Source: Geobacteraceae bacterium (lineage in GTDB: Bacteria; Desulfobacterota; Desulfuromonadia; Geobacterales; Geobacteraceae). From it: a stretch of DNA of 47,312 nt. Both the position numbers and the translations under genes were made by a program. The notes beneath the pieces are model-generated. The model saw only the letters and a list, made by a program, of their open reading frames with translations, did not search any database and was not told the origin of the DNA. The stretch spans positions 1 to 47,312 of the forward strand of contig WSYB01000032.1 of the NCBI GenBank assembly GCA_009773645.1, read 5' to 3'. Positions 1 to 47,312 of the stretch are shown here, piece after piece (positions within the stretch are counted from its first letter, which is position 1; the number at the start of each line of letters is the position of its first letter).

Positions 1-13
1 GAATGGAGTGAGC

Positions 14-238
14 ATGCAGAGTGAACCGACGCCTGGAAGATACCGGCACTACAAGGGGGGCGAGTACCGGGTGATCGGCACGGCCCGTCACAGTGAGACT
101 GACGAACTGCTGGTGGTCTATCGCTGCATATACGATAACGATTCCCTCTGGGTACGGCCGCTGGCGATGTTTATGGAGTCGGTGGTCATCAACGGGCAAG
201 AAGTGCCGCGCTTTTCACGCTGCGAGGAACCTGTATAG
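14..238 (+). CDS. DUF1653 domain protein
   Basis: Protein of 74 residues that is almost entirely one DUF1653-type domain: the start GRYRHYKGG, the central EYRVIGTARHSETDELLVVY and the aromatic WVRPLAMF are typical of the family, whose function is unknown. I chose ATG at 14, which has a GGAG a few bases upstream; an in-frame GTG at 8 is possible but would leave no visible ribosome-binding site in the window. It is a free-standing small cytoplasmic protein with no signal peptide. The next gene is on the opposite strand and a palindromic repeat lies between them. Family assignment is fairly sure; no role can be given. Confidence 0.8.
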   Translation: MQSEPTPGRYRHYKGGEYRVIGTARHSETDELLVVYRCIYDNDSLWVRPLAMFMESVVINGQEVPRFSRCEEPV

Positions 239-289
239 ACTCATGAAAAAGTGAACGCCAGGGGGAGGCAAGAGGGGGCAAATATGCAA

Positions 290-438
290 CTAGCAGGCTG
301 TTGAAAAACGTCGCGAGGAGGCCGGGATGCACGGCGCAAGCGAGGGAGGGAGAGAGGCGTAGCAGGGCTACGTCGAACTTCCGAGCGAGCGGCAACACCG
401 CAGACCGGACCCGCAGCAGTTTTTCAACAACCTGCTAG
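290..438. repeat. 149-bp element with 20-bp terminal inverted repeats
   Basis: The left end (290-309, CTAGCAGGCTGTTGAAAAAC) and right end (419-438) are inverted copies with one mismatch. The GC-rich interior has no reading frame of its own. It looks like a small non-autonomous MITE/REP-like element. The right end runs into the DUF1456 gene and supplies its TAG stop codon (435-437). Confidence 0.8.
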
Positions 439-905
439 GTGTTCCCGCCACCGAGCGTCAACCCCCGTATAAAGTTGCGGAGAATCTGGCCGCCGCAGGG
501 TTTGTAATTTCTGTGCCCTTCTGCTCGAAACATCGCGGACAATTCGGATTTTGAGAGCCGGGCGCCGGCCTTTCCGAGGATCGCGAGCATTGCCTCATCA
601 TTCAATTCCAGAGCTATTCTGAGCTTCCTCAGGATGAGATTATTGTTTAACGCCATGCCCGTCGTTTTAGCCGAACCGGGCTTCGGATCGTGCGCGCCCC
701 GCCGGGAAGTGATCAGGCCGTCCAGGAACGCGCCCATCACCGTGTCGTCGCAGACCACAAAGCCGGTCTCTTCCTCTTTTTTCAGCAGTTTCAGCACGTC
801 TATCGGCCTGATTTCATACCCGCCCAACGTGCATAATTCTGCTATGGTTTCGCCATTCAGGTTCAGCGCGTAACGGAGCCTGCGGAGCAGATCGTTATTG
901 GTCAT
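435..905 (-). CDS. DUF1456 (YehS-like) family protein
   Basis: 156-residue protein made of two related halves, each starting with NN-(D/N)L-(L/I)-L-R-(R/K)-L-R-(Y/I)-AL-(N/E)-L (around residues 3-15 and 87-100), the hallmark of the DUF1456/YehS family. The function of that family is not known. ATG at 905 has AAGGA upstream at a normal distance. No signal peptide; probably cytoplasmic. The C-terminus is odd: the stop codon lies inside the terminal inverted repeat of the neighbouring palindromic element, so the last residues (about GGGNT) may have been altered by that insertion. A terminator lies just upstream, so it is probably transcribed alone. Confidence 0.82.
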   Translation of the reverse strand: MTNNDLLRRLRYALNLNGETIAELCTLGGYEIRPIDVLKLLKKEEETGFVVCDDTVMGAFLDGLITSRRGAHDPKPGSAKTTGMALNNNLILRKLRIALELNDEAMLAILGKAGARLSKSELSAMFRAEGHRNYKPCGGQILRNFIRGLTLGGGNT

Positions 906-938
906 GGTCTTTTTCCTTAGTAAATACTCACGGACAGA

Positions 939-978
939 AAAGGGGGCAGGCTACTGAGAAAAGCAGCCTGCCCCCTTT
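939..978 (-). terminator. Intrinsic terminator after the PpiC-type gene
   Basis: A perfect 14-bp inverted repeat (939-952 with 965-978, loop of 12) followed on the minus strand by TTTTCTGT. It lies just downstream of the prolyl-isomerase gene. The stem (AAAGGGGGCAGGCT) resembles the imperfect hairpin at 14509-14559, so it may also belong to a repeat family. Confidence 0.75.
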
Positions 979-1012
979 CTACTACCGGTTGTTATGAAAA
1001 AAAGATACCTGC

Positions 1013-1294
1013 CTACTCGGTGCGGCTGGTGACTTCCAGCAGGTGGTACCCGAACTGGGTCTGGATCGGACCGAGGACCTTGCCCACTTCGCCGCTGAAA
1101 ACGGCCTGATCGAATTCCTTGACCATCTGGCCCGGGCCGAATTCACCCAGACCACCACCCTGCTTGCCCGAGGGGCAGAGGGAATGGTCTCGTGCAACAG
1201 CCGCAAAGTCGGCTCCAGCTTCAATCTGTTTCTTGAGGTCTTCGCAGACTTCCTTGCTTGCCACCAGGATATGGCGGGCAGTGGCTCTTGCCAT
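1013..1294 (-). CDS. Parvulin-type (PpiC) peptidyl-prolyl cis-trans isomerase
   Basis: 93-residue stand-alone rotamase domain of the PpiC/parvulin family, which catalyses cis-trans isomerisation of X-Pro bonds. Visible family features are ARHILV at the start, FAAVARDHSLCPSGKQGGGLGEFGPGQMV in the middle (read in pieces) and the C-terminal GPIQTQFGYHLLEV. There is no signal peptide, so it is probably cytoplasmic, like E. coli PpiC, and its length matches that protein. ATG at 1294 is preceded by AAGGAG at good spacing. It is a single gene followed by a strong terminator. Confidence 0.92.
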   Translation of the reverse strand: MARATARHILVASKEVCEDLKKQIEAGADFAAVARDHSLCPSGKQGGGLGEFGPGQMVKEFDQAVFSGEVGKVLGPIQTQFGYHLLEVTSRTE

Positions 1295-1320
1295 GGTGTA
1301 CTCCTTGTTGTGTAAGTGGG

Positions 1321-1380
1321 GGCTAAGGGGACGTAGTTGATTTGGGGGCTAAGGGGGGGCTAAGGGGACGTAGTTGATTT
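1321..1380. repeat. 23-bp direct repeat, two copies
   Basis: GGCTAAGGGGACGTAGTTGA plus TTT is present exactly at 1321-1343 and 1358-1380, with a partial third unit (GGGGGCTAAGGGG) between. It lies upstream of the PpiC gene in a non-coding stretch and looks like repeat debris. Confidence 0.75.
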
Positions 1381-1395
1381 GTTGACTTAACTGCA

Positions 1396-1416
1396 CGGAA
1401 TTCCGGGGACATCCAT
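1396..1416. repeat. GGAATTCCGGGGACATCC repeat motif
   Basis: This motif recurs at 9475-9495 and in degenerate form at 8966-8980. In related genomes such sequence is often seen near REP-type elements; here no transposase is present. The remaining sequence between 1300 and 1500 holds no gene that I can support. Confidence 0.6.
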
Positions 1417-1500
1417 GATAAGGGAAATTTAGAGGGGCCGCATCTACCTTCTGCATAAAAACGCTACACCCTGTTTGTGCGTTCTGTTCCGATTGTCGAT

Positions 1501-1833
1501 TTAACACACGCGTTCTACGCTATGTGCGAGTTGTTCTTTGATCCATGCATTGATACTTTCCCCGGATTGTTTGGCGGCAACGTAGATTTTGCGGTGCAGG
1601 TCAGGTGGGATTCTCAGCATGAATTTGCCGGTGAAAGGCTTCTCTGGCTGCTGGCCAAGCTTTGCGCAATATTCGAGATAGTCTTCTACGGAATCCCGGA
1701 ACGCCTGTTTGATTTCGTCAACTGTTTTACCCTGGAAGGTGATGACGTCGCGGGTATTGATCACTTCCCCATGAAAGATTTCCGCGTCGTCATCGAATTC
1801 CACATGACCTATATATCCCTTGTATTCCATCAT
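1501..1833 (-). CDS. hicB: HicB-type antitoxin
   Basis: 110-residue HicB-family antitoxin. The N-terminal half (YKGYIGHVEFDDDAEIFHGEV, then the GKTVDEIKQAFRDSVEDYLEYC helix) is the partial RNase-H-like HicB fold; the C-terminal 45 residues (GKFMLRIPPDLHRKIYVAA, then SINAWIKEQL) look like a ribbon-helix-helix DNA-binding domain. It should neutralise the HicA toxin and repress the operon. I chose ATG at 1833 because it overlaps the hicA stop (ATGA), which suggests translational coupling; a second ATG follows at 1830. A longer in-frame extension upstream lies inside hicA and is not used. Confidence 0.9.
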   Translation of the reverse strand: MMEYKGYIGHVEFDDDAEIFHGEVINTRDVITFQGKTVDEIKQAFRDSVEDYLEYCAKLGQQPEKPFTGKFMLRIPPDLHRKIYVAAKQSGESINAWIKEQLAHSVERVC

Positions 1834-2114
1834 GGCCTTACCCCCGCTTCCGTCAAGAATTTGCGTACGGATTTTACCGCACCCCTGTCGGTCTCTTTTT
1901 GTGGATGGGGACGATGAAACGTCGCGCGTATGCCGTTCAGATAAAAACGGATACGGGAACCGCTCCCTTCGTCCCTGTCTGCTCCGAGTGAAAGGAAAAG
2001 GGCTTCGATGTCCGCCCATGGAATGTTTGCCTTTACCGGATCTTCAAAGATCGCCTGCAAAGTTTTGCGGTGTTTTGCGCTCACAGTGGGAATAGTATCA
2101 TTTTGAGATACCAT
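1830..2114 (-). CDS. hicA: HicA-type mRNA interferase toxin
   Basis: 94-residue protein of the HicA family, small double-stranded-RNA-binding-fold toxins that cleave mRNA. Typical features are the N-terminal helix KHRKTLQAIFEDP, WADIEALFLSLGA, and GSGSRIRFYLNGIRATFHRPHP, which includes the conserved histidine. The last bases overlap hicB by 4 bp, with the toxin first, the standard hicAB order. It is a type II toxin-antitoxin pair standing alone between unrelated genes. The upstream sequence is short and no operator could be recognised. Confidence 0.9.
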   Translation of the reverse strand: MVSQNDTIPTVSAKHRKTLQAIFEDPVKANIPWADIEALFLSLGADRDEGSGSRIRFYLNGIRATFHRPHPQKETDRGAVKSVRKFLTEAGVRP

Positions 2115-2170
2115 GTCAAGCGATTCTTGATGGAAGTGGATCTATGGGGGTAATCGAAAGATTCGAAAGA

Positions 2171-3370
2171 TCAACGGCCGGAACCATCGATGTGCCGATT
2201 CTTCAGGAAGAGATAAACCAGGGGGGGAAGGACCAGGAGGAAGGCAATTAAGAGTAGCTGGAAGGTTTTTCCTACCCCCTGGGCGTCGGCATACATCCCC
2301 ACCAAAGGGCCGGTGATCGCGAAAAGGAGCCGGAAACAGAGGGACTGAAGGGAAAGCATTCCGGCCCGGTTTGCCGACGGAATCTCGGCCTGTGCCACGT
2401 GAAGAAGGAACGGCCCCCGCATCCCCCGCATCGCCGTCAGAAGGTAGTAGAAGAGAAATCCCCACACCCCTGCCGAGAGCCCCAACCCCAGATATCCCCC
2501 CCACACCAGAACCACCAGAAGCAGTATCATGCCACGTTCGTTAAGGCGTTCCCGCACCCGATGGCTCAGGACGGCGAAGATGGCAACGGTGAGGTTGGCT
2601 CCCGCCCAGATCGGGCCAAAGGAGGCGATGGGGACGCCGGCGTCACGCATGTACGGCTGAATCAACCAGACCGGATAGAAGGACGAAATCCCCAGCACGA
2701 TGCTCAGGAGGATCGTTACCCGGAGGCGCCGGTTCTCGATGAAGACGTATCGCGCCGAGGCAAGCGCCTCTTTCAGGTGCCCCCCAAAGTGTCTCTGCTC
2801 ACGCTGCGGTTCCGTCAACCCGCGCGTGAGGAAGAGCGCCAGAACCCAGACCCCCACCTGGAGTATGAAGGGAAGGAGGGGGTACCTGGCATAGAGAACG
2901 CCGGCGAAGAGCGCCCCCGCCGCTTCACCGGTCTGGCCGAACCCGGTCGAGCGACCTTCGAAACGCGTATAGGCAGGTTCCTCCTCCGTTCCCTTCACCG
3001 ATTCATAGAGGAGAGCGCTGTCCGTGCCGCTGATGAAGGAGGTGGATATCCCGAGGAGTATCTCCGCGATGAGGACGTCCCGAAAGGACGAGGCTACCGT
3101 GTAGACTCCCCATCCCAGTATGCCGAGAACTGATGCCACGGTCAGGGCCGTCCTATAGCCGACCCTGTCGCTGATGTACCCGGACGGGTACTCCATCAAT
3201 ACCATCGCCACGGCGAAGATGCCTTGCAGGAGCAAGATCTGCGACAGCGACAGCCCGAGGTGGTCCTTCCAGAAAAGGGTTATGACCGCCATGGGAAAGA
3301 GGGTCATCTGGAGAAAGGAGAACGCATAGAGCAGGGGGACATTGCGCCGGAGTGAGGTCATGGGAAGCAT
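2171..3370 (-). CDS. Major facilitator superfamily transporter
   Basis: 399-residue integral membrane protein with about 12 hydrophobic segments and the MFS signature in the loop between helices 2 and 3 (GYISDRVGYRTAL, around residues 63-75). The N-terminal half includes LLLQGIFAVAMVLMEYPSGY, as in the drug/multiple-substrate exporters of this superfamily. The substrate cannot be told. ATG codons at 3370 and 3361 are both possible and neither has a convincing ribosome-binding site; the longer form is given. Neighbours (hicAB and DUF504) do not inform its function. Confidence 0.85.
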   Translation of the reverse strand: MLPMTSLRRNVPLLYAFSFLQMTLFPMAVITLFWKDHLGLSLSQILLLQGIFAVAMVLMEYPSGYISDRVGYRTALTVASVLGILGWGVYTVASSFRDVLIAEILLGISTSFISGTDSALLYESVKGTEEEPAYTRFEGRSTGFGQTGEAAGALFAGVLYARYPLLPFILQVGVWVLALFLTRGLTEPQREQRHFGGHLKEALASARYVFIENRRLRVTILLSIVLGISSFYPVWLIQPYMRDAGVPIASFGPIWAGANLTVAIFAVLSHRVRERLNERGMILLLVVLVWGGYLGLGLSAGVWGFLFYYLLTAMRGMRGPFLLHVAQAEIPSANRAGMLSLQSLCFRLLFAITGPLVGMYADAQGVGKTFQLLLIAFLLVLPPLVYLFLKNRHIDGSGR

Positions 3371-3390
3371 TATGAAGCATTCGGGACGAA

Positions 3391-3660
3391 TTATGAAGGG
3401 GAAAGGTGACGCTCCCGATGCCAGATCAGCTCTCCGTTTCGATACACCTCGTACACACGGTGCAGGGGGATGGATAACGGTTCTCCGGCAGCGTCGTTCA
3501 GAACCAAGGAAGAATGATCATCCGGAGGAAACCGCACCTCCCCCAGCGGGACCACAATGATCCGCTTCTCAAAGCGGTCGAAGTAGCCAATGGCGAAATC
3601 TCCCCGGCCGTATTCCCGGTCCCAGCGCATGCGATTGAGCAGTTCGCGAATGCTGATCAT
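3391..3660 (-). CDS. DUF504 (UPF0248) family protein
   Basis: 89-residue protein of the DUF504 family. It shows IRELLNRMRWD at the start, then FAIGYFDRFEKRIIVVPLGEV, a central DDHSSLVLNDAAGEPLSIPLHRVYEVYRNGELIW (read in parts) and a terminal WHRE. These proteins are small, RNA-binding-like and uncharacterised in bacteria. I start at ATG 3660 because GAAGGGA precedes it; an in-frame ATG at 3684 has none. The gene lies 20 bases upstream of the MFS gene on the same strand, so they may be co-transcribed. Confidence 0.82.
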   Translation of the reverse strand: MISIRELLNRMRWDREYGRGDFAIGYFDRFEKRIIVVPLGEVRFPPDDHSSLVLNDAAGEPLSIPLHRVYEVYRNGELIWHRERHLSPS

Positions 3661-3775
3661 AGACTTTCCCTTCTCGTGATTCATTTATAGTTTACCGCAT
3701 TCCGGGCTGGACATTTGACCTGTGTGGCGGCTGCGTGTATGATACGGTCAAAAAAGCGAATGAAAGAGACTGCAG

Positions 3776-4294
3776 ATGCACCAATTGAAATATTTAGCAG
3801 GCTATTCACCCCAGTTAACGGCCCAGGTGGCGCAACTGGCAGCGGAAAATAGATTGGGCAGCGTCATTGTGCAGAGATATCCGAAGGCGCACGGTGTGAG
3901 AACCGACAGAGCGCTGTATGATTTTACCGTGCAGATAAAGAACGAGTTCATGCGCACCGCCCAGCCGCTGAGCAGGGTGGCATACGACGGGAAAATCCAT
4001 GTGATCGACAACGCCCTGGGGACCCACACCTTTGTATCACGGATACAGGGGGACAAGCTGAAGGCAAAGCACGAAATCCGCATAGCATCCATCTTCCGCG
4101 ATGCTCCCGTAGAATTTCTGAAAATGATTGTCGTGCACGAGCTTGCGCACTTAAAGGAGAAGGAGCATAACAAGGCTTTCTATCAACTCTGCGAATATAT
4201 GGAACCCGCCTACCACCAGTTGGAATTTGATACACGGCTGTTCCTGACCCACGTGGAGATGGCTGGATCACCTTACCTGCAGCAAGAGGCATAG
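3776..4294 (+). CDS. YgjP-like (M48-related) zinc metallopeptidase
   Basis: 172-residue protein with the zinc-binding HExxH motif in IVVHELAHLKEKEHNKAFY (about residues 120-138): HELAH supplies two histidines and EKEHNKAFY matches the YgjP/DUF45 pattern in which a downstream histidine completes the site. The N-terminal part includes KAHGVRTDRALYDFTVQIKNEFMRTA. No signal peptide or membrane segment, so it is a predicted cytoplasmic metallopeptidase; its substrate is unknown. It stands alone and diverges from DUF504. Confidence 0.82.
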   Translation: MHQLKYLAGYSPQLTAQVAQLAAENRLGSVIVQRYPKAHGVRTDRALYDFTVQIKNEFMRTAQPLSRVAYDGKIHVIDNALGTHTFVSRIQGDKLKAKHEIRIASIFRDAPVEFLKMIVVHELAHLKEKEHNKAFYQLCEYMEPAYHQLEFDTRLFLTHVEMAGSPYLQQEA

Positions 4295-4386
4295 GCGGTT
4301 TTCCCCGCCATTGTACAGACTACCTCGCTGTTTTTCCTGCACCGCGAAAGCAAATTGAGGTGCAATCTCTGAATGTCTCTGTATTC

Positions 4387-4566
4387 TCACCTCATGCTGT
4401 CGCGCGGCAGAAAGGCCAGCGCAGCTACTGTGCCCCACGGCAAGAGGAAAAACCCGCCGAAGAACAGCGCGCATAGGAGGCCGGCGTGCTTCAGGATTGC
4501 CCATTCTAACCAAGCGGTGTTTGTCAAGGCGGCAATCAGTATCGATAGCTCGAATATCTTCATCAT
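4387..4566 (-). CDS. Small two-helix membrane protein
   Basis: 59-residue protein starting MMKIFELSILIAALTNTAW, with two hydrophobic segments (about 5-20 and 28-52). GGAG precedes the paired ATG codons at 4566/4563, the best start. I do not recognise a family. Codon use is normal for the region, so it is probably a real small gene, but support is only from the ribosome-binding site and the membrane-protein character. Confidence 0.5.
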   Translation of the reverse strand: MMKIFELSILIAALTNTAWLEWAILKHAGLLCALFFGGFFLLPWGTVAALAFLPRDSMR

Positions 4567-4657
4567 GTTCGTTTCTCCGGGAGGCAGCGGGAAGCAAGAA
4601 TCTTTTCCAACCGGGCACACCGGCTAGGTGTTTTTCTGTCTTATGATGTTCAGCGGT

Positions 4658-4701
4658 TCCGCATCCGGAAGAGATCTTGCGGTTGCTCATCCGGATGCGG
4701 A
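4658..4701. repeat. Perfect 12-bp inverted repeat downstream of the YceI gene
   Basis: TCCGCATCCGGA (4658-4669) and TCCGGATGCGGA (4690-4701) are perfectly complementary with a 20-base loop. It lies just after the YceI gene in the direction of its transcription. There is no T-run, so it may be an mRNA-stabilising hairpin or a REP-like unit rather than a classical terminator. Confidence 0.65.
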
Positions 4702-4717
4702 TATGTCGGTAAGAGTC

Positions 4718-5308
4718 CTATTTCTTGAGCAATTCGATCTCCAGGGTGATGGTTATCTCTTCACCCACGGCAACCCCACCGGTTTCAAGTGCAGCGTTCC
4801 AGACCAAACCGAAATCCTTACGATTGATCTTGGTGCTGGCCGTGGCGCCCCGACGGATATTGCCCCAAGGGTCCTTGCTCTCTTTTGACGGTCCTTCCAC
4901 CTCAAGCACTACCTGGCGGGTCACGCCGTGCAGGGTCAGGTCGCCCGTGACTTTCAGCTTGTCCTTGCCGGCCTTCGCCACCTTTTTCGATACGAACGTC
5001 ATGGTAGGGTGTTTGGCCACATCGAAGAAATCGGCGCTCCGGAGGTGCTCATCCCGCTTCTGTACGTTAGTGTTAATAGAAGTGGTGTCGATGGTAACTT
5101 CAACTTTTGACTTGGTGATGTCCTTGTCGTTGATGTCAACGGTGCCGGTATGCTTGTCGAAACTCCCCTTGACGTTGGATACCATCAGGTGGCGTACCTT
5201 GAATCCGACATTTGAATGATCAGGATCGATGTTCCAGGTGGACGCCGAGGCAAAGGCCGGAATGGCCAGGGTGACAATTACTGCAATTAGCTTGATAAAA
5301 CGTTTCAT
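4718..5308 (-). CDS. YceI-family periplasmic lipid-binding protein
   Basis: 196-residue exported protein: signal peptide MKRFIKLIAVIVTLAIPAFA with cleavage near ASA-ST, then a complete YceI lipocalin-like barrel (WNIDPDHSNVGFKVRHLMVS, TIDTTSINTNVQKRDEHLRS, LTLHGVTRQVVLEV, RKDFGLVWN). Family members bind isoprenoid or fatty chains in the periplasm. Start ATG 5308 has AAAGGAG upstream. A TTTAA-TG-TTAAA palindrome lies in front of it, and an identical one lies in front of the adjacent marR-type gene, so it is very probably controlled by that regulator. The MarR gene is 72 bp upstream on the same strand. Confidence 0.93.
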   Translation of the reverse strand: MKRFIKLIAVIVTLAIPAFASASTWNIDPDHSNVGFKVRHLMVSNVKGSFDKHTGTVDINDKDITKSKVEVTIDTTSINTNVQKRDEHLRSADFFDVAKHPTMTFVSKKVAKAGKDKLKVTGDLTLHGVTRQVVLEVEGPSKESKDPWGNIRRGATASTKINRKDFGLVWNAALETGGVAVGEEITITLEIELLKK

Positions 5309-5350
5309 GATTCGAATTCTCCTTTGAGTGATTTGTTTAAGATGAAGCGA

Positions 5351-5362
5351 TTTAATGTTAAA
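5351..5362. promoter_or_regulatory. Putative MarR operator at the YceI promoter
   Basis: The palindrome TTTAATGTTAAA (half sites TTTAA and TTAAA, 2-bp spacer) follows a -10-like TATGCT on the minus strand. The same 12 bases lie next to TATAGT in front of the MarR gene (5875-5886), so the two promoters share the pattern TAT(G/A)(C/G)TTTAACATTAAAT. Confidence 0.65.
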
Positions 5363-5380
5363 GCATAATCCTAAAAAATT

Positions 5381-5848
5381 TTAGTTCCTTTTACTCCTCC
5401 TTTCTCTTAGCCCAAGCACACGGCAAAGGCGTCCAAGCTCATCCTGCTCGGTTTCCTCAAGAATGCACATTTCTTCTACGATGGCTGCCAGAACACGCGG
5501 GAAGACCCCTGCAATCAACTGCTGTCCCTCGTTTGTGAGATGAATAATTATATAGCGCCGATCTTCGGCAGTACGCTCCCGTCGTACCAGTCCACGTCGC
5601 TCCAGGTTGTCGATGACCATAGTGATGTTGCCGGTGCTCTTGAGTATCTTCTTCGCAATGTCACGCTGGCAGAGAGGCCCTTTATGAAACAGTGCCTCAA
5701 GAATGCCGAACTGGCTGATGGTCAGATCCGAAGCTGCCATGGTCCGACCGGTGCGACCGGTCACTGACTCCGCCGCCCGCATCAGCTTGGTATAGGCGTT
5801 TAACGCCCTTTTTTCGCTGTCCGTATATGTCGATGGTGACTTATTCAT
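5381..5848 (-). CDS. MarR-family transcriptional regulator
   Basis: 155-residue winged-helix repressor of the MarR family. The N-terminal helix carries YTKLMRAAESV; the recognition region is FGILEALFHKGPLCQRDIAKKILKSTGNITMVIDNLERRGLV and the wing is RRERTAEDRRYIIIHLTNEG (read in pieces), all typical. It probably represses itself and the adjacent YceI gene through the shared palindrome. The ligand is unknown. A divergent pair (truncated hydrolase and amidohydrolase) starts about 195 bp away and might belong to the same response. Confidence 0.92.
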   Translation of the reverse strand: MNKSPSTYTDSEKRALNAYTKLMRAAESVTGRTGRTMAASDLTISQFGILEALFHKGPLCQRDIAKKILKSTGNITMVIDNLERRGLVRRERTAEDRRYIIIHLTNEGQQLIAGVFPRVLAAIVEEMCILEETEQDELGRLCRVLGLRERRSKRN

Positions 5849-5874
5849 GTTACCCTTCGCAAGACATCAAATGA

Positions 5875-5912
5875 TTTAATGTTAAACTATACTGGAAAGC
5901 GATTATTGTCAA
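5875..5912 (-). promoter_or_regulatory. Sigma-70-like promoter with operator for the MarR gene
   Basis: On the minus strand, TTGACA (5912-5907) is followed after 15 bases by TATAGT (5891-5886) and directly by the palindrome TTTAACATTAAA (5886-5875). The spacer is short; a TAGTTT box at 17 bases is the alternative. An operator abutting the -10 box fits autorepression. Confidence 0.6.
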
Positions 5913-6041
5913 CAGATTTTTTTAGTCTTTTCGGGAGCAAACTTTTTGTTGTGGCTGGTTATGAATATAGCTAATTGCATTTATGAGCTGCAAAAGTACA
6001 CTTGATAAAGGAGTCGAATTCATCTAAGGAAGGCCGCAATC

Positions 6042-6305
6042 ATGAACTTCACGGAACTGCTTAATCCGCAAAACTCAGCCCTTATACTCATCGACTTTCA
6101 GCCGCAGATGACCTTCGGCGTCGCCAACATCGACCGGCAAACCCTCTTCAACAACGTTATCCTTCTGGCCAAGGCGGCAAAGATCTTCAATGTGCCGACC
6201 ATCCTCACCACGGTGGAGTCGAAAAGCTTCTCGGGCGACATGTGTCATGCCGGTGCTGGTGAAAATTCTCAGGCCCTGGCTGAAACACCGCTCGTAAGGG
6301 GGTAG
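6042..6305 (+). pseudogene. Truncated isochorismatase-like (YcaC-type) hydrolase
   Basis: The first 65 residues (ALILIDFQPQMTFGVANID, NVPTILTTVESKSFSG) match the N-terminus of YcaC-like cysteine hydrolases of the isochorismatase superfamily and keep the first catalytic Asp of LIDFQ. After SFSG the frame continues for only 22 unrelated-looking residues (DMCHAGAGENSQALAE...) and stops. Such enzymes usually have about 180-220 residues, with the catalytic cysteine near position 110-130, which is missing. The likely cause is an internal deletion joining it to sequence just before the amidohydrolase. Product is unlikely to be active. Confidence 0.75.
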
Positions 6306-6309
6306 AGTC

Positions 6310-8181
6310 ATGAATACACCTGATCTGATACTACATAACGGCAAGATTACCACCCTCGATGGCGCCAAGCCTCAAGTTTCGTCCGTTGCCATAACTGGCG
6401 GACGCATAACCGCCACCGGAGGTGAAGAACTCCTCGGGACTGCAACTGACAGGACCAGGAGGATCGACCTCAGGGGCCGTCGGGTCATTCCCGGTCTCAA
6501 CGATTCGCATATGCATGTGATCCGTGGCGGTCTCAGTTACAACCTGGAGCTTCGCTGGGATGGTGTTCCGTCTCTCGCCGACGGCTTGCGCATGCTGAAA
6601 GAGCAGGTGCAACGCACTCCTCCCGGCCAATGGGTCCGGGTCATCGGCGGCTGGAGCGAATTTCAGTTCGCCGAGCGGCGCATGCCCACGCTCGAGGAAA
6701 TTAACGCCGTCTCCCCAGACACACCGGTCTTTGTCCTGCACCTGTATTGCCGCGGAATGTTGAACAAGGCCGCTCTGCGGGCCTGCGGCTACACGAAGGA
6801 CACCCCGAATCCGCCCGCCGGTGAAATCCAGCGCGACGGGAACGGTAATCCCACCGGGCTTCTCATCGCCCGTCCCAATGCCGGCATTCTTTACGCCACC
6901 GTCGGCAAGCAACCCAAACTGCCGCCCGACCATCAAATGAATTCTTCACGGCACTTCATGCGCGAGTTGAATCGCCTTGGCCTCACCAGCCTGGTGGACG
7001 CGGGCGGCGGATCGCAAATCTACCCGGATGACTACGCGATCATCGAGGAACTTCACAAGCGTGGTGAAATGACCGTGCGCATGGCCTACAACATCTTCAC
7101 GCAAAAACCCAAAGAGGAAAAAGAGGATTTCCTGCGTTGCATGAAGCTGACCGCGCCCGGCAAGGGTGACGATTTCTATCGCTGCAACGGCGCCGGAGAA
7201 ATGCTGGTCTACTCGGCGGCGGATTTCGAAGATTTCCTGGAACCCCGGCCCGACCTCCCGTCCAACCTGGAGCAGGAGCTGAAAGAGGTCGTTTCACTGC
7301 TGGCCGCCAATAAATGGCCGTTCCGCATTCACGCGACCTATGACGAAAGCATTTCCCGCATGTTGAACGTGTTCGAAGAGGTAACCCGCGAAGTCCCCTT
7401 CGGTGACACAAAATGGTTCTTCGATCATTGCGAAACCATCTCCGACCGCAGCCTCGAACGCGTCAAAGCGCTGGGAGGCGGCGTTGCCATCCAGAACCGC
7501 ATGGCCTTCCAGGGCGAATATTTCCTGGATCGTTATGGGAAGCAGGCGGCGGAACGTACTCCTCCGGTACGAAGTATGCTCGATCTTGGCATTCCTGTGG
7601 GAGCGGGCACCGATGCAACACGCGTATCCAGCTATAACCCCTGGCTTTCCCTTTACTGGCTGGTTGCCGGGAAGACCATCGGTGGCGCCTCGCTGTATTC
7701 TGAAGCAAACCGCCTCAGCCGGGAGGAAGCATTACAGCTCTATACCCAGGGGAGCAGCTGGTTTTCGGGCGAAAGCGGCAAGAAAGGGGCCATCGCCATC
7801 GGCCAACTGGCGGATGTCACCGCGCTCACCGAAGATTACTTCTCTGTGCCGGAGGAGAAAATCAAGGGGATCGAGTCCGTCCTAACTATTGTTGACGGAA
7901 AGATTGTTTACGGCGCTGGGGAATTTGGGAACCTTGACCCGCCTCCGCTGCCAGTGCTGCCGGAATGGTCACCCATAAAGGTTTATGGCGGGTATGGGGC
8001 GCCATTGGACATGCGCAAAGCTGCTCGCGCCGGCGTCCCGGTCCCTGGTCACCAGCATAGCGCTGAATGCCATTCCCACGGCTGTCACCATGCCGCCCAT
8101 CAACTCCAGGTCGGCATCAAAGCTGCGGCTCCCCGTTACGGTGACTTCTGGGGCTTGGGCTGCGATTGCTTTGCCTTCTGA
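6310..8181 (+). CDS. Amidohydrolase family (YtcJ-like) metal-dependent hydrolase
   Basis: 623-residue enzyme of the amidohydrolase-3/YtcJ type. The N-terminal beta-sandwich (DLILHNGKITTLDG) is followed by the metal-binding HxH in GLNDSHMHVIRGG (about residues 67-72), later FRIHATYDESISRML, WFFDHCETIS and PVGAGTDATRVSSYNPW, which supply further metal ligands including the conserved Asp. The substrate is probably an exocyclic amide or related bond, but is unknown. The start has GGGGG upstream and lies 4 bp after the truncated hydrolase. The C-terminal 45 residues are unusual: GHQHSAECHSHGCHHAAHQ is rich in His and Cys and may bind metal. Confidence 0.9.
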   Translation: MNTPDLILHNGKITTLDGAKPQVSSVAITGGRITATGGEELLGTATDRTRRIDLRGRRVIPGLNDSHMHVIRGGLSYNLELRWDGVPSLADGLRMLKEQVQRTPPGQWVRVIGGWSEFQFAERRMPTLEEINAVSPDTPVFVLHLYCRGMLNKAALRACGYTKDTPNPPAGEIQRDGNGNPTGLLIARPNAGILYATVGKQPKLPPDHQMNSSRHFMRELNRLGLTSLVDAGGGSQIYPDDYAIIEELHKRGEMTVRMAYNIFTQKPKEEKEDFLRCMKLTAPGKGDDFYRCNGAGEMLVYSAADFEDFLEPRPDLPSNLEQELKEVVSLLAANKWPFRIHATYDESISRMLNVFEEVTREVPFGDTKWFFDHCETISDRSLERVKALGGGVAIQNRMAFQGEYFLDRYGKQAAERTPPVRSMLDLGIPVGAGTDATRVSSYNPWLSLYWLVAGKTIGGASLYSEANRLSREEALQLYTQGSSWFSGESGKKGAIAIGQLADVTALTEDYFSVPEEKIKGIESVLTIVDGKIVYGAGEFGNLDPPPLPVLPEWSPIKVYGGYGAPLDMRKAARAGVPVPGHQHSAECHSHGCHHAAHQLQVGIKAAAPRYGDFWGLGCDCFAF

Positions 8182-8262
8182 TCACCAAGCCGATATCGAG
8201 TCAATCACCGCAGGATGAAAACCGCTCGCGGTGCCATATGAGCTATCGCAATGAAACTAATG

Positions 8263-8869
8263 TTACATAGCCGCAATTTCCTCAGCCAGCTCATCCAGGG
8301 TGGCCACCGCCAGATCGGCCAACTCCGGCCAGCGGAAGGCGCCGTTGCGGTCCACATGGATGGTGGCAGTGCCGGCGGCACGTCCCACCTGCAAGTCGAA
8401 CAGATAGTCTCCCACCATCACTGTCTCGTCCGGTGCGCTCCTCCAGGCGACGAGGAGTTTCTCGATCCCCTCCGGATGGGGTTTGGGCGCCGCCTCTCCC
8501 CGGCCGAGGATGGCGTCGGAGGTAAAGTACCCTTTAAGACCGATCTGGGGTGTGCAGGGCAATCTCCCGCGTGTTGCGAGTGAGGATGCCGACGCGGGCG
8601 TCGCGCCGGAGCAACTGATCGAGCAGCCGCCTGGCGCCAGGGGCGGCGGCGGTCTTGACGGCCAGCTCATACTCGATCTCGATCAACCGGGCGTGCCGGG
8701 CCGCAGCCTCGGCATCAGGCAGGGATGCGAGGAACTGGAGGATGTCGGCGTCGCTCTCCGTCATGCCGAGCGCACTGCGGATGGCCGCAAAATCATGCAC
8801 CGGAAGGGTCAGCGTCCCATCCAGGTCGAATATCCAGCAGCGGCGAGCGAGGATATGGTGAGCAGTCAT
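8263..8869 (-). pseudogene. HAD-superfamily phosphatase with a frameshift
   Basis: Two overlapping frames together spell one HAD phosphatase of about 200 residues. The first has CWIFDLDGTLT (motif I with both aspartates) and GILTRNTREIALHT (motif II). The second continues PQIGLKGYFTSDAILGR, then PKPHPEGIEKLL (motif III lysine) and VMVGDYLFDLQVGRAAG (motif IV). The switch is by one base in the region 8535-8560. The resemblance is to phosphoglycolate-phosphatase-like enzymes. Either the gene is broken or there is a one-base error in the sequence. ATG at 8869 is the probable start; ATG 8896 is also possible. Confidence 0.8.
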
Positions 8870-8965
8870 GTTCTCAGGATAGCCTTTTCCCACCATTCCG
8901 GCAACGGCAGACTGTACTAAAAAAGGAGATAAACTACTTTTCTCAAAAAGCAGCCTTTTCGAAAA

Positions 8966-9012
8966 ATCCGGGGATATCCATACTTAATTCACAAGGCGGC
9001 CAAGCGGCCGCC
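8966..9012 (-). terminator. Repeat-borne terminator after the DoxX gene
   Basis: GGCGGCC (8995-9001) pairs with GGCCGCC (9006-9012). The flanking TCCGGGGATATCCATACTT resembles the copy at 9480-9500. It lies downstream of the DoxX gene on the minus strand. The T-run is weak (TTGTG), so termination here may be inefficient. Confidence 0.55.
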
Positions 9013-9047
9013 ATTGCTGTTTCTTGGCCGGCGGATTGATTACGTAC

Positions 9048-9449
9048 TCAGCCGTGAGTGTTAAGTCGGTTTCTCAGAGCATCGCCGCTCCAGATCCCGC
9101 CCCCCTGCGAAGCGATGAACAGAAAACCGAAGCAGTAGAGCACTGCGAGTTCGCCTTTGTTCTGGATCGGCAGCAGCGCCTCTGTTCCGTGCACCATCCA
9201 ATAAGCGACGGCCATCTGACCGCTCGATATAAAGGCCGCCCAGTGCGTGAACAGGCCGATCATCACCAGGATGCCTCCAATCAGTTCGATCGGGCCGGCG
9301 ACATAGGTAATGAATGCGGGGGTTCCTCCCGGCATTCCGCTCGGAAAATCGAACAGCTTCTGGGAACCGTGCCACAGAAATAGAAACCCGACAACGATCC
9401 GCATCAGCGCGTAACAGTAGGAACTGTAATTCGACATGAATGATTTCAT
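9048..9449 (-). CDS. DoxX-family membrane protein
   Basis: 133-residue membrane protein of the DoxX family with four hydrophobic segments. Characteristic parts are RIVVGFLFLWHGSQKLF (about 17-33), GPIELIGGILVMIGLFTHWAAF and a C-terminal LYCFGFLFIAS. Family members are linked to thiosulfate:quinone oxidation or to small-molecule/redox stress resistance, but this small form is uncharacterised. CAGGAGG precedes ATG 9449. It is flanked on both sides by copies of the same terminator-bearing repeat. Confidence 0.88.
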   Translation of the reverse strand: MKSFMSNYSSYCYALMRIVVGFLFLWHGSQKLFDFPSGMPGGTPAFITYVAGPIELIGGILVMIGLFTHWAAFISSGQMAVAYWMVHGTEALLPIQNKGELAVLYCFGFLFIASQGGGIWSGDALRNRLNTHG

Positions 9450-9474
9450 GGGAACACCTCCTGTTTGATACTAG

Positions 9475-9528
9475 CGGAATTCCGGGGACATCCAAACTTA
9501 ATTCAAAAGGCGGCCAAGTCGGCCGCCG
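9475..9528 (-). terminator. Repeat-borne terminator after the VOC gene
   Basis: The stem GGCGGCC (9510-9516) / GGCCGCC (9522-9528) with a 5-base loop is followed on the minus strand by TTTTGAATT, a good intrinsic terminator just after the VOC gene. The adjoining CGGAATTCCGGGGACATCC is the same motif as at 1396-1414. Confidence 0.7.
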
Positions 9529-9530
9529 CG

Positions 9531-9899
9531 TCAGGCTTTCTGGTAATCCGGGTTCATCTGCCAGAGCGCCAGCGTCGCCCCGGTCGGATCAGTGATCACG
9601 CTGAACCAGCCGATACTGGGTATTTCGGTGGCCTCCTTGCAGATCGTCGCCCCGAGGGATTTGGCCTTTGCGGTGGCGGCGACCGCATCGGCCACCAGGA
9701 CGTAGGCCAGCCAGAACGAAGGGGAATCGGGCATCGGGTTTTTCATCATGCCGCCTCCCGTTCCCTCACCCACCTTGATCAAGGTATAGTCCATCCCGGG
9801 GATGTCTTCCAGTTTCCAGTCAAACAACGCGGTATAGAATTTCCTGGCTTCGGCCACGTCGTTGGTCACCAACTCTACATGCACAAACGGGTTTGCCAT
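9531..9899 (-). CDS. VOC-superfamily (glyoxalase-like) protein
   Basis: 122-residue vicinal-oxygen-chelate protein: FVHVELVTNDVAEARKFYTALFDW at the start (His and metal-site region), a central GGGMMKNP, and the C-terminal WFSVITDPTGATLALWQ carrying the Glu/Gln-position motif of the fold. Members include glyoxalases, dioxygenases and antibiotic-binding proteins; the substrate here is unknown. I chose ATG 9899 (GGGGAG upstream); a GTG one codon earlier is less likely. It is transcribed toward DoxX, with a terminator between. Confidence 0.88.
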   Translation of the reverse strand: MANPFVHVELVTNDVAEARKFYTALFDWKLEDIPGMDYTLIKVGEGTGGGMMKNPMPDSPSFWLAYVLVADAVAATAKAKSLGATICKEATEIPSIGWFSVITDPTGATLALWQMNPDYQKA

Positions 9900-9937
9900 C
9901 ACTCTCCCCTTTCTCGCGGTGCAGTGGTGTTTCTTGG

Positions 9938-10939
9938 TTAATTATTGCGTTCCCGGCCTCGTTCCTCCTCTTTCTTCTGCCCTTCCCCCTGGCCCTGGCC
10001 GGGCTTCTGCGACCGCTCCCTGTCCTGCGGTCTTTGCTCCCGGCTTTGCGGCCTTGGCTCCGGCGGCTTCCCCCTCTCCCGTAATCTTTGTTCCTGGCCT
10101 TGCGGCCTTGGCGCCTGCCGCTCACGCTGTACAGCCCCTGGCTGCTCCCTCTGCTCCCTCTGTTCCCGGAGTGCCGGTCCTCGCTGCTGAGGAGGGGTTT
10201 CGTGCTGCGGCTGCGAGCGTGGTCCAGCCGGACCGCCCGGCTGGACCGGCGCTGGACGTTGGATATCCTGCTGCCTTGGGCCTCTCATCCGGGGCTCTTC
10301 CTGCCTTCCCCGCTGAGCAGGTGCGGGCGCTCTCTGTTCTCCCCGCCGCTCAAAGTGCTGGCGGACTGTCCTGTCACGCGGCTCGTAACGATAATGCTGG
10401 CGGCGTAGCGTCTGCTGCTGCTCCACCGCCCGGGGATACCGATCTCCCGAATACCGCCGCTGGTAGACAGGCAGCGGGGCGCGCACCGGGGCAGAGCCGC
10501 GGTCCCACCTGTCCCATCCCCTTCGGCGATGCTCCCATTCTCGGCCCCAGTGCTCACCCCAGCGGGGCGGCGCATTCGACCGCCACTCTCGAAAGTACAG
10601 GGGCGGCTGCCGGTAGTAGCGCACGGGGACACGCAGGATGAACACCGGCACAACCTCCGGCTCCACAAGCCACCAGGGGCCGTTGTACCAGTAACTCGCG
10701 TACCAGTAATCGTTCTGGTAAACCCAGTACAGGCCGTCGTAAAAGAAATAGTTGGCAGCGACCCGCGGAGCGTAGTAGACCGGGTAGCCCGGCACCGGTA
10801 CGAGTTCCGGGAACAACGGCAGGTTGATCCCGATGCTCACGTTGGGTAACCCGATGCCGATGCTCACCTGGGCCGAGGCAGAAGTTACCGAGCACGACAG
10901 CATCCACAGCACAATGATTCCGTAGCGCATTTTTTGCAT
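9938..10939 (-). CDS. Secreted aromatic- and Arg/Gln/Pro-rich protein
   Basis: 333-residue protein with a signal peptide (hydrophobic RYGIIVLWMLSCSVTSASAQ). The mature N-terminal third is rich in Tyr/Trp (for example YWYASYWYNGPWWLVEPE), suggesting a small beta-rich domain. The rest, from about residue 120, is low-complexity and strongly basic with many RQ, RE and PQ repeats. The start at ATG 10939 has GGAGG five bases upstream, better than more upstream ATGs. I do not recognise a characterised family; proteins of this look occur in outer-envelope locations in delta-proteobacteria. The long complementary frame on the plus strand is a composition effect. Confidence 0.65.
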   Translation of the reverse strand: MQKMRYGIIVLWMLSCSVTSASAQVSIGIGLPNVSIGINLPLFPELVPVPGYPVYYAPRVAANYFFYDGLYWVYQNDYWYASYWYNGPWWLVEPEVVPVFILRVPVRYYRQPPLYFREWRSNAPPRWGEHWGREWEHRRRGWDRWDRGSAPVRAPLPVYQRRYSGDRYPRAVEQQQTLRRQHYRYEPRDRTVRQHFERRGEQRAPAPAQRGRQEEPRMRGPRQQDIQRPAPVQPGGPAGPRSQPQHETPPQQRGPALREQREQREQPGAVQRERQAPRPQGQEQRLRERGKPPEPRPQSREQRPQDRERSQKPGQGQGEGQKKEEERGRERNN

Positions 10940-11166
10940 TTTGTCCTCCATTTCGATAAGCACGGTCGTGGGCATTGCTTGTCAATTGGAAAGTAACACC
11001 GGCCCCAACTCTCTATGAACTGCGGGCAGGATACGACGGTGCGGGGGTTTACGTTTTGAGCACAATAAGTTTATCCCTCGCTGCTGACCTGTCAATCAGG
11101 CAGTCATGGAAAGTCTGTACACCGATAGGAAATTCCGCTCGGCACCTGGTCATTCATTGCAAAATA

Positions 11167-11205
11167 AACGCCGTGAAACCTTGTACTTATAGGTTCCACG
11201 GCGTT
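11167..11205 (-). terminator. Intrinsic terminator after the FKBP gene
   Basis: AACGCCGTG-AAACC (11167-11180) pairs with GGTTC-CACGGCGTT (11192-11205). On the minus strand it is followed by TATTTTG. It lies about 40 bp after the stop of the FKBP-type gene. The stretch 10940-11246 otherwise holds no gene that I can support. Confidence 0.75.
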
Positions 11206-11246
11206 ATGGCGTTTCAGGCGTTTCGGTAATACGTACCGGCAGGCGA

Positions 11247-11678
11247 CTATTTTATATTGAGCAGTTCAACCTCGAAGATGAGGGTCGCATTGGGCGGGAC
11301 GGCGCTGCCTGCACCACGGGAACCGTAGGCAAGCTCGGGCGGGCAGACCAGTTTGGCCTTGCCGCCGACCTTCATAATCTGTACCCCTTCGGTCCAGCAG
11401 GGAATTACCCCGGAGAGGGGAAAGCTGATGGACTGGTTACGCTTGTAGGAGCTGTCAAACTCCTTGCCGTTCGTCAGGGTGCCGCGATAGTTGACTTCGA
11501 CGGTGCTGGAGGCACTCGGCGACTTGCCTTTGCCATCCTTCATGGAAATGTAGACCATCCCGGATGGGGTCTTCACGGCGCCTTTTTCCTTAGCGGCTTT
11601 GCCGATGGCATCGTTAGCTGCCGCAAAGGCCGGGACCGTTAAAACAGTGGCGATAGCTGCAATGATAAGTCTCTTCAT
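11247..11678 (-). CDS. FKBP-type peptidyl-prolyl cis-trans isomerase
   Basis: 143-residue exported isomerase. The signal peptide is MKRLIIAAIATVLTVPAFA. It is followed by a short spacer and one full FKBP domain: VEVNYRGTLTNGKEFDSSY, FPLSGVIPCWTEGVQIM, GGKAKLVCPPELAYGSRGAG and PPNATLIFEVELL. The active-site residues expected from the family (Tyr, Phe/Asp of FDSS, Trp of CWTEG, Tyr of LAYG) are present. It acts on proline bonds of proteins in the periplasm. AAGGAG precedes ATG 11678. It is a single gene bracketed by terminators. Confidence 0.95.
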   Translation of the reverse strand: MKRLIIAAIATVLTVPAFAAANDAIGKAAKEKGAVKTPSGMVYISMKDGKGKSPSASSTVEVNYRGTLTNGKEFDSSYKRNQSISFPLSGVIPCWTEGVQIMKVGGKAKLVCPPELAYGSRGAGSAVPPNATLIFEVELLNIK

Positions 11679-11768
11679 CTCTGCTCCTTATTGTGGTGGA
11701 ATTTTGAATTCAACGGGCGCTATCCTACCATTGAAAAATTGCCGCCGTCAACAGTTCCATAGAAAACA

Positions 11769-11794
11769 CCCCGTTTCGAAACTCCGAGACGGGG
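11769..11794 (-). terminator. Intrinsic terminator of the ECF sigma operon
   Basis: A 10-bp stem (CCCCGTTTCG / CGAGACGGGG, one G-T pair, loop of 6) is followed on the minus strand by TGTTTTC. It lies just after the last gene of the sigma/anti-sigma operon. Confidence 0.75.
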
Positions 11795-11823
11795 CGTCTC
11801 GTTTTGCAGCTGTACCTGCAATC

Positions 11824-12681
11824 CTATGACCTTCCCGGAGGGGGCGGGGCGAATCCACCGTTATCCCACAGCCGGTTGGGCGGACGGCGGTGGGGCATAT
11901 CGCAACTCACGACACCCAGCCGGCAGAGGGTGGAACGCCATTCGTACTTGAAATGGATGGTTTCGACGGCCCTGTTCTCTGCCTCGAAGGCAACAGTCTC
12001 AACCGGTGAATACTCCTCGCGGCCATAGCCGGTTCCGGCGCCATCCAGGGCCTGTTCCGATTTGGCAGCCTTTTTCGCCTCACTCCTGGCTGCCGGTGCG
12101 GCCGGTGCCGCCCCCGCGAGGTCGGCGGCACCGGAAGACGCATCGCCCCTGCCTCCAAAACCGCGCTCATAGGTCGGGGCCTGTTGGGACATGGGGAAGG
12201 GGGGCGGTTGATGGCACAGCACTTCCGGGTATGCGGCCACGGTGATGACTCCCATGGCGCTCTCATCCCCGAAGGCGGCGGCGTAGGAGTCCGGCACGTC
12301 GGTGAAGTAGAAGCGGTTGATCCGCTCCTGCCCGGTGCGCCAGCCCGCGAATTCGCCCGAACCGTAGGGTTCCAGGATGTACATCCGCTCGCTGCTCTTC
12401 AGCCAGGACTTTTCTCCCGAGATGATGTTGCGGCCGTCCACGGCGATCACCAGGCCGACGCGACGGTTCAGCCGGTTGCGGACCTCGATGCGGTAATGCT
12501 CACCCTTGACCGCCTCGGCGTAGACCTTCTTCAAGTCGTGTTTTGTCTTGACCGGGTAAGTGGGGAGAGTCCGGCCGTCATCGGTGACGATGCGCACCTC
12601 GATGGCGTTTCCCACACTCCCTGCCCAGACGTTTGCCGCAGACAACATAACTGCCAGAACGATTGTTGCGATGGTTTTCAT
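11824..12681 (-). CDS. Exported protein of the ECF sigma operon
   Basis: 285-residue protein with signal peptide MKTIATIVLAVMLSAANVWA. A conserved-looking globular domain covers about residues 25-160 (VEVRNRLNRR, VGLVIAVDGRNIISGEKSW, YILEPYGSGEFAGWRTG, FYFTDVPDSYAAAFGDES). After that the chain is low in complexity, Ala/Pro-rich, then ends with a short segment containing CRLGVVSCDMPHRRP. I recall similar domains only as uncharacterised Geobacter proteins. ATG 12681 has AAGGAGG at good spacing. Its position as third gene of the sigma operon suggests an envelope-stress output or sensor. Confidence 0.72.
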   Translation of the reverse strand: MKTIATIVLAVMLSAANVWAGSVGNAIEVRIVTDDGRTLPTYPVKTKHDLKKVYAEAVKGEHYRIEVRNRLNRRVGLVIAVDGRNIISGEKSWLKSSERMYILEPYGSGEFAGWRTGQERINRFYFTDVPDSYAAAFGDESAMGVITVAAYPEVLCHQPPPFPMSQQAPTYERGFGGRGDASSGAADLAGAAPAAPAARSEAKKAAKSEQALDGAGTGYGREEYSPVETVAFEAENRAVETIHFKYEWRSTLCRLGVVSCDMPHRRPPNRLWDNGGFAPPPPGRS

Positions 12682-12758
12682 GAGCCGTTCCTCCTTGGGG
12701 AATAATGTGTCATTGTTCCCTTTGACAGGAGGAAGCGGAAAAATGTTCCCCGAAAAAA

Positions 12759-13829
12759 TCACCAGACGATTTCTATTTCGACCATCCCTGACAGATCCCG
12801 TGTCTGAGGCCGCTCCACGACCCTGCCGAGACATCCCAGCTGTTCGAGCAATTCGCCCATGCGGAGTGACGGGATACGGGCCTTGATGGCATGTGGCCGT
12901 ACGAGGCCGTTATCGATGACGGAACCGCCGGAGCGGGTCACCGCTTCCTTGAGCGAGCCAGGCGCCGAAGCAGGGGCGATCAAGTCCAATCGAATCTTGG
13001 CCTTCGGCAGTGCCACCCCCGCTGGTGCTGCCGAGGCACCCCCTGCCGCTTCGGATTTCAGCATGTCGCGCTCGCCTGCGCCAGGGGCCTCTTTCTCCAT
13101 CTCCGCTGCGGCCTTCTTTGCATGTTTAGCAGATTTCGCGCCATGACCGGGCTGGTAGGGCGAGGCGCCGCCGGACAGTGCCTCAGCTGCCGGTGCGCCA
13201 CGCTCCTCCTTCATGACCGGGGGGGCCGGGGCGAAGGCAGGCTGCGGGGAGGGTTTGCCGGGGGACTCCAGTACATGCTGCGGCGCACCCTGATCCGCCG
13301 CTTTCGATGCAGACGGTTGGGCGGGCATGGTTTCTTCCGATCGAAGTTCTTTCTTCGCGGCTGGCGGCTCCGGCGTGGGTGTCTCTGCTGCTGGAACCTT
13401 CTTTTTGAGCGCTCCGGCAGGTTTGTCGGTTTTCGGGGTCGCGGCGGGGATATCCTGTCGGATGGCCGGCTGCTTTAGTTCGGTCTCCACGTTGCGCGCC
13501 AGGTAGTAGCCGCTGACGCAGACCAGCAGCAGCGCCGCAAACTCGATCGGCAGCTTGATATGCAGCGGGAAAAAGATCCGTTGCAGCCAGCTCCGCTTTT
13601 CCTGTTGCTGCTCCCGCACCCGGGCCGTGATGCGCGTGACCAGCCAGGCGGGGGGCTCCAACTCGGGAATTGTCCTGATCAGGCGCAGCGTGGTCTGCAG
13701 GTCGACCAGCTCAACCCGGCACGAGTCACATTCGGCAAGATGTTCCTCCAGACGGATGCGTTCTGCCGGTTCGAGGTCGCCGCCACAGTAGGCGGAGAGC
13801 TGTTTTCGGATGTCGTCGTGATTTTTCAT
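12759..13829 (-). CDS. Anti-sigma factor with zinc-finger domain
   Basis: 356-residue membrane protein. The N-terminus has a ZAS-type zinc finger (HLAECDSCRVEL, about residues 28-40), which in this family clamps the cognate ECF sigma factor. A single membrane helix (about residues 85-110, IEFAALLLVCVSGYYLA) is followed by a long Pro/Ala/Lys-rich periplasmic stretch and a small C-terminal domain (residues about 260-356, IRLDLIAPAS then LGRVVERPQT). The start ATG overlaps the sigma-factor stop (ATGA), so translation is coupled. It probably holds the sigma factor inactive until an envelope signal arrives. Confidence 0.87.
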   Translation of the reverse strand: MKNHDDIRKQLSAYCGGDLEPAERIRLEEHLAECDSCRVELVDLQTTLRLIRTIPELEPPAWLVTRITARVREQQQEKRSWLQRIFFPLHIKLPIEFAALLLVCVSGYYLARNVETELKQPAIRQDIPAATPKTDKPAGALKKKVPAAETPTPEPPAAKKELRSEETMPAQPSASKAADQGAPQHVLESPGKPSPQPAFAPAPPVMKEERGAPAAEALSGGASPYQPGHGAKSAKHAKKAAAEMEKEAPGAGERDMLKSEAAGGASAAPAGVALPKAKIRLDLIAPASAPGSLKEAVTRSGGSVIDNGLVRPHAIKARIPSLRMGELLEQLGCLGRVVERPQTRDLSGMVEIEIVW

Positions 13830-14443
13830 TGCGTACCCAGTGCTCTTTTCAGGCAATCCTTGACTGCGTCCCTGGCCCGGAAGAGGCGTGACTTGACCGT
13901 TCCCTCTCTCAGCTGCAATGCTGTCCCGACCTCCTCGTAGGACATCTCCTGCATGTCCCTCAGCACCAGCACCTCGCGGAACCCCTGATCCAGCGCCTCG
14001 ATGCAGCGCTGCACCTGCTGCCTGAGTTCGGCCTCCTCCAGTTGCTCCAATACCGATGGTGACATGCCGGGTGGATCCGGCAGCTCCTCTCCGTCGCTAT
14101 ACGGCAGTGGTGCATTCAGGGAATAGGCGGAACGCTGTTCGGTGACTCTGCGTTGCTGGATGCGGTTGCGTGACAGGTTGACGGCGATGGCGGTCAGCCA
14201 GGTGGAGAATCGCGCCTCGCCCCGGTAGTCTCCGATCTTGCTCCACGCGGCTATGAAGGCGTCCTGGACGATGTCGGCGGCGTCCTCGTGGATGCCGGTC
14301 ATGCGCACGGCGATATTGAAGAGCATGCGCTGATGCCGCAGCACCAGGCATTCGAAGGCCGATGTGTCGCCTCGCCTGCAGGCCACGATCAGGGCTTCGT
14401 CACTGACCGAATTTTGTTCTGCCACCTTCACGTTATATGACAT
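13826..14443 (-). CDS. ECF-subfamily RNA polymerase sigma factor
   Basis: 205-residue sigma-70 family protein with the two ECF regions. Region 2 contains HQRMLFNIAVRMTG and AADIVQDAFIAAWSK with FSTWLTAIAVNLSRN; region 4 contains FREVLVLRDMQEMSYEEVG and LREGTVKSRLFRARD (helix-turn-helix). A spacer of about 35 residues lies between them. It is the first gene of the operon with the anti-sigma factor and an exported protein. Start ATG 14443 is chosen because region 2 begins shortly after; the ribosome-binding site (CAGGGG) is close, and longer starts at 14470 or 14485 are possible. Confidence 0.9.
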   Translation of the reverse strand: MSYNVKVAEQNSVSDEALIVACRRGDTSAFECLVLRHQRMLFNIAVRMTGIHEDAADIVQDAFIAAWSKIGDYRGEARFSTWLTAIAVNLSRNRIQQRRVTEQRSAYSLNAPLPYSDGEELPDPPGMSPSVLEQLEEAELRQQVQRCIEALDQGFREVLVLRDMQEMSYEEVGTALQLREGTVKSRLFRARDAVKDCLKRALGTQ

Positions 14444-14508
14444 CCCCTGTAGAGAAAAAGTTCCCGACATGAACCGGTACGTCACAGTATCATATCAGGT
14501 GGAGGGGG

Positions 14509-14559
14509 AAAAGGGGTCAACAGGCTACTTTTCACCATTCAAAGTAGCTGTCCCCTTTT
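14509..14559. repeat. REP-like imperfect hairpin
   Basis: AAAAGGGG...ACAGGCTACTTT (14509-14531) pairs imperfectly with AAAGTAGCTGTCCCCTTTT (14541-14559), with a one-base bulge and a three-base insertion. The composition resembles the hairpin at 939-978. It lies between the divergent sigma-factor gene and the next plus-strand gene. Confidence 0.6.
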
Positions 14560-14689
14560 GCATAGCTTTTCTGATCACTTTTCTTTATCATTTCACTTGG
14601 TCGACCTGATCCGACCCTCAACAGTCACCCTCTGGCCAAGCAGAATATTCAGCCGCAACCCAAGAAGTTGCGGTCAACGGTGGGCTGAG

Positions 14690-15148
14690 ATGCGATCTAC
14701 CTCCAATCTGACCATCGAGTGGGTTAAACCGGACATTGCCACCGAACAGTGGGAGTTTTCCCATCACCCCGACAAGCAGGGCTTCTACCTGCGCCACAAC
14801 ATCGGCTGGGGCCGGATTCTGTCCGGTTTTGATGCCGGACGGCTGGTGGCCTATCCCCGTTCGGACCGGATCAATGGAGTACCGGTAGCGCTCTCCTACA
14901 GCAGCTATGACGACTATGCCCGCTATCTGGCGAAGGCCAAACGGGGCTACCGCAGAAAATACTCCCTGATGGAGGAGTCGCTGCAACGCCTCGGGACGCT
15001 GACCCTCCCGGCGCCGATCGTCCTGCAGTGCGGCGGTGAAGCGCTGCTCTTCTCCGGCTACCGCCGGCTCTGCCTGGCCTGGAACTACGGGATGGCGCCC
15101 TGCGTCTGGCTGCTGCCATTCGGAAATGATCAGGGGGACATTCTATAG
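14690..15148 (+). CDS. Hypothetical protein, possibly ParB-like nuclease fold
   Basis: 152-residue protein starting MRSTSNLTIEWVKPD. I do not recognise a named family. The C-terminal 45 residues (LTLPAPIVLQCGGEALLFSG then YRRLCLAWNYG) resemble the ParB/Srx-type pattern in which 'GxxRLxAA' follows a short beta-hairpin; this is weak. There is no signal peptide. The ribosome-binding site is poor (CTGAG). It may be transcribed with mtgA, 80 bp downstream. Confidence 0.5.
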   Translation: MRSTSNLTIEWVKPDIATEQWEFSHHPDKQGFYLRHNIGWGRILSGFDAGRLVAYPRSDRINGVPVALSYSSYDDYARYLAKAKRGYRRKYSLMEESLQRLGTLTLPAPIVLQCGGEALLFSGYRRLCLAWNYGMAPCVWLLPFGNDQGDIL

Positions 15149-15229
15149 CCCGCCCAATTCTTATCTCTACAATCATCCGCCAATTTCTGCTATCGTGCAT
15201 CAGATCGACTCTTCCCATGTGAGGCGCAA

Positions 15230-16057
15230 TTGAAGGCTGTAAAATGGCTGGCGGCATTCGTCCTCGGCGCAATCTTTCTCTATGCCGCCTGGATCGGCGT
15301 GGCGCTCTTTCGCCTCCCCCCGGTGGCAGGACTCGCCGACCGGAAGATGAACCTGACCATCCAGGTGAAGGACTGGCAGGGGAAGCTCCACCCCTTCGTG
15401 GTCGGGCCGCGTAACGCCCGGTGGACCCCGTCGGAGAGCATCCCGACCGACTTGAAGTGGGCGGTTATATTGGCGGAGGACGCCAACTTCTACCTGCACA
15501 AGGGGATCGACGTCACGGCCATAAGGAACGCCATCAAATACGACCTGGAGAAGAGGCGCTTCGCCCGCGGCGCCTCGACCATAACCCAGCAGGCGGCGAA
15601 GAACCTCTTCCTGTCCCGGGAAAAGACCGTCACGCGCAAGATCGAGGAGGTCTACCTCGCCAAACGGATGGAGCAGGAGCTTACCAAGGGGAGGATCCTC
15701 GAGCTCTACCTGAACATCGTCGAGCTGGGGCCGATGGTGTACGGCGTTGGCTACGGCTCCCGTTACTATTTCGACAAGCCGGCGAGCGCCCTCACCCCAC
15801 GGGAGTGCGCCTTCCTCGCCGCCATGCTTCCCGGCCCGCAGAAGGTCTACAACCCGTACCGGCACCTGGACCGGGTGCTGAAGCGCTCCGACATGATCCT
15901 GGGCCAGTTGCGGCAGAAGGGGGTGCTGACCGAGGCGGAGTACCGTCAGGCCCTAGCGGAGACACCGGATATCGGCGGCATGCAGAGGAAGGTTGACAGG
16001 AGCTTCGCGGGGAAGGTGCGGAAATTCTTCAAGAATCTGCTCGATTCTTTCCGGTGA
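15230..16057 (+). CDS. mtgA: Monofunctional peptidoglycan glycosyltransferase
   Basis: 275-residue enzyme of glycosyltransferase family 51, which polymerises lipid II into glycan strands at the outer face of the inner membrane. One N-terminal membrane helix (about residues 5-28) precedes the catalytic domain. The catalytic Glu lies in ILAEDANFYLHKGID (Glu83); other family motifs follow: RGASTITQQAAKNLFLS, KIEEVYLAKRMEQELTKGRILELYLN and the GVGYGSRYYFDKPASALT stretch (read in parts). There is no transpeptidase domain, hence the monofunctional MtgA type. The start is TTG at 15230 with GAGG five bases upstream. Confidence 0.93.
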   Translation: MKAVKWLAAFVLGAIFLYAAWIGVALFRLPPVAGLADRKMNLTIQVKDWQGKLHPFVVGPRNARWTPSESIPTDLKWAVILAEDANFYLHKGIDVTAIRNAIKYDLEKRRFARGASTITQQAAKNLFLSREKTVTRKIEEVYLAKRMEQELTKGRILELYLNIVELGPMVYGVGYGSRYYFDKPASALTPRECAFLAAMLPGPQKVYNPYRHLDRVLKRSDMILGQLRQKGVLTEAEYRQALAETPDIGGMQRKVDRSFAGKVRKFFKNLLDSFR

Positions 16058-16075
16058 GGTGCAACAATGACCAAC

Positions 16076-16109
16076 GGGAGTGCCGCTTTTTCGGAAAGCG
16101 GCGTCTCCC
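16076..16109 (+). terminator. Hairpin after mtgA, possible terminator
   Basis: GGGAG-T-GCCGCTTT (16076-16089), loop TTCGG, AAAGCGGC-GT-CTCCC (16095-16109). It is a strong stem of about 13 pairs but no T-run follows, so termination may be weak. Confidence 0.55.
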
Positions 16110-16184
16110 TCTGGAAGGAGGTCTGACTATCTGCTATTCTTGGCAATATACCGCACGGCAAAGGTTTCTTTTCAGGGGGGCAGG

Positions 16185-16712
16185 TTGAAAAAAATAGTGG
16201 TGATCGGATTGATGCTGCTTCTCCTGCCGGCCTGCGCCAGCAAGGATTGGCAGACCGCAAGCCGCGAATCCGCTGGCATCGCGCCCGATCCTTTAGTGCT
16301 GAAGGAGGCGGTGCTGCAGGTCTACGCTGCCCCTGCGTGGGGGTGGCGCGGCTGGTTTGCCATACACACCTGGATCGCAGCCAAACGGACCGGCGAGAAG
16401 GCGTACACCGTGTATGAAGTCATCGGTTGGCGACAGCGGAAAGGCCTGCCCGTGGTTCGCATCGAAAAGGATCTGCCCGACCGCTTCTGGTTTGGCGAGA
16501 AACCGAGACTGCTGAAGGAGCGCCGTGGAGCAGGTGTCGACGCGCTGATCGCAGCGGTCGACGTGGCGGCGCGGACCTATCCGTGGCCTGACACCTATAG
16601 CGCCTTCCCGTGGCCGAACAGCAACACGTTTACGGCCTGGGTTGCCCGGCAGGTCCCTGCACTCGATCTTCACCTTCCCTTTTCCGCAATCGGCAGCGGA
16701 TACGGGGAGTGA
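16185..16712 (+). CDS. DUF3750 family lipoprotein
   Basis: 175-residue protein with a lipoprotein signal (KKIVVIGLMLLLLPACAS; lipobox LPAC, Cys about residue 16). The rest matches DUF3750: VLQVYAAPAWGWRGWFAIHTWIA, YTVYEVIGWRQRKGLPVV, RFWFGEKPRLL, AARTYPWPDTYSAFPWPNSNTFTAWVARQVP and a terminal LPFSAIG (read in parts). The family has no known biochemical role, though the conserved His, Trp and Asn residues could suggest a catalytic or binding fold. The start is TTG 16185, with AGGGGGG upstream. It follows mtgA on the same strand. Confidence 0.82.
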   Translation: MKKIVVIGLMLLLLPACASKDWQTASRESAGIAPDPLVLKEAVLQVYAAPAWGWRGWFAIHTWIAAKRTGEKAYTVYEVIGWRQRKGLPVVRIEKDLPDRFWFGEKPRLLKERRGAGVDALIAAVDVAARTYPWPDTYSAFPWPNSNTFTAWVARQVPALDLHLPFSAIGSGYGE

Positions 16713-16880
16713 TAGAAGGGTCGGCCGCGGGGGTACTCGGAGCCGTACGTATGAATAAATGTAAACTTGACCCCTTCGCGTTCTCCATGGTATGTTTCGT
16801 CGCCTGTATTACGGCAGTTTAAAGCGACGAAATCAGGGGCGGCCGCAAACGCCGGAGCCGCCGCACGAAGGGAAGGGAAC

Positions 16881-19064
16881 GTGAACTACTCAAAATCAAA
16901 GCTCTACCACGGCTATGCCGGCAAAATATTGACCGTCGATCTGGGAACCGGCGCCATCGCCACCCCTGAAATCGACCCCCACGTGAGGGATTATTTCATC
17001 GGCGGCCGCAGCCTCGGACTCTATCTGCTGCATCAGGCAATCACCCCGCACACGAAAGCCTGCGATCCCGAAAATCCATTGATCCTGGCCAACGGCCCGC
17101 TGGGGGGCATTCCCCAGTTTCCGGGGACGGCCAAGGCAATGGCCGTTTCCCTTTCACCTCTGACCGGCATTCCGGGTGTCTCCAATTTCGGCGGCTATTT
17201 CGGGGCCTTCCTCAAGTACGCCGGCTTCGATGCCCTGAAAATAACGGGAAAAGCCGATCACGACGTCATGATCATCATCGACGGTTTCAAGCAGGCAGTA
17301 TCCGTGGCGGAAGCACCCGCCGATGACGAGGTCTTCGACCTGGAGCGGGACATCGCAGACCGGTTCGTCCAGGCGGGTCATGACAAAAGACACATCGCCT
17401 TCATGACGACGGGGATCGGCGCCGCCAATACTACCTATGGCTGCATCAACAGCCACTACTATGATGCCACCAAGCCGGTGGACGGGAAGAAGGGGCTCTT
17501 CCGGACGAAGCAGGCCGGCAGGACCGGCATCGGAAGCGTGATGCGGGACAAGCGGATCAGAGCCATCGTCGTCCTGTCCGACCATCCCCATGGCGACAAC
17601 CCGTACGGCGCGGCCGACTGGGAGAAGGTGAAGCGGTCGGGGGCGAGGCTCCATACCATCGTCAAGGAGGTCGATCCCCAGTCGCTCAAGATGCACCGCA
17701 AGGGGAGCGCCGGGCTCATTACCTTCATGAGCAAGCAGGAATACCAGTCTCTCCCCGTAAACAACTACCAGGGAGGGTCCGACCCGCGGGCGGTACAGAT
17801 CTGCGGGAAATTCTATGCGGAGCACCTGTTCGAGCACCGGGGAATGGACGGCTGTTTTCCCGGCTGCAACCTGCAATGCACCAAGGGTGGATGGGTGACC
17901 CTCGTCTCCGGCGACCACAAGGGCCGAAAGGTGTGGGTCGATGGTCCCGAGTACGAAACGGCCGCCGGCTTCGGCTCCAACCTGGGGATATGGAATCCCG
18001 AATTCATCATGGAGGCCAACTGGCACTGCGATAACTACGGGATCGACACCATCACCACGTGCGTCATCATGGCCTTCCTGATGGAATGCTTCCAGCGGGG
18101 GTATCTGAACAATGAAGATGCGGGGGGGCTCTCGCTTGCCTGGGGGGATGAACAGTCGGCTCTGACCTTCCTCCACCAGCTTGCCCGCGGCGAGACGGAA
18201 CTGGCACGGGCTGCGGGCAAAGGGATGATCGAGCTGGTCGACTGGATCACCGCCACCTGTGTAAAGAAAACCGGGACAGATCCGAGGCCGGAGCTGGAGC
18301 AGTTTGCCATGCAGACCAAGGGGCTCCCCTTTTCTCTCTACCGGACCCACCGGTCGCTGTCCATGCAGGGTTCCTATGCCGCCGCCAGCGACATCGGAGC
18401 CCACCATGCCGCTGCCTGGCTCATCAAGGCGGACCTCATGGGCGCATTCCCCACCTTCCAGGACAAAGCCAAGGCGCTCATGACCTATCCGCGGGTCCGT
18501 CTCGGCAACGACAACCTGGGGCTCTGCAAGCTCCCGTGGGTGGATGTATTTAACCCCGAATCGGAGAAAAGGACGCATACGGATATCTACATCAATCCCG
18601 CGTCCCAGGAGATCTATGCCGATTTCTACAACGGGATGCTGGGGACGGATCTGACCTGGGAGCTGATATTCGAGCAGACGGACCGTGACATCAATCTGCA
18701 GCGGGTCATGAACGTCATGCGTTACGGCAAAGAGACAGGCACACACGACTGGATTCCGGACCGGGCCATCGGACCGACCGACGACCTGCTCTACGAAGCC
18801 GAGAAGGAATATAACGACCAGGAACTGAGCACACTCCTGGTAAAAACCCTGGCAGAGGTCCAGAACATGCCGACGGGGGAAAAGCGGGAACGCCTCATGA
18901 ACCACCGGAAAGAGGAACTGCGCAGATTGATCGAGGTGTACTATGAGGAACGTGGCTGGAACGAGTTGGGCATACCGACCGTCGCCACCCTGAAACACCT
19001 CGGGTTGTGGCAATTCCTGACTGAGGAAACAAAGTCAAGGATTTCTGAAACCGCGGATAAATAG
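16881..19064 (+). CDS. Aldehyde:ferredoxin oxidoreductase family (tungsten-type) protein
   Basis: 727-residue member of the AOR family, which uses a bis-pterin tungsten cofactor and one [4Fe-4S] cluster to oxidise aldehydes or related substrates with ferredoxin. The N-terminal domain includes GKILTVDLGTGAI and FIGGRSLGLYLL. Cluster ligands are Cys325, Cys329 and Cys333 (GCFPGCNLQC, spacing CX3CX3C) and Cys549 in NLGLCKLPW. The pterin-domain motif GPEYETAAGFGSNLGI and NYGIDTITTCVIMAF are present. The CX3CX3C spacing differs from the CX2CX3C of classic archaeal AOR but occurs in some family members. GTG 16881 has AAGGGA upstream. The true substrate is unknown. Confidence 0.9.
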   Translation: MNYSKSKLYHGYAGKILTVDLGTGAIATPEIDPHVRDYFIGGRSLGLYLLHQAITPHTKACDPENPLILANGPLGGIPQFPGTAKAMAVSLSPLTGIPGVSNFGGYFGAFLKYAGFDALKITGKADHDVMIIIDGFKQAVSVAEAPADDEVFDLERDIADRFVQAGHDKRHIAFMTTGIGAANTTYGCINSHYYDATKPVDGKKGLFRTKQAGRTGIGSVMRDKRIRAIVVLSDHPHGDNPYGAADWEKVKRSGARLHTIVKEVDPQSLKMHRKGSAGLITFMSKQEYQSLPVNNYQGGSDPRAVQICGKFYAEHLFEHRGMDGCFPGCNLQCTKGGWVTLVSGDHKGRKVWVDGPEYETAAGFGSNLGIWNPEFIMEANWHCDNYGIDTITTCVIMAFLMECFQRGYLNNEDAGGLSLAWGDEQSALTFLHQLARGETELARAAGKGMIELVDWITATCVKKTGTDPRPELEQFAMQTKGLPFSLYRTHRSLSMQGSYAAASDIGAHHAAAWLIKADLMGAFPTFQDKAKALMTYPRVRLGNDNLGLCKLPWVDVFNPESEKRTHTDIYINPASQEIYADFYNGMLGTDLTWELIFEQTDRDINLQRVMNVMRYGKETGTHDWIPDRAIGPTDDLLYEAEKEYNDQELSTLLVKTLAEVQNMPTGEKRERLMNHRKEELRRLIEVYYEERGWNELGIPTVATLKHLGLWQFLTEETKSRISETADK

Positions 19065-19379
19065 GATAATTATTTCCCCTGCATATCTATTTGTACACAT
19101 GTATGCCTATATTATACACGCTGAAAATGGCTCAAGGGGTTATTTTTACTACACTAACTCAACGCCAATTCTCATTAATCCTCACCGGTAAAATTTATTA
19201 GTATATATTTCTCATACTCCCCCCGAATTTTTAAGCAAAACCCAATCTTTACCTTGTGCCACAATAGCTTGTAATTACAGCACGTTAACTACAAACAATC
19301 AAAAAAAACTAATATAGGCATAGTGAATGCAGTATCCCAGAATAACACCATCAGGAAACCCGTATAAGGGGAGGTCATT
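19065..19379. other. 315-bp AT-rich intergenic region
   Basis: Much more AT-rich than its flanks. I see no gene. A weak -24/-12-like sequence (AGGCATAGTGAATGC, about 19315-19330) lies about 50 bp before the next start, but it departs from consensus at both boxes. Confidence 0.5.
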
Positions 19380-19634
19380 ATGAAAACATCAGCCAGGAAC
19401 ACACTCATTGCTTCAATCGTCGGAATGGCCACACCCGCGTTTGCCGCCAGCGGGGCTGAAAACGAGGGGAGCGGCATTCTTCTGGTTCTTTTCCTGGGGT
19501 TTGGCGCGCTGATCATATCTTTTCAGCTTATCCCCAGCGCGCTCCTGTTTTTCTCAATGGTTAAAGGGCTGCTCGCCAAGCCTCTTAAAGAAAGCCCGGC
19601 GCTGGCCGGCAAGAAGAGCGGGAAGCCATTGTAA
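19380..19634 (+). CDS. Small exported/membrane protein, copy 1
   Basis: 84-residue protein. The N-terminus (MKTSARNTLIASIVGMATPA then FAASG) looks like a cleavable signal peptide. The mature part has a single strongly hydrophobic segment, ILLVLFLGFGALIISFQLIP, and a short basic tail. It is clearly paralogous to the next gene, sharing SG-(I/L)-L-x-V-L-x-FLGF-x-AL and the QLIP motif. GGGGAGG precedes the ATG. I do not know a function; similar small proteins are common in Geobacter-type genomes. It lies 66 bp upstream of copy 2 and the pair ends at a terminator, so they form a two-gene unit. Confidence 0.75.
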   Translation: MKTSARNTLIASIVGMATPAFAASGAENEGSGILLVLFLGFGALIISFQLIPSALLFFSMVKGLLAKPLKESPALAGKKSGKPL

Positions 19635-19700
19635 TCAAAACGATCGGCATTTCAAAAATACGGTGCCCGGAAGGCACTGAAATATCGAGGAGGAACCACC

Positions 19701-19934
19701 ATGAAAAAGACACGCCTGCTTTTAACCACATTGACCCTTTGGCTGGCAGCGACCACTCCGGCCTTTGCCGCTACAACCACCAGAGTATATTCGAGCGGTT
19801 TATTGGTTCTGGTATTTCTCGGGTTTTGCGCCCTTGTAGTTGTCGTCCAACTGATCCCGGCTTTCACTGCCCTCTGGGGATTGCTTAAGAGTCAAAGTAA
19901 AAAAGAGCCTGTGGAAGCGAAGATAACCGCCTAG
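19701..19934 (+). CDS. Small exported/membrane protein, copy 2
   Basis: 77-residue paralogue of the preceding gene. It has a signal-peptide-like N-terminus (ending TTPAFAATTT), the hydrophobic segment GLLVLVFLGFCALVVVVQLIPA and a Lys/Glu-rich tail. GAGGAGG precedes the ATG. The conserved block FLGF-(G/C)-AL-(I/V)(I/V) followed by QLIP is shared with copy 1, while the signal peptides and tails differ. One membrane-spanning helix with a short cytoplasmic tail is the simplest model. Function unknown. Confidence 0.75.
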   Translation: MKKTRLLLTTLTLWLAATTPAFAATTTRVYSSGLLVLVFLGFCALVVVVQLIPAFTALWGLLKSQSKKEPVEAKITA

Positions 19935-19962
19935 GTTGTATGTATGATCGCCCTTAACATAA

Positions 19963-19993
19963 AAAGGCCTTGCGATAATTTCGCAAGGCCTTT
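19963..19993 (+). terminator. Strong intrinsic terminator
   Basis: A perfect 13-bp stem (AAAGGCCTTGCGA / TCGCAAGGCCTTT) with a 5-base loop, just after the two small membrane-protein genes; the T-stretch is short (TTTAT). Confidence 0.85.
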
Positions 19994-20233
19994 ATCCTGC
20001 CTTTTGATTTGCCCGGTTTTCTCTACATTACGTATCCTTCATTCCCCCCTGTCACTTGATTTCTCTTGGCATAACAAAATTTTGTTTTAAATAGATGCGC
20101 AAGTCAATTTATTGACAATACTCGCAAGAAGCTTCTCCTGTGACCCTGACACAGCGCTTACGCCAGCCTTCACTTTTGGGGCAAATAGTTGCGAGAGGGC
20201 AGAAACCGGCACGTTGCGGTGAGCCAATGTAAA

Positions 20234-20250
20234 TTGGCAAGGTGCTTGCA
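20234..20250 (+). promoter_or_regulatory. Sigma-54 (-24/-12) promoter of the GGDEF gene
   Basis: TTGGCAAGGTGCTTGCA: GG (20236-20237) and GC (20248-20249) are separated by exactly 10 bases, and TTGGCA...TTGCA matches the sigma-54 consensus closely. The predicted start of transcription is near 20261, giving a leader of about 109 bases. It needs an enhancer-binding activator, which is not in this window. Confidence 0.65.
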
Positions 20251-20261
20251 CGGGATTAAGA

Positions 20262-20369
20262 ACCATTAAATTTTTATGTTGTCAATGTAGCAGGACAGCG
20301 CTTGGCATCCAGGCGAAACGAACCTAAAGTTTCGACAATGGTCCCAGCCTGAACAGGAGGACATAAACC
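20262..20369 (+). other. Leader of the GGDEF gene with hairpin
   Basis: The leader contains CGAAAC (20314-20319) paired with GTTTCG (20329-20334) around a 9-base loop, enclosed by CAGG (20310-20313) / CCTG (20348-20351). The outer stem ends a few bases before the AGGAGG ribosome-binding site, so folding could influence translation. I do not recognise a known riboswitch class. The upstream stretch 19994-20233 holds only small palindromes (for example GTCAATTTATTGAC) and no gene. Confidence 0.4.
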
Positions 20370-21500
20370 GTGAAAACCATAACTCAAAGACAATCATCGC
20401 CCAGACGTTTACTGGAGATGGGAAAAACCGAGAGCGGAATCGGCCGTATAGGCACGGACACCATTGCGGACCTGAAGCAGCAGCTCAATGAAGCTGTTTT
20501 TCTGGGAAGGTTTATCGGTGCAATCAGCGCCTCTCTGGACCCCAACGACATCTGTGCGATTGCCTCCCGGTGGCTTTATGACTTCGTCCCGTATCTCAGA
20601 ATAGTCTTTGCCCTGTCGCCGGATTTGGGCGTCAAAACCCTGGTCTACTCCCCGGGCACGGCCAAGGAATCCGAGCTTGATCCGTCCACAACGGATAAAT
20701 TACCCGGATATATCCCCGAAGAGTTTAAAGACTCCCGGAACTTGAGCATGGTATCATTGTTTGACGGAGGAGTCCGCTGCAGACGTTATTCCCTGGAACT
20801 GCCTGAAAAGATGGGATACATTTTGATCTATTTTGAGGAACGCAATACAGGTTCTTTTTCGGCATCGTTTTTAAACAATGTCGTGGAGAATTTCTCCCAT
20901 GCCCTGAGGAACGCGCTGGAACATAACAAAGTGAAAGAACTTGCCATGCGGGACAGCCTCACCGGCCTGTTCAACCGACGTGTGTTCGACGAAATGCTCA
21001 ATATTGAAGGAAAACGGCTTGAATTGATGCCTCTGTCACTCCTTATTATTGACCTGGACAACTTCAAGCAGATCAACGACAGGTTCGGACATCCTGCCGG
21101 TGACCAGGTTCTTGCCAGGTTTGGTAAAATTCTGCGTGAAAACTGCCGCGGTTCCGACCTTGTTGCCCGCTACGGGGGAGAAGAGTTTGCCGTTATGCTC
21201 CCTGCCACCTCTTCTTCCATCGCGTTCGATATCGCTCAGCGTTTGCGGGTCAGGCTGGCTGACACCGTTTTTGTCTTCGGTGATCAACAGGTTCGGTTGA
21301 CTGCGAGTATCGGCATAGCTTATACCGCCGGCACCGGAAAAACGGCTGGCGATCTGGTGCAGCGGGCTGATCAGGCCCTCTACCGGGCCAAGAAGAACGG
21401 CAAGAATCGGACTTGCGTTTACGCGACCAAGCCGGTTGAAGTTGTTAAAAAGGAACCCATCCGTAAAAAGGTCTGCTATGCCCGGCTCCATACAGATTAG
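20370..21500 (+). CDS. Diguanylate cyclase (GGDEF domain)
   Basis: 376-residue protein predicted to make cyclic di-GMP from GTP. The C-terminal GGDEF domain (about residues 190-355) has RDSLTGLFNRRVFDE at its start, DNFKQINDRFGHPAGD, the active-site motif RYGGEEFAVMLP (about residue 268) and an inhibitory I-site RGSD five residues before it. The N-terminal 180 residues look like a GAF-type sensory domain without membrane segments. The start is GTG 20370 with AGGAGG upstream. A sigma-54-like promoter lies upstream. It converges on the radical-SAM cassette. Confidence 0.92.
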   Translation: MKTITQRQSSPRRLLEMGKTESGIGRIGTDTIADLKQQLNEAVFLGRFIGAISASLDPNDICAIASRWLYDFVPYLRIVFALSPDLGVKTLVYSPGTAKESELDPSTTDKLPGYIPEEFKDSRNLSMVSLFDGGVRCRRYSLELPEKMGYILIYFEERNTGSFSASFLNNVVENFSHALRNALEHNKVKELAMRDSLTGLFNRRVFDEMLNIEGKRLELMPLSLLIIDLDNFKQINDRFGHPAGDQVLARFGKILRENCRGSDLVARYGGEEFAVMLPATSSSIAFDIAQRLRVRLADTVFVFGDQQVRLTASIGIAYTAGTGKTAGDLVQRADQALYRAKKNGKNRTCVYATKPVEVVKKEPIRKKVCYARLHTD

Positions 21501-21533
21501 CACGTCGTTTCTGTTTGCCGGACCGAACTGTTA

Positions 21534-22427
21534 TTACATGCATCCCGGGTCAGGCACATCGAGGGAATTGTTTGCCGCATAGGCCCTCCCCCTGCACCCT
21601 CCCGTACAAAGGGGGAGCTCGGCACAATGAGCACACCCCGCAGGAGCTCTCACGATTTTTTCCCTGAGCTCCTTTTTCTCTTTGGAGAAGATAATGTCCT
21701 TAAGTGTCGCTTCCATGAGGCTGCCAAGCTTTACCGGCATGGAAGGGCAGGGATAGACGTCCCCTTCAGGGGATATATAAAGCATGGTGTTGGCCGCCTG
21801 GCACCCCCCTTCCGGAAACTCGACCGATGGGAAAAAAACTTTCCATAGAAAGGGGTCGTGGATTATGAGCTTGATGCGTGCAGGTATGCCGATGCCATGC
21901 ACCCTTGCGGTGAGCTCTTCCCTCTCCCTTTGGTCGAGATAAAAGCAGTCCCGTTCTTTCGTGAGTCTCTGCATGGGCAGCACCAGGTAAGGGACGTCGT
22001 TGTCCAGGCAGAACGACAGGAGCTCGGGAAGCGTTTTATGGTTATCTTTCCTGACCTCGAAGTAAATCCCCGGCAGCAGAACTTTTTTCTCATGCCATAT
22101 GTCCTGCAAGGGTCGCAGTTCATCGAGTGAAGACGCCATGAGAAACAACGCCCTGACATGAAGGTTGTGGAGAAGGCTTATTACCTGCGGATTTATGGCC
22201 GAACCCGGCAGGGCAAGGGATACGGCGATGTTTTCGTTTTTTAGCCTTTCGAGTATCTGTAAGCATGCGCCGCTTATGGAAGGGTCGGTATCGACCAGAT
22301 TGAGACTCAGAATCCTGATTCCGACAATCTCTTCGCATATCCGCTGATAGCCAGGACGTACCTCCGTTGTGGGGGTAACATCCCAGTATATCCTGATCGG
22401 CGTTTTCAGTTCCCTGAGGTTCATCAT
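21534..22427 (-). CDS. SPASM-domain protein lacking a radical SAM cluster site (GeoRSP-type)
   Basis: 297-residue protein. Its C-terminus holds a full SPASM auxiliary-cluster pattern: CQAANTMLYISPEGDVYPC (CX12GX4C), then CAHCAELPLCTGGC (CX2CX5CX3C) and a final Cys in DPGCM. The N-terminal 200 residues look like a TIM-barrel-like radical SAM fold, but the CX3CX2C motif that would bind the SAM cluster is absent. This matches what I recall as the 'GeoRSP system SPASM domain protein'. The start overlaps the preceding radical SAM gene (ATGATG over its TGA), so the two are translationally coupled. It probably partners the true enzyme. Confidence 0.82.
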   Translation of the reverse strand: MMNLRELKTPIRIYWDVTPTTEVRPGYQRICEEIVGIRILSLNLVDTDPSISGACLQILERLKNENIAVSLALPGSAINPQVISLLHNLHVRALFLMASSLDELRPLQDIWHEKKVLLPGIYFEVRKDNHKTLPELLSFCLDNDVPYLVLPMQRLTKERDCFYLDQREREELTARVHGIGIPARIKLIIHDPFLWKVFFPSVEFPEGGCQAANTMLYISPEGDVYPCPSMPVKLGSLMEATLKDIIFSKEKKELREKIVRAPAGCAHCAELPLCTGGCRGRAYAANNSLDVPDPGCM

Positions 22428-23422
22428 AGCCAGCAGTGGGGATCGGGACTGTTGATATCGCCGGTAAGGGCCAGTGCCCTTGCGCTGCAGCCGCCGAGGC
22501 ATTCCGAGTAATCGCTGCATCGGACGCACTTCCCGGTCGGTTGTTTGTTCCGCATCTTCTCCAGCACAGGGGATTTGAGCCAGATCTCCTTCAGATCGTC
22601 CCGCGTGATGTTGCCGATGACGATGGGAATGAAACCGCAGGGGGTGACATCGCCGTTGGATTTTATATTGAGGGAGAGCTTGCCGCACACGCTCCCCTTG
22701 ACCGGTTTGTTGTCACTGCTTAATCCCAGGGAAGCGATGATCGGGTCATCCAGCGAGAGGTCAAGCCCCTTGACCCCCTGTTTGGCCTGTAGCGCCTTAC
22801 GGTAAAACTCCCGCCATTCTTCGGGTGTCAGGTCCAGTTCGTCCTTATGGGCAAGCCCCAGTCCCGAGCATTTGAAGTTATGGAAATTCAGCTGGTCAAC
22901 CTTGTGCCGGAGGGCAAACTCGATGAGCGCATCGATCTCGGTATGGTTGAACCTGCATATAACCGTTGATATGGAGGTCCTGATGCCGGCCTCCTGCAGG
23001 TGCAAAAGGGCGCTTACGGCCCTTTTGTGGCTCCCCTTGACGCCCCTGAAGCGGTCGTGCACGCCGGGCAGATGGCTGTCAATACTGATCCCTACCTTGG
23101 AAAAACCGGCGCCTTTAAGCCTGACCGCCATTTCCCCGTCGATCAGGTAGCCGTTGCTGTTCATGGAAACCCGCAGGCCCTTGTTGGCTGCAAATTCCGC
23201 TATGGCAAGGAGGTCGGCGCGCAGAAGGGGTTCCCCCCCGCCGAAGTTGACGGAAAAGACCCCTGCATTCGCCACCTTTTCAATGCAGCTGCAAAGTGTG
23301 CGGGCGTCAAGTTCCTCTGCCGAATCATTCCTGCTGTAGCAGTGCCGGCAGGTGAAGTTGCAGCTGTTATTGATCGCCCAGTTGATGGTAAGCGGCGCCT
23401 TGAGGAAAAGTTCATTCTTCAT
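22424..23422 (-). CDS. Radical SAM/SPASM peptide-modifying enzyme (GeoRSP-type)
   Basis: 332-residue radical SAM enzyme. Cys21, Cys25 and Cys28 (SCNFTCRHCYS) bind the SAM [4Fe-4S] cluster; FGGGEPLLR is the SAM-binding GGE motif. The C-terminus has a complete SPASM domain: CGKLSLNIKSNGDVTPC, CVRCSDYSECLGGC and a final Cys (PHC), enough for two auxiliary clusters. Such enzymes install cross-links or other changes in ribosomally made peptides. It overlaps the PqqD-like gene upstream by 11 bp and the SPASM-only gene downstream by 4 bp, a tight cassette. The name GeoRSP is recalled from protein-family work; the natural substrate is not established to my knowledge. Confidence 0.9.
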   Translation of the reverse strand: MKNELFLKAPLTINWAINNSCNFTCRHCYSRNDSAEELDARTLCSCIEKVANAGVFSVNFGGGEPLLRADLLAIAEFAANKGLRVSMNSNGYLIDGEMAVRLKGAGFSKVGISIDSHLPGVHDRFRGVKGSHKRAVSALLHLQEAGIRTSISTVICRFNHTEIDALIEFALRHKVDQLNFHNFKCSGLGLAHKDELDLTPEEWREFYRKALQAKQGVKGLDLSLDDPIIASLGLSSDNKPVKGSVCGKLSLNIKSNGDVTPCGFIPIVIGNITRDDLKEIWLKSPVLEKMRNKQPTGKCVRCSDYSECLGGCSARALALTGDINSPDPHCWL

Positions 23423-23726
23423 AACGGATAAATCCCTTTTCGGCGAGCTCGGACAAAAAACTCATCACATCCGCCTTCAATACGTCCGCTTCCACGTCGA
23501 ACTGAAGAATCAACTCAGAAAGAATTTCGTCCACACTCCTGCCGTCGCAGAGCTTCCAGACTTCCGTACCGAGGATATTGAGCGACACCATCATCCCGTC
23601 GGAAAAAAGAAGCGACGTCCCCATATCTTCAACGTCAGCCCCTTGCTCCAGCCCTTCATAGGCCTGCGCCTTGGCTTCGTCTTCCTCGCGCCACATGACG
23701 TCGGGATTGCGCTGAATCCTTTTCAT
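23412..23726 (-). CDS. PqqD-like peptide chaperone (RiPP recognition element)
   Basis: 104-residue protein with the PqqD-type winged fold: PDVMWREEDE, LFSDGMMVSLNILGTEVWKLCDG, SVDEILSELILQFDVEADVLKADVMSFLSELAEKGFI (read in parts). In RiPP pathways such domains bind the leader of the precursor and hand it to the radical SAM enzyme. GAAGGGAG precedes ATG 23726. Overlap with the radical SAM gene shows co-translation. This is the third part of the GeoRSP-type cassette. Confidence 0.87.
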   Translation of the reverse strand: MKRIQRNPDVMWREEDEAKAQAYEGLEQGADVEDMGTSLLFSDGMMVSLNILGTEVWKLCDGRSVDEILSELILQFDVEADVLKADVMSFLSELAEKGFIRYEE

Positions 23727-23748
23727 CGGCCGCTCCCTTCCTGATGAA

Positions 23749-24069
23749 TTAATCGCCTTTCGCCGTTATCGATGCAATCACGAGGTTCTCTTGCGAAGAA
23801 TTTCGTATTCCGTGATCTTCAAAGGCAGGAACAATAACGATCTGACCAACATTTATGGTTTGGGACTGCTTGCCCGAGAGGAATTCTCCACTGCCTTCCA
23901 TGACCATCCAGATATGATTCCCATGATGGGTGTGGGTAATGATTTCCTGGCCCGGCTTCATGCAGATCAGGCTGATTTTGGCGTTATCGTCTGTCCAGAT
24001 TGTTTCCTGGTGACGCTTTTCATCGGAAAACTTCTTGAGCTTCTCTACTTCCAGTATCTGTGTGTTCAT
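23749..24069 (-). CDS. Small cupin protein
   Basis: 106-residue single-domain cupin. Motif 1 is seen as HTHHGNHIWMVMEGSGEF (about residues 46-63), motif 2 as VGQIVIVPAFEDHGIRN (about 74-90); the histidines and Glu can hold one metal ion. There is no signal peptide, so it is probably cytoplasmic. Function cannot be assigned, but it lies 22 bp before the PqqD-like gene on the same strand, so it is probably part of the same transcript. GGAGGGAG precedes ATG 24069. Confidence 0.82.
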   Translation of the reverse strand: MNTQILEVEKLKKFSDEKRHQETIWTDDNAKISLICMKPGQEIITHTHHGNHIWMVMEGSGEFLSGKQSQTINVGQIVIVPAFEDHGIRNSSQENLVIASITAKGD

Positions 24070-24150
24070 ACTCTCCCTCCGTTTCTAATTTTTTATATCC
24101 GCATATTCGCACTAGCTTTAACCTTGTGCACTATCGCCCAGAGAACCACT

Positions 24151-26085
24151 CTAAGCCTTATGCACGAGTTTCAAGATTCTCCCGAGAATCTCCGATGCTC
24201 TATTGAAAAAGTGTGATGCGAGGGTCGCAGGCAGCTCTGCCTGGTGTTCAGCATACCCGGAGAAGAGAACCCCGTAGCGGGATGACAGCTTATTTACTGC
24301 CAGTGCGTCATCCGCCCCGGGCTGATGTTTCCCGGCCACGATCAGCATGCTCTTTCCGTCCCCGGTAAATCGTGAAATGGTGTTCAGTTCAACATCGGTT
24401 AACGGTCGCCTTGCGGCTGATTCTCCAAGAAAAATCCAGAGCTGGCTATGATCTCCGAGCAGCCGTCCGGAAATTTCAGGGGTTTCCCGTCTGTCCGTTA
24501 TCCTGAACTTGATTCCTTTCTGCGCCAGATCGGCAGAAATATACTTATCGAAAGATTTTTTATCGAGTCCGCCGTCGCGGAAGGTGTCATAGATGAGGAC
24601 ACTTCCCGTTGCCGGCGAATTATTGTTTTGTTCCAGCCATTCGGCAATGTTGCTGATATACTTGCGGTTGTCATACTTGGACGGGTCCAAAAACCGGTCG
24701 TTCCCGGAATCAAAAACAATTCCTCCCTGTCTCTCCAGGTCATTGGTATAAGTTGCAATTATACTTTTGCCGGCCGGGTCCATTACGATCCGCACGTTCT
24801 GATTCTGTTTCTGAATTACGGATGATTTCCCCCCCGATATGGACCTGACCCCCTTTAATAGAGGATTGCCCGTGTCTACGCCCGGCACGAAGACAAGAAA
24901 TTGAAAAGAGTAGGCGATCAGCATCGTTCCCGCGAGACAAACGAACATATAGAGAAAGAAAACCCGTTTCTTGAAAATAGTCCAGAATAGCATCATCGTG
25001 GGTATCGCCGTCACCGGGCCGCCTATCATGAACGCCAGCCCTGCTCCGCCGTCAAGCGTGCCGTTTAGTGAGCTTTTTATATGGTAGATGATGCTCGAAG
25101 CACTAATCTGATGGAGAAATATGGGGACTGACCCGAGGGTAACCCACATGATGTTCAGCGGATCTTTTTGCCCGAAGAACCGGTAAATCCATTCGTACGG
25201 CATGTACCTCTCGACAATGGCCCCGATTACAACGCCGACAACGATATATTTCCCCACCAGCCATAGCATTTCCGATGACTTGGCAAGGAATATGAGGAAT
25301 TTATTGTTCGTTCTGACAGCCACCCGGTTGCCGAACTTCTCCTTGCAGTTACACCTCAGGCGCTCATCCGGGTAATCTTCATCGTGGAAATCTCCCCTGG
25401 TGATGGCTCCTTCGATAAATATGCTATCCGTCTGAAAACCTCTTTTCCTGAGAAAATGGGTGACAAGTCCGGCAAAAATGCCCATGAATAATGCGGCAAC
25501 GGTCCTGATCACCGTCCATTCCGGTCCCAGGTCGTTCAGGGTCAGGAGATACGTTGAGGGGCTCATCAAAGGGGAAGTCACCAGGAGGGACATGACCGGA
25601 GCAAGGGGGAGGCCGGCAAACAAGAGGCTCACGGCTGTGGTCAGAGTGCCGCAGGCGCATAACGGCGTAATTATCCCCACGAACGAGGCAATGAAAACAC
25701 TTATGACCCCATATCTTTTCAGGGATGCTTGCAGTTTAACGGCAACCTTGTAAGTGCGCAAATATCCGGCCAGGAGTATCCCGACAATAAAATAGGGAAA
25801 CACATCCCAGAGCTCAGCAAGGACGCCGTGCTTATCGAAAATCAGATCCCATATTTCACTGCCCACGAGAAGGGGGAACGATCTCGGCAAAGAATCGGAT
25901 TTTGCCAGATGACCACTTGGCCCGTAAACCCATACATGCCAGATGATCAGCGCGAGAGAAGCCAGTATCATGAAAAGGAGCGTCTTATTCGCTGCATTCG
26001 AGGACGCTCCGTGGACCTGGCACTCTTCCGATCTCTTTTTATTAAAGAACATTAGTGGCATTTTGCCATTCTCCCGATGCCTCAT
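24151..26085 (-). CDS. ArsP/DUF318-type permease with a C-terminal extra domain
   Basis: 644-residue protein. Residues about 30-400 form a multi-helix permease of the ArsP/DUF318 family, with the typical GIITPLCACGTLTTAVSLL (two cysteines in the membrane) and a mirrored second half (SVPIFLHQISASSI, GGPVTAIPTMM). A loop near residue 245 has a CNCKE motif. After residue about 400 follows a soluble domain of roughly 230 residues (NSPATGSVLIYDTF, LWIFLGESAARRPLTDVELNTISRF, KSMLIVAGKHQ) that looks like the GATase/DUF4350-type fold. Family members export organoarsenicals or other thiol-reactive compounds; the substrate here is unknown. A later ATG (26061) has a better ribosome-binding site. Confidence 0.78.
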   Translation of the reverse strand: MRHRENGKMPLMFFNKKRSEECQVHGASSNAANKTLLFMILASLALIIWHVWVYGPSGHLAKSDSLPRSFPLLVGSEIWDLIFDKHGVLAELWDVFPYFIVGILLAGYLRTYKVAVKLQASLKRYGVISVFIASFVGIITPLCACGTLTTAVSLLFAGLPLAPVMSLLVTSPLMSPSTYLLTLNDLGPEWTVIRTVAALFMGIFAGLVTHFLRKRGFQTDSIFIEGAITRGDFHDEDYPDERLRCNCKEKFGNRVAVRTNNKFLIFLAKSSEMLWLVGKYIVVGVVIGAIVERYMPYEWIYRFFGQKDPLNIMWVTLGSVPIFLHQISASSIIYHIKSSLNGTLDGGAGLAFMIGGPVTAIPTMMLFWTIFKKRVFFLYMFVCLAGTMLIAYSFQFLVFVPGVDTGNPLLKGVRSISGGKSSVIQKQNQNVRIVMDPAGKSIIATYTNDLERQGGIVFDSGNDRFLDPSKYDNRKYISNIAEWLEQNNNSPATGSVLIYDTFRDGGLDKKSFDKYISADLAQKGIKFRITDRRETPEISGRLLGDHSQLWIFLGESAARRPLTDVELNTISRFTGDGKSMLIVAGKHQPGADDALAVNKLSSRYGVLFSGYAEHQAELPATLASHFFNRASEILGRILKLVHKA

Positions 26086-26108
26086 GGATGCCTAACATCC
26101 CGAACTGG

Positions 26109-27035
26109 TCATCTCCATGGGCCCTTCCTGGGAAATCGTCTGATAAATGACAAAACAGCCCCGGCGCCCATCACGGCAAACCCGGCAAAGACATAGGGCC
26201 TCCCAGGGTCTCTCACGATCTGAATGCCGGCAAAAGCTGCACCGTTAGGGTCTCTGTCAACCTGTGTATTATAGAAATAAAGCCCTTCACACTGAAAAGG
26301 GTTGTTCACCTCTGCGGTCCCCTCCGCAATTCTCCCCGAGCCATTGGAAAGCATCAGGTCGACCCACAACCTCTTCAGAGAAGGATTCTGAAAGGCTACC
26401 AGTTTGAATTCATGGGGGAAATCCGCCGGGAGATTATTGACTCCCGAGGTATCGAAGGAACCAATGAAACGGCCTTGATCATAAACGCTGAGCTTCAGTT
26501 TTTCCGATGGGAATTCGAGCGCGTCAACCTTGATCCTGTACTTATTCAGCTCAAAGCTTTCCCCCGTCTTCAGGGTGAAAAGACCCGTCTTTTCCTTGCC
26601 CGTGAGGACACCCACTTTTACCGGTATCGGATAGTACTCCCTGTTTATCCGCTTCACGGTCAGTTCCATGCCCAGAGGGAGGTCCCTTTCCCGATCCCAT
26701 CGGTAGACCTGGTCCACCACCCCCCCCTCATAGACATTCACCGTCGCCACAAATCCAAAAGAAGTTACGAAACAACCGATAAGGGTCAAAAGCACCCCGC
26801 CATGGAGAATCAGGACGGGTGTTGAAAGCGTCTTTAGCCTTCGAACGGTGCAGAGGATCAGATTCAGTCCTAAAAAGCCAAGAAGGGTCAGAAATGGCGG
26901 GCTTGAATAAATCTCTCTCTTTTCCAAAAAGGTTCCGGGAATGGCAAGCAGAGAAATCGCCAGAAAAAGCGCAACCGCCAATTCTGTCGAACCAAGAAAT
27001 TTATATGTCTTTTTAATCCCCTCATTCACAAGCAA
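26109..27035 (-). CDS. ResB-like cytochrome c biogenesis protein
   Basis: 308-residue membrane protein resembling ResB/Ccs1, which works with ResA/ResC-type partners in system II cytochrome c assembly. Early hydrophobic segments (AVALFLAISLLAIPGTFLE, FLTLLGFLGLNLILCTVRR, LILHGGVLLTLIGCFVTS) and a last one near the C-terminus (AGFAVMGAGAVLSFI) enclose a periplasmic domain. The histidine in LHGGV fits a haem-binding role in this family. A role in maturing the multiheme cytochrome of this locus is inference. The start may be TTG 27035 or GTG 27029. Confidence 0.78.
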   Translation of the reverse strand: MLVNEGIKKTYKFLGSTELAVALFLAISLLAIPGTFLEKREIYSSPPFLTLLGFLGLNLILCTVRRLKTLSTPVLILHGGVLLTLIGCFVTSFGFVATVNVYEGGVVDQVYRWDRERDLPLGMELTVKRINREYYPIPVKVGVLTGKEKTGLFTLKTGESFELNKYRIKVDALEFPSEKLKLSVYDQGRFIGSFDTSGVNNLPADFPHEFKLVAFQNPSLKRLWVDLMLSNGSGRIAEGTAEVNNPFQCEGLYFYNTQVDRDPNGAAFAGIQIVRDPGRPYVFAGFAVMGAGAVLSFIRRFPRKGPWR

Positions 27036-27049
27036 ATCAACCTATTCCC

Positions 27050-27610
27050 CTAGATAAGCTTCTTTGCCTTTAAGTAATCTTTTGCAACTTTTTTCGGCTT
27101 TTCATCTGATTTCACAGATTTGAACAGTTTTGCATAGGTTTCATTATTTAAGGCAGCGGTAAGCTTACTTATCAGTTTCGGAAGGGCTGGGTAATTCGTC
27201 AGGGTTTCAACCGTCAGTACGGGAGCGTAATGCTGAGCTCCTCCAAATGGTTCAAGCCAGACAAGGTTTAAATTTTTTCTATATTCGCTCTTTATTAACT
27301 CATAGGCCGTTTTCATATTGGTCTCTTTGGGTTTGCCCAATACCTCCATTGCACGATCCGTGTTTTCTATCAGCATGCCGATTTGCCCCTGCTTCACAGC
27401 ATTATAGAGCTCCTTTGAATCCTTATAGAATAGTATTTTCACATTTGATCCGGTTCTCTCGTTTATCAGAATGGAAACCATTTCTGCCAATAACTGCTCA
27501 TTTGGCGAACTAGGGATACCGATATAGAGTATCCTGCCAACACAGGCATCCGACATCGGGACAAAAACAAGAAACGCAGCAACGATGAGTAAATAATGGA
27601 TTCTTTTCAT
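27050..27610 (-). CDS. OpuAC-like substrate-binding protein
   Basis: 186-residue exported protein, similar to the glycine-betaine-type (OpuAC) ligand-binding domain but short. The signal region MKRIHYLLIVAAFLVFVPMS ends at DAC, which could be an imperfect lipobox. The mature part shows ILYIGIPSSPNEQLLAEMVSILINERTG and a central SKELYNAVKQGQIGMLIENTDRAMEV (read in parts). No ABC permease or ATPase gene is adjacent, so it is probably not part of a classic transporter. It sits 14 bp before the ResB-like gene. Confidence 0.72.
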   Translation of the reverse strand: MKRIHYLLIVAAFLVFVPMSDACVGRILYIGIPSSPNEQLLAEMVSILINERTGSNVKILFYKDSKELYNAVKQGQIGMLIENTDRAMEVLGKPKETNMKTAYELIKSEYRKNLNLVWLEPFGGAQHYAPVLTVETLTNYPALPKLISKLTAALNNETYAKLFKSVKSDEKPKKVAKDYLKAKKLI

Positions 27611-27667
27611 AATTCAACCTGTTTAACAGTGTTAGAAGCTACCAATGGTTTAGACTAATAAATATAT

Positions 27668-28372
27668 TCATTGTAACGTTAGCTCAATATCCAAGGCAAT
27701 ATCTAATTTGTCGGCTTCCGGAATAAGTTCCTTGGAAACGAGAAGTTTCGGCTCTGGAGGGAATGTCGAGGCACCCCCCACAAAATATTTTTCCCCTGGG
27801 GGGAGATAAAGCGTGTAAGTCCCGTCTTCATCGGTCCATGCCGACATGAAATCAGGGAGCTGCACTACTTCTTTATTTCTATGGGCAAATACATAAGCGT
27901 TCTGGACGGGAACACCATTAGTATCGACAACCCGTCCTCTCAACGTTAAGCAATCATCTCGCATTGTCCGTTTCTTTTTGCCAACTTCCCTTATATCCGC
28001 CACAACAAAATCATTCTCAAGCACTTGGTCCGTAGTCAGCTCTATCTCCACCGGTTCACCCGAGTGTTTGTCTCCCGGCATGAGCGGCCCATATCTTTCA
28101 TCTTTCCTCACGCGTGCCACCGCCCAATATTTCCCCGTCGGCAAGGCAATTAAGACACGGCCGTCCTTATCCGATTTTGGTGATATGAAATCCGCGGGCC
28201 TCTTAGTATTTGCACTATCATAAATAAATATTTCGGCCCCATCTACCGGCTTCCCTTCAATATCCACGACGTTGCCCTTCAGACTGGAAGTTTCCACCGC
28301 ACAAACGCTGGATACAGAAACCAGCGCACCCCATGCAGCAACCAGTAAAATATGCAAAGTTAACCGTGTCAT
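27668..28372 (-). CDS. Exported protein with two carboxypeptidase-regulatory-like domains
   Basis: 234-residue secreted protein. After a signal peptide (LHILLVAAWGALVSVSSVCA) it has two Ig-like carboxypeptidase-regulatory domains: LKGNVVDIEGKPVDGAEIFIYD with DGRVLIALPTGKYWAVARV, and LRGRVVDTNGVPVQNAYVFAHR with DGTYTLYLPPGEKYFVGG (read in parts). These are non-catalytic beta-sandwich modules that typically occur on cell-surface proteins. The start overlaps the stop of the beta-helix gene (ATGA), so they are coupled. Related modules occur in the genes at 31000-31842 and 31884-33878. Confidence 0.85.
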   Translation of the reverse strand: MTRLTLHILLVAAWGALVSVSSVCAVETSSLKGNVVDIEGKPVDGAEIFIYDSANTKRPADFISPKSDKDGRVLIALPTGKYWAVARVRKDERYGPLMPGDKHSGEPVEIELTTDQVLENDFVVADIREVGKKKRTMRDDCLTLRGRVVDTNGVPVQNAYVFAHRNKEVVQLPDFMSAWTDEDGTYTLYLPPGEKYFVGGASTFPPEPKLLVSKELIPEADKLDIALDIELTLQ

Positions 28373-30870
28373 TTTATCTCTCTCAGATCCGTCTTGAGAG
28401 GCCCTTTGAAGTACGGCTCATAAAAAACCTTTCCTATGCCGGGCTCCTGCCGCCCATCGAAAATGGTATCACCCGGATCACCATATCCCCACCAGTTTTC
28501 CCTCGCATTGACATCCTCATCATTAAAATCGCCAACCCGGACGTTGTAATCTATATTCGCAAATATATTATTCCGCGTGATATTAAGTCCTCCCCCTTTT
28601 TCCCGGACAAAAATACCCGTTTCATTCTTCGTTATGACATTCTCTGTAATAACGGCATTACCCCGGTATGCCCTGATGCCGATGTAATTATCCTCAAATA
28701 TGGAGTGCTTAACCTCAACGGGACCGCTCCTGAATCTCATGCCGCCATAGTTTTTCGTGAAATGGCTGTCCGTAACGGAAAGATTTGTGAAATGACTATG
28801 GATACCCCAAGTGGCATACTCGAAAACACAATGGGCGATCACACTGCCGGCGGCATATTCCAGCAGGACCTCATCCCAATCCGAAGCGCCATTTTTTTGC
28901 ATGGAGGTGAAGAGAATTTTCCCGTCATTCCTTCCCGCTGCAATTATTTTGCCTTTTATTGCAAGACCGGCGCCCTGTGAAAATTGCACCGTTGTATTCG
29001 GGGCAACTTTTAAGACTGCGCCGTGTAGAACGGTGATGGTATTTTTTGCGGTAATGACGCCACGCCAGGTTACGTCAGTGGGTACGGTCTGCACCGGCCA
29101 TACAAAGGGGAAGGGATTTACGCTTGCATTTTCATAAACAACCTTCCCTTTTACCGGATCGTCAGCCTTATCGTAAATGACCCTGTCCGTATCATCGCCA
29201 CCCCACCAGTTGGATGGTGCGGAAACGCCATTTTTCCCGTCCAGATCAATGGCATAAAGACCGTTTTTGATAAAGTTGTTCCCTGTGATCACCCCATCAA
29301 AGGATACTATTCCTATGCCTCGTTCTCCGTTGTCGGAGATTAGATTCCCTTTTATAATCGCCCTTGCATCCTGGATATTCAGGCCGTTAAAGCCGTTTCC
29401 GGCCACAGCGTTTCCGTTTATCTCGATATTGTCGATGTTTTTCATTGAGAAGCCGACTTCCAGGTTGTTGGTAATACTGTTATGGCTATAATCACCGTAA
29501 TAATTATCCGCCACCATGAGTCCGTACCGGTTGCCGTCAATCAGGTTCTCTTGCAGCGTTACAGCGCCTTCCCTTACCCTTACCCCCTCTTTCCGGTTCC
29601 CCAGAATCTTATTTCCCCGAGCCACGAGATTGGCTCGCAGGAAATTAGCCCCCAGGTAATTATTGCAGATGTAATTATCGGAAAACGTGATATCGGAATC
29701 CCTTCCCTGAACACCGCTCTTATTCCCGTACAGATAGTTCCCCCGTATCTCGGCCAGCGATTCCTGAAACTGAATGCCACGGTAATTGTTTCTTAAAATC
29801 GATTTATGAACTATCACATTGGAAAAATGAAAATGAAGCCCGCGGTAGGCGTGCTCAATCCGGCAATACTCTATGAGGTTCTGCGTCCCGGCACTGTTCA
29901 TGATGTTAATGGCGTCCCAGTCCCCCATTCTTTTCTGTTTCTCGGCTGATCTGAAAACGATGGGATGTTCCGTTGTCCCTTTGGCAATAAGGCGTCCTTG
30001 GACCAAAAGGCCATTCTCGCCGATACCGTCACCGTTGGTGTCTTTTTTCCAAAACTCGACGATTGTGCCCGGCATTATAACCAGCCTGCTCCCTTCCGGC
30101 ACCCTGATTATCCCGCTGACCTCTATCCGCCCTTGCCAGACTGTATCCCCCAGCAATACTTCATCTTTATACTGCCGGCTCACGGCAATTTCCTCTTTGC
30201 CGTCCAGCTTTATCTCAGGCCTGTAATCATTGGCAACGACGGAGTATTTATCCTTTTTTCGGTTCCCTTTGACCAGTGCTGTTCCGGCCGCCACTTTTGC
30301 GCCCTGAAGTGTAAAGATGCCGTAATCGTTTTCCGTAATCCGGGAACCTTTGACCGTAACAACAGCCTTCTCCCCTTGAGCCACAATGCCGTAGCGATTC
30401 TCCTGTAAGACCGACCCTTCCACCAGAAGATCCCCATCGAGAACATACACACCTGTTTCTGCGTTTTTCACTCGACACGCCTGCATCACCGCAGTTCCAT
30501 TGTCAACAATTAGCCCCGCCCAGACTCCCGGCTTCATCTCTTCGCCGGAAAACTCCACCGGCGCCTTTTCTGTCCCTTCCACCCTGAGCGTCCCTCTGAT
30601 GGTTATCTCGGTCAAAGGGGAGACATATTCAGGATCTGTCTTTGTACTTTCCGCGGACACAACCTTAACCGTCGTGCCGGCTCTGACGGTGAGGGTGATC
30701 CCTTCAGGAACCAGAATATCTTCGGTAACCTTGATTTCACCTTGCCAGACGGTATCCGTCACTATGACACCGGCAAGGGCAAGAGAAGGAAAGAACATAC
30801 AGAACACAAAAAGTGCCCCGTAGCTTAATTTGTTGGCTAATATTTTATTCATATGCACGATTGATCGCAT
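28369..30870 (-). CDS. Secreted right-handed parallel beta-helix protein
   Basis: 833-residue exported protein with a signal peptide in the first 35 residues (SYGALFVFCMFFPSLALA). Most of the chain consists of NosD/pectate-lyase-like beta-helix rungs (for example ENRYGIVAQGEKAVVTVKGS, NLIDGNRYGLMVADNYYGDY). Three long modules each begin with D-(T/V)-(V/T)-W-(Q/R)-G followed by 'VPEG/LHGA...PGT/PNT' and end in a NWWGxxD block. The same module occurs once in the gene at 31884-33878. TGAGGACAA precedes ATG 30870. It is likely a surface or periplasmic scaffold; no catalytic site is evident. Confidence 0.85.
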   Translation of the reverse strand: MRSIVHMNKILANKLSYGALFVFCMFFPSLALAGVIVTDTVWQGEIKVTEDILVPEGITLTVRAGTTVKVVSAESTKTDPEYVSPLTEITIRGTLRVEGTEKAPVEFSGEEMKPGVWAGLIVDNGTAVMQACRVKNAETGVYVLDGDLLVEGSVLQENRYGIVAQGEKAVVTVKGSRITENDYGIFTLQGAKVAAGTALVKGNRKKDKYSVVANDYRPEIKLDGKEEIAVSRQYKDEVLLGDTVWQGRIEVSGIIRVPEGSRLVIMPGTIVEFWKKDTNGDGIGENGLLVQGRLIAKGTTEHPIVFRSAEKQKRMGDWDAINIMNSAGTQNLIEYCRIEHAYRGLHFHFSNVIVHKSILRNNYRGIQFQESLAEIRGNYLYGNKSGVQGRDSDITFSDNYICNNYLGANFLRANLVARGNKILGNRKEGVRVREGAVTLQENLIDGNRYGLMVADNYYGDYSHNSITNNLEVGFSMKNIDNIEINGNAVAGNGFNGLNIQDARAIIKGNLISDNGERGIGIVSFDGVITGNNFIKNGLYAIDLDGKNGVSAPSNWWGGDDTDRVIYDKADDPVKGKVVYENASVNPFPFVWPVQTVPTDVTWRGVITAKNTITVLHGAVLKVAPNTTVQFSQGAGLAIKGKIIAAGRNDGKILFTSMQKNGASDWDEVLLEYAAGSVIAHCVFEYATWGIHSHFTNLSVTDSHFTKNYGGMRFRSGPVEVKHSIFEDNYIGIRAYRGNAVITENVITKNETGIFVREKGGGLNITRNNIFANIDYNVRVGDFNDEDVNARENWWGYGDPGDTIFDGRQEPGIGKVFYEPYFKGPLKTDLREIK

Positions 30871-30889
30871 TTGTCCTCATAAATATCAG

Positions 30890-30922
30890 AGAGGCACCGA
30901 CAATCTCAATGTCGATGCCTCT
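30890..30922 (-). promoter_or_regulatory. Hairpin between peptide 1 and the beta-helix gene
   Basis: AGAGGCA-C-CGACA (30890-30902) pairs with TGTCG-A-TGCCTCT (30910-30922): 7 + 5 pairs with one mismatch and a 7-base loop. On the transcript it lies 18 bases after the peptide stop and 20 bases before the next start. There is no clear T-run, so partial termination, RNA processing or stabilisation of the upstream message is possible. Confidence 0.5.
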
Positions 30923-30940
30923 CCGAAGGTTTCCGTCCCA

Positions 30941-31003
30941 TCAACAGGGATGCACCGCGGCACTTCCCACGATCTTAGGACGAGTATATTTACTCTTTTT
31001 CAT
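30941..31003 (-). CDS. 20-residue peptide gene 1, candidate RiPP precursor
   Basis: Encodes MKKSKYTRPKIVGSAAVHPC. The ATG overlaps the TGA of the preceding gene (ATGA) and an excellent ribosome-binding site (AAAGGAGGTGAGG) lies inside the end of that gene. A second copy at 34292-34354 has the same C-terminal VGSAAVHPC and a 14-base identical initiation region. In these nine shared codons the two genes differ at five third positions and no amino acid changes, which argues for selection on the peptide. The basic N-terminus could be a minimal leader; the C-terminal His-Pro-Cys could be the modified core. The PqqD/radical-SAM cassette lies 7 kb downstream on the same strand. Function is inference. 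Confidence 0.85.
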   Translation of the reverse strand: MKKSKYTRPKIVGSAAVHPC

Positions 31004-31842
31004 CGGTTTACCTCACCTCCTTTCTTGCCAAAAGGTTGCAATTCCCGCGTATTAGGACCCCTGCCAGGAAACTTTACCCCTTTTAGATTTATCCCCTTGA
31101 CAATCTCTCCTGTCTTTACTCTGACTTCAACGGGCGCCACAGGCGCCTGTTCACCGTAACTATCTACAATTTCACCTGAGAGGGGGGGACCGCCGCCGTA
31201 CACATTCCTGGTCTTTAGATAATAATTGCCGCCCGCATGAACTCTCAGAATATACTTACCGTCTTTAGCCGTTTTATCTGAGACAAAGAGTGGTTTCCCG
31301 ACGATCGTCGGCGTTACAAAGGCAAAGACCAGCACGCCTTCCACAGGCTTTCCATCCGCATCCTGAACATAACCTTCTATAGCGGTAATCCCCTCTTTGA
31401 CCACCGATCTTTTGTAGGGAACGGCCTCTGCGATAACCCCTACGTCAAGCTTCTCTCCCTTTTTTATGACATATTCCCTAGGGGTGCCTTTTTCATCCCG
31501 GCTGATAAACAAATAATCCCCTTCTATCGGCGGACCGATCAGCTTTTTTGCCTCTCTTTTTATTGCGCCAAGGCAATACTTTCCTTCGAGGAGCTCTACG
31601 GAAAATCTTCCCTTATCATCCGTCTCAGCAACAAAGTCTGGGACTCTCCAGTATTTATCACTGGAAGGAGGTGGGCCTGTCGCTATATTATACAAAAAAA
31701 CCATCCCGCCACTCATCGGCCCACCTCCCTTAATCATCAGTTGGCCTGAAACGGTGCCCACCTTCACATCTTCAGCATGGCTCATGCCAAACACGGCCAG
31801 GATACATAAAGAAACAACTGCAATGGAAACTAATCTTCTCAT
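31000..31842 (-). CDS. Exported carboxypeptidase-regulatory-like surface protein
   Basis: 280-residue secreted protein with a signal peptide (SIAVVSLCILAVFGMSHA) and two carboxypeptidase-regulatory-like beta-sandwich modules: VSGQLMIKGGGPMSGGMVFL ... DDKGRFSVELLEGKYCLGAI and IEGYVQDADGKPVEGVLVFA ... DGKYILRVHAGGNYYLKTR. The C-terminal 60 residues carry VRVKTGEIVKGINLKGVKF and a Lys/Gly-rich tail. AGGGGAGG precedes ATG 31842. Its last codons contain the ribosome-binding site of the following 20-residue peptide gene, so peptide production is coupled to this protein. Confidence 0.85.
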   Translation of the reverse strand: MRRLVSIAVVSLCILAVFGMSHAEDVKVGTVSGQLMIKGGGPMSGGMVFLYNIATGPPPSSDKYWRVPDFVAETDDKGRFSVELLEGKYCLGAIKREAKKLIGPPIEGDYLFISRDEKGTPREYVIKKGEKLDVGVIAEAVPYKRSVVKEGITAIEGYVQDADGKPVEGVLVFAFVTPTIVGKPLFVSDKTAKDGKYILRVHAGGNYYLKTRNVYGGGPPLSGEIVDSYGEQAPVAPVEVRVKTGEIVKGINLKGVKFPGRGPNTRELQPFGKKGGEVNR

Positions 31843-31883
31843 GCGTAACCTCCCCTTGGGCGTAATATACCATGACGCATACC

Positions 31884-33878
31884 TTAGTCTCTCACACCCA
31901 CACCTTGTACCACGGAGGTGAGAAACGGAAAGAATACAACCCGGCTGAGTTCATTGTCATCTTCGTTATCGTAAATAGTTTTTTCAATTTTTTCCTTTTT
32001 ATCTTCACCCCACCAGTTATTCGATATATTTATATCCTGATTCTGTCCATCACCCAATGAAACATTATACTTGAAATTCTCAAAGATATTGTTGTTGAAA
32101 AAGTGGGGTGGCTCAACACTCTTGTCCAATTTCATAAAGTCAACCGCATTTATATGCTGCCTGACAAACAATACACCGACATCATTATTTCGAACAACGT
32201 TGTTTTTGACGGAAATATTTCCTTCAAAACGCATAAATCTTATGCCGACCTTATTATTTACAAAATTATTGTGCTCCACCAAAAGGTTTGCGGTGTTAAA
32301 ATGGAGACCTCTGTTGTTATTGGTAAAAACAGAATCCGATATTTTAACGTTTGAATAGTGAACCATTACCCCGGAATATGCCCACTCAAATTGGCAGTAT
32401 TCGATAACATTATCGGTTTCTGCGGCAATAAACTGAACATATGACCAGTCATTTATCTGGGGCCTCTCCTCGGCGGATGTAAAAATAATCCTCTTTTCCC
32501 CGGTCCCTCTGGCCACCATCCGTCCTTCTACAAGTATTTCCCCATCGCCAAAGCCGTTATCGTCTTGATCGATCCGGCTGAATTTTATGACGGTTCCAGG
32601 CTTGATGGTAAGTGTCGCCCCTCGCTTGACCGAAACTACTCCTTTTATCAGGATATTCCCTTGCCACACCGTATCTCTGTCTACGACCCGGTCCGCCACA
32701 ATTGTCACGCCCTTGGCGGCAGCCTTGTCCGTGGTTGTTTCTTTTTTCTCGGGCTTGTCCGGTGGAAGCCGAACTGCCTCTAACGATTCGGCCATTACTT
32801 TCCCGACGGTAATATTAACGTTATCTATCAGCACTCCAGCCTTATTATATGAGACGACATGTCTGGAATTCCCCTGATAAAGCCCATAGATTTCCCCCTT
32901 GTGGGGGCCGTCGCCCAGGGTATCTCTGGCCACAACATTGTAGTCGCCCGCCTTGTCCAAGTGAATGAAATAATTGCCGTTCTTGTCGGTTTCTCCTGAT
33001 TTTTCCGTGCCATGGCTCAGATGGTACATCATAAAAACCGGTGATTCGCTTTTATAGGCAAGCACCGTAATACCGGCAACAGGTTTTCCTCCCGCATCGG
33101 TGACTTTGCCTTGAATTCCGGTCTTTAACCTGGAGGCTGCACTCTCAAGCGTCGCGTAATCGTTGGTTTTTATCGAAGGAGTGTCAACAAAAGCGTTTCT
33201 ATCATCCTTTGGATAACATGGCACTTCAATCTGGACTGTCTTATCAGATTTGACTTCCACCGGATTCTGGGGGTAATAACAGAATAAATCCCCCTTTTTG
33301 AGCGGCTTGTTTCCCTTGCCGCTTTCTATTTTTTTGGCAATCACCACATATTTGCCGGGAGGAACGGCAAGATTGAATCTCCCATCGCCACCAACAGATT
33401 CGGTCCTCAGCCCAAGACCTCTAAATGGTCTGCTCTCCGGAGTATAAATCGCGACATAAGCGCCTTTCACCGGCTGGCCCTTATACGTTACAATTCCGTT
33501 TAAAGAGGGCACGCCCTCCTCGTAAACTGGCGGCAGCTTTATCTCATTGGCTATAAGGGTAACCCATATATCTTCTTTTTTCACCTTAATGGGATTTTTA
33601 CCATGATAAGCGGAATATTCCTTCCCATCCTTGATCCCTCTGGCGGTAAAGTAATATTCCCCTTCCGGCAGTTGAGCCTTGTACAAGCCTTTATTGTCGG
33701 TAGCCTCTGATATATACGCAGGAGCACCGGATTGAATATCCTCATAACTCTTATATGCGTACACCTTTGCCCCATTGAGGGGGCCGGATTCGGTAAAGAC
33801 CCTTCCTTCGATGTTTATATCCGCAGCTGCAGCCAACGCCGGATACATCAGTAAAAAAAGCGCGAGGATTCTCATCAT
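31884..33878 (-). CDS. Exported protein with carboxypeptidase-regulatory and beta-helix domains
   Basis: 664-residue secreted protein. Signal peptide MMRILALFLLMYPALAAAAD. Residues about 20-370 hold three carboxypeptidase-regulatory-like modules (EGRVFTESGPLNGAKVYAYK, NGIVTYKGQPVKGAYVAIYT, QGKVTDAGGKPVAGITVLAY). From about residue 400 a beta-helix module follows, starting DTVWQGNILIKGVVSVKRGA and containing NTANLLVEHNNFVNN rungs and a NNWWGEDKK end block. It thus joins in one chain the two domain types that are separate in the genes at 27668-31842. AAAGG precedes ATG 33878. Surface location is likely; ligand unknown. Confidence 0.85.
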   Translation of the reverse strand: MMRILALFLLMYPALAAAADINIEGRVFTESGPLNGAKVYAYKSYEDIQSGAPAYISEATDNKGLYKAQLPEGEYYFTARGIKDGKEYSAYHGKNPIKVKKEDIWVTLIANEIKLPPVYEEGVPSLNGIVTYKGQPVKGAYVAIYTPESRPFRGLGLRTESVGGDGRFNLAVPPGKYVVIAKKIESGKGNKPLKKGDLFCYYPQNPVEVKSDKTVQIEVPCYPKDDRNAFVDTPSIKTNDYATLESAASRLKTGIQGKVTDAGGKPVAGITVLAYKSESPVFMMYHLSHGTEKSGETDKNGNYFIHLDKAGDYNVVARDTLGDGPHKGEIYGLYQGNSRHVVSYNKAGVLIDNVNITVGKVMAESLEAVRLPPDKPEKKETTTDKAAAKGVTIVADRVVDRDTVWQGNILIKGVVSVKRGATLTIKPGTVIKFSRIDQDDNGFGDGEILVEGRMVARGTGEKRIIFTSAEERPQINDWSYVQFIAAETDNVIEYCQFEWAYSGVMVHYSNVKISDSVFTNNNRGLHFNTANLLVEHNNFVNNKVGIRFMRFEGNISVKNNVVRNNDVGVLFVRQHINAVDFMKLDKSVEPPHFFNNNIFENFKYNVSLGDGQNQDINISNNWWGEDKKEKIEKTIYDNEDDNELSRVVFFPFLTSVVQGVGVRD

Positions 33879-34291
33879 ATAGACCTTTGACCTCTTTTAG
33901 AGCTAATTGGCCGGAGAAACAATACCAAATTAACAACCTATCGGTAATCGGGTAAGAGTCAAAAAAAATCGGAACTACCGCCACTAAAAGGTAACATCAT
34001 GACCCTGACCATATAGACCGCCAGGCGCTACGGAGTTGCTCTTCTCCTCGCACCAAACTCTTGTCCGGGCTTTGATTTCAACGTCTCAACCTTTATGTGG
34101 TTATAGTTCCGTAGCAATATACAGGCCAAAACCAGCGCATCTGTGTGTGACCGATTAAGGCTATTATCTAAATTATGCTGATCTATCCTCCTATTTTAAT
34201 AGCATAAAAATAATGTTCGAACAATTTAAAACGACACAATTTAAAACACAGAGAATTACAGATGCAATCAATTAAATTCACACATTGATGT
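33879..34291 (-). other. 413-bp non-coding region upstream of the 664-residue protein
   Basis: No gene supported. On the minus strand it contains a sigma-54-like promoter (34113-34129), a hairpin (GGTGC-GA-GGAG...CTCC-GTA-GCGCC, about 34024-34052), an eight-T run (33961-33968) and, farther upstream, two tandem 15-base units (34221-34235 and 34236-34250, ACAATTTAAAACGAC / ACAATTTAAAACACA) that could be binding sites. Confidence 0.55.
34113..34129 (-). promoter_or_regulatory. Sigma-54 (-24/-12) promoter-like site
   Basis: Minus strand TTGGCCTGTATATTGCT: GG (34127-34126) and GC (34115-34114) are 10 bases apart, as required, with TTGGC and TTGCT matching the consensus. Predicted start near 34102, about 220 bases before the 664-residue protein. 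It would start a transcript covering peptide 1 and possibly the downstream maturation cassette. Confidence 0.55.
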
Positions 34292-34354
34292 TCAGCATGG
34301 ATGCACAGCAGCACTCCCCACAACCTTTGGCGGTATATATCTTTTTCTCATCAT
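34292..34354 (-). CDS. 20-residue peptide gene 2, candidate RiPP precursor
   Basis: Encodes MMRKRYIPPKVVGSAAVHPC. GGAGG lies six bases before the first ATG, within CAAGAAAGGAGGTG, which is identical to the initiation region of peptide gene 1. The stop of the giant propeller/FN3 gene is 42 bp upstream, so it is probably on the same transcript. Compared with peptide 1 the last nine residues are identical, the Lys/Arg-Tyr-x-x-Pro-Lys part is conservatively changed, and the length is the same. No signal peptide. As for peptide 1, modification by the PqqD/radical SAM/SPASM cassette is proposed but not shown. Confidence 0.85.
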   Translation of the reverse strand: MMRKRYIPPKVVGSAAVHPC

Positions 34355-34395
34355 GTGGCACCTCCTTTCTTGGGTTGTCTGCCTGAAACTTACTC

Positions 34396-37300
34396 TCAGC
34401 GGCAAACATTCGCCCCGGTCTCGTATGGCTTCGCAAATACCGAAGCTTCGCTGAAAGGAGACTGCAGCGCTCCCTTGAGCGCGCGCACCCGATAACGGTA
34501 TTTACAGTTCGGGTCGATGGCGACGTTGTCGGTATAGGTCAAGGTTGCACCATCGACGATCTTGACAGTCGCCCAGTATCCATCCCGCGCCTGCCGCTGG
34601 ATCTCGAAATAGTCCGGATTGTCGCAAGGATCGGGCGAGCAGGCGACAGGGGTCCAATCGAGCCGAATCATGAAGCCGCCATTCAGGGGGATGGCGGTCA
34701 GATTCTGATTGGGGATACTCAGGGTGGTCGCGCTTTTTTCGGTGCTTTCCGGGGATTCGGTACCGTTCGCCGCGTGCACATGGTAATAGTACGCCGTATT
34801 CTCCGTGAGCCCCGCATCCTGATGGCAGTAAACTGCCGGTGTAGCTGTCGGACAACTGACGGTCGGGTAGGGTTCGCCGCAGTATGAAGTGCTGTATGTC
34901 ACGCTCGGGTTGGCGATCTGGCCGTATGTCCCCCCGCTTCCCGTTTTGCGGTCCACCTTGTAGCTGGTGGCGCCGTATGATAACGGCCAGCATATATCGA
35001 TCCGATCTTCGGAGATGGCAGTTGCGGTAATCGAGGGTATTGCCGGAGTGGTGGTGGCCGACGCCTCCGGGCTGGTAGCCGAATAGCCGCCGGAAGAGTT
35101 GGCGCTGACCCGATAGTAGTACAGCGTGCCGGAGCTAAGGCCGGTGTTGTTGTTGAAAGTTGTCACATCCGTGCCCACCGTGCCGACGGAACCCCAGGAA
35201 CCGGATGCTCCGGTCTTGCGCTCGATGTTGTAGCCGCTGTTGCCAAAGACATTCGGCGACCACGTTACGGTGATGTTCGAAGCGGTTATCCCGCTCAAAG
35301 TAGGCTGAACAGGCGCAACCGGCTTTGTCGACTGGGACACGGAACTGCTTATAGCGGAATCCGGTGTCAGCGGTGGTCCGGAAGGTCCGGTGGCCACAAC
35401 CCGATAGCAGTAAAAGGTTCCGGGGGTGAGGCCGGCATGGTTGTAGGATGTTGTATTGATCGCCACCGTGATGGGTCCGTTCCAGTTCCCTGCGGTGCAG
35501 TCCGCCCCTGAGCGTTGTTTCCAGTAGAGCTTGTAGCCGTTATCCCCGTAAACATTACTCCACGTCGGCGTCAGCTGGGTCGTGGTTGTGGATGCCGCCG
35601 TGGGAGCGTACATGGTCGGCACCGGCGGAGTGATGGTATCCCACTGCTCTTCACTCCAGGCCGTATAGTCCGTCGCATTGTATTTAGCCCTCACCCGGAA
35701 CCGGTACGTATAGCCGGCTGTCAACCCCGCTGTCGACGTGGTGTTGATTATCCGGGTGGTGCCGTCAACCGGCTGGGCCTGAGTAAAGGTCGTGCAGGCG
35801 CCTACTGTACGAACTGAGGGAGTTTGGTGATCAGTCGACGGACACCTTTCAACTTCATAACCATTGGTGGCGGCGTCAATCTTGTTCCAGGATACCTCAA
35901 GCGGATTGGTGGTCAGAACCGGGGCTCTGTCGGAGCGGCGGAAGATATGCCCGACTTCCGGCGCGAAGTAGGAGAAATTGATGGTGGTCGATGTCGGCGG
36001 TGTGTTCAGCTGGAAGTTGTTGATCTTCGTCCTTTGGCTTGTCCCGGCCGTATGAGGCATTCTTCCCATCTGGTATATCCAGTACAGGTTCGGTGTATAC
36101 GTGTCACCGGACAAGAGATCGAGCTGTCTTTTCAACTCCCACGCTCCCCCGGTGGGTGCGGTGTAGAACATCACGTTGCTGCCGGATTTCGCCAGTCTCA
36201 TTCTCCCTGAAGTTTCGCCGGACGGGATGATGAGTTGTTCCGTTACCCATGTTATCGGTTCGTAGATGCTTACCCAGTATGCTTCCACCGCCTGCGCAGC
36301 CGGCCGCGGATCGAATATGGTGTATGAGTCGTTGCTGGCGATCTGGTACGGGAACGGAGGATCCACGGTGATGGTGTTGGCGGTGTTGCCCGTGATTGTC
36401 CTGAAGAGACCGATATTGGGTCCGCTGGACATGTACAGGTGGAAACCCTGCCATTGGTTTGTGCCCCAGTTCTTCGGCGGCAGGGTAGTGCCCGTGTTAT
36501 CGGATGAATCGACGAGCATGGCGTTGGTGTTGTTTTTACCGTCCTGGGTGCTGCCGTTGGTGCCGGCATTGCCCGCTATGACATTGATCCTGTAGGCATC
36601 GACATTGAATATCTTGTAGGAGTCGCCGCTGCCGATGGGAGAGGTGAATCCGGTGCCTGCCACGGTGACGCTGGTGGCGTCACTGCTGGTGATTTTCAGG
36701 ATCTGTCCCGCATTGGCTCCACTGGTCATATTCAGGTAGTAGGTCTGCCACTGATTGGCGCTCCAGCTCTTCGTGGTATCGACGAGTTTGGTGTTGGTGC
36801 TCCCGCTTGCGGCGGCAGTTCCCGTCACCTGGGCCGGATCGTTGGGGAATGGGCTGTCCAGGGTTATGCTGTTGGCCGTATTGGCGGTGATCTTGCGAAC
36901 CAGCTGGTTGTTGGGGCCGGAGATCATCTGCAGGTAGTAGTCTTTCCACTGGTCGACGGCCCAGCTCTTCCAGGGGGTTGTGGAGCCGGCCATGGTCCTC
37001 GTGTCGTACAGGGTGTCCAGGGTGGCCGACACAGCGGTGCTCCTGCCGTTGTCCTGCGGGACCAGACGGCCGCGGTGAATGTAGGTGTTGTAGGATATGC
37101 CAATGGGTGACTGAAAGTCGTATCTCATCGAGGCATACGTATTGGTCAGGTAGAGATAGGGGAGCGAGGTGTCCGGTGGTATCAGGCCGCTCATGATCGT
37201 GTAGTCGATCTGGGTGTCGAAATTACCCGTGAGGGGCGTGAGATCTTTCAGGGCCAGGAGCTCGTAGTTGTAGTTGTTGGCGTAGCCGGGGGCGACAGAG

Positions 37301-40300
37301 TAGAACTCGGCCTCCGGGTTGGTCAGCGTCAGTTTTGCCGTACCGTTATTCGGTAAACCGGGAGCTACGGTCTTTGTTACTGTACCGCTGCCTTGCGTGG
37401 CAGCCGTGGCGCCGATCATATAGGTGTCGGTCGGGCTGACGGGGCTGGCGAATGGTGTCGCCACGGTAAGCGTGGTGGCGGTCTTGCCGGTAATGGGTCG
37501 CGACTGGCCGTTGTTGCTCCCCGAGGTCATCATCAGGTAGTACCCCTGGGTCCAGTCGGAGAGCCAGGTGTTCGCCGTATCCACAAGGTCGGTGGTGCTG
37601 CTGCCGGGGCTCCCGACGGCGGTGCCGAAATAGGAGGCGATCTGGGCGTTGGGCGAGATGAGATAGGTGTCGCCGGGGAGGATGGCACTGTCAAAGGCGG
37701 GCGATACGGTAACCGAAGTGGGGGTGTTGCCGGTTATCTTGCGTACCTTGCCTGCGTTGTCGCGTGAGGTCATCATCAGGTAGTACCCTGTATAATTGGT
37801 TGCCCCCCACCAGCTTGCCGTATCCACCAGTTGGGTAGCGCTGGAGCCGCTCCCCACGGCTGTCCCGAAATAGGAGGCCACCTTGGCAGGCGGCGCGATC
37901 AGGTAGGTGTCGCCCACGACGATTGGGGACGGGAAGGCATCGACAGTGAGCGCTGTGGCTGTTTTACCCGTGATCCTGCGCGCGTGGCCGTTGTTGCTGC
38001 CGGAAGTCATCATCACGTAGTACCCCTGGGTCCAGTCGGTTCCCCAGGTGTTTGCGCTATCCACGAGCTGGGTGGTGCTGGAGCCGCTCCCCGCCGCCGT
38101 GCCGAAGTAGGAGGCGATCCGGTAGGTTTCCCCGGTGTTGTTCAGTGAGGAGAATGGCGTTGACGTATAGATGTACTGACTGTTATTACCGCGGATCGTC
38201 CTTTCCTGCCCGATCTTCGCGGCATCGCCGCTTGTGATGATCTTGATTTTAAACCCGTTCCACTCGTGGGTTCCCCAGTTTTTGTCCGCATCGTAGAGGC
38301 TGTCGTTGGGGTTGGCACCATCGTACCAGGTCGCCTTTCCGTATGCCGTCTGGAGAACCACGTAGCTGTCGCCGCTATTGATGGTCTCGGTCGTAAAGGC
38401 CGGGCTTGCATAAATGGCGCTGTTGACGCTGCCGGCGATATTTTTGGTGTACGTGTTTGCCCCGGAGGTGATCACCACCGGTTGATTGATCCAGTAGTCG
38501 CCGATAGGCCAGTATTTCGACGCATCCTCGATAACGGTATATGAGGATTCATACTGGGTTTGAGACACCGAAAGTGCAGGCGCATTGGGCGGGGTGGTCT
38601 TGCACTGCGGCGCGCTGTAGACGGGGGACGGGGGGGTCGGCTCGGTACTGTACGCCTTCACCTGGTAACAATACTGGGTGTTTAACGCGAGAGGGCTATG
38701 CACATAGGAGACGTTGTTTATCGGGTGCGCCGCCACAATCTCACTCCAGGGGCCGGTGCTTGTGGGTCCCGTTTCTATGGCATAGCTGGTTTCGCCCGGC
38801 AGCTGGTTCCATGAAAGGGTGAGCGATGTGGCGCTCGCCGGTGTTACAGTCAGGGTCGGGGCGGTGAGGTTCGTCCACGCATGCAGCACGTTGCCGGCAG
38901 CGGATGTATTGCCGGACACCGTGGCGACGATTCTGTACCGGTAATTGGTACCCGCCGCAAGGCCGGTTGCGGAATAAGGTGACGTCACATTGCTCGCTTT
39001 GGTCGTCCATCCGGCGTACGTGCCGTCTGCGCCTCTACAGGTGCTTGGATTACTGTCACTGTTATTGCAGGACGATTGCTCGACGTTATATCCCGTAGCT
39101 TCCGGTACCGTCGACCATACCAGATTGATCTGCCCGGATGCCCCGGTGGCGCTGCTCAGGGTGGGAGTAGGCAGTTTGGTCTTTGCGTTCTGCTCGCCGC
39201 TCCAGGCGGAATCTCCGGCGGCATTGGCGGCTTTGACGTGGAAGTAGTATGTCTTATTCGGCAGCAGGCCGGTAACGGTGCAGTTGAGGTTCAGGTTGAT
39301 CGGACAGCCGGAGGGGACATAGGTACCGCCCGTCCCTTCCTTGTATTCCAGGGTGTAGGAGGTTACATTCGCCCCGGGCACAACGGGGTTGGTCCAGGCC
39401 AGATACATCTGTGTATCGGTGATGGTAGTGGGAGCGCTCAGTGTCGGCACGGCCAGAGCCGCTGTGCCGCTCTGCTCGTTACTCCAGGCGGAATCTCCGC
39501 CGGTATTGGCGGCCTTGACCTGGAAGTTGTACGCATTCGGTGCCGTAAGGCCGGTAACGGTACAGGTGGTGCCGGCCATGTTGGTGCAGGCCGGGAAGTT
39601 GGCGTAGGCGCCGCCCGACACCTTGTATTGCAGCGTATAGGTGGCCGCACCGGTGACGGCGTTCCAACCCAGAACCATCTGGGTATTGGTGATACTGGTG
39701 GGTGCGTTCAATGTCGGAGCCACCGGTTTGGTTATGGCGCTCGGCTCGTTGCTCGGCAGAGAATATCCGGAGACGCTGTTGGTGCTGACCCGATAGGAGT
39801 AGGTGGTACCGGGTGTAAGTCCTTGATCTACATGGTAATTCTCGTTGGTTAATTTGGTGGGCAGATCTCCCCACGCCCCCGCGCCGATTTTGCGCTCAAC
39901 CTTGTACCCGGTGTTCCCCGTTACCTGATCCCAGTTAACGGTAATTTGACTGGTGGAGTCCACCGTCAGGGTGGTCAGGGTCGGTTTCGGGAGTCTGGTG
40001 GTGACGCACATTGGTGGCGTCTTCCGGGAAGGAAGGCTGCTGAAAATGGCGTTGATCCTGTAGCAATAGTTGGTACCGGCGGTCAGCCCCGTGTCAGGGT
40101 GGCTCGTGGCGCCGGCACCGGGCGTGGCTATCACGGTCCAGGTGCTGACGGGGGTTGCCGGTCCGGGGGTCCGTTCGATGATGAACGTGGCACTGGCGTT
40201 GTTATGTTGCCAGCTCAGGTCCACCTTGCTGTAATCTGCCTGGGAAGTCCCCGTGAACGGTGCGGGAACCAGGAGATAGCCGTTTGTCTGCTTAAGGACC

Positions 40301-43300
40301 GCATAATCCGGATTGTTTGCCGCATTCGTTGCGAAGCCGGCGATAAACGCCTCTCCCTGATAGTTGGCGGTGATCGCCGTTGCCTCGTCTTTCCTGCCGG
40401 TCCCGTCATAGGTCATCGCCCCCAGGAATGTTCCCTCATAGTCGTAAATGAGGGACATGATGTCTGAGGTGCCGTCAAAGGCAGGATCGGTATCGGGGCC
40501 GCCACGGGTATTGCCGGTTACATAAATGTAGCCGGACGAGTCCATCGTCATGGCTGTGACATAGTCGTAAGTCGCCGGCCGGTCGAAGTTTATCTCCCAG
40601 AACGGTTTGCCGCCGCCGGCCGTCAACATGCCGTCAGCCGGGTTGTACCTGATCAGGTGAAAATCGCTGTCGGTTGCGCTCACATAGGCAGTGCCCGCGA
40701 CCACCACTGCGCCGTCGATCGGGTCTATCTTGACTGCCGCGGCCTCGGCATCGAAGCCGGGGTAATTGAACGATTTTTCCCAGATTCTCCGATTTCCTGC
40801 CGGGACTGCAGCGCCGTCATACTTGACCGTATAGAAAACATACTCCCCCGCGGCATTCGTGGCATAGCCGGTTACGTAAGCGTTACCCGCGGTGTCCACA
40901 TCCAGGGAGAGGGCCTGGTCATCGCCGCTTGCAACGCCATATACGCTTTGGCTGACGTTATAGGTATCCGACCAGAGGAGCCCCCCGGTAGCGCCGTCGT
41001 ACTTCGCGGTGAACCAGTCGAAGTTGATGGCGGGCAGCGGCGGTGTCTGCTGGTCGAAAATGTAGCCGCTGACAAAGATATTGCCCGCGGAGTCGAAGGC
41101 GACCGCGGCAGGTTGCTCGCTGCGGCCGCTGTTGACAACTATCGGCGTCCACGGCCGGGTTCCGTCGTTTCTGAGTTTCATGATGAAAATATCATCGTTT
41201 GGCGGGGTTGCCGAGTTGCTGCCGAAGCCGATGACAACGCTGTTATTGGCGCCATCCCGTATCATCGAGATCGCGGTGGCCTGGTCAATCCCGTTCTGGG
41301 TGCCATACTGGAAATCCCACAAGAAATCGGGGGTGGCGGTCGGATCGGTGATGGTGGAGGTCTGTACTTTCCTCGTATAGAGGTCATCACTTTTGTCGCT
41401 GCCGCCGGAGAGGTAGGCCGTGCCGGTAACCAAGAGATTGCCGCTGCTGTCCAGCGCCAAGCCGGCGGCCATATCGGTGCCGCCGTCGCCGCTGTCGTAG
41501 CGCGCCTTCCATTTGACCGACTTGTCGCTCCGATCAAGCTTGATGGTCATATAGTCATAGGTATGCATATCCGCGACCCCTTCTTCCGTGAGGTCGCTGT
41601 ACCCGGTCACCACCGGATGGTTGTCGGAGCCGAACGTGATGGCCGTGGCGAAGTCTTCCCGGTGGTCCGCACCGTCGTAGAGGTAACTCCAGCCCGGAAG
41701 ATCGTACGTCACCACCTTGGTCAGGGCATGCGCTTCGTTGCTGTAGTATGAATCATCGTTGGCGGTGTTGTTGGCCCGCACCTGGTAGTAATAGTACTTG
41801 TTGGGGGTAAGGGGGGGGGAACTGTCGGTATAGGTAACGGTGGCGGTACTGTTGGGAGAGGGGGGAGAGTTGATTGTGGCTATGTCACCCCACGTGCCGC
41901 TTTCCCCCAGTTTCCTCTGGATGACGAATTTCTCCTCGTTTATGGAGTTGTCCGACCAGGTGAGGGTTATGGAGGTGTTGGAAGCAGCGGCGGCGGTCAG
42001 TTTGGTGGGGGCGTTCAGCGCTCCGAAGTCGTACTTTATTGCCGCGAAGTCGACGCCGGTGACACCGGAGTCGGACCAGCCGGCCACGACAATATTGCGC
42101 GACGACAGGGCGATACCGACCGGCCGGTCGTTTTTATTGGCGCTGCCGTTCCACTCCTTTGACCAGAGAAGGAAGCCGTTGTCTTTTCTATATTTGAGCG
42201 TGACAAAATCTTCGTTGGATGAGACGGTGGTATAGCCGGTGACGAAGACCCCGCCATCCACCGCATCGTCCACCACTATGCCGGCAGGGACATCGGCGGC
42301 GCCGTCACCCGCGTTGAATACCGCCTCCCATGCGGGGGCGCCGTTGCTGCCGCTGTACCGGGCAGTGAAGAAATCCGTATTGCCGGCCAGGGTGGCGGTA
42401 GAGCCGGTGACGTAGACGTCTCCCGCACCGTCGACCCACAACCCCTTCGGCTCGTCGTCGCCGCTGCCGCCGTTGTTGTTGTAGATCTTTTCCCAGGCAG
42501 GGGTAGCGCTGCCGGGATTGTATTTGGCGGTGTAGATGTCCTTGTTGTTCGCTGCGTTCGTGAAAAAGCCGGTGATGATCACGTACCCTGCCGAATCCAT
42601 CTTCACCGCTACCCCGCGGTCTTCCCGGCTCCCCGGCGAAGAATAGCGCCACTCCCTGACAAACGATTTGTCAAAACCGTATTTGCGGGTGAGAATATCG
42701 AAATCCGCTCCGTTGTACGAGTAGCCGGTCACGGCAATGCCGTCAACGCCGGCGGTGATGGCGTTTATCCGGTTGTTATTGTTGGGGTAGGCCGTGTCGT
42801 CGTAGAGTTCCACCCATGCGGGAACAGCGCCGCCGGAAAGATATTTGATGATCAGGAAATCGTCATTCCTTGTTCCATTGGCGGCATATCCGGCAACATA
42901 GATGTCACCGGAGCCGTCCACGGCGATTGCCGTGGGCCAATCGTTGCCGCTGGCCGCATCGTAGGTGTGCTCCCACATTACCGCACCGGTCGCGCCATCG
43001 TATTTGACGGTGTGGATATCATAGTTGGTGCCGTTCCAGGCGTAACCGGCCACGATTATATTCCTGGCGGAATCCACCGCCACCGCCGTTGCCACATCGG
43101 TGCCGGCGGCTCCGTAGGTGACCGGCGGCCATGCCAATCCCGTTCCGTCGGCCTTGAACTTCGCCACCTGGTAATCATTGCCGCCACCGGGATTCGTGTA
43201 GCCGGCGACTACAATATTGCCGTCGGCATCCACGGCCGTTGCCTTGGCGTACTGTTCGCCGTCCCGATTATCGACTACCGGGAACGGCGTGACCGGGTCG

Positions 43301-43440
43301 CTCCCTTTGGCGAACGCCGTCGCAGAGAATGCGAGAGAGATCACCAGGGCAAGCATCAAAAGTGGCGGCAGAAAACGGGCGCTGGTAAACTGTAGTACGG
43401 CCCTCAGTCTGTTCAGATTGCATTTACAATCGCGGCTCAT
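34396..43440 (-). CDS. Giant secreted beta-propeller / fibronectin-III protein
   Basis: 3014-residue secreted protein. The start at ATG 43440 has GGAGG seven bases upstream; a signal peptide ends near residue 45 (PPLLMLALVISLAFSATAFA). Domains in order: SBBP-type beta-propeller (about 50-470; repeats such as AVDGSGDIYVAGYAANGT), FN3 (475-575), second propeller (575-1055), six FN3 domains (1055-1620), five copies of a W-x(3,5)-W/Y...GYYLMMTSG-N repeat (1630-2010), a LamG/DUF1349-like region interrupted by three more copies (2010-2480), and five FN3 domains (2500-3010). It is probably displayed on the cell surface or released. It follows the cytochrome gene by 56 bp and shares the W-repeat with it. 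The C-terminus ends ETGANVCR. Confidence 0.9.
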   Translation of the reverse strand: MSRDCKCNLNRLRAVLQFTSARFLPPLLMLALVISLAFSATAFAKGSDPVTPFPVVDNRDGEQYAKATAVDADGNIVVAGYTNPGGGNDYQVAKFKADGTGLAWPPVTYGAAGTDVATAVAVDSARNIIVAGYAWNGTNYDIHTVKYDGATGAVMWEHTYDAASGNDWPTAIAVDGSGDIYVAGYAANGTRNDDFLIIKYLSGGAVPAWVELYDDTAYPNNNNRINAITAGVDGIAVTGYSYNGADFDILTRKYGFDKSFVREWRYSSPGSREDRGVAVKMDSAGYVIITGFFTNAANNKDIYTAKYNPGSATPAWEKIYNNNGGSGDDEPKGLWVDGAGDVYVTGSTATLAGNTDFFTARYSGSNGAPAWEAVFNAGDGAADVPAGIVVDDAVDGGVFVTGYTTVSSNEDFVTLKYRKDNGFLLWSKEWNGSANKNDRPVGIALSSRNIVVAGWSDSGVTGVDFAAIKYDFGALNAPTKLTAAAASNTSITLTWSDNSINEEKFVIQRKLGESGTWGDIATINSPPSPNSTATVTYTDSSPPLTPNKYYYYQVRANNTANDDSYYSNEAHALTKVVTYDLPGWSYLYDGADHREDFATAITFGSDNHPVVTGYSDLTEEGVADMHTYDYMTIKLDRSDKSVKWKARYDSGDGGTDMAAGLALDSSGNLLVTGTAYLSGGSDKSDDLYTRKVQTSTITDPTATPDFLWDFQYGTQNGIDQATAISMIRDGANNSVVIGFGSNSATPPNDDIFIMKLRNDGTRPWTPIVVNSGRSEQPAAVAFDSAGNIFVSGYIFDQQTPPLPAINFDWFTAKYDGATGGLLWSDTYNVSQSVYGVASGDDQALSLDVDTAGNAYVTGYATNAAGEYVFYTVKYDGAAVPAGNRRIWEKSFNYPGFDAEAAAVKIDPIDGAVVVAGTAYVSATDSDFHLIRYNPADGMLTAGGGKPFWEINFDRPATYDYVTAMTMDSSGYIYVTGNTRGGPDTDPAFDGTSDIMSLIYDYEGTFLGAMTYDGTGRKDEATAITANYQGEAFIAGFATNAANNPDYAVLKQTNGYLLVPAPFTGTSQADYSKVDLSWQHNNASATFIIERTPGPATPVSTWTVIATPGAGATSHPDTGLTAGTNYCYRINAIFSSLPSRKTPPMCVTTRLPKPTLTTLTVDSTSQITVNWDQVTGNTGYKVERKIGAGAWGDLPTKLTNENYHVDQGLTPGTTYSYRVSTNSVSGYSLPSNEPSAITKPVAPTLNAPTSITNTQMVLGWNAVTGAATYTLQYKVSGGAYANFPACTNMAGTTCTVTGLTAPNAYNFQVKAANTGGDSAWSNEQSGTAALAVPTLSAPTTITDTQMYLAWTNPVVPGANVTSYTLEYKEGTGGTYVPSGCPINLNLNCTVTGLLPNKTYYFHVKAANAAGDSAWSGEQNAKTKLPTPTLSSATGASGQINLVWSTVPEATGYNVEQSSCNNSDSNPSTCRGADGTYAGWTTKASNVTSPYSATGLAAGTNYRYRIVATVSGNTSAAGNVLHAWTNLTAPTLTVTPASATSLTLSWNQLPGETSYAIETGPTSTGPWSEIVAAHPINNVSYVHSPLALNTQYCYQVKAYSTEPTPPSPVYSAPQCKTTPPNAPALSVSQTQYESSYTVIEDASKYWPIGDYWINQPVVITSGANTYTKNIAGSVNSAIYASPAFTTETINSGDSYVVLQTAYGKATWYDGANPNDSLYDADKNWGTHEWNGFKIKIITSGDAAKIGQERTIRGNNSQYIYTSTPFSSLNNTGETYRIASYFGTAAGSGSSTTQLVDSANTWGTDWTQGYYVMMTSGSNNGHARRITGKTATALTVDAFPSPIVVGDTYLIAPPAKVASYFGTAVGSGSSATQLVDTASWWGATNYTGYYLMMTSRDNAGKVRKITGNTPTSVTVSPAFDSAILPGDTYLISPNAQIASYFGTAVGSPGSSTTDLVDTANTWLSDWTQGYYLMMTSGSNNGQSRPITGKTATTLTVATPFASPVSPTDTYMIGATAATQGSGTVTKTVAPGLPNNGTAKLTLTNPEAEFYSVAPGYANNYNYELLALKDLTPLTGNFDTQIDYTIMSGLIPPDTSLPYLYLTNTYASMRYDFQSPIGISYNTYIHRGRLVPQDNGRSTAVSATLDTLYDTRTMAGSTTPWKSWAVDQWKDYYLQMISGPNNQLVRKITANTANSITLDSPFPNDPAQVTGTAAASGSTNTKLVDTTKSWSANQWQTYYLNMTSGANAGQILKITSSDATSVTVAGTGFTSPIGSGDSYKIFNVDAYRINVIAGNAGTNGSTQDGKNNTNAMLVDSSDNTGTTLPPKNWGTNQWQGFHLYMSSGPNIGLFRTITGNTANTITVDPPFPYQIASNDSYTIFDPRPAAQAVEAYWVSIYEPITWVTEQLIIPSGETSGRMRLAKSGSNVMFYTAPTGGAWELKRQLDLLSGDTYTPNLYWIYQMGRMPHTAGTSQRTKINNFQLNTPPTSTTINFSYFAPEVGHIFRRSDRAPVLTTNPLEVSWNKIDAATNGYEVERCPSTDHQTPSVRTVGACTTFTQAQPVDGTTRIINTTSTAGLTAGYTYRFRVRAKYNATDYTAWSEEQWDTITPPVPTMYAPTAASTTTTQLTPTWSNVYGDNGYKLYWKQRSGADCTAGNWNGPITVAINTTSYNHAGLTPGTFYCYRVVATGPSGPPLTPDSAISSSVSQSTKPVAPVQPTLSGITASNITVTWSPNVFGNSGYNIERKTGASGSWGSVGTVGTDVTTFNNNTGLSSGTLYYYRVSANSSGGYSATSPEASATTTPAIPSITATAISEDRIDICWPLSYGATSYKVDRKTGSGGTYGQIANPSVTYSTSYCGEPYPTVSCPTATPAVYCHQDAGLTENTAYYYHVHAANGTESPESTEKSATTLSIPNQNLTAIPLNGGFMIRLDWTPVACSPDPCDNPDYFEIQRQARDGYWATVKIVDGATLTYTDNVAIDPNCKYRYRVRALKGALQSPFSEASVFAKPYETGANVCR
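36305..38535 (-). repeat. Eight coding copies of a ~60-residue W/SG-N repeat in the giant protein
   Basis: Typical units read WTQGYYLMMTSGSNNGQSRP and continue ITGKTATTLTV...PTDTYMI. The pattern is L-(V/Y)-D-x-x-x-x-W-x-x-x-x-W/Y-x-x-Y-x-L-x-M-x-SG-x-N-x-G, I-T-x-N/K-T-x-T, then GD-x-Y-x-I. Three central copies (about 37420-38130) are also close at DNA level. A ninth copy is in the cytochrome gene. Confidence 0.8.
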
Positions 43441-43496
43441 GGAATTGCCTCCGATATTGTGCTTATTAGTATGTTCTCTGGCCTGGAGATATGCTT

Positions 43497-46400
43497 TTAC
43501 CATGGTGTCACGTTGTTCCACAGGTTGCCGCCCGACCAATTAGTCATAACCGCAGGATTTGCATTATATGTTTGACCGAATCTGCCCGCATGACAAGCCG
43601 TGGTCGCCTCGGGAACCGTAAAATTGCTGGCGTCCCGCACGCCGAGAATGCTTCCGATGGGATAGCCGCGGTGCTCGTTGCCCCAACTCCCCACCGTATA
43701 AGACCACCTCGTCTGGCCGTAGCGCTGTTTATCGACCCCCCAGTTTACTCCGCCGGAAGGCTTGCCGCCGCGGTGTTTGTAATCCAGACAGTTGGTCTGC
43801 ATCAGCCTCGGCAGACCTGAATTGTGCGGCTGATGGCACTTTGAGCAGGTAAAGGCGTGTTCGTTATTCACGCCCCATCCCTTGACCGACTCGTGGATGC
43901 GGTCGATGGTTTTGAAGCCGGCTGCGCCGTTGTTCCTGTTGACGCCGTCGGTAAGGGTCTCTTTTTTGTGGCAGTTCAGGCACAACCCGGCAAATTTCGT
44001 ATCATTCTCGCTGATTCTCTTCGGTGAGCCGGTCGCTACACCATTCACCGTGCCGAAAGTATTGCGGTCAAGAGTGTGCTTGGTGACCGGCTGCACGTTC
44101 CCAAACGTCGCAAAGTTCGCACGGCTGTACATCCCATATTTATATCCGATGGTATATTGCGACCACGAGTTGGCAGTCGCCTCCGTACCGTACGGGTTGG
44201 GAGGCGGCGCATCCTCCTTGTAGGGCGAGGTCATCCAGGTCCCTTTCAGAAGCGGCACGGCATAGGCCTGATCGCTTCCCAGGACCGGACTGACGCCGTG
44301 GGGATCATGGCAAGGTGTGCAGAGTCCCTTCACCGTTGCCGAATAGGGGACAATTTTGTATGCGTCGCCGGCGGCCACGGTTGCGTTGAACGGTTCGAAT
44401 GTCAGGGTGGTGGCCGTGCTGTTGGTGATCTTGCGGAGTTGGCCGCTGTTGCTGCCGCTCCCCATGAGGAGATAGAAGTTTATCCACTTATTTGCAGGTG
44501 ACCAGCTTTTCCCGCTGTCGGTCAGGGTGGAGTCGGAACCGCTGCCGGCAGTGCCCGAATCCTTGGCCAGATTGGGGAGGGAACCGGTTGGCACGGACGC
44601 CTTCAGGTGGCCGCCGACAATCGTCTGCTTGCTCATGCGCTCACTGAAGCGCGCAGTGGATGCCTTGATCCCGTCACCGAACCTCGGCGTATCCTTGTAT
44701 CCCATGATCGGCGCCGTTGCGCCGAATGTCTGGTTGTAGCCCCACGGGGTCTTGCCGTTCGGGACAACTTCGCCGGCAGTGGCGGTATTGTGGCAGTCAA
44801 AGCACTGCCCGGCGCCGGCGCCGTATGGGTTGACCCCCGAGGTATTGGATGAGGCCTTGTAGTCGTTGGCGTAGCCACCCATGTCCTTCTTGGTCTCCTT
44901 TAGGTTTGCGCCGTTGTTGGTGCCGTTGAAGGTGACATAGCTGGACGTGGCACCGACGACCTTGGAACCGTGGGAGTTGTGGCAGTCGAAGCACTGCACG
45001 TTTTTGTTGTTTACTCCCCCCCTGGTATCCGTGATGACTCCGTCGATGCCGGTGACCGGGTTCCACCCTCCCCCGTTCGCCACACCGTTGCCGTGGGCCG
45101 AGAATGCCTTGGTGATATTCTTCTGTGCGGCATTGGGCGTGCTCCCATATTTGCCCCAGTTGGTGGTGCCGGTCTGGGAGTAACGGGCGCCGATGCTCTG
45201 CAGGTCCCAGGCGTACTGGCGGGGTGTCTTGCAGTCGCCGAACGGAGTGGTGTCGTTGTTCTCGTCGTTGTGGCAAGAAAGACAGTGGTTGGAGACGTTG
45301 CTGACTTCGTTTCTTTCCTGGCCGGTACCCATGTTGGAGGCAAGGAAGGTGGTGACAGTTGCCCTGCCGTCGGCAGTGGAGGTATTACGGTAAACCGTCG
45401 GCCGCGTTCCCGGCCCGTACATCACCAGGTCAACCACATCGTTTTTGACCGATGTATACGAGATGTAATTGTAACCGGTGTGGTACTGGTTATCGATCAA
45501 GCCATCCGGAGTCGATTCCCAGTGGCAGGCATAGCAATGCCTGTTGGTGACCTCGATCCCCTGAACGTGGTGGGAGTTCGACTTAAGCTGCCCCATGACA
45601 TCCATCCGCTTGCCGATGGTGCCGGCGTGGCACTTGGTGCAGTCACGCGGCAGACCGAAGGACGTATGCTTCGGGATCGGCTTCTTACTGCTGTGACAGG
45701 AGTCGCAGGCCTGCTTGGCGGCGTGACTGTCGGCAAAACGATGTTCGTGGCAGGTGGTGCAGCGCCGGGTAAGGTTGTGTCCGTCACCGCCGGCGCTGGT
45801 AAAATGCTTGCTGTCCGTCGAATGGCAGACATTACAGATCGTATCAATGGCGCCTTGGTTGGTCTTCTTCGCGTAGTTGGTGCCGCTCTGGTTGTCGGTG
45901 AAGATTACCGGGGAGCGGCTGAGCGGAACACCATACTTGCCGTCGGTGGTGGTCGCCACCTGCTTCTGGACCATGTAGATATTGTCTTTGTCGCCGTGGG
46001 GGTCATGACAGTCCCAGCAGAACTTGCCCCCTTTCCAGGTCCCCATGACTTTACCGTTGCCGTCTTTCGTCCACCCACCGGATTTGGTGAAGTCCCGGTA
46101 GTGCTTATAGCCGAAATGTCCGCCGGAGGCCCGCGCCTTCCGCGGTTTGATGTAGCCGGTACCGGGATTGAAGCCGAGGGCATACTTGTTCGGGTTGTTT
46201 GCCGGTGCAATATGACAGCTCGTGCATTGATTGCTGCTGTCGTCGTCATGGCACTGGAGGCAGACCCCCATCATCATGTACTGGTTTTCGATGTCGTCTT
46301 TCTGTTCCTGTGTCCAGATGCCGGCATTGGAGTTATGCCCCTTGTGCGTGCTTCTGTTTGGGAACGTACCGCTGTCCGAATCATGGCAGCTCGCCATCGT

Positions 46401-47312
46401 GCAATTGTCCACGGCGGTATGGGTGGGAAACCTGATTATCGAGGAAAGATTCTGGAACTTGTATTTGTATACGATACCGCTCGTGGTAGCCTGCGGTGAA
46501 AGGGATTCGGGCTGCCCCACGTGGCATTCCATGCACTCGACATCGGTTCGCATCATGTGGCAGTAGACGCACTCCTTTGCGAAGCGCTGTTTGTACTGGT
46601 TGTGCATCCGCAGCCGGAACGGGTTGCTGGAATAGTTGTGCAGGACGTTGTTGTCGTGGCAGTACCAGCAGGGGTTGCCGGGGAAATTGGCGGCCGGGTT
46701 GCCCGATTTGGGATAGGAGCCGGTACCGGCTGCGGATGAATACCTGCCGTGTCCCGTCGTTTCCCATTCCGTCTTGTTGATCCTTGCCTGGACACCGTCG
46801 AATATGGCGCCGAAACTGTCCACATCGCCTTCTGTGGTGCTGTGGCAGCTGAGGCAGGTTACGGCGCTGTTGACCGAACCGCCCCAGACCGGATCCACTT
46901 CGCCCGTACCTGTATGACAAGAGGTGCCGGAACAGGTTTTATTGATTTGGTCATACTGGCCGCCGGTTTTGAAATCTACATTCCGGTCCTTGTTTACATG
47001 GAAGTAGGGGTTGATGTGGGCCACCTCGTCCATGCTGCCCGGTGGAATGCCGCTCTCGTGGCAGTCGGTGCATGTTCCGTTCAAGACGGTGTTGCTGTGG
47101 CAGCTATCGCAGGTGAAGTTGGTTTCCACATGGCGGGCATGGGAGTTGGCCCGGCCGGTACCCGGCCCCTGGTTGGGGAACATCGGGAGGGAGGCCTTCC
47201 ATTCCTCGCCGCTCGGCCAGGCGGTACGTACAGAGAGAACCGTAGAGATGTTGTTTAACAGGAACTTCCGTGTGCCGTTGTGACAGCCGATACAAGTCCC
47301 TCTCGGGTGACC
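43497..47312 (-). CDS. Large multiheme c-type cytochrome (5' end outside window)
   Basis: At least 1271 residues; the frame stays open to the window edge, so the N-terminus and signal peptide are missing. I count 21 CxxCH haem motifs (for example CDSCH, CTDCH, CWYCH, CFDCH twice, CSKCH, and CIGCH near the edge) and two CX4CH motifs (CSGTSCH and CTMASCH) that could bind haem too, about 23 sites. The chain is rich in Gly, Asn and Thr and includes one copy of the W/SG-N repeat (44352-44529) found eight times in the next gene. Such proteins carry electrons across or outside the outer membrane in Geobacter relatives. The specific partner is unknown. Confidence 0.93.
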   Translation of the reverse strand, partial: GHPRGTCIGCHNGTRKFLLNNISTVLSVRTAWPSGEEWKASLPMFPNQGPGTGRANSHARHVETNFTCDSCHSNTVLNGTCTDCHESGIPPGSMDEVAHINPYFHVNKDRNVDFKTGGQYDQINKTCSGTSCHTGTGEVDPVWGGSVNSAVTCLSCHSTTEGDVDSFGAIFDGVQARINKTEWETTGHGRYSSAAGTGSYPKSGNPAANFPGNPCWYCHDNNVLHNYSSNPFRLRMHNQYKQRFAKECVYCHMMRTDVECMECHVGQPESLSPQATTSGIVYKYKFQNLSSIIRFPTHTAVDNCTMASCHDSDSGTFPNRSTHKGHNSNAGIWTQEQKDDIENQYMMMGVCLQCHDDDSSNQCTSCHIAPANNPNKYALGFNPGTGYIKPRKARASGGHFGYKHYRDFTKSGGWTKDGNGKVMGTWKGGKFCWDCHDPHGDKDNIYMVQKQVATTTDGKYGVPLSRSPVIFTDNQSGTNYAKKTNQGAIDTICNVCHSTDSKHFTSAGGDGHNLTRRCTTCHEHRFADSHAAKQACDSCHSSKKPIPKHTSFGLPRDCTKCHAGTIGKRMDVMGQLKSNSHHVQGIEVTNRHCYACHWESTPDGLIDNQYHTGYNYISYTSVKNDVVDLVMYGPGTRPTVYRNTSTADGRATVTTFLASNMGTGQERNEVSNVSNHCLSCHNDENNDTTPFGDCKTPRQYAWDLQSIGARYSQTGTTNWGKYGSTPNAAQKNITKAFSAHGNGVANGGGWNPVTGIDGVITDTRGGVNNKNVQCFDCHNSHGSKVVGATSSYVTFNGTNNGANLKETKKDMGGYANDYKASSNTSGVNPYGAGAGQCFDCHNTATAGEVVPNGKTPWGYNQTFGATAPIMGYKDTPRFGDGIKASTARFSERMSKQTIVGGHLKASVPTGSLPNLAKDSGTAGSGSDSTLTDSGKSWSPANKWINFYLLMGSGSNSGQLRKITNSTATTLTFEPFNATVAAGDAYKIVPYSATVKGLCTPCHDPHGVSPVLGSDQAYAVPLLKGTWMTSPYKEDAPPPNPYGTEATANSWSQYTIGYKYGMYSRANFATFGNVQPVTKHTLDRNTFGTVNGVATGSPKRISENDTKFAGLCLNCHKKETLTDGVNRNNGAAGFKTIDRIHESVKGWGVNNEHAFTCSKCHQPHNSGLPRLMQTNCLDYKHRGGKPSGGVNWGVDKQRYGQTRWSYTVGSWGNEHRGYPIGSILGVRDASNFTVPEATTACHAGRFGQTYNANPAVMTNWSGGNLWNNVTPW
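44352..44529 (-). repeat. Ninth copy of the W/SG-N repeat, inside the cytochrome
   Basis: Encodes LTDSGKSWSPANKWINFYLL, then MGSGSNSGQLRKITNSTATT and ends with AAGDAYKI. It is placed between haem motifs CFDCH and CTPCH and has no cysteines itself, so it looks like an inserted beta-module. Confidence 0.75.

Follow-up and report, generated by a model that had tools for sequence, protein, structure and literature searches.

Two peptide genes and their neighborhood

The window, i.e., the whole stretch of 47,312 nucleotides that was analysed, contains two very short genes, the three genes of a GeoRSP cassette and an island of further genes:

21534 to 22427, minus strand: SPASM partner of GeoRSP (TIGR04304, 369 bits, cut-off 300)
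22424 to 23422, minus strand: radical SAM/SPASM enzyme of GeoRSP (TIGR04303, 628 bits, cut-off 400)
23412 to 23726, minus strand: PqqD family protein of GeoRSP (TIGR04302, 170 bits, cut-off 100)
23749 to 24069, minus strand: cupin, GeoRSP-linked in 39 of 80 loci
24151 to 26085, minus strand: ArsP_1 permease, GeoRSP-linked in 39 of 80 loci
26109 to 27035, minus strand: ResB-like protein, GeoRSP-linked in 44 of 80 loci
27050 to 27610, minus strand: OpuAC-like binding protein, GeoRSP-linked in 57 of 80 loci
27668 to 28372, minus strand: CarboxypepD_reg protein, GeoRSP-linked in 43 of 80 loci
28369 to 30870, minus strand: NosD-like beta-helix protein, GeoRSP-linked in 57 of 80 loci
30941 to 31003, minus strand: peptide gene 1, MKKSKYTRPKIVGSAAVHPC; its start codon runs into the stop codon of the gene before it
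31000 to 31842, minus strand: CarboxypepD_reg protein; its gene precedes peptide gene 1
31884 to 33878, minus strand: CarboxypepD_reg/NosD-like protein, downstream of peptide gene 2
34292 to 34354, minus strand: peptide gene 2, MMRKRYIPPKVVGSAAVHPC
34396 to 43539, minus strand: giant fn3/beta-propeller protein that has a Cys near its terminus (...GANVCR); its gene precedes peptide gene 2
43497 to 47183, minus strand: multiheme cytochrome ending LWNNVTPW; first in a run that continues with the fn3 giant and peptide gene 2

The two reading frames of the original prediction are present at these coordinates with the translations listed. Both are on the minus strand; the prediction had named no strand. 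As claimed, CAAGAAAGGAGGTG precedes both (compared by HMM, not by regular expression). The ATG of peptide gene 1 and the stop codon of the preceding gene form an ATGA overlap; a second ATG may be the start of peptide gene 2, as in the C73 paralogue. The nine shared codons indeed contain five synonymous and no non-synonymous differences (GGA/GGG, GCC/GCT, GCG/GCT, CCC/CCA, TGT/TGC). A degenerate core pattern is matched twice in the window and never in 100 dinucleotide shuffles. The core match between the two reading frames is not due to chance. Pfam and NCBIfam (20.0) scans of both peptides matched no model.

Each peptide gene was said to follow a gene for a secreted surface protein. In the window the preceding genes encode a CarboxypepD_reg protein and, with 3047 aa, an fn3/beta-propeller protein; across the family a secreted surface protein is one context among several.

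Membership of the cassette in GeoRSP is met: three contiguous minus-strand genes, all with products above the NCBIfam cut-offs. CxxxCxxC is invariant in 18 of 18 aligned GeoRSP radical SAM sequences; the SPASM partner possesses a radical-SAM-like fold without it. The distance to PqqD and radical SAM genes, which was to be scored, is 7-11 kb within this same window. No paper discussing GeoRSP or TIGR04303 was found in the literature searched.

Conservation of the peptide family

The genome harbors five copies of the peptide gene; the three beyond the window are C73 (same core), C60 (GSATVHPC) and C46 (GCAVVHPC). An HMM built from these five detected 62 copies in 23 of 58 genomes, the own genome included, with up to six copies in a single genome. 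The family is seen in genomes labelled Desulfobacterota and Nitrospirota. Its consensus is Y-x-x-P-[KR]-[IV]-V-G-S-x-x-V-H-P-C-stop. Hence the originally proposed invariant core requires revision: conservation at the protein level stands, yet the unit preserved across relatives is the complete Y-x-x-P-[KR]-[IV]-V-G-S-x-x-V-H-P-C and not VGSAAVHPC. A lack of further copies, or copies with an unconserved core, would have refuted the prediction; both were looked for and neither was encountered.

In 138 distinct genes codon positions 1 and 2 are conserved, the third is mostly free and the flanks are almost unconserved, which bears out the claim of selection on the peptide. According to a survey by regular expression the peptides have 16-21 residues. 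Each has a single conserved Cys, always as the final residue, and the V-H-P-C end is at a fixed distance from Y-x-x-P. Part of this invariance is built in: the regular expressions for the survey of length and Cys and for the peptide search in named loci impose Y/F/W/H, P and PC, and the former also demands a Shine-Dalgarno sequence, one set length and, ahead of PC, H or Y. The copy count in the 58 genomes is HMM-based. A selenocysteine end (...HP-TGA), sought in the GeoRSP loci gathered at that stage, gave one match which is no family member.

Judged from the genomes, these peptides of about 20 residues are an overlooked family. For presumed precursors they are unusually short, and gene callers easily miss them. 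The available portions of PMC4289311, PMC2825233 and PMC7470986 contain no description of the peptide, none of the terms looked for is present in PMC5067487, and no literature linking VHPC with radical SAM was found.

Co-occurrence with GeoRSP

The further copies that were expected in related genomes exist, and they track the PqqD/radical SAM cassette. Among the 58 genomes 22 have both the peptide and GeoRSP, one has GeoRSP only, one the peptide only, and 34 have neither (Fisher p 9e-14). A phylum draw of 297 genomes gave 20, 1, 2 and 274, respectively. The two draws overlap, and several of the 80 named GeoRSP loci are the same contigs as loci of the genome sets. Fisher values are only a guide since the draws share genomes and related genomes are not independent events.

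At 21 of the 80 named loci 42-177 bp separate the radical SAM match from the peptide start behind it, and 31 loci have a peptide somewhere in the fetched stretch (a regular-expression match in L260, no family member, was dropped). The stretch has none at the other 49 loci. For 29 of them the genome was searched, together with three positive controls; 20, mostly Geobacteraceae, were left out. A copy elsewhere was detected in 27 of the 29 genomes (E<=2.5e-4); none was found in the genomes of L242 and L273. No peptide was found in G009 and G229, although both possess GeoRSP as well as the cytochrome motif described below. Variant peptides were not seen after motif-bearing genes in G009, G229, G043 and G020, nor in the cassettes of G009 and G229. 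Conversely, G018, G253 and G298 carry the peptide and no radical SAM protein above the threshold used. GeoRSP-type radical SAM genes come from records of Desulfuromonadia and Nitrospirota; single, possibly misbinned MAGs labelled Rokuibacteriota, Desantisbacteria and Portnoybacteria have them too. Geomobilimonas luticola JCM 17780 and Geobacter sp. AOG1 are cultured examples that carry GeoRSP.

Giant cytochromes and fn3 proteins

Genes for giant multiheme cytochromes or fn3 proteins precede many peptide copies. In the survey of upstream genes the multiheme class rests on a crude count of CX2-4CH motifs, 71 'other' genes were not individually classified, and 10 upstream proteins were scanned with Pfam. 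The giants have characteristic end motifs, CH-x~20-W-N-x-x-[TS]-x-W in the cytochromes and a near-terminal Cys in the fn3 proteins. At strict thresholds both are detected only in genomes bearing GeoRSP or the peptide: the cytochrome motif (E<=0.005) in 19 and the fn3 motif (E<=1e-9) in 15 of the 58 genomes, all GeoRSP-positive. Fourteen GeoRSP-negative genomes of this set have at least 10 matches to the cytochrome domain TIGR01904, still without the end motif at E<=0.005.

As training sequences for the motif HMMs came from GeoRSP-positive genomes, diverged versions elsewhere would escape. Set A7 comprises 23 of 26 end sequences, near-duplicates dropped, plus the window's own. In the phylum draw, with at most 27 candidates per genome scored, the cytochrome motif is absent from 10 of 21 GeoRSP genomes at E<=1e-3; a limit of E<=0.005 would admit the GeoRSP-negative G091 and G292, with frames of 24 and 81 aa. 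The motif was internal rather than terminal in 2 of 29 loci checked. For 26 of 53 cytochrome-motif matches and 15 of 27 fn3-motif matches tested, the next 12 kb downstream contain no peptide on that strand, in some cases because the contig ends. The 27 were taken from 31 fn3 matches at E<=1e-9; of the four omitted, the one on C60 of G000 also has a peptide just downstream.

A putative precursor and its product

A RiPP precursor is expected to be a short gene under selection at the protein level and to be clustered with a modifying enzyme. The peptide family meets the first point in the 138 distinct genes and the second in the loci with the peptide directly after the radical SAM gene or within the stretch. 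Established at the level of sequence is a family selected as protein, which co-occurs with GeoRSP and in many genomes is positioned inside the GeoRSP cluster. The guess of a RiPP-like precursor is thus supported by co-occurrence, cassette adjacency and selection, and the enzymes can now be named: very probably the two reading frames encode precursor peptides of GeoRSP, the substrate so far lacking for the PqqD, radical SAM/SPASM and SPASM proteins encoded at 21534-23726. An enzyme system named in models, and in no paper found, thereby gains a candidate substrate. New relative to the GeoRSP models are the peptide, the wider island and the end motifs.

Chemistry and function of the product are inferred; there are no data on expression, binding or chemistry. 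PqqD would bind the basic N-terminal leader with Y-x-x-P and offer the C-terminal end to the radical SAM enzyme; the degenerate SPASM protein is a presumed partner. YxxP is a characterised RRE recognition motif (PMC12710340). The V-H-P-C-COOH end would be the modified core, the modification itself being inferred. Because Cys is always the last residue the chemistry is most likely located there; a thioether, a decarboxylation or a cross-link to His or Val are candidates.

What the product may be used for is less certain. A GeoRSP precursor could give rise to a small molecule which binds metals or chalcogens and works for the island's transporters (NosD-like, YedE, PhnD-like, ArsP or NicO) and not for the cytochromes, a possibility which we take seriously without considering it probable. 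Next to the cassette, L130 and L196 encode PhnD-like proteins and a putative selenium transporter of the YedE family (TIGR04112, 411 and 340 bits, cut-off 200). A YedE-like gene is present at 60 of 80 loci, rhodanese-type and TPR-YedE genes flank two of the peptide copies, and H-P-C is, by inference, a plausible metal ligand. Yet many copies are located away from transporter genes and next to those for giant cytochromes or fn3 proteins, and the end motifs of these giants co-occur with GeoRSP. As many copies follow these genes, and as the end motifs are limited at strict thresholds to genomes with GeoRSP or the peptide, the product might instead be a cofactor or covalent adduct used by the giant extracellular proteins. 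This inference is weaker than that of the precursor. Specifically, an HPC-derived cofactor or adduct might be built into the giant multiheme cytochromes and fn3 proteins, or be needed to anchor or wire them, with the end motifs as recognition sites; we regard this as rather unlikely. If true, extracellular electron transfer would rely on a kind of maturation system that had not been known before. The cytochrome link raises the question whether extracellular electron transfer in these organisms depends on a ribosomal peptide cofactor.

That the reading frames are no substrates at all but regulatory leader peptides or translational couplers for their neighbors is very improbable. They are very short, have a strong Shine-Dalgarno sequence and adjoin long genes, and the ATGA overlap of copy 1 would suit a coupler; however, the peptide genes usually come after the linked gene, in many contexts, and are conserved at the amino-acid level in step with the enzyme cassette. 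A short repeat hitch-hiking with duplicated cytochrome/fn3 operons is barely conceivable: the copies at C67:34295 and C73:8753 have upstream DNA and an upstream gene family in common, yet the codon and flank pattern of the 138 genes contradicts it and unrelated genes precede the copies.

Comparison with known systems

The system is GeoRSP (TIGR04302, TIGR04303, TIGR04304) in that all three proteins exceed the curated cut-offs and the peptide tracks them; it differs in that NCBIfam 20.0 has no model for the peptide. With PQQ (PqqA, PqqD, PqqE) it shares the PqqD domain, and the solved proteins most closely related to the radical SAM profile include PqqE. PqqA has a Glu/Tyr core. Identity with PQQ is rejected: the radical SAM protein reaches 121 bits against a PqqE cut-off of 381, and the peptide has no such core. 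Sactipeptides and ranthipeptides likewise involve radical SAM/SPASM enzymes, and of the solved proteins SkfB matches the profile best. Their criterion is a thioether cross-link from Cys to a core residue; the GeoRSP peptide has one conserved Cys only, in the last position. Lasso peptides have a YxxP leader motif read by a PqqD-like RRE (PMC12710340); the GeoRSP peptide differs by its C-terminal Cys. Neither an asparagine-synthetase-like cyclase nor a transglutaminase-like protease was among 13 Pfam-scanned proteins at 21.5-47.2 kb (1-21.5 kb was outside the scan), and lasso identity was rejected.

Mycofactocin (MftA, MftB, MftC) offers a further parallel. MftB is a PqqD-type protein. Shared features are a short precursor, a PqqD-type chaperone, a radical SAM/SPASM enzyme and a C-terminal core, which in GeoRSP is inferred. 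PMC7491314 describes for mycofactocin a short precursor, a separate chaperone, a radical SAM/SPASM enzyme and modified C-terminal residues. The two are not identical: the GeoRSP core ends in V-H-P-C and not in V-Y, and the radical SAM protein scores 171 bits against an MftC cut-off of 265. GeoRSP further differs by several dispersed precursor genes and by candidate clients which are secreted cytochromes, not dehydrogenases. Mycofactocin client families are absent where the system is absent, as reported in PMC3023750, and the inference of clients among the cytochromes and fn3 giants follows the same logic that revealed the mycofactocin-dependent enzymes.

Peptide genes

Both tiny reading frames of the original prediction exist, and both are encoded on the minus strand. 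They end in a common V-G-S-A-A-V-H-P-C-stop, whose nine codons carry five synonymous and no non-synonymous differences, exactly as had been claimed.

30941-31003, minus strand: peptide gene, copy 1
34292-34354, minus strand: peptide gene, copy 2

The degenerate core pattern matches twice in the window and never in 100 shuffles. The start codon of copy 1 overlaps the stop of the preceding gene (ATGA). Neither peptide is matched by any model of NCBIfam (E up to 10) or of Pfam (E up to 0.1). The source genome (G000; 4.74 Mb, 78 contigs) contains five copies, two of them in the window. Contig C73 has a further one with a core identical to the window copies, contig C46 has MKKKYLPPRVVGCAVVHPC, and contig C60 has a GTG start followed by RKAKYTRPRIVGSATVHPC.

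In 49 distinct peptides from the 58-genome set Tyr -15, Pro -12, Pro -2 and Cys -1 are invariant; His -3 (48/49), Val -4 (47/49) and Gly -8 (44/49) are nearly so. In 138 distinct genes codon positions 1 and 2 of conserved residues reach up to 2 bits. Third positions have at most 0.1 bit in 7 of 15 codons, and the highest values are mainly at two-fold codons (Tyr, His, Cys). In the flanks the mean is about 0 in the furthest-upstream 40 nt and 0.07 bits in the 60 nt downstream. The conservation of Y/F, P and PC in this set is partly imposed by the search expression. Pairwise differences in the VHPC codons are 16,640 synonymous versus 1,312 non-synonymous. ATG is the start codon in 135 of 145 copies.

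GeoRSP enzymes

The GeoRSP cassette, already a named NCBIfam model set, is located 7-11 kb further along on the same strand of the window. All three proteins score above the curated NCBIfam cut-offs.

23412-23726, minus strand: PqqD family protein of GeoRSP
22424-23422, minus strand: radical SAM/SPASM enzyme of GeoRSP
21534-22427, minus strand: SPASM protein of GeoRSP

CxxxCxxC is present in 18 of 18 aligned sequences of the radical SAM enzyme; it is absent from the first 150 aligned residues of the SPASM partner (0/76 sequences). Seven SPASM-type Cys columns of the partner are conserved in 70-74 of 76 sequences. Its AlphaFold model (mean pLDDT 92.2) has its best solved matches among radical SAM/SPASM enzymes, i.e., SuiB, PqqE, a sactipeptide maturase (5why) and anSME. 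Thus, the partner is a degenerate radical-SAM-like protein.

Co-occurrence and adjacency

The original prediction guessed at a RiPP-like precursor, to be checked by further copies in relatives and by the distance to PqqD/radical SAM genes. A peptide HMM (A2) trained on only the five G000 peptides finds, at E<=0.01, 62 copies spread over 23 of 58 genomes; without the training copies there remain 57 in 22 other genomes. The GeoRSP radical SAM enzyme is above cut-off in 23 of the 58. Peptide and enzyme occur together in 22 genomes and are both missing in 34; the sole enzyme-only genome is G009, the sole peptide-only genome G018 (78% complete). In a draw of 297 genomes from the phylum (enzyme at E<=1e-60, every such match <=1.2e-113; peptide HMM A3, E<=0.01) the enzyme is found in 21, the peptide in 22, both in 20 and neither in 274. 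Here G229 has the enzyme only, G253 (81% complete) and G298 the peptide only. Fisher p values are 9e-14 (58 genomes) and 8e-28 (297), uncorrected for kinship and with some genomes common to both draws.

Scanning the radical SAM alignment against named genomes yielded 247 relatives, and the 80 best were carried forward. These 80 include Desulfuromonadales and many Nitrospirota, together with one MAG each labelled Rokuibacteriota, Desantisbacteria or Portnoybacteria. Among these best 80 of 247 loci, 31 have a peptide within the fetched stretch. For 21 of them the peptide start is 42-177 bp past the radical SAM match, and in 19 of these 21 the SPASM gene is also present. For 29 of the 49 peptide-less loci, mostly Nitrospirota, a copy elsewhere in the genome was predicted (20 loci were left out). 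This was borne out for 27 (E<=2.5e-4), and three positive controls were positive; the same search found no peptide in the genomes of L242 and L273. Co-occurrence and adjacency both support the guess, and that the two frames encode GeoRSP precursor peptides is well supported and, in our judgment, highly probable.

There are misfits. G009 retains the cassette and motif-bearing proteins (see below), yet no recognisable peptide was found, nor were ArsP and cupin in its island (L126); its system may therefore be decaying. No peptide was found in G229 either.

Genomic surroundings

A set of 145 distinct peptide loci was sorted by the gene immediately upstream on the same strand: it encodes the radical SAM enzyme in 27, a protein with at least three CX2-4CH motifs in 34 and another protein in 71 (one of these, L281, is also the radical SAM enzyme). 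An upstream gene of at least 120 aa is missing in 10, and 3 are at a contig edge. Eleven of the 71 are frames over 2000 aa; only that of the window was shown to be fn3 by Pfam, the remainder being judged by similar ends. Further types are FG-GAP/ASPIC, Ig-type, rhodanese and CarboxypepD_reg proteins. FG-GAP/ASPIC-UnbV proteins immediately precede peptide genes at L211 and L121.

Island neighbours were counted in the best 80 of 247 loci, many ending at contig edges: YedE-like 60, NosD-like 57, OpuAC-like 57, TPR 56, PhnD-like 55, ResB 44, CarboxypepD_reg 43, ArsP permease 39, cupin 39 and NicO permease 9. YedE, compared at two loci only, scores 411 and 340 bits against its 'putative selenium transporter' model (cut-off 200). 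The peptide copies of G018 and G051 are positioned between rhodanese-type genes and TPR-YedE. These observations suggest, by inference, that metal, sulfur or selenium is handled in proximity to the GeoRSP product.

At L110 and L117 rhodanese-type genes are directly 5' of the peptide gene, which is itself followed by TPR and YedE genes. A PhnD-like binding protein, a TPR protein and a YedE family putative selenium transporter recur together as a trio (L130 10794-13634; L196 4281-6699), its members occurring in 55-60 of the best 80 of 247 loci. NicO permease, TPR and a short NosD-like protein (L130 6203-8663) versus ArsP permease and cupin (window 23749-26085) appear to be mutual replacements at the same island place.

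End motifs of giant secreted proteins

In the window a run of cytochrome, fn3 giant and peptide is observed, with end motifs WNxxTxW (multiheme cytochromes) and a near-terminal Cys (fn3 giants).

43497-47183, minus strand: multiheme cytochrome, ending LWNNVTPW, first in the run
34396-43539, minus strand: fn3 giant, directly upstream of copy 2

Many multiheme proteins share the end C-H-x(about 20)-W-N-x-x-[TS]-x-W; a W-[NM]-x(3-4)-W terminus is present in 20 of 34 upstream of peptides. Of the 29 loci checked, 27 have the stop codon directly after the motif, which can also be internal, inside a longer frame, as in L350 (G043) and L354 (G024, the sole hit of that genome).

At E<=0.005 an HMM of the cytochrome end (A7) has matches in 19 of the 58 genomes, every one with GeoRSP. 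Weaker matches are in GeoRSP-negative G010 (0.008, a 51-aa frame), G007 (0.04), G033 (0.05) and G026 (0.08), and in GeoRSP-positive G001 (0.00996) and G028 (0.02). Fourteen GeoRSP-negative genomes have at least 10 matches to the CxxxxCH/CxxCH domain TIGR01904, including G015 and G047 from the same genus as GeoRSP-positive genomes. Thus, GeoRSP is associated with the end motif, not with the cytochrome family as such. In the phylum draw A7 at E<=1e-3 matches 12 genomes, 11 with GeoRSP (including G229) plus peptide-bearing G253, and none of the 274 without GeoRSP and peptide. Six of the 274 have weak matches (0.003-0.016) in frames of 24-81 aa; those of G091 and G292, with neither GeoRSP nor peptide, would pass 0.005. 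The fn3-end HMM (A8) at E<=1e-9 matches 15 of 58 genomes, all with GeoRSP; the best score in a GeoRSP-negative genome is 7.6e-6. Both HMMs were trained on GeoRSP-positive genomes, a bias towards this result.

Of 53 cytochrome-motif hits 18 have a peptide no more than 300 bp downstream and 9 more within 12 kb; for the fn3 motif it is 10 of 27 tested, and 2 more. No peptide adjoins about half of the motif-bearing proteins, and the cytochrome motif is missing from 10 of 21 GeoRSP genomes of the phylum draw; consequently it cannot mark the only GeoRSP target. Possibly, the end motifs are sorting or attachment signals.

Proposed mechanism and relation to known systems

We propose that the basic Y-x-x-P leader would be bound by PqqD, and V-H-P-C would be modified by the radical SAM enzyme together with its degenerate SPASM partner. 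YxxP is a characterised recognition motif of lasso-peptide RREs, according to PMC12710340. The distance from YxxP to the C-terminal Cys is fixed despite a variable N-terminal extension, which suggests, as an inference, that a docked YxxP would bring the final residues into the active site. An obligate Cys at the C-terminus hints that the reaction takes place on that final residue. No description of GeoRSP, TIGR04303 or the peptide was found in the searched part of the open-access literature, where GeoRSP matched a single unrelated paper; subscription papers and NCBIfam notes were outside the scope of this search. What appears to be new is a very short, multi-copy probable precursor of a radical SAM/PqqD RiPP pathway, scattered among operons of large secreted proteins.

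MftC, the radical SAM enzyme of mycofactocin, acts on a C-terminal Val-Tyr by oxidative decarboxylation and cyclisation (PMC7491314). Mycofactocin client enzymes were recognised through their absence where the system is missing (PMC3023750). The same co-absence logic, applied here to motif-bearing proteins, makes the cytochromes and fn3 giants candidate clients of the GeoRSP product, a tentative hypothesis by analogy which we rate as less likely than not.
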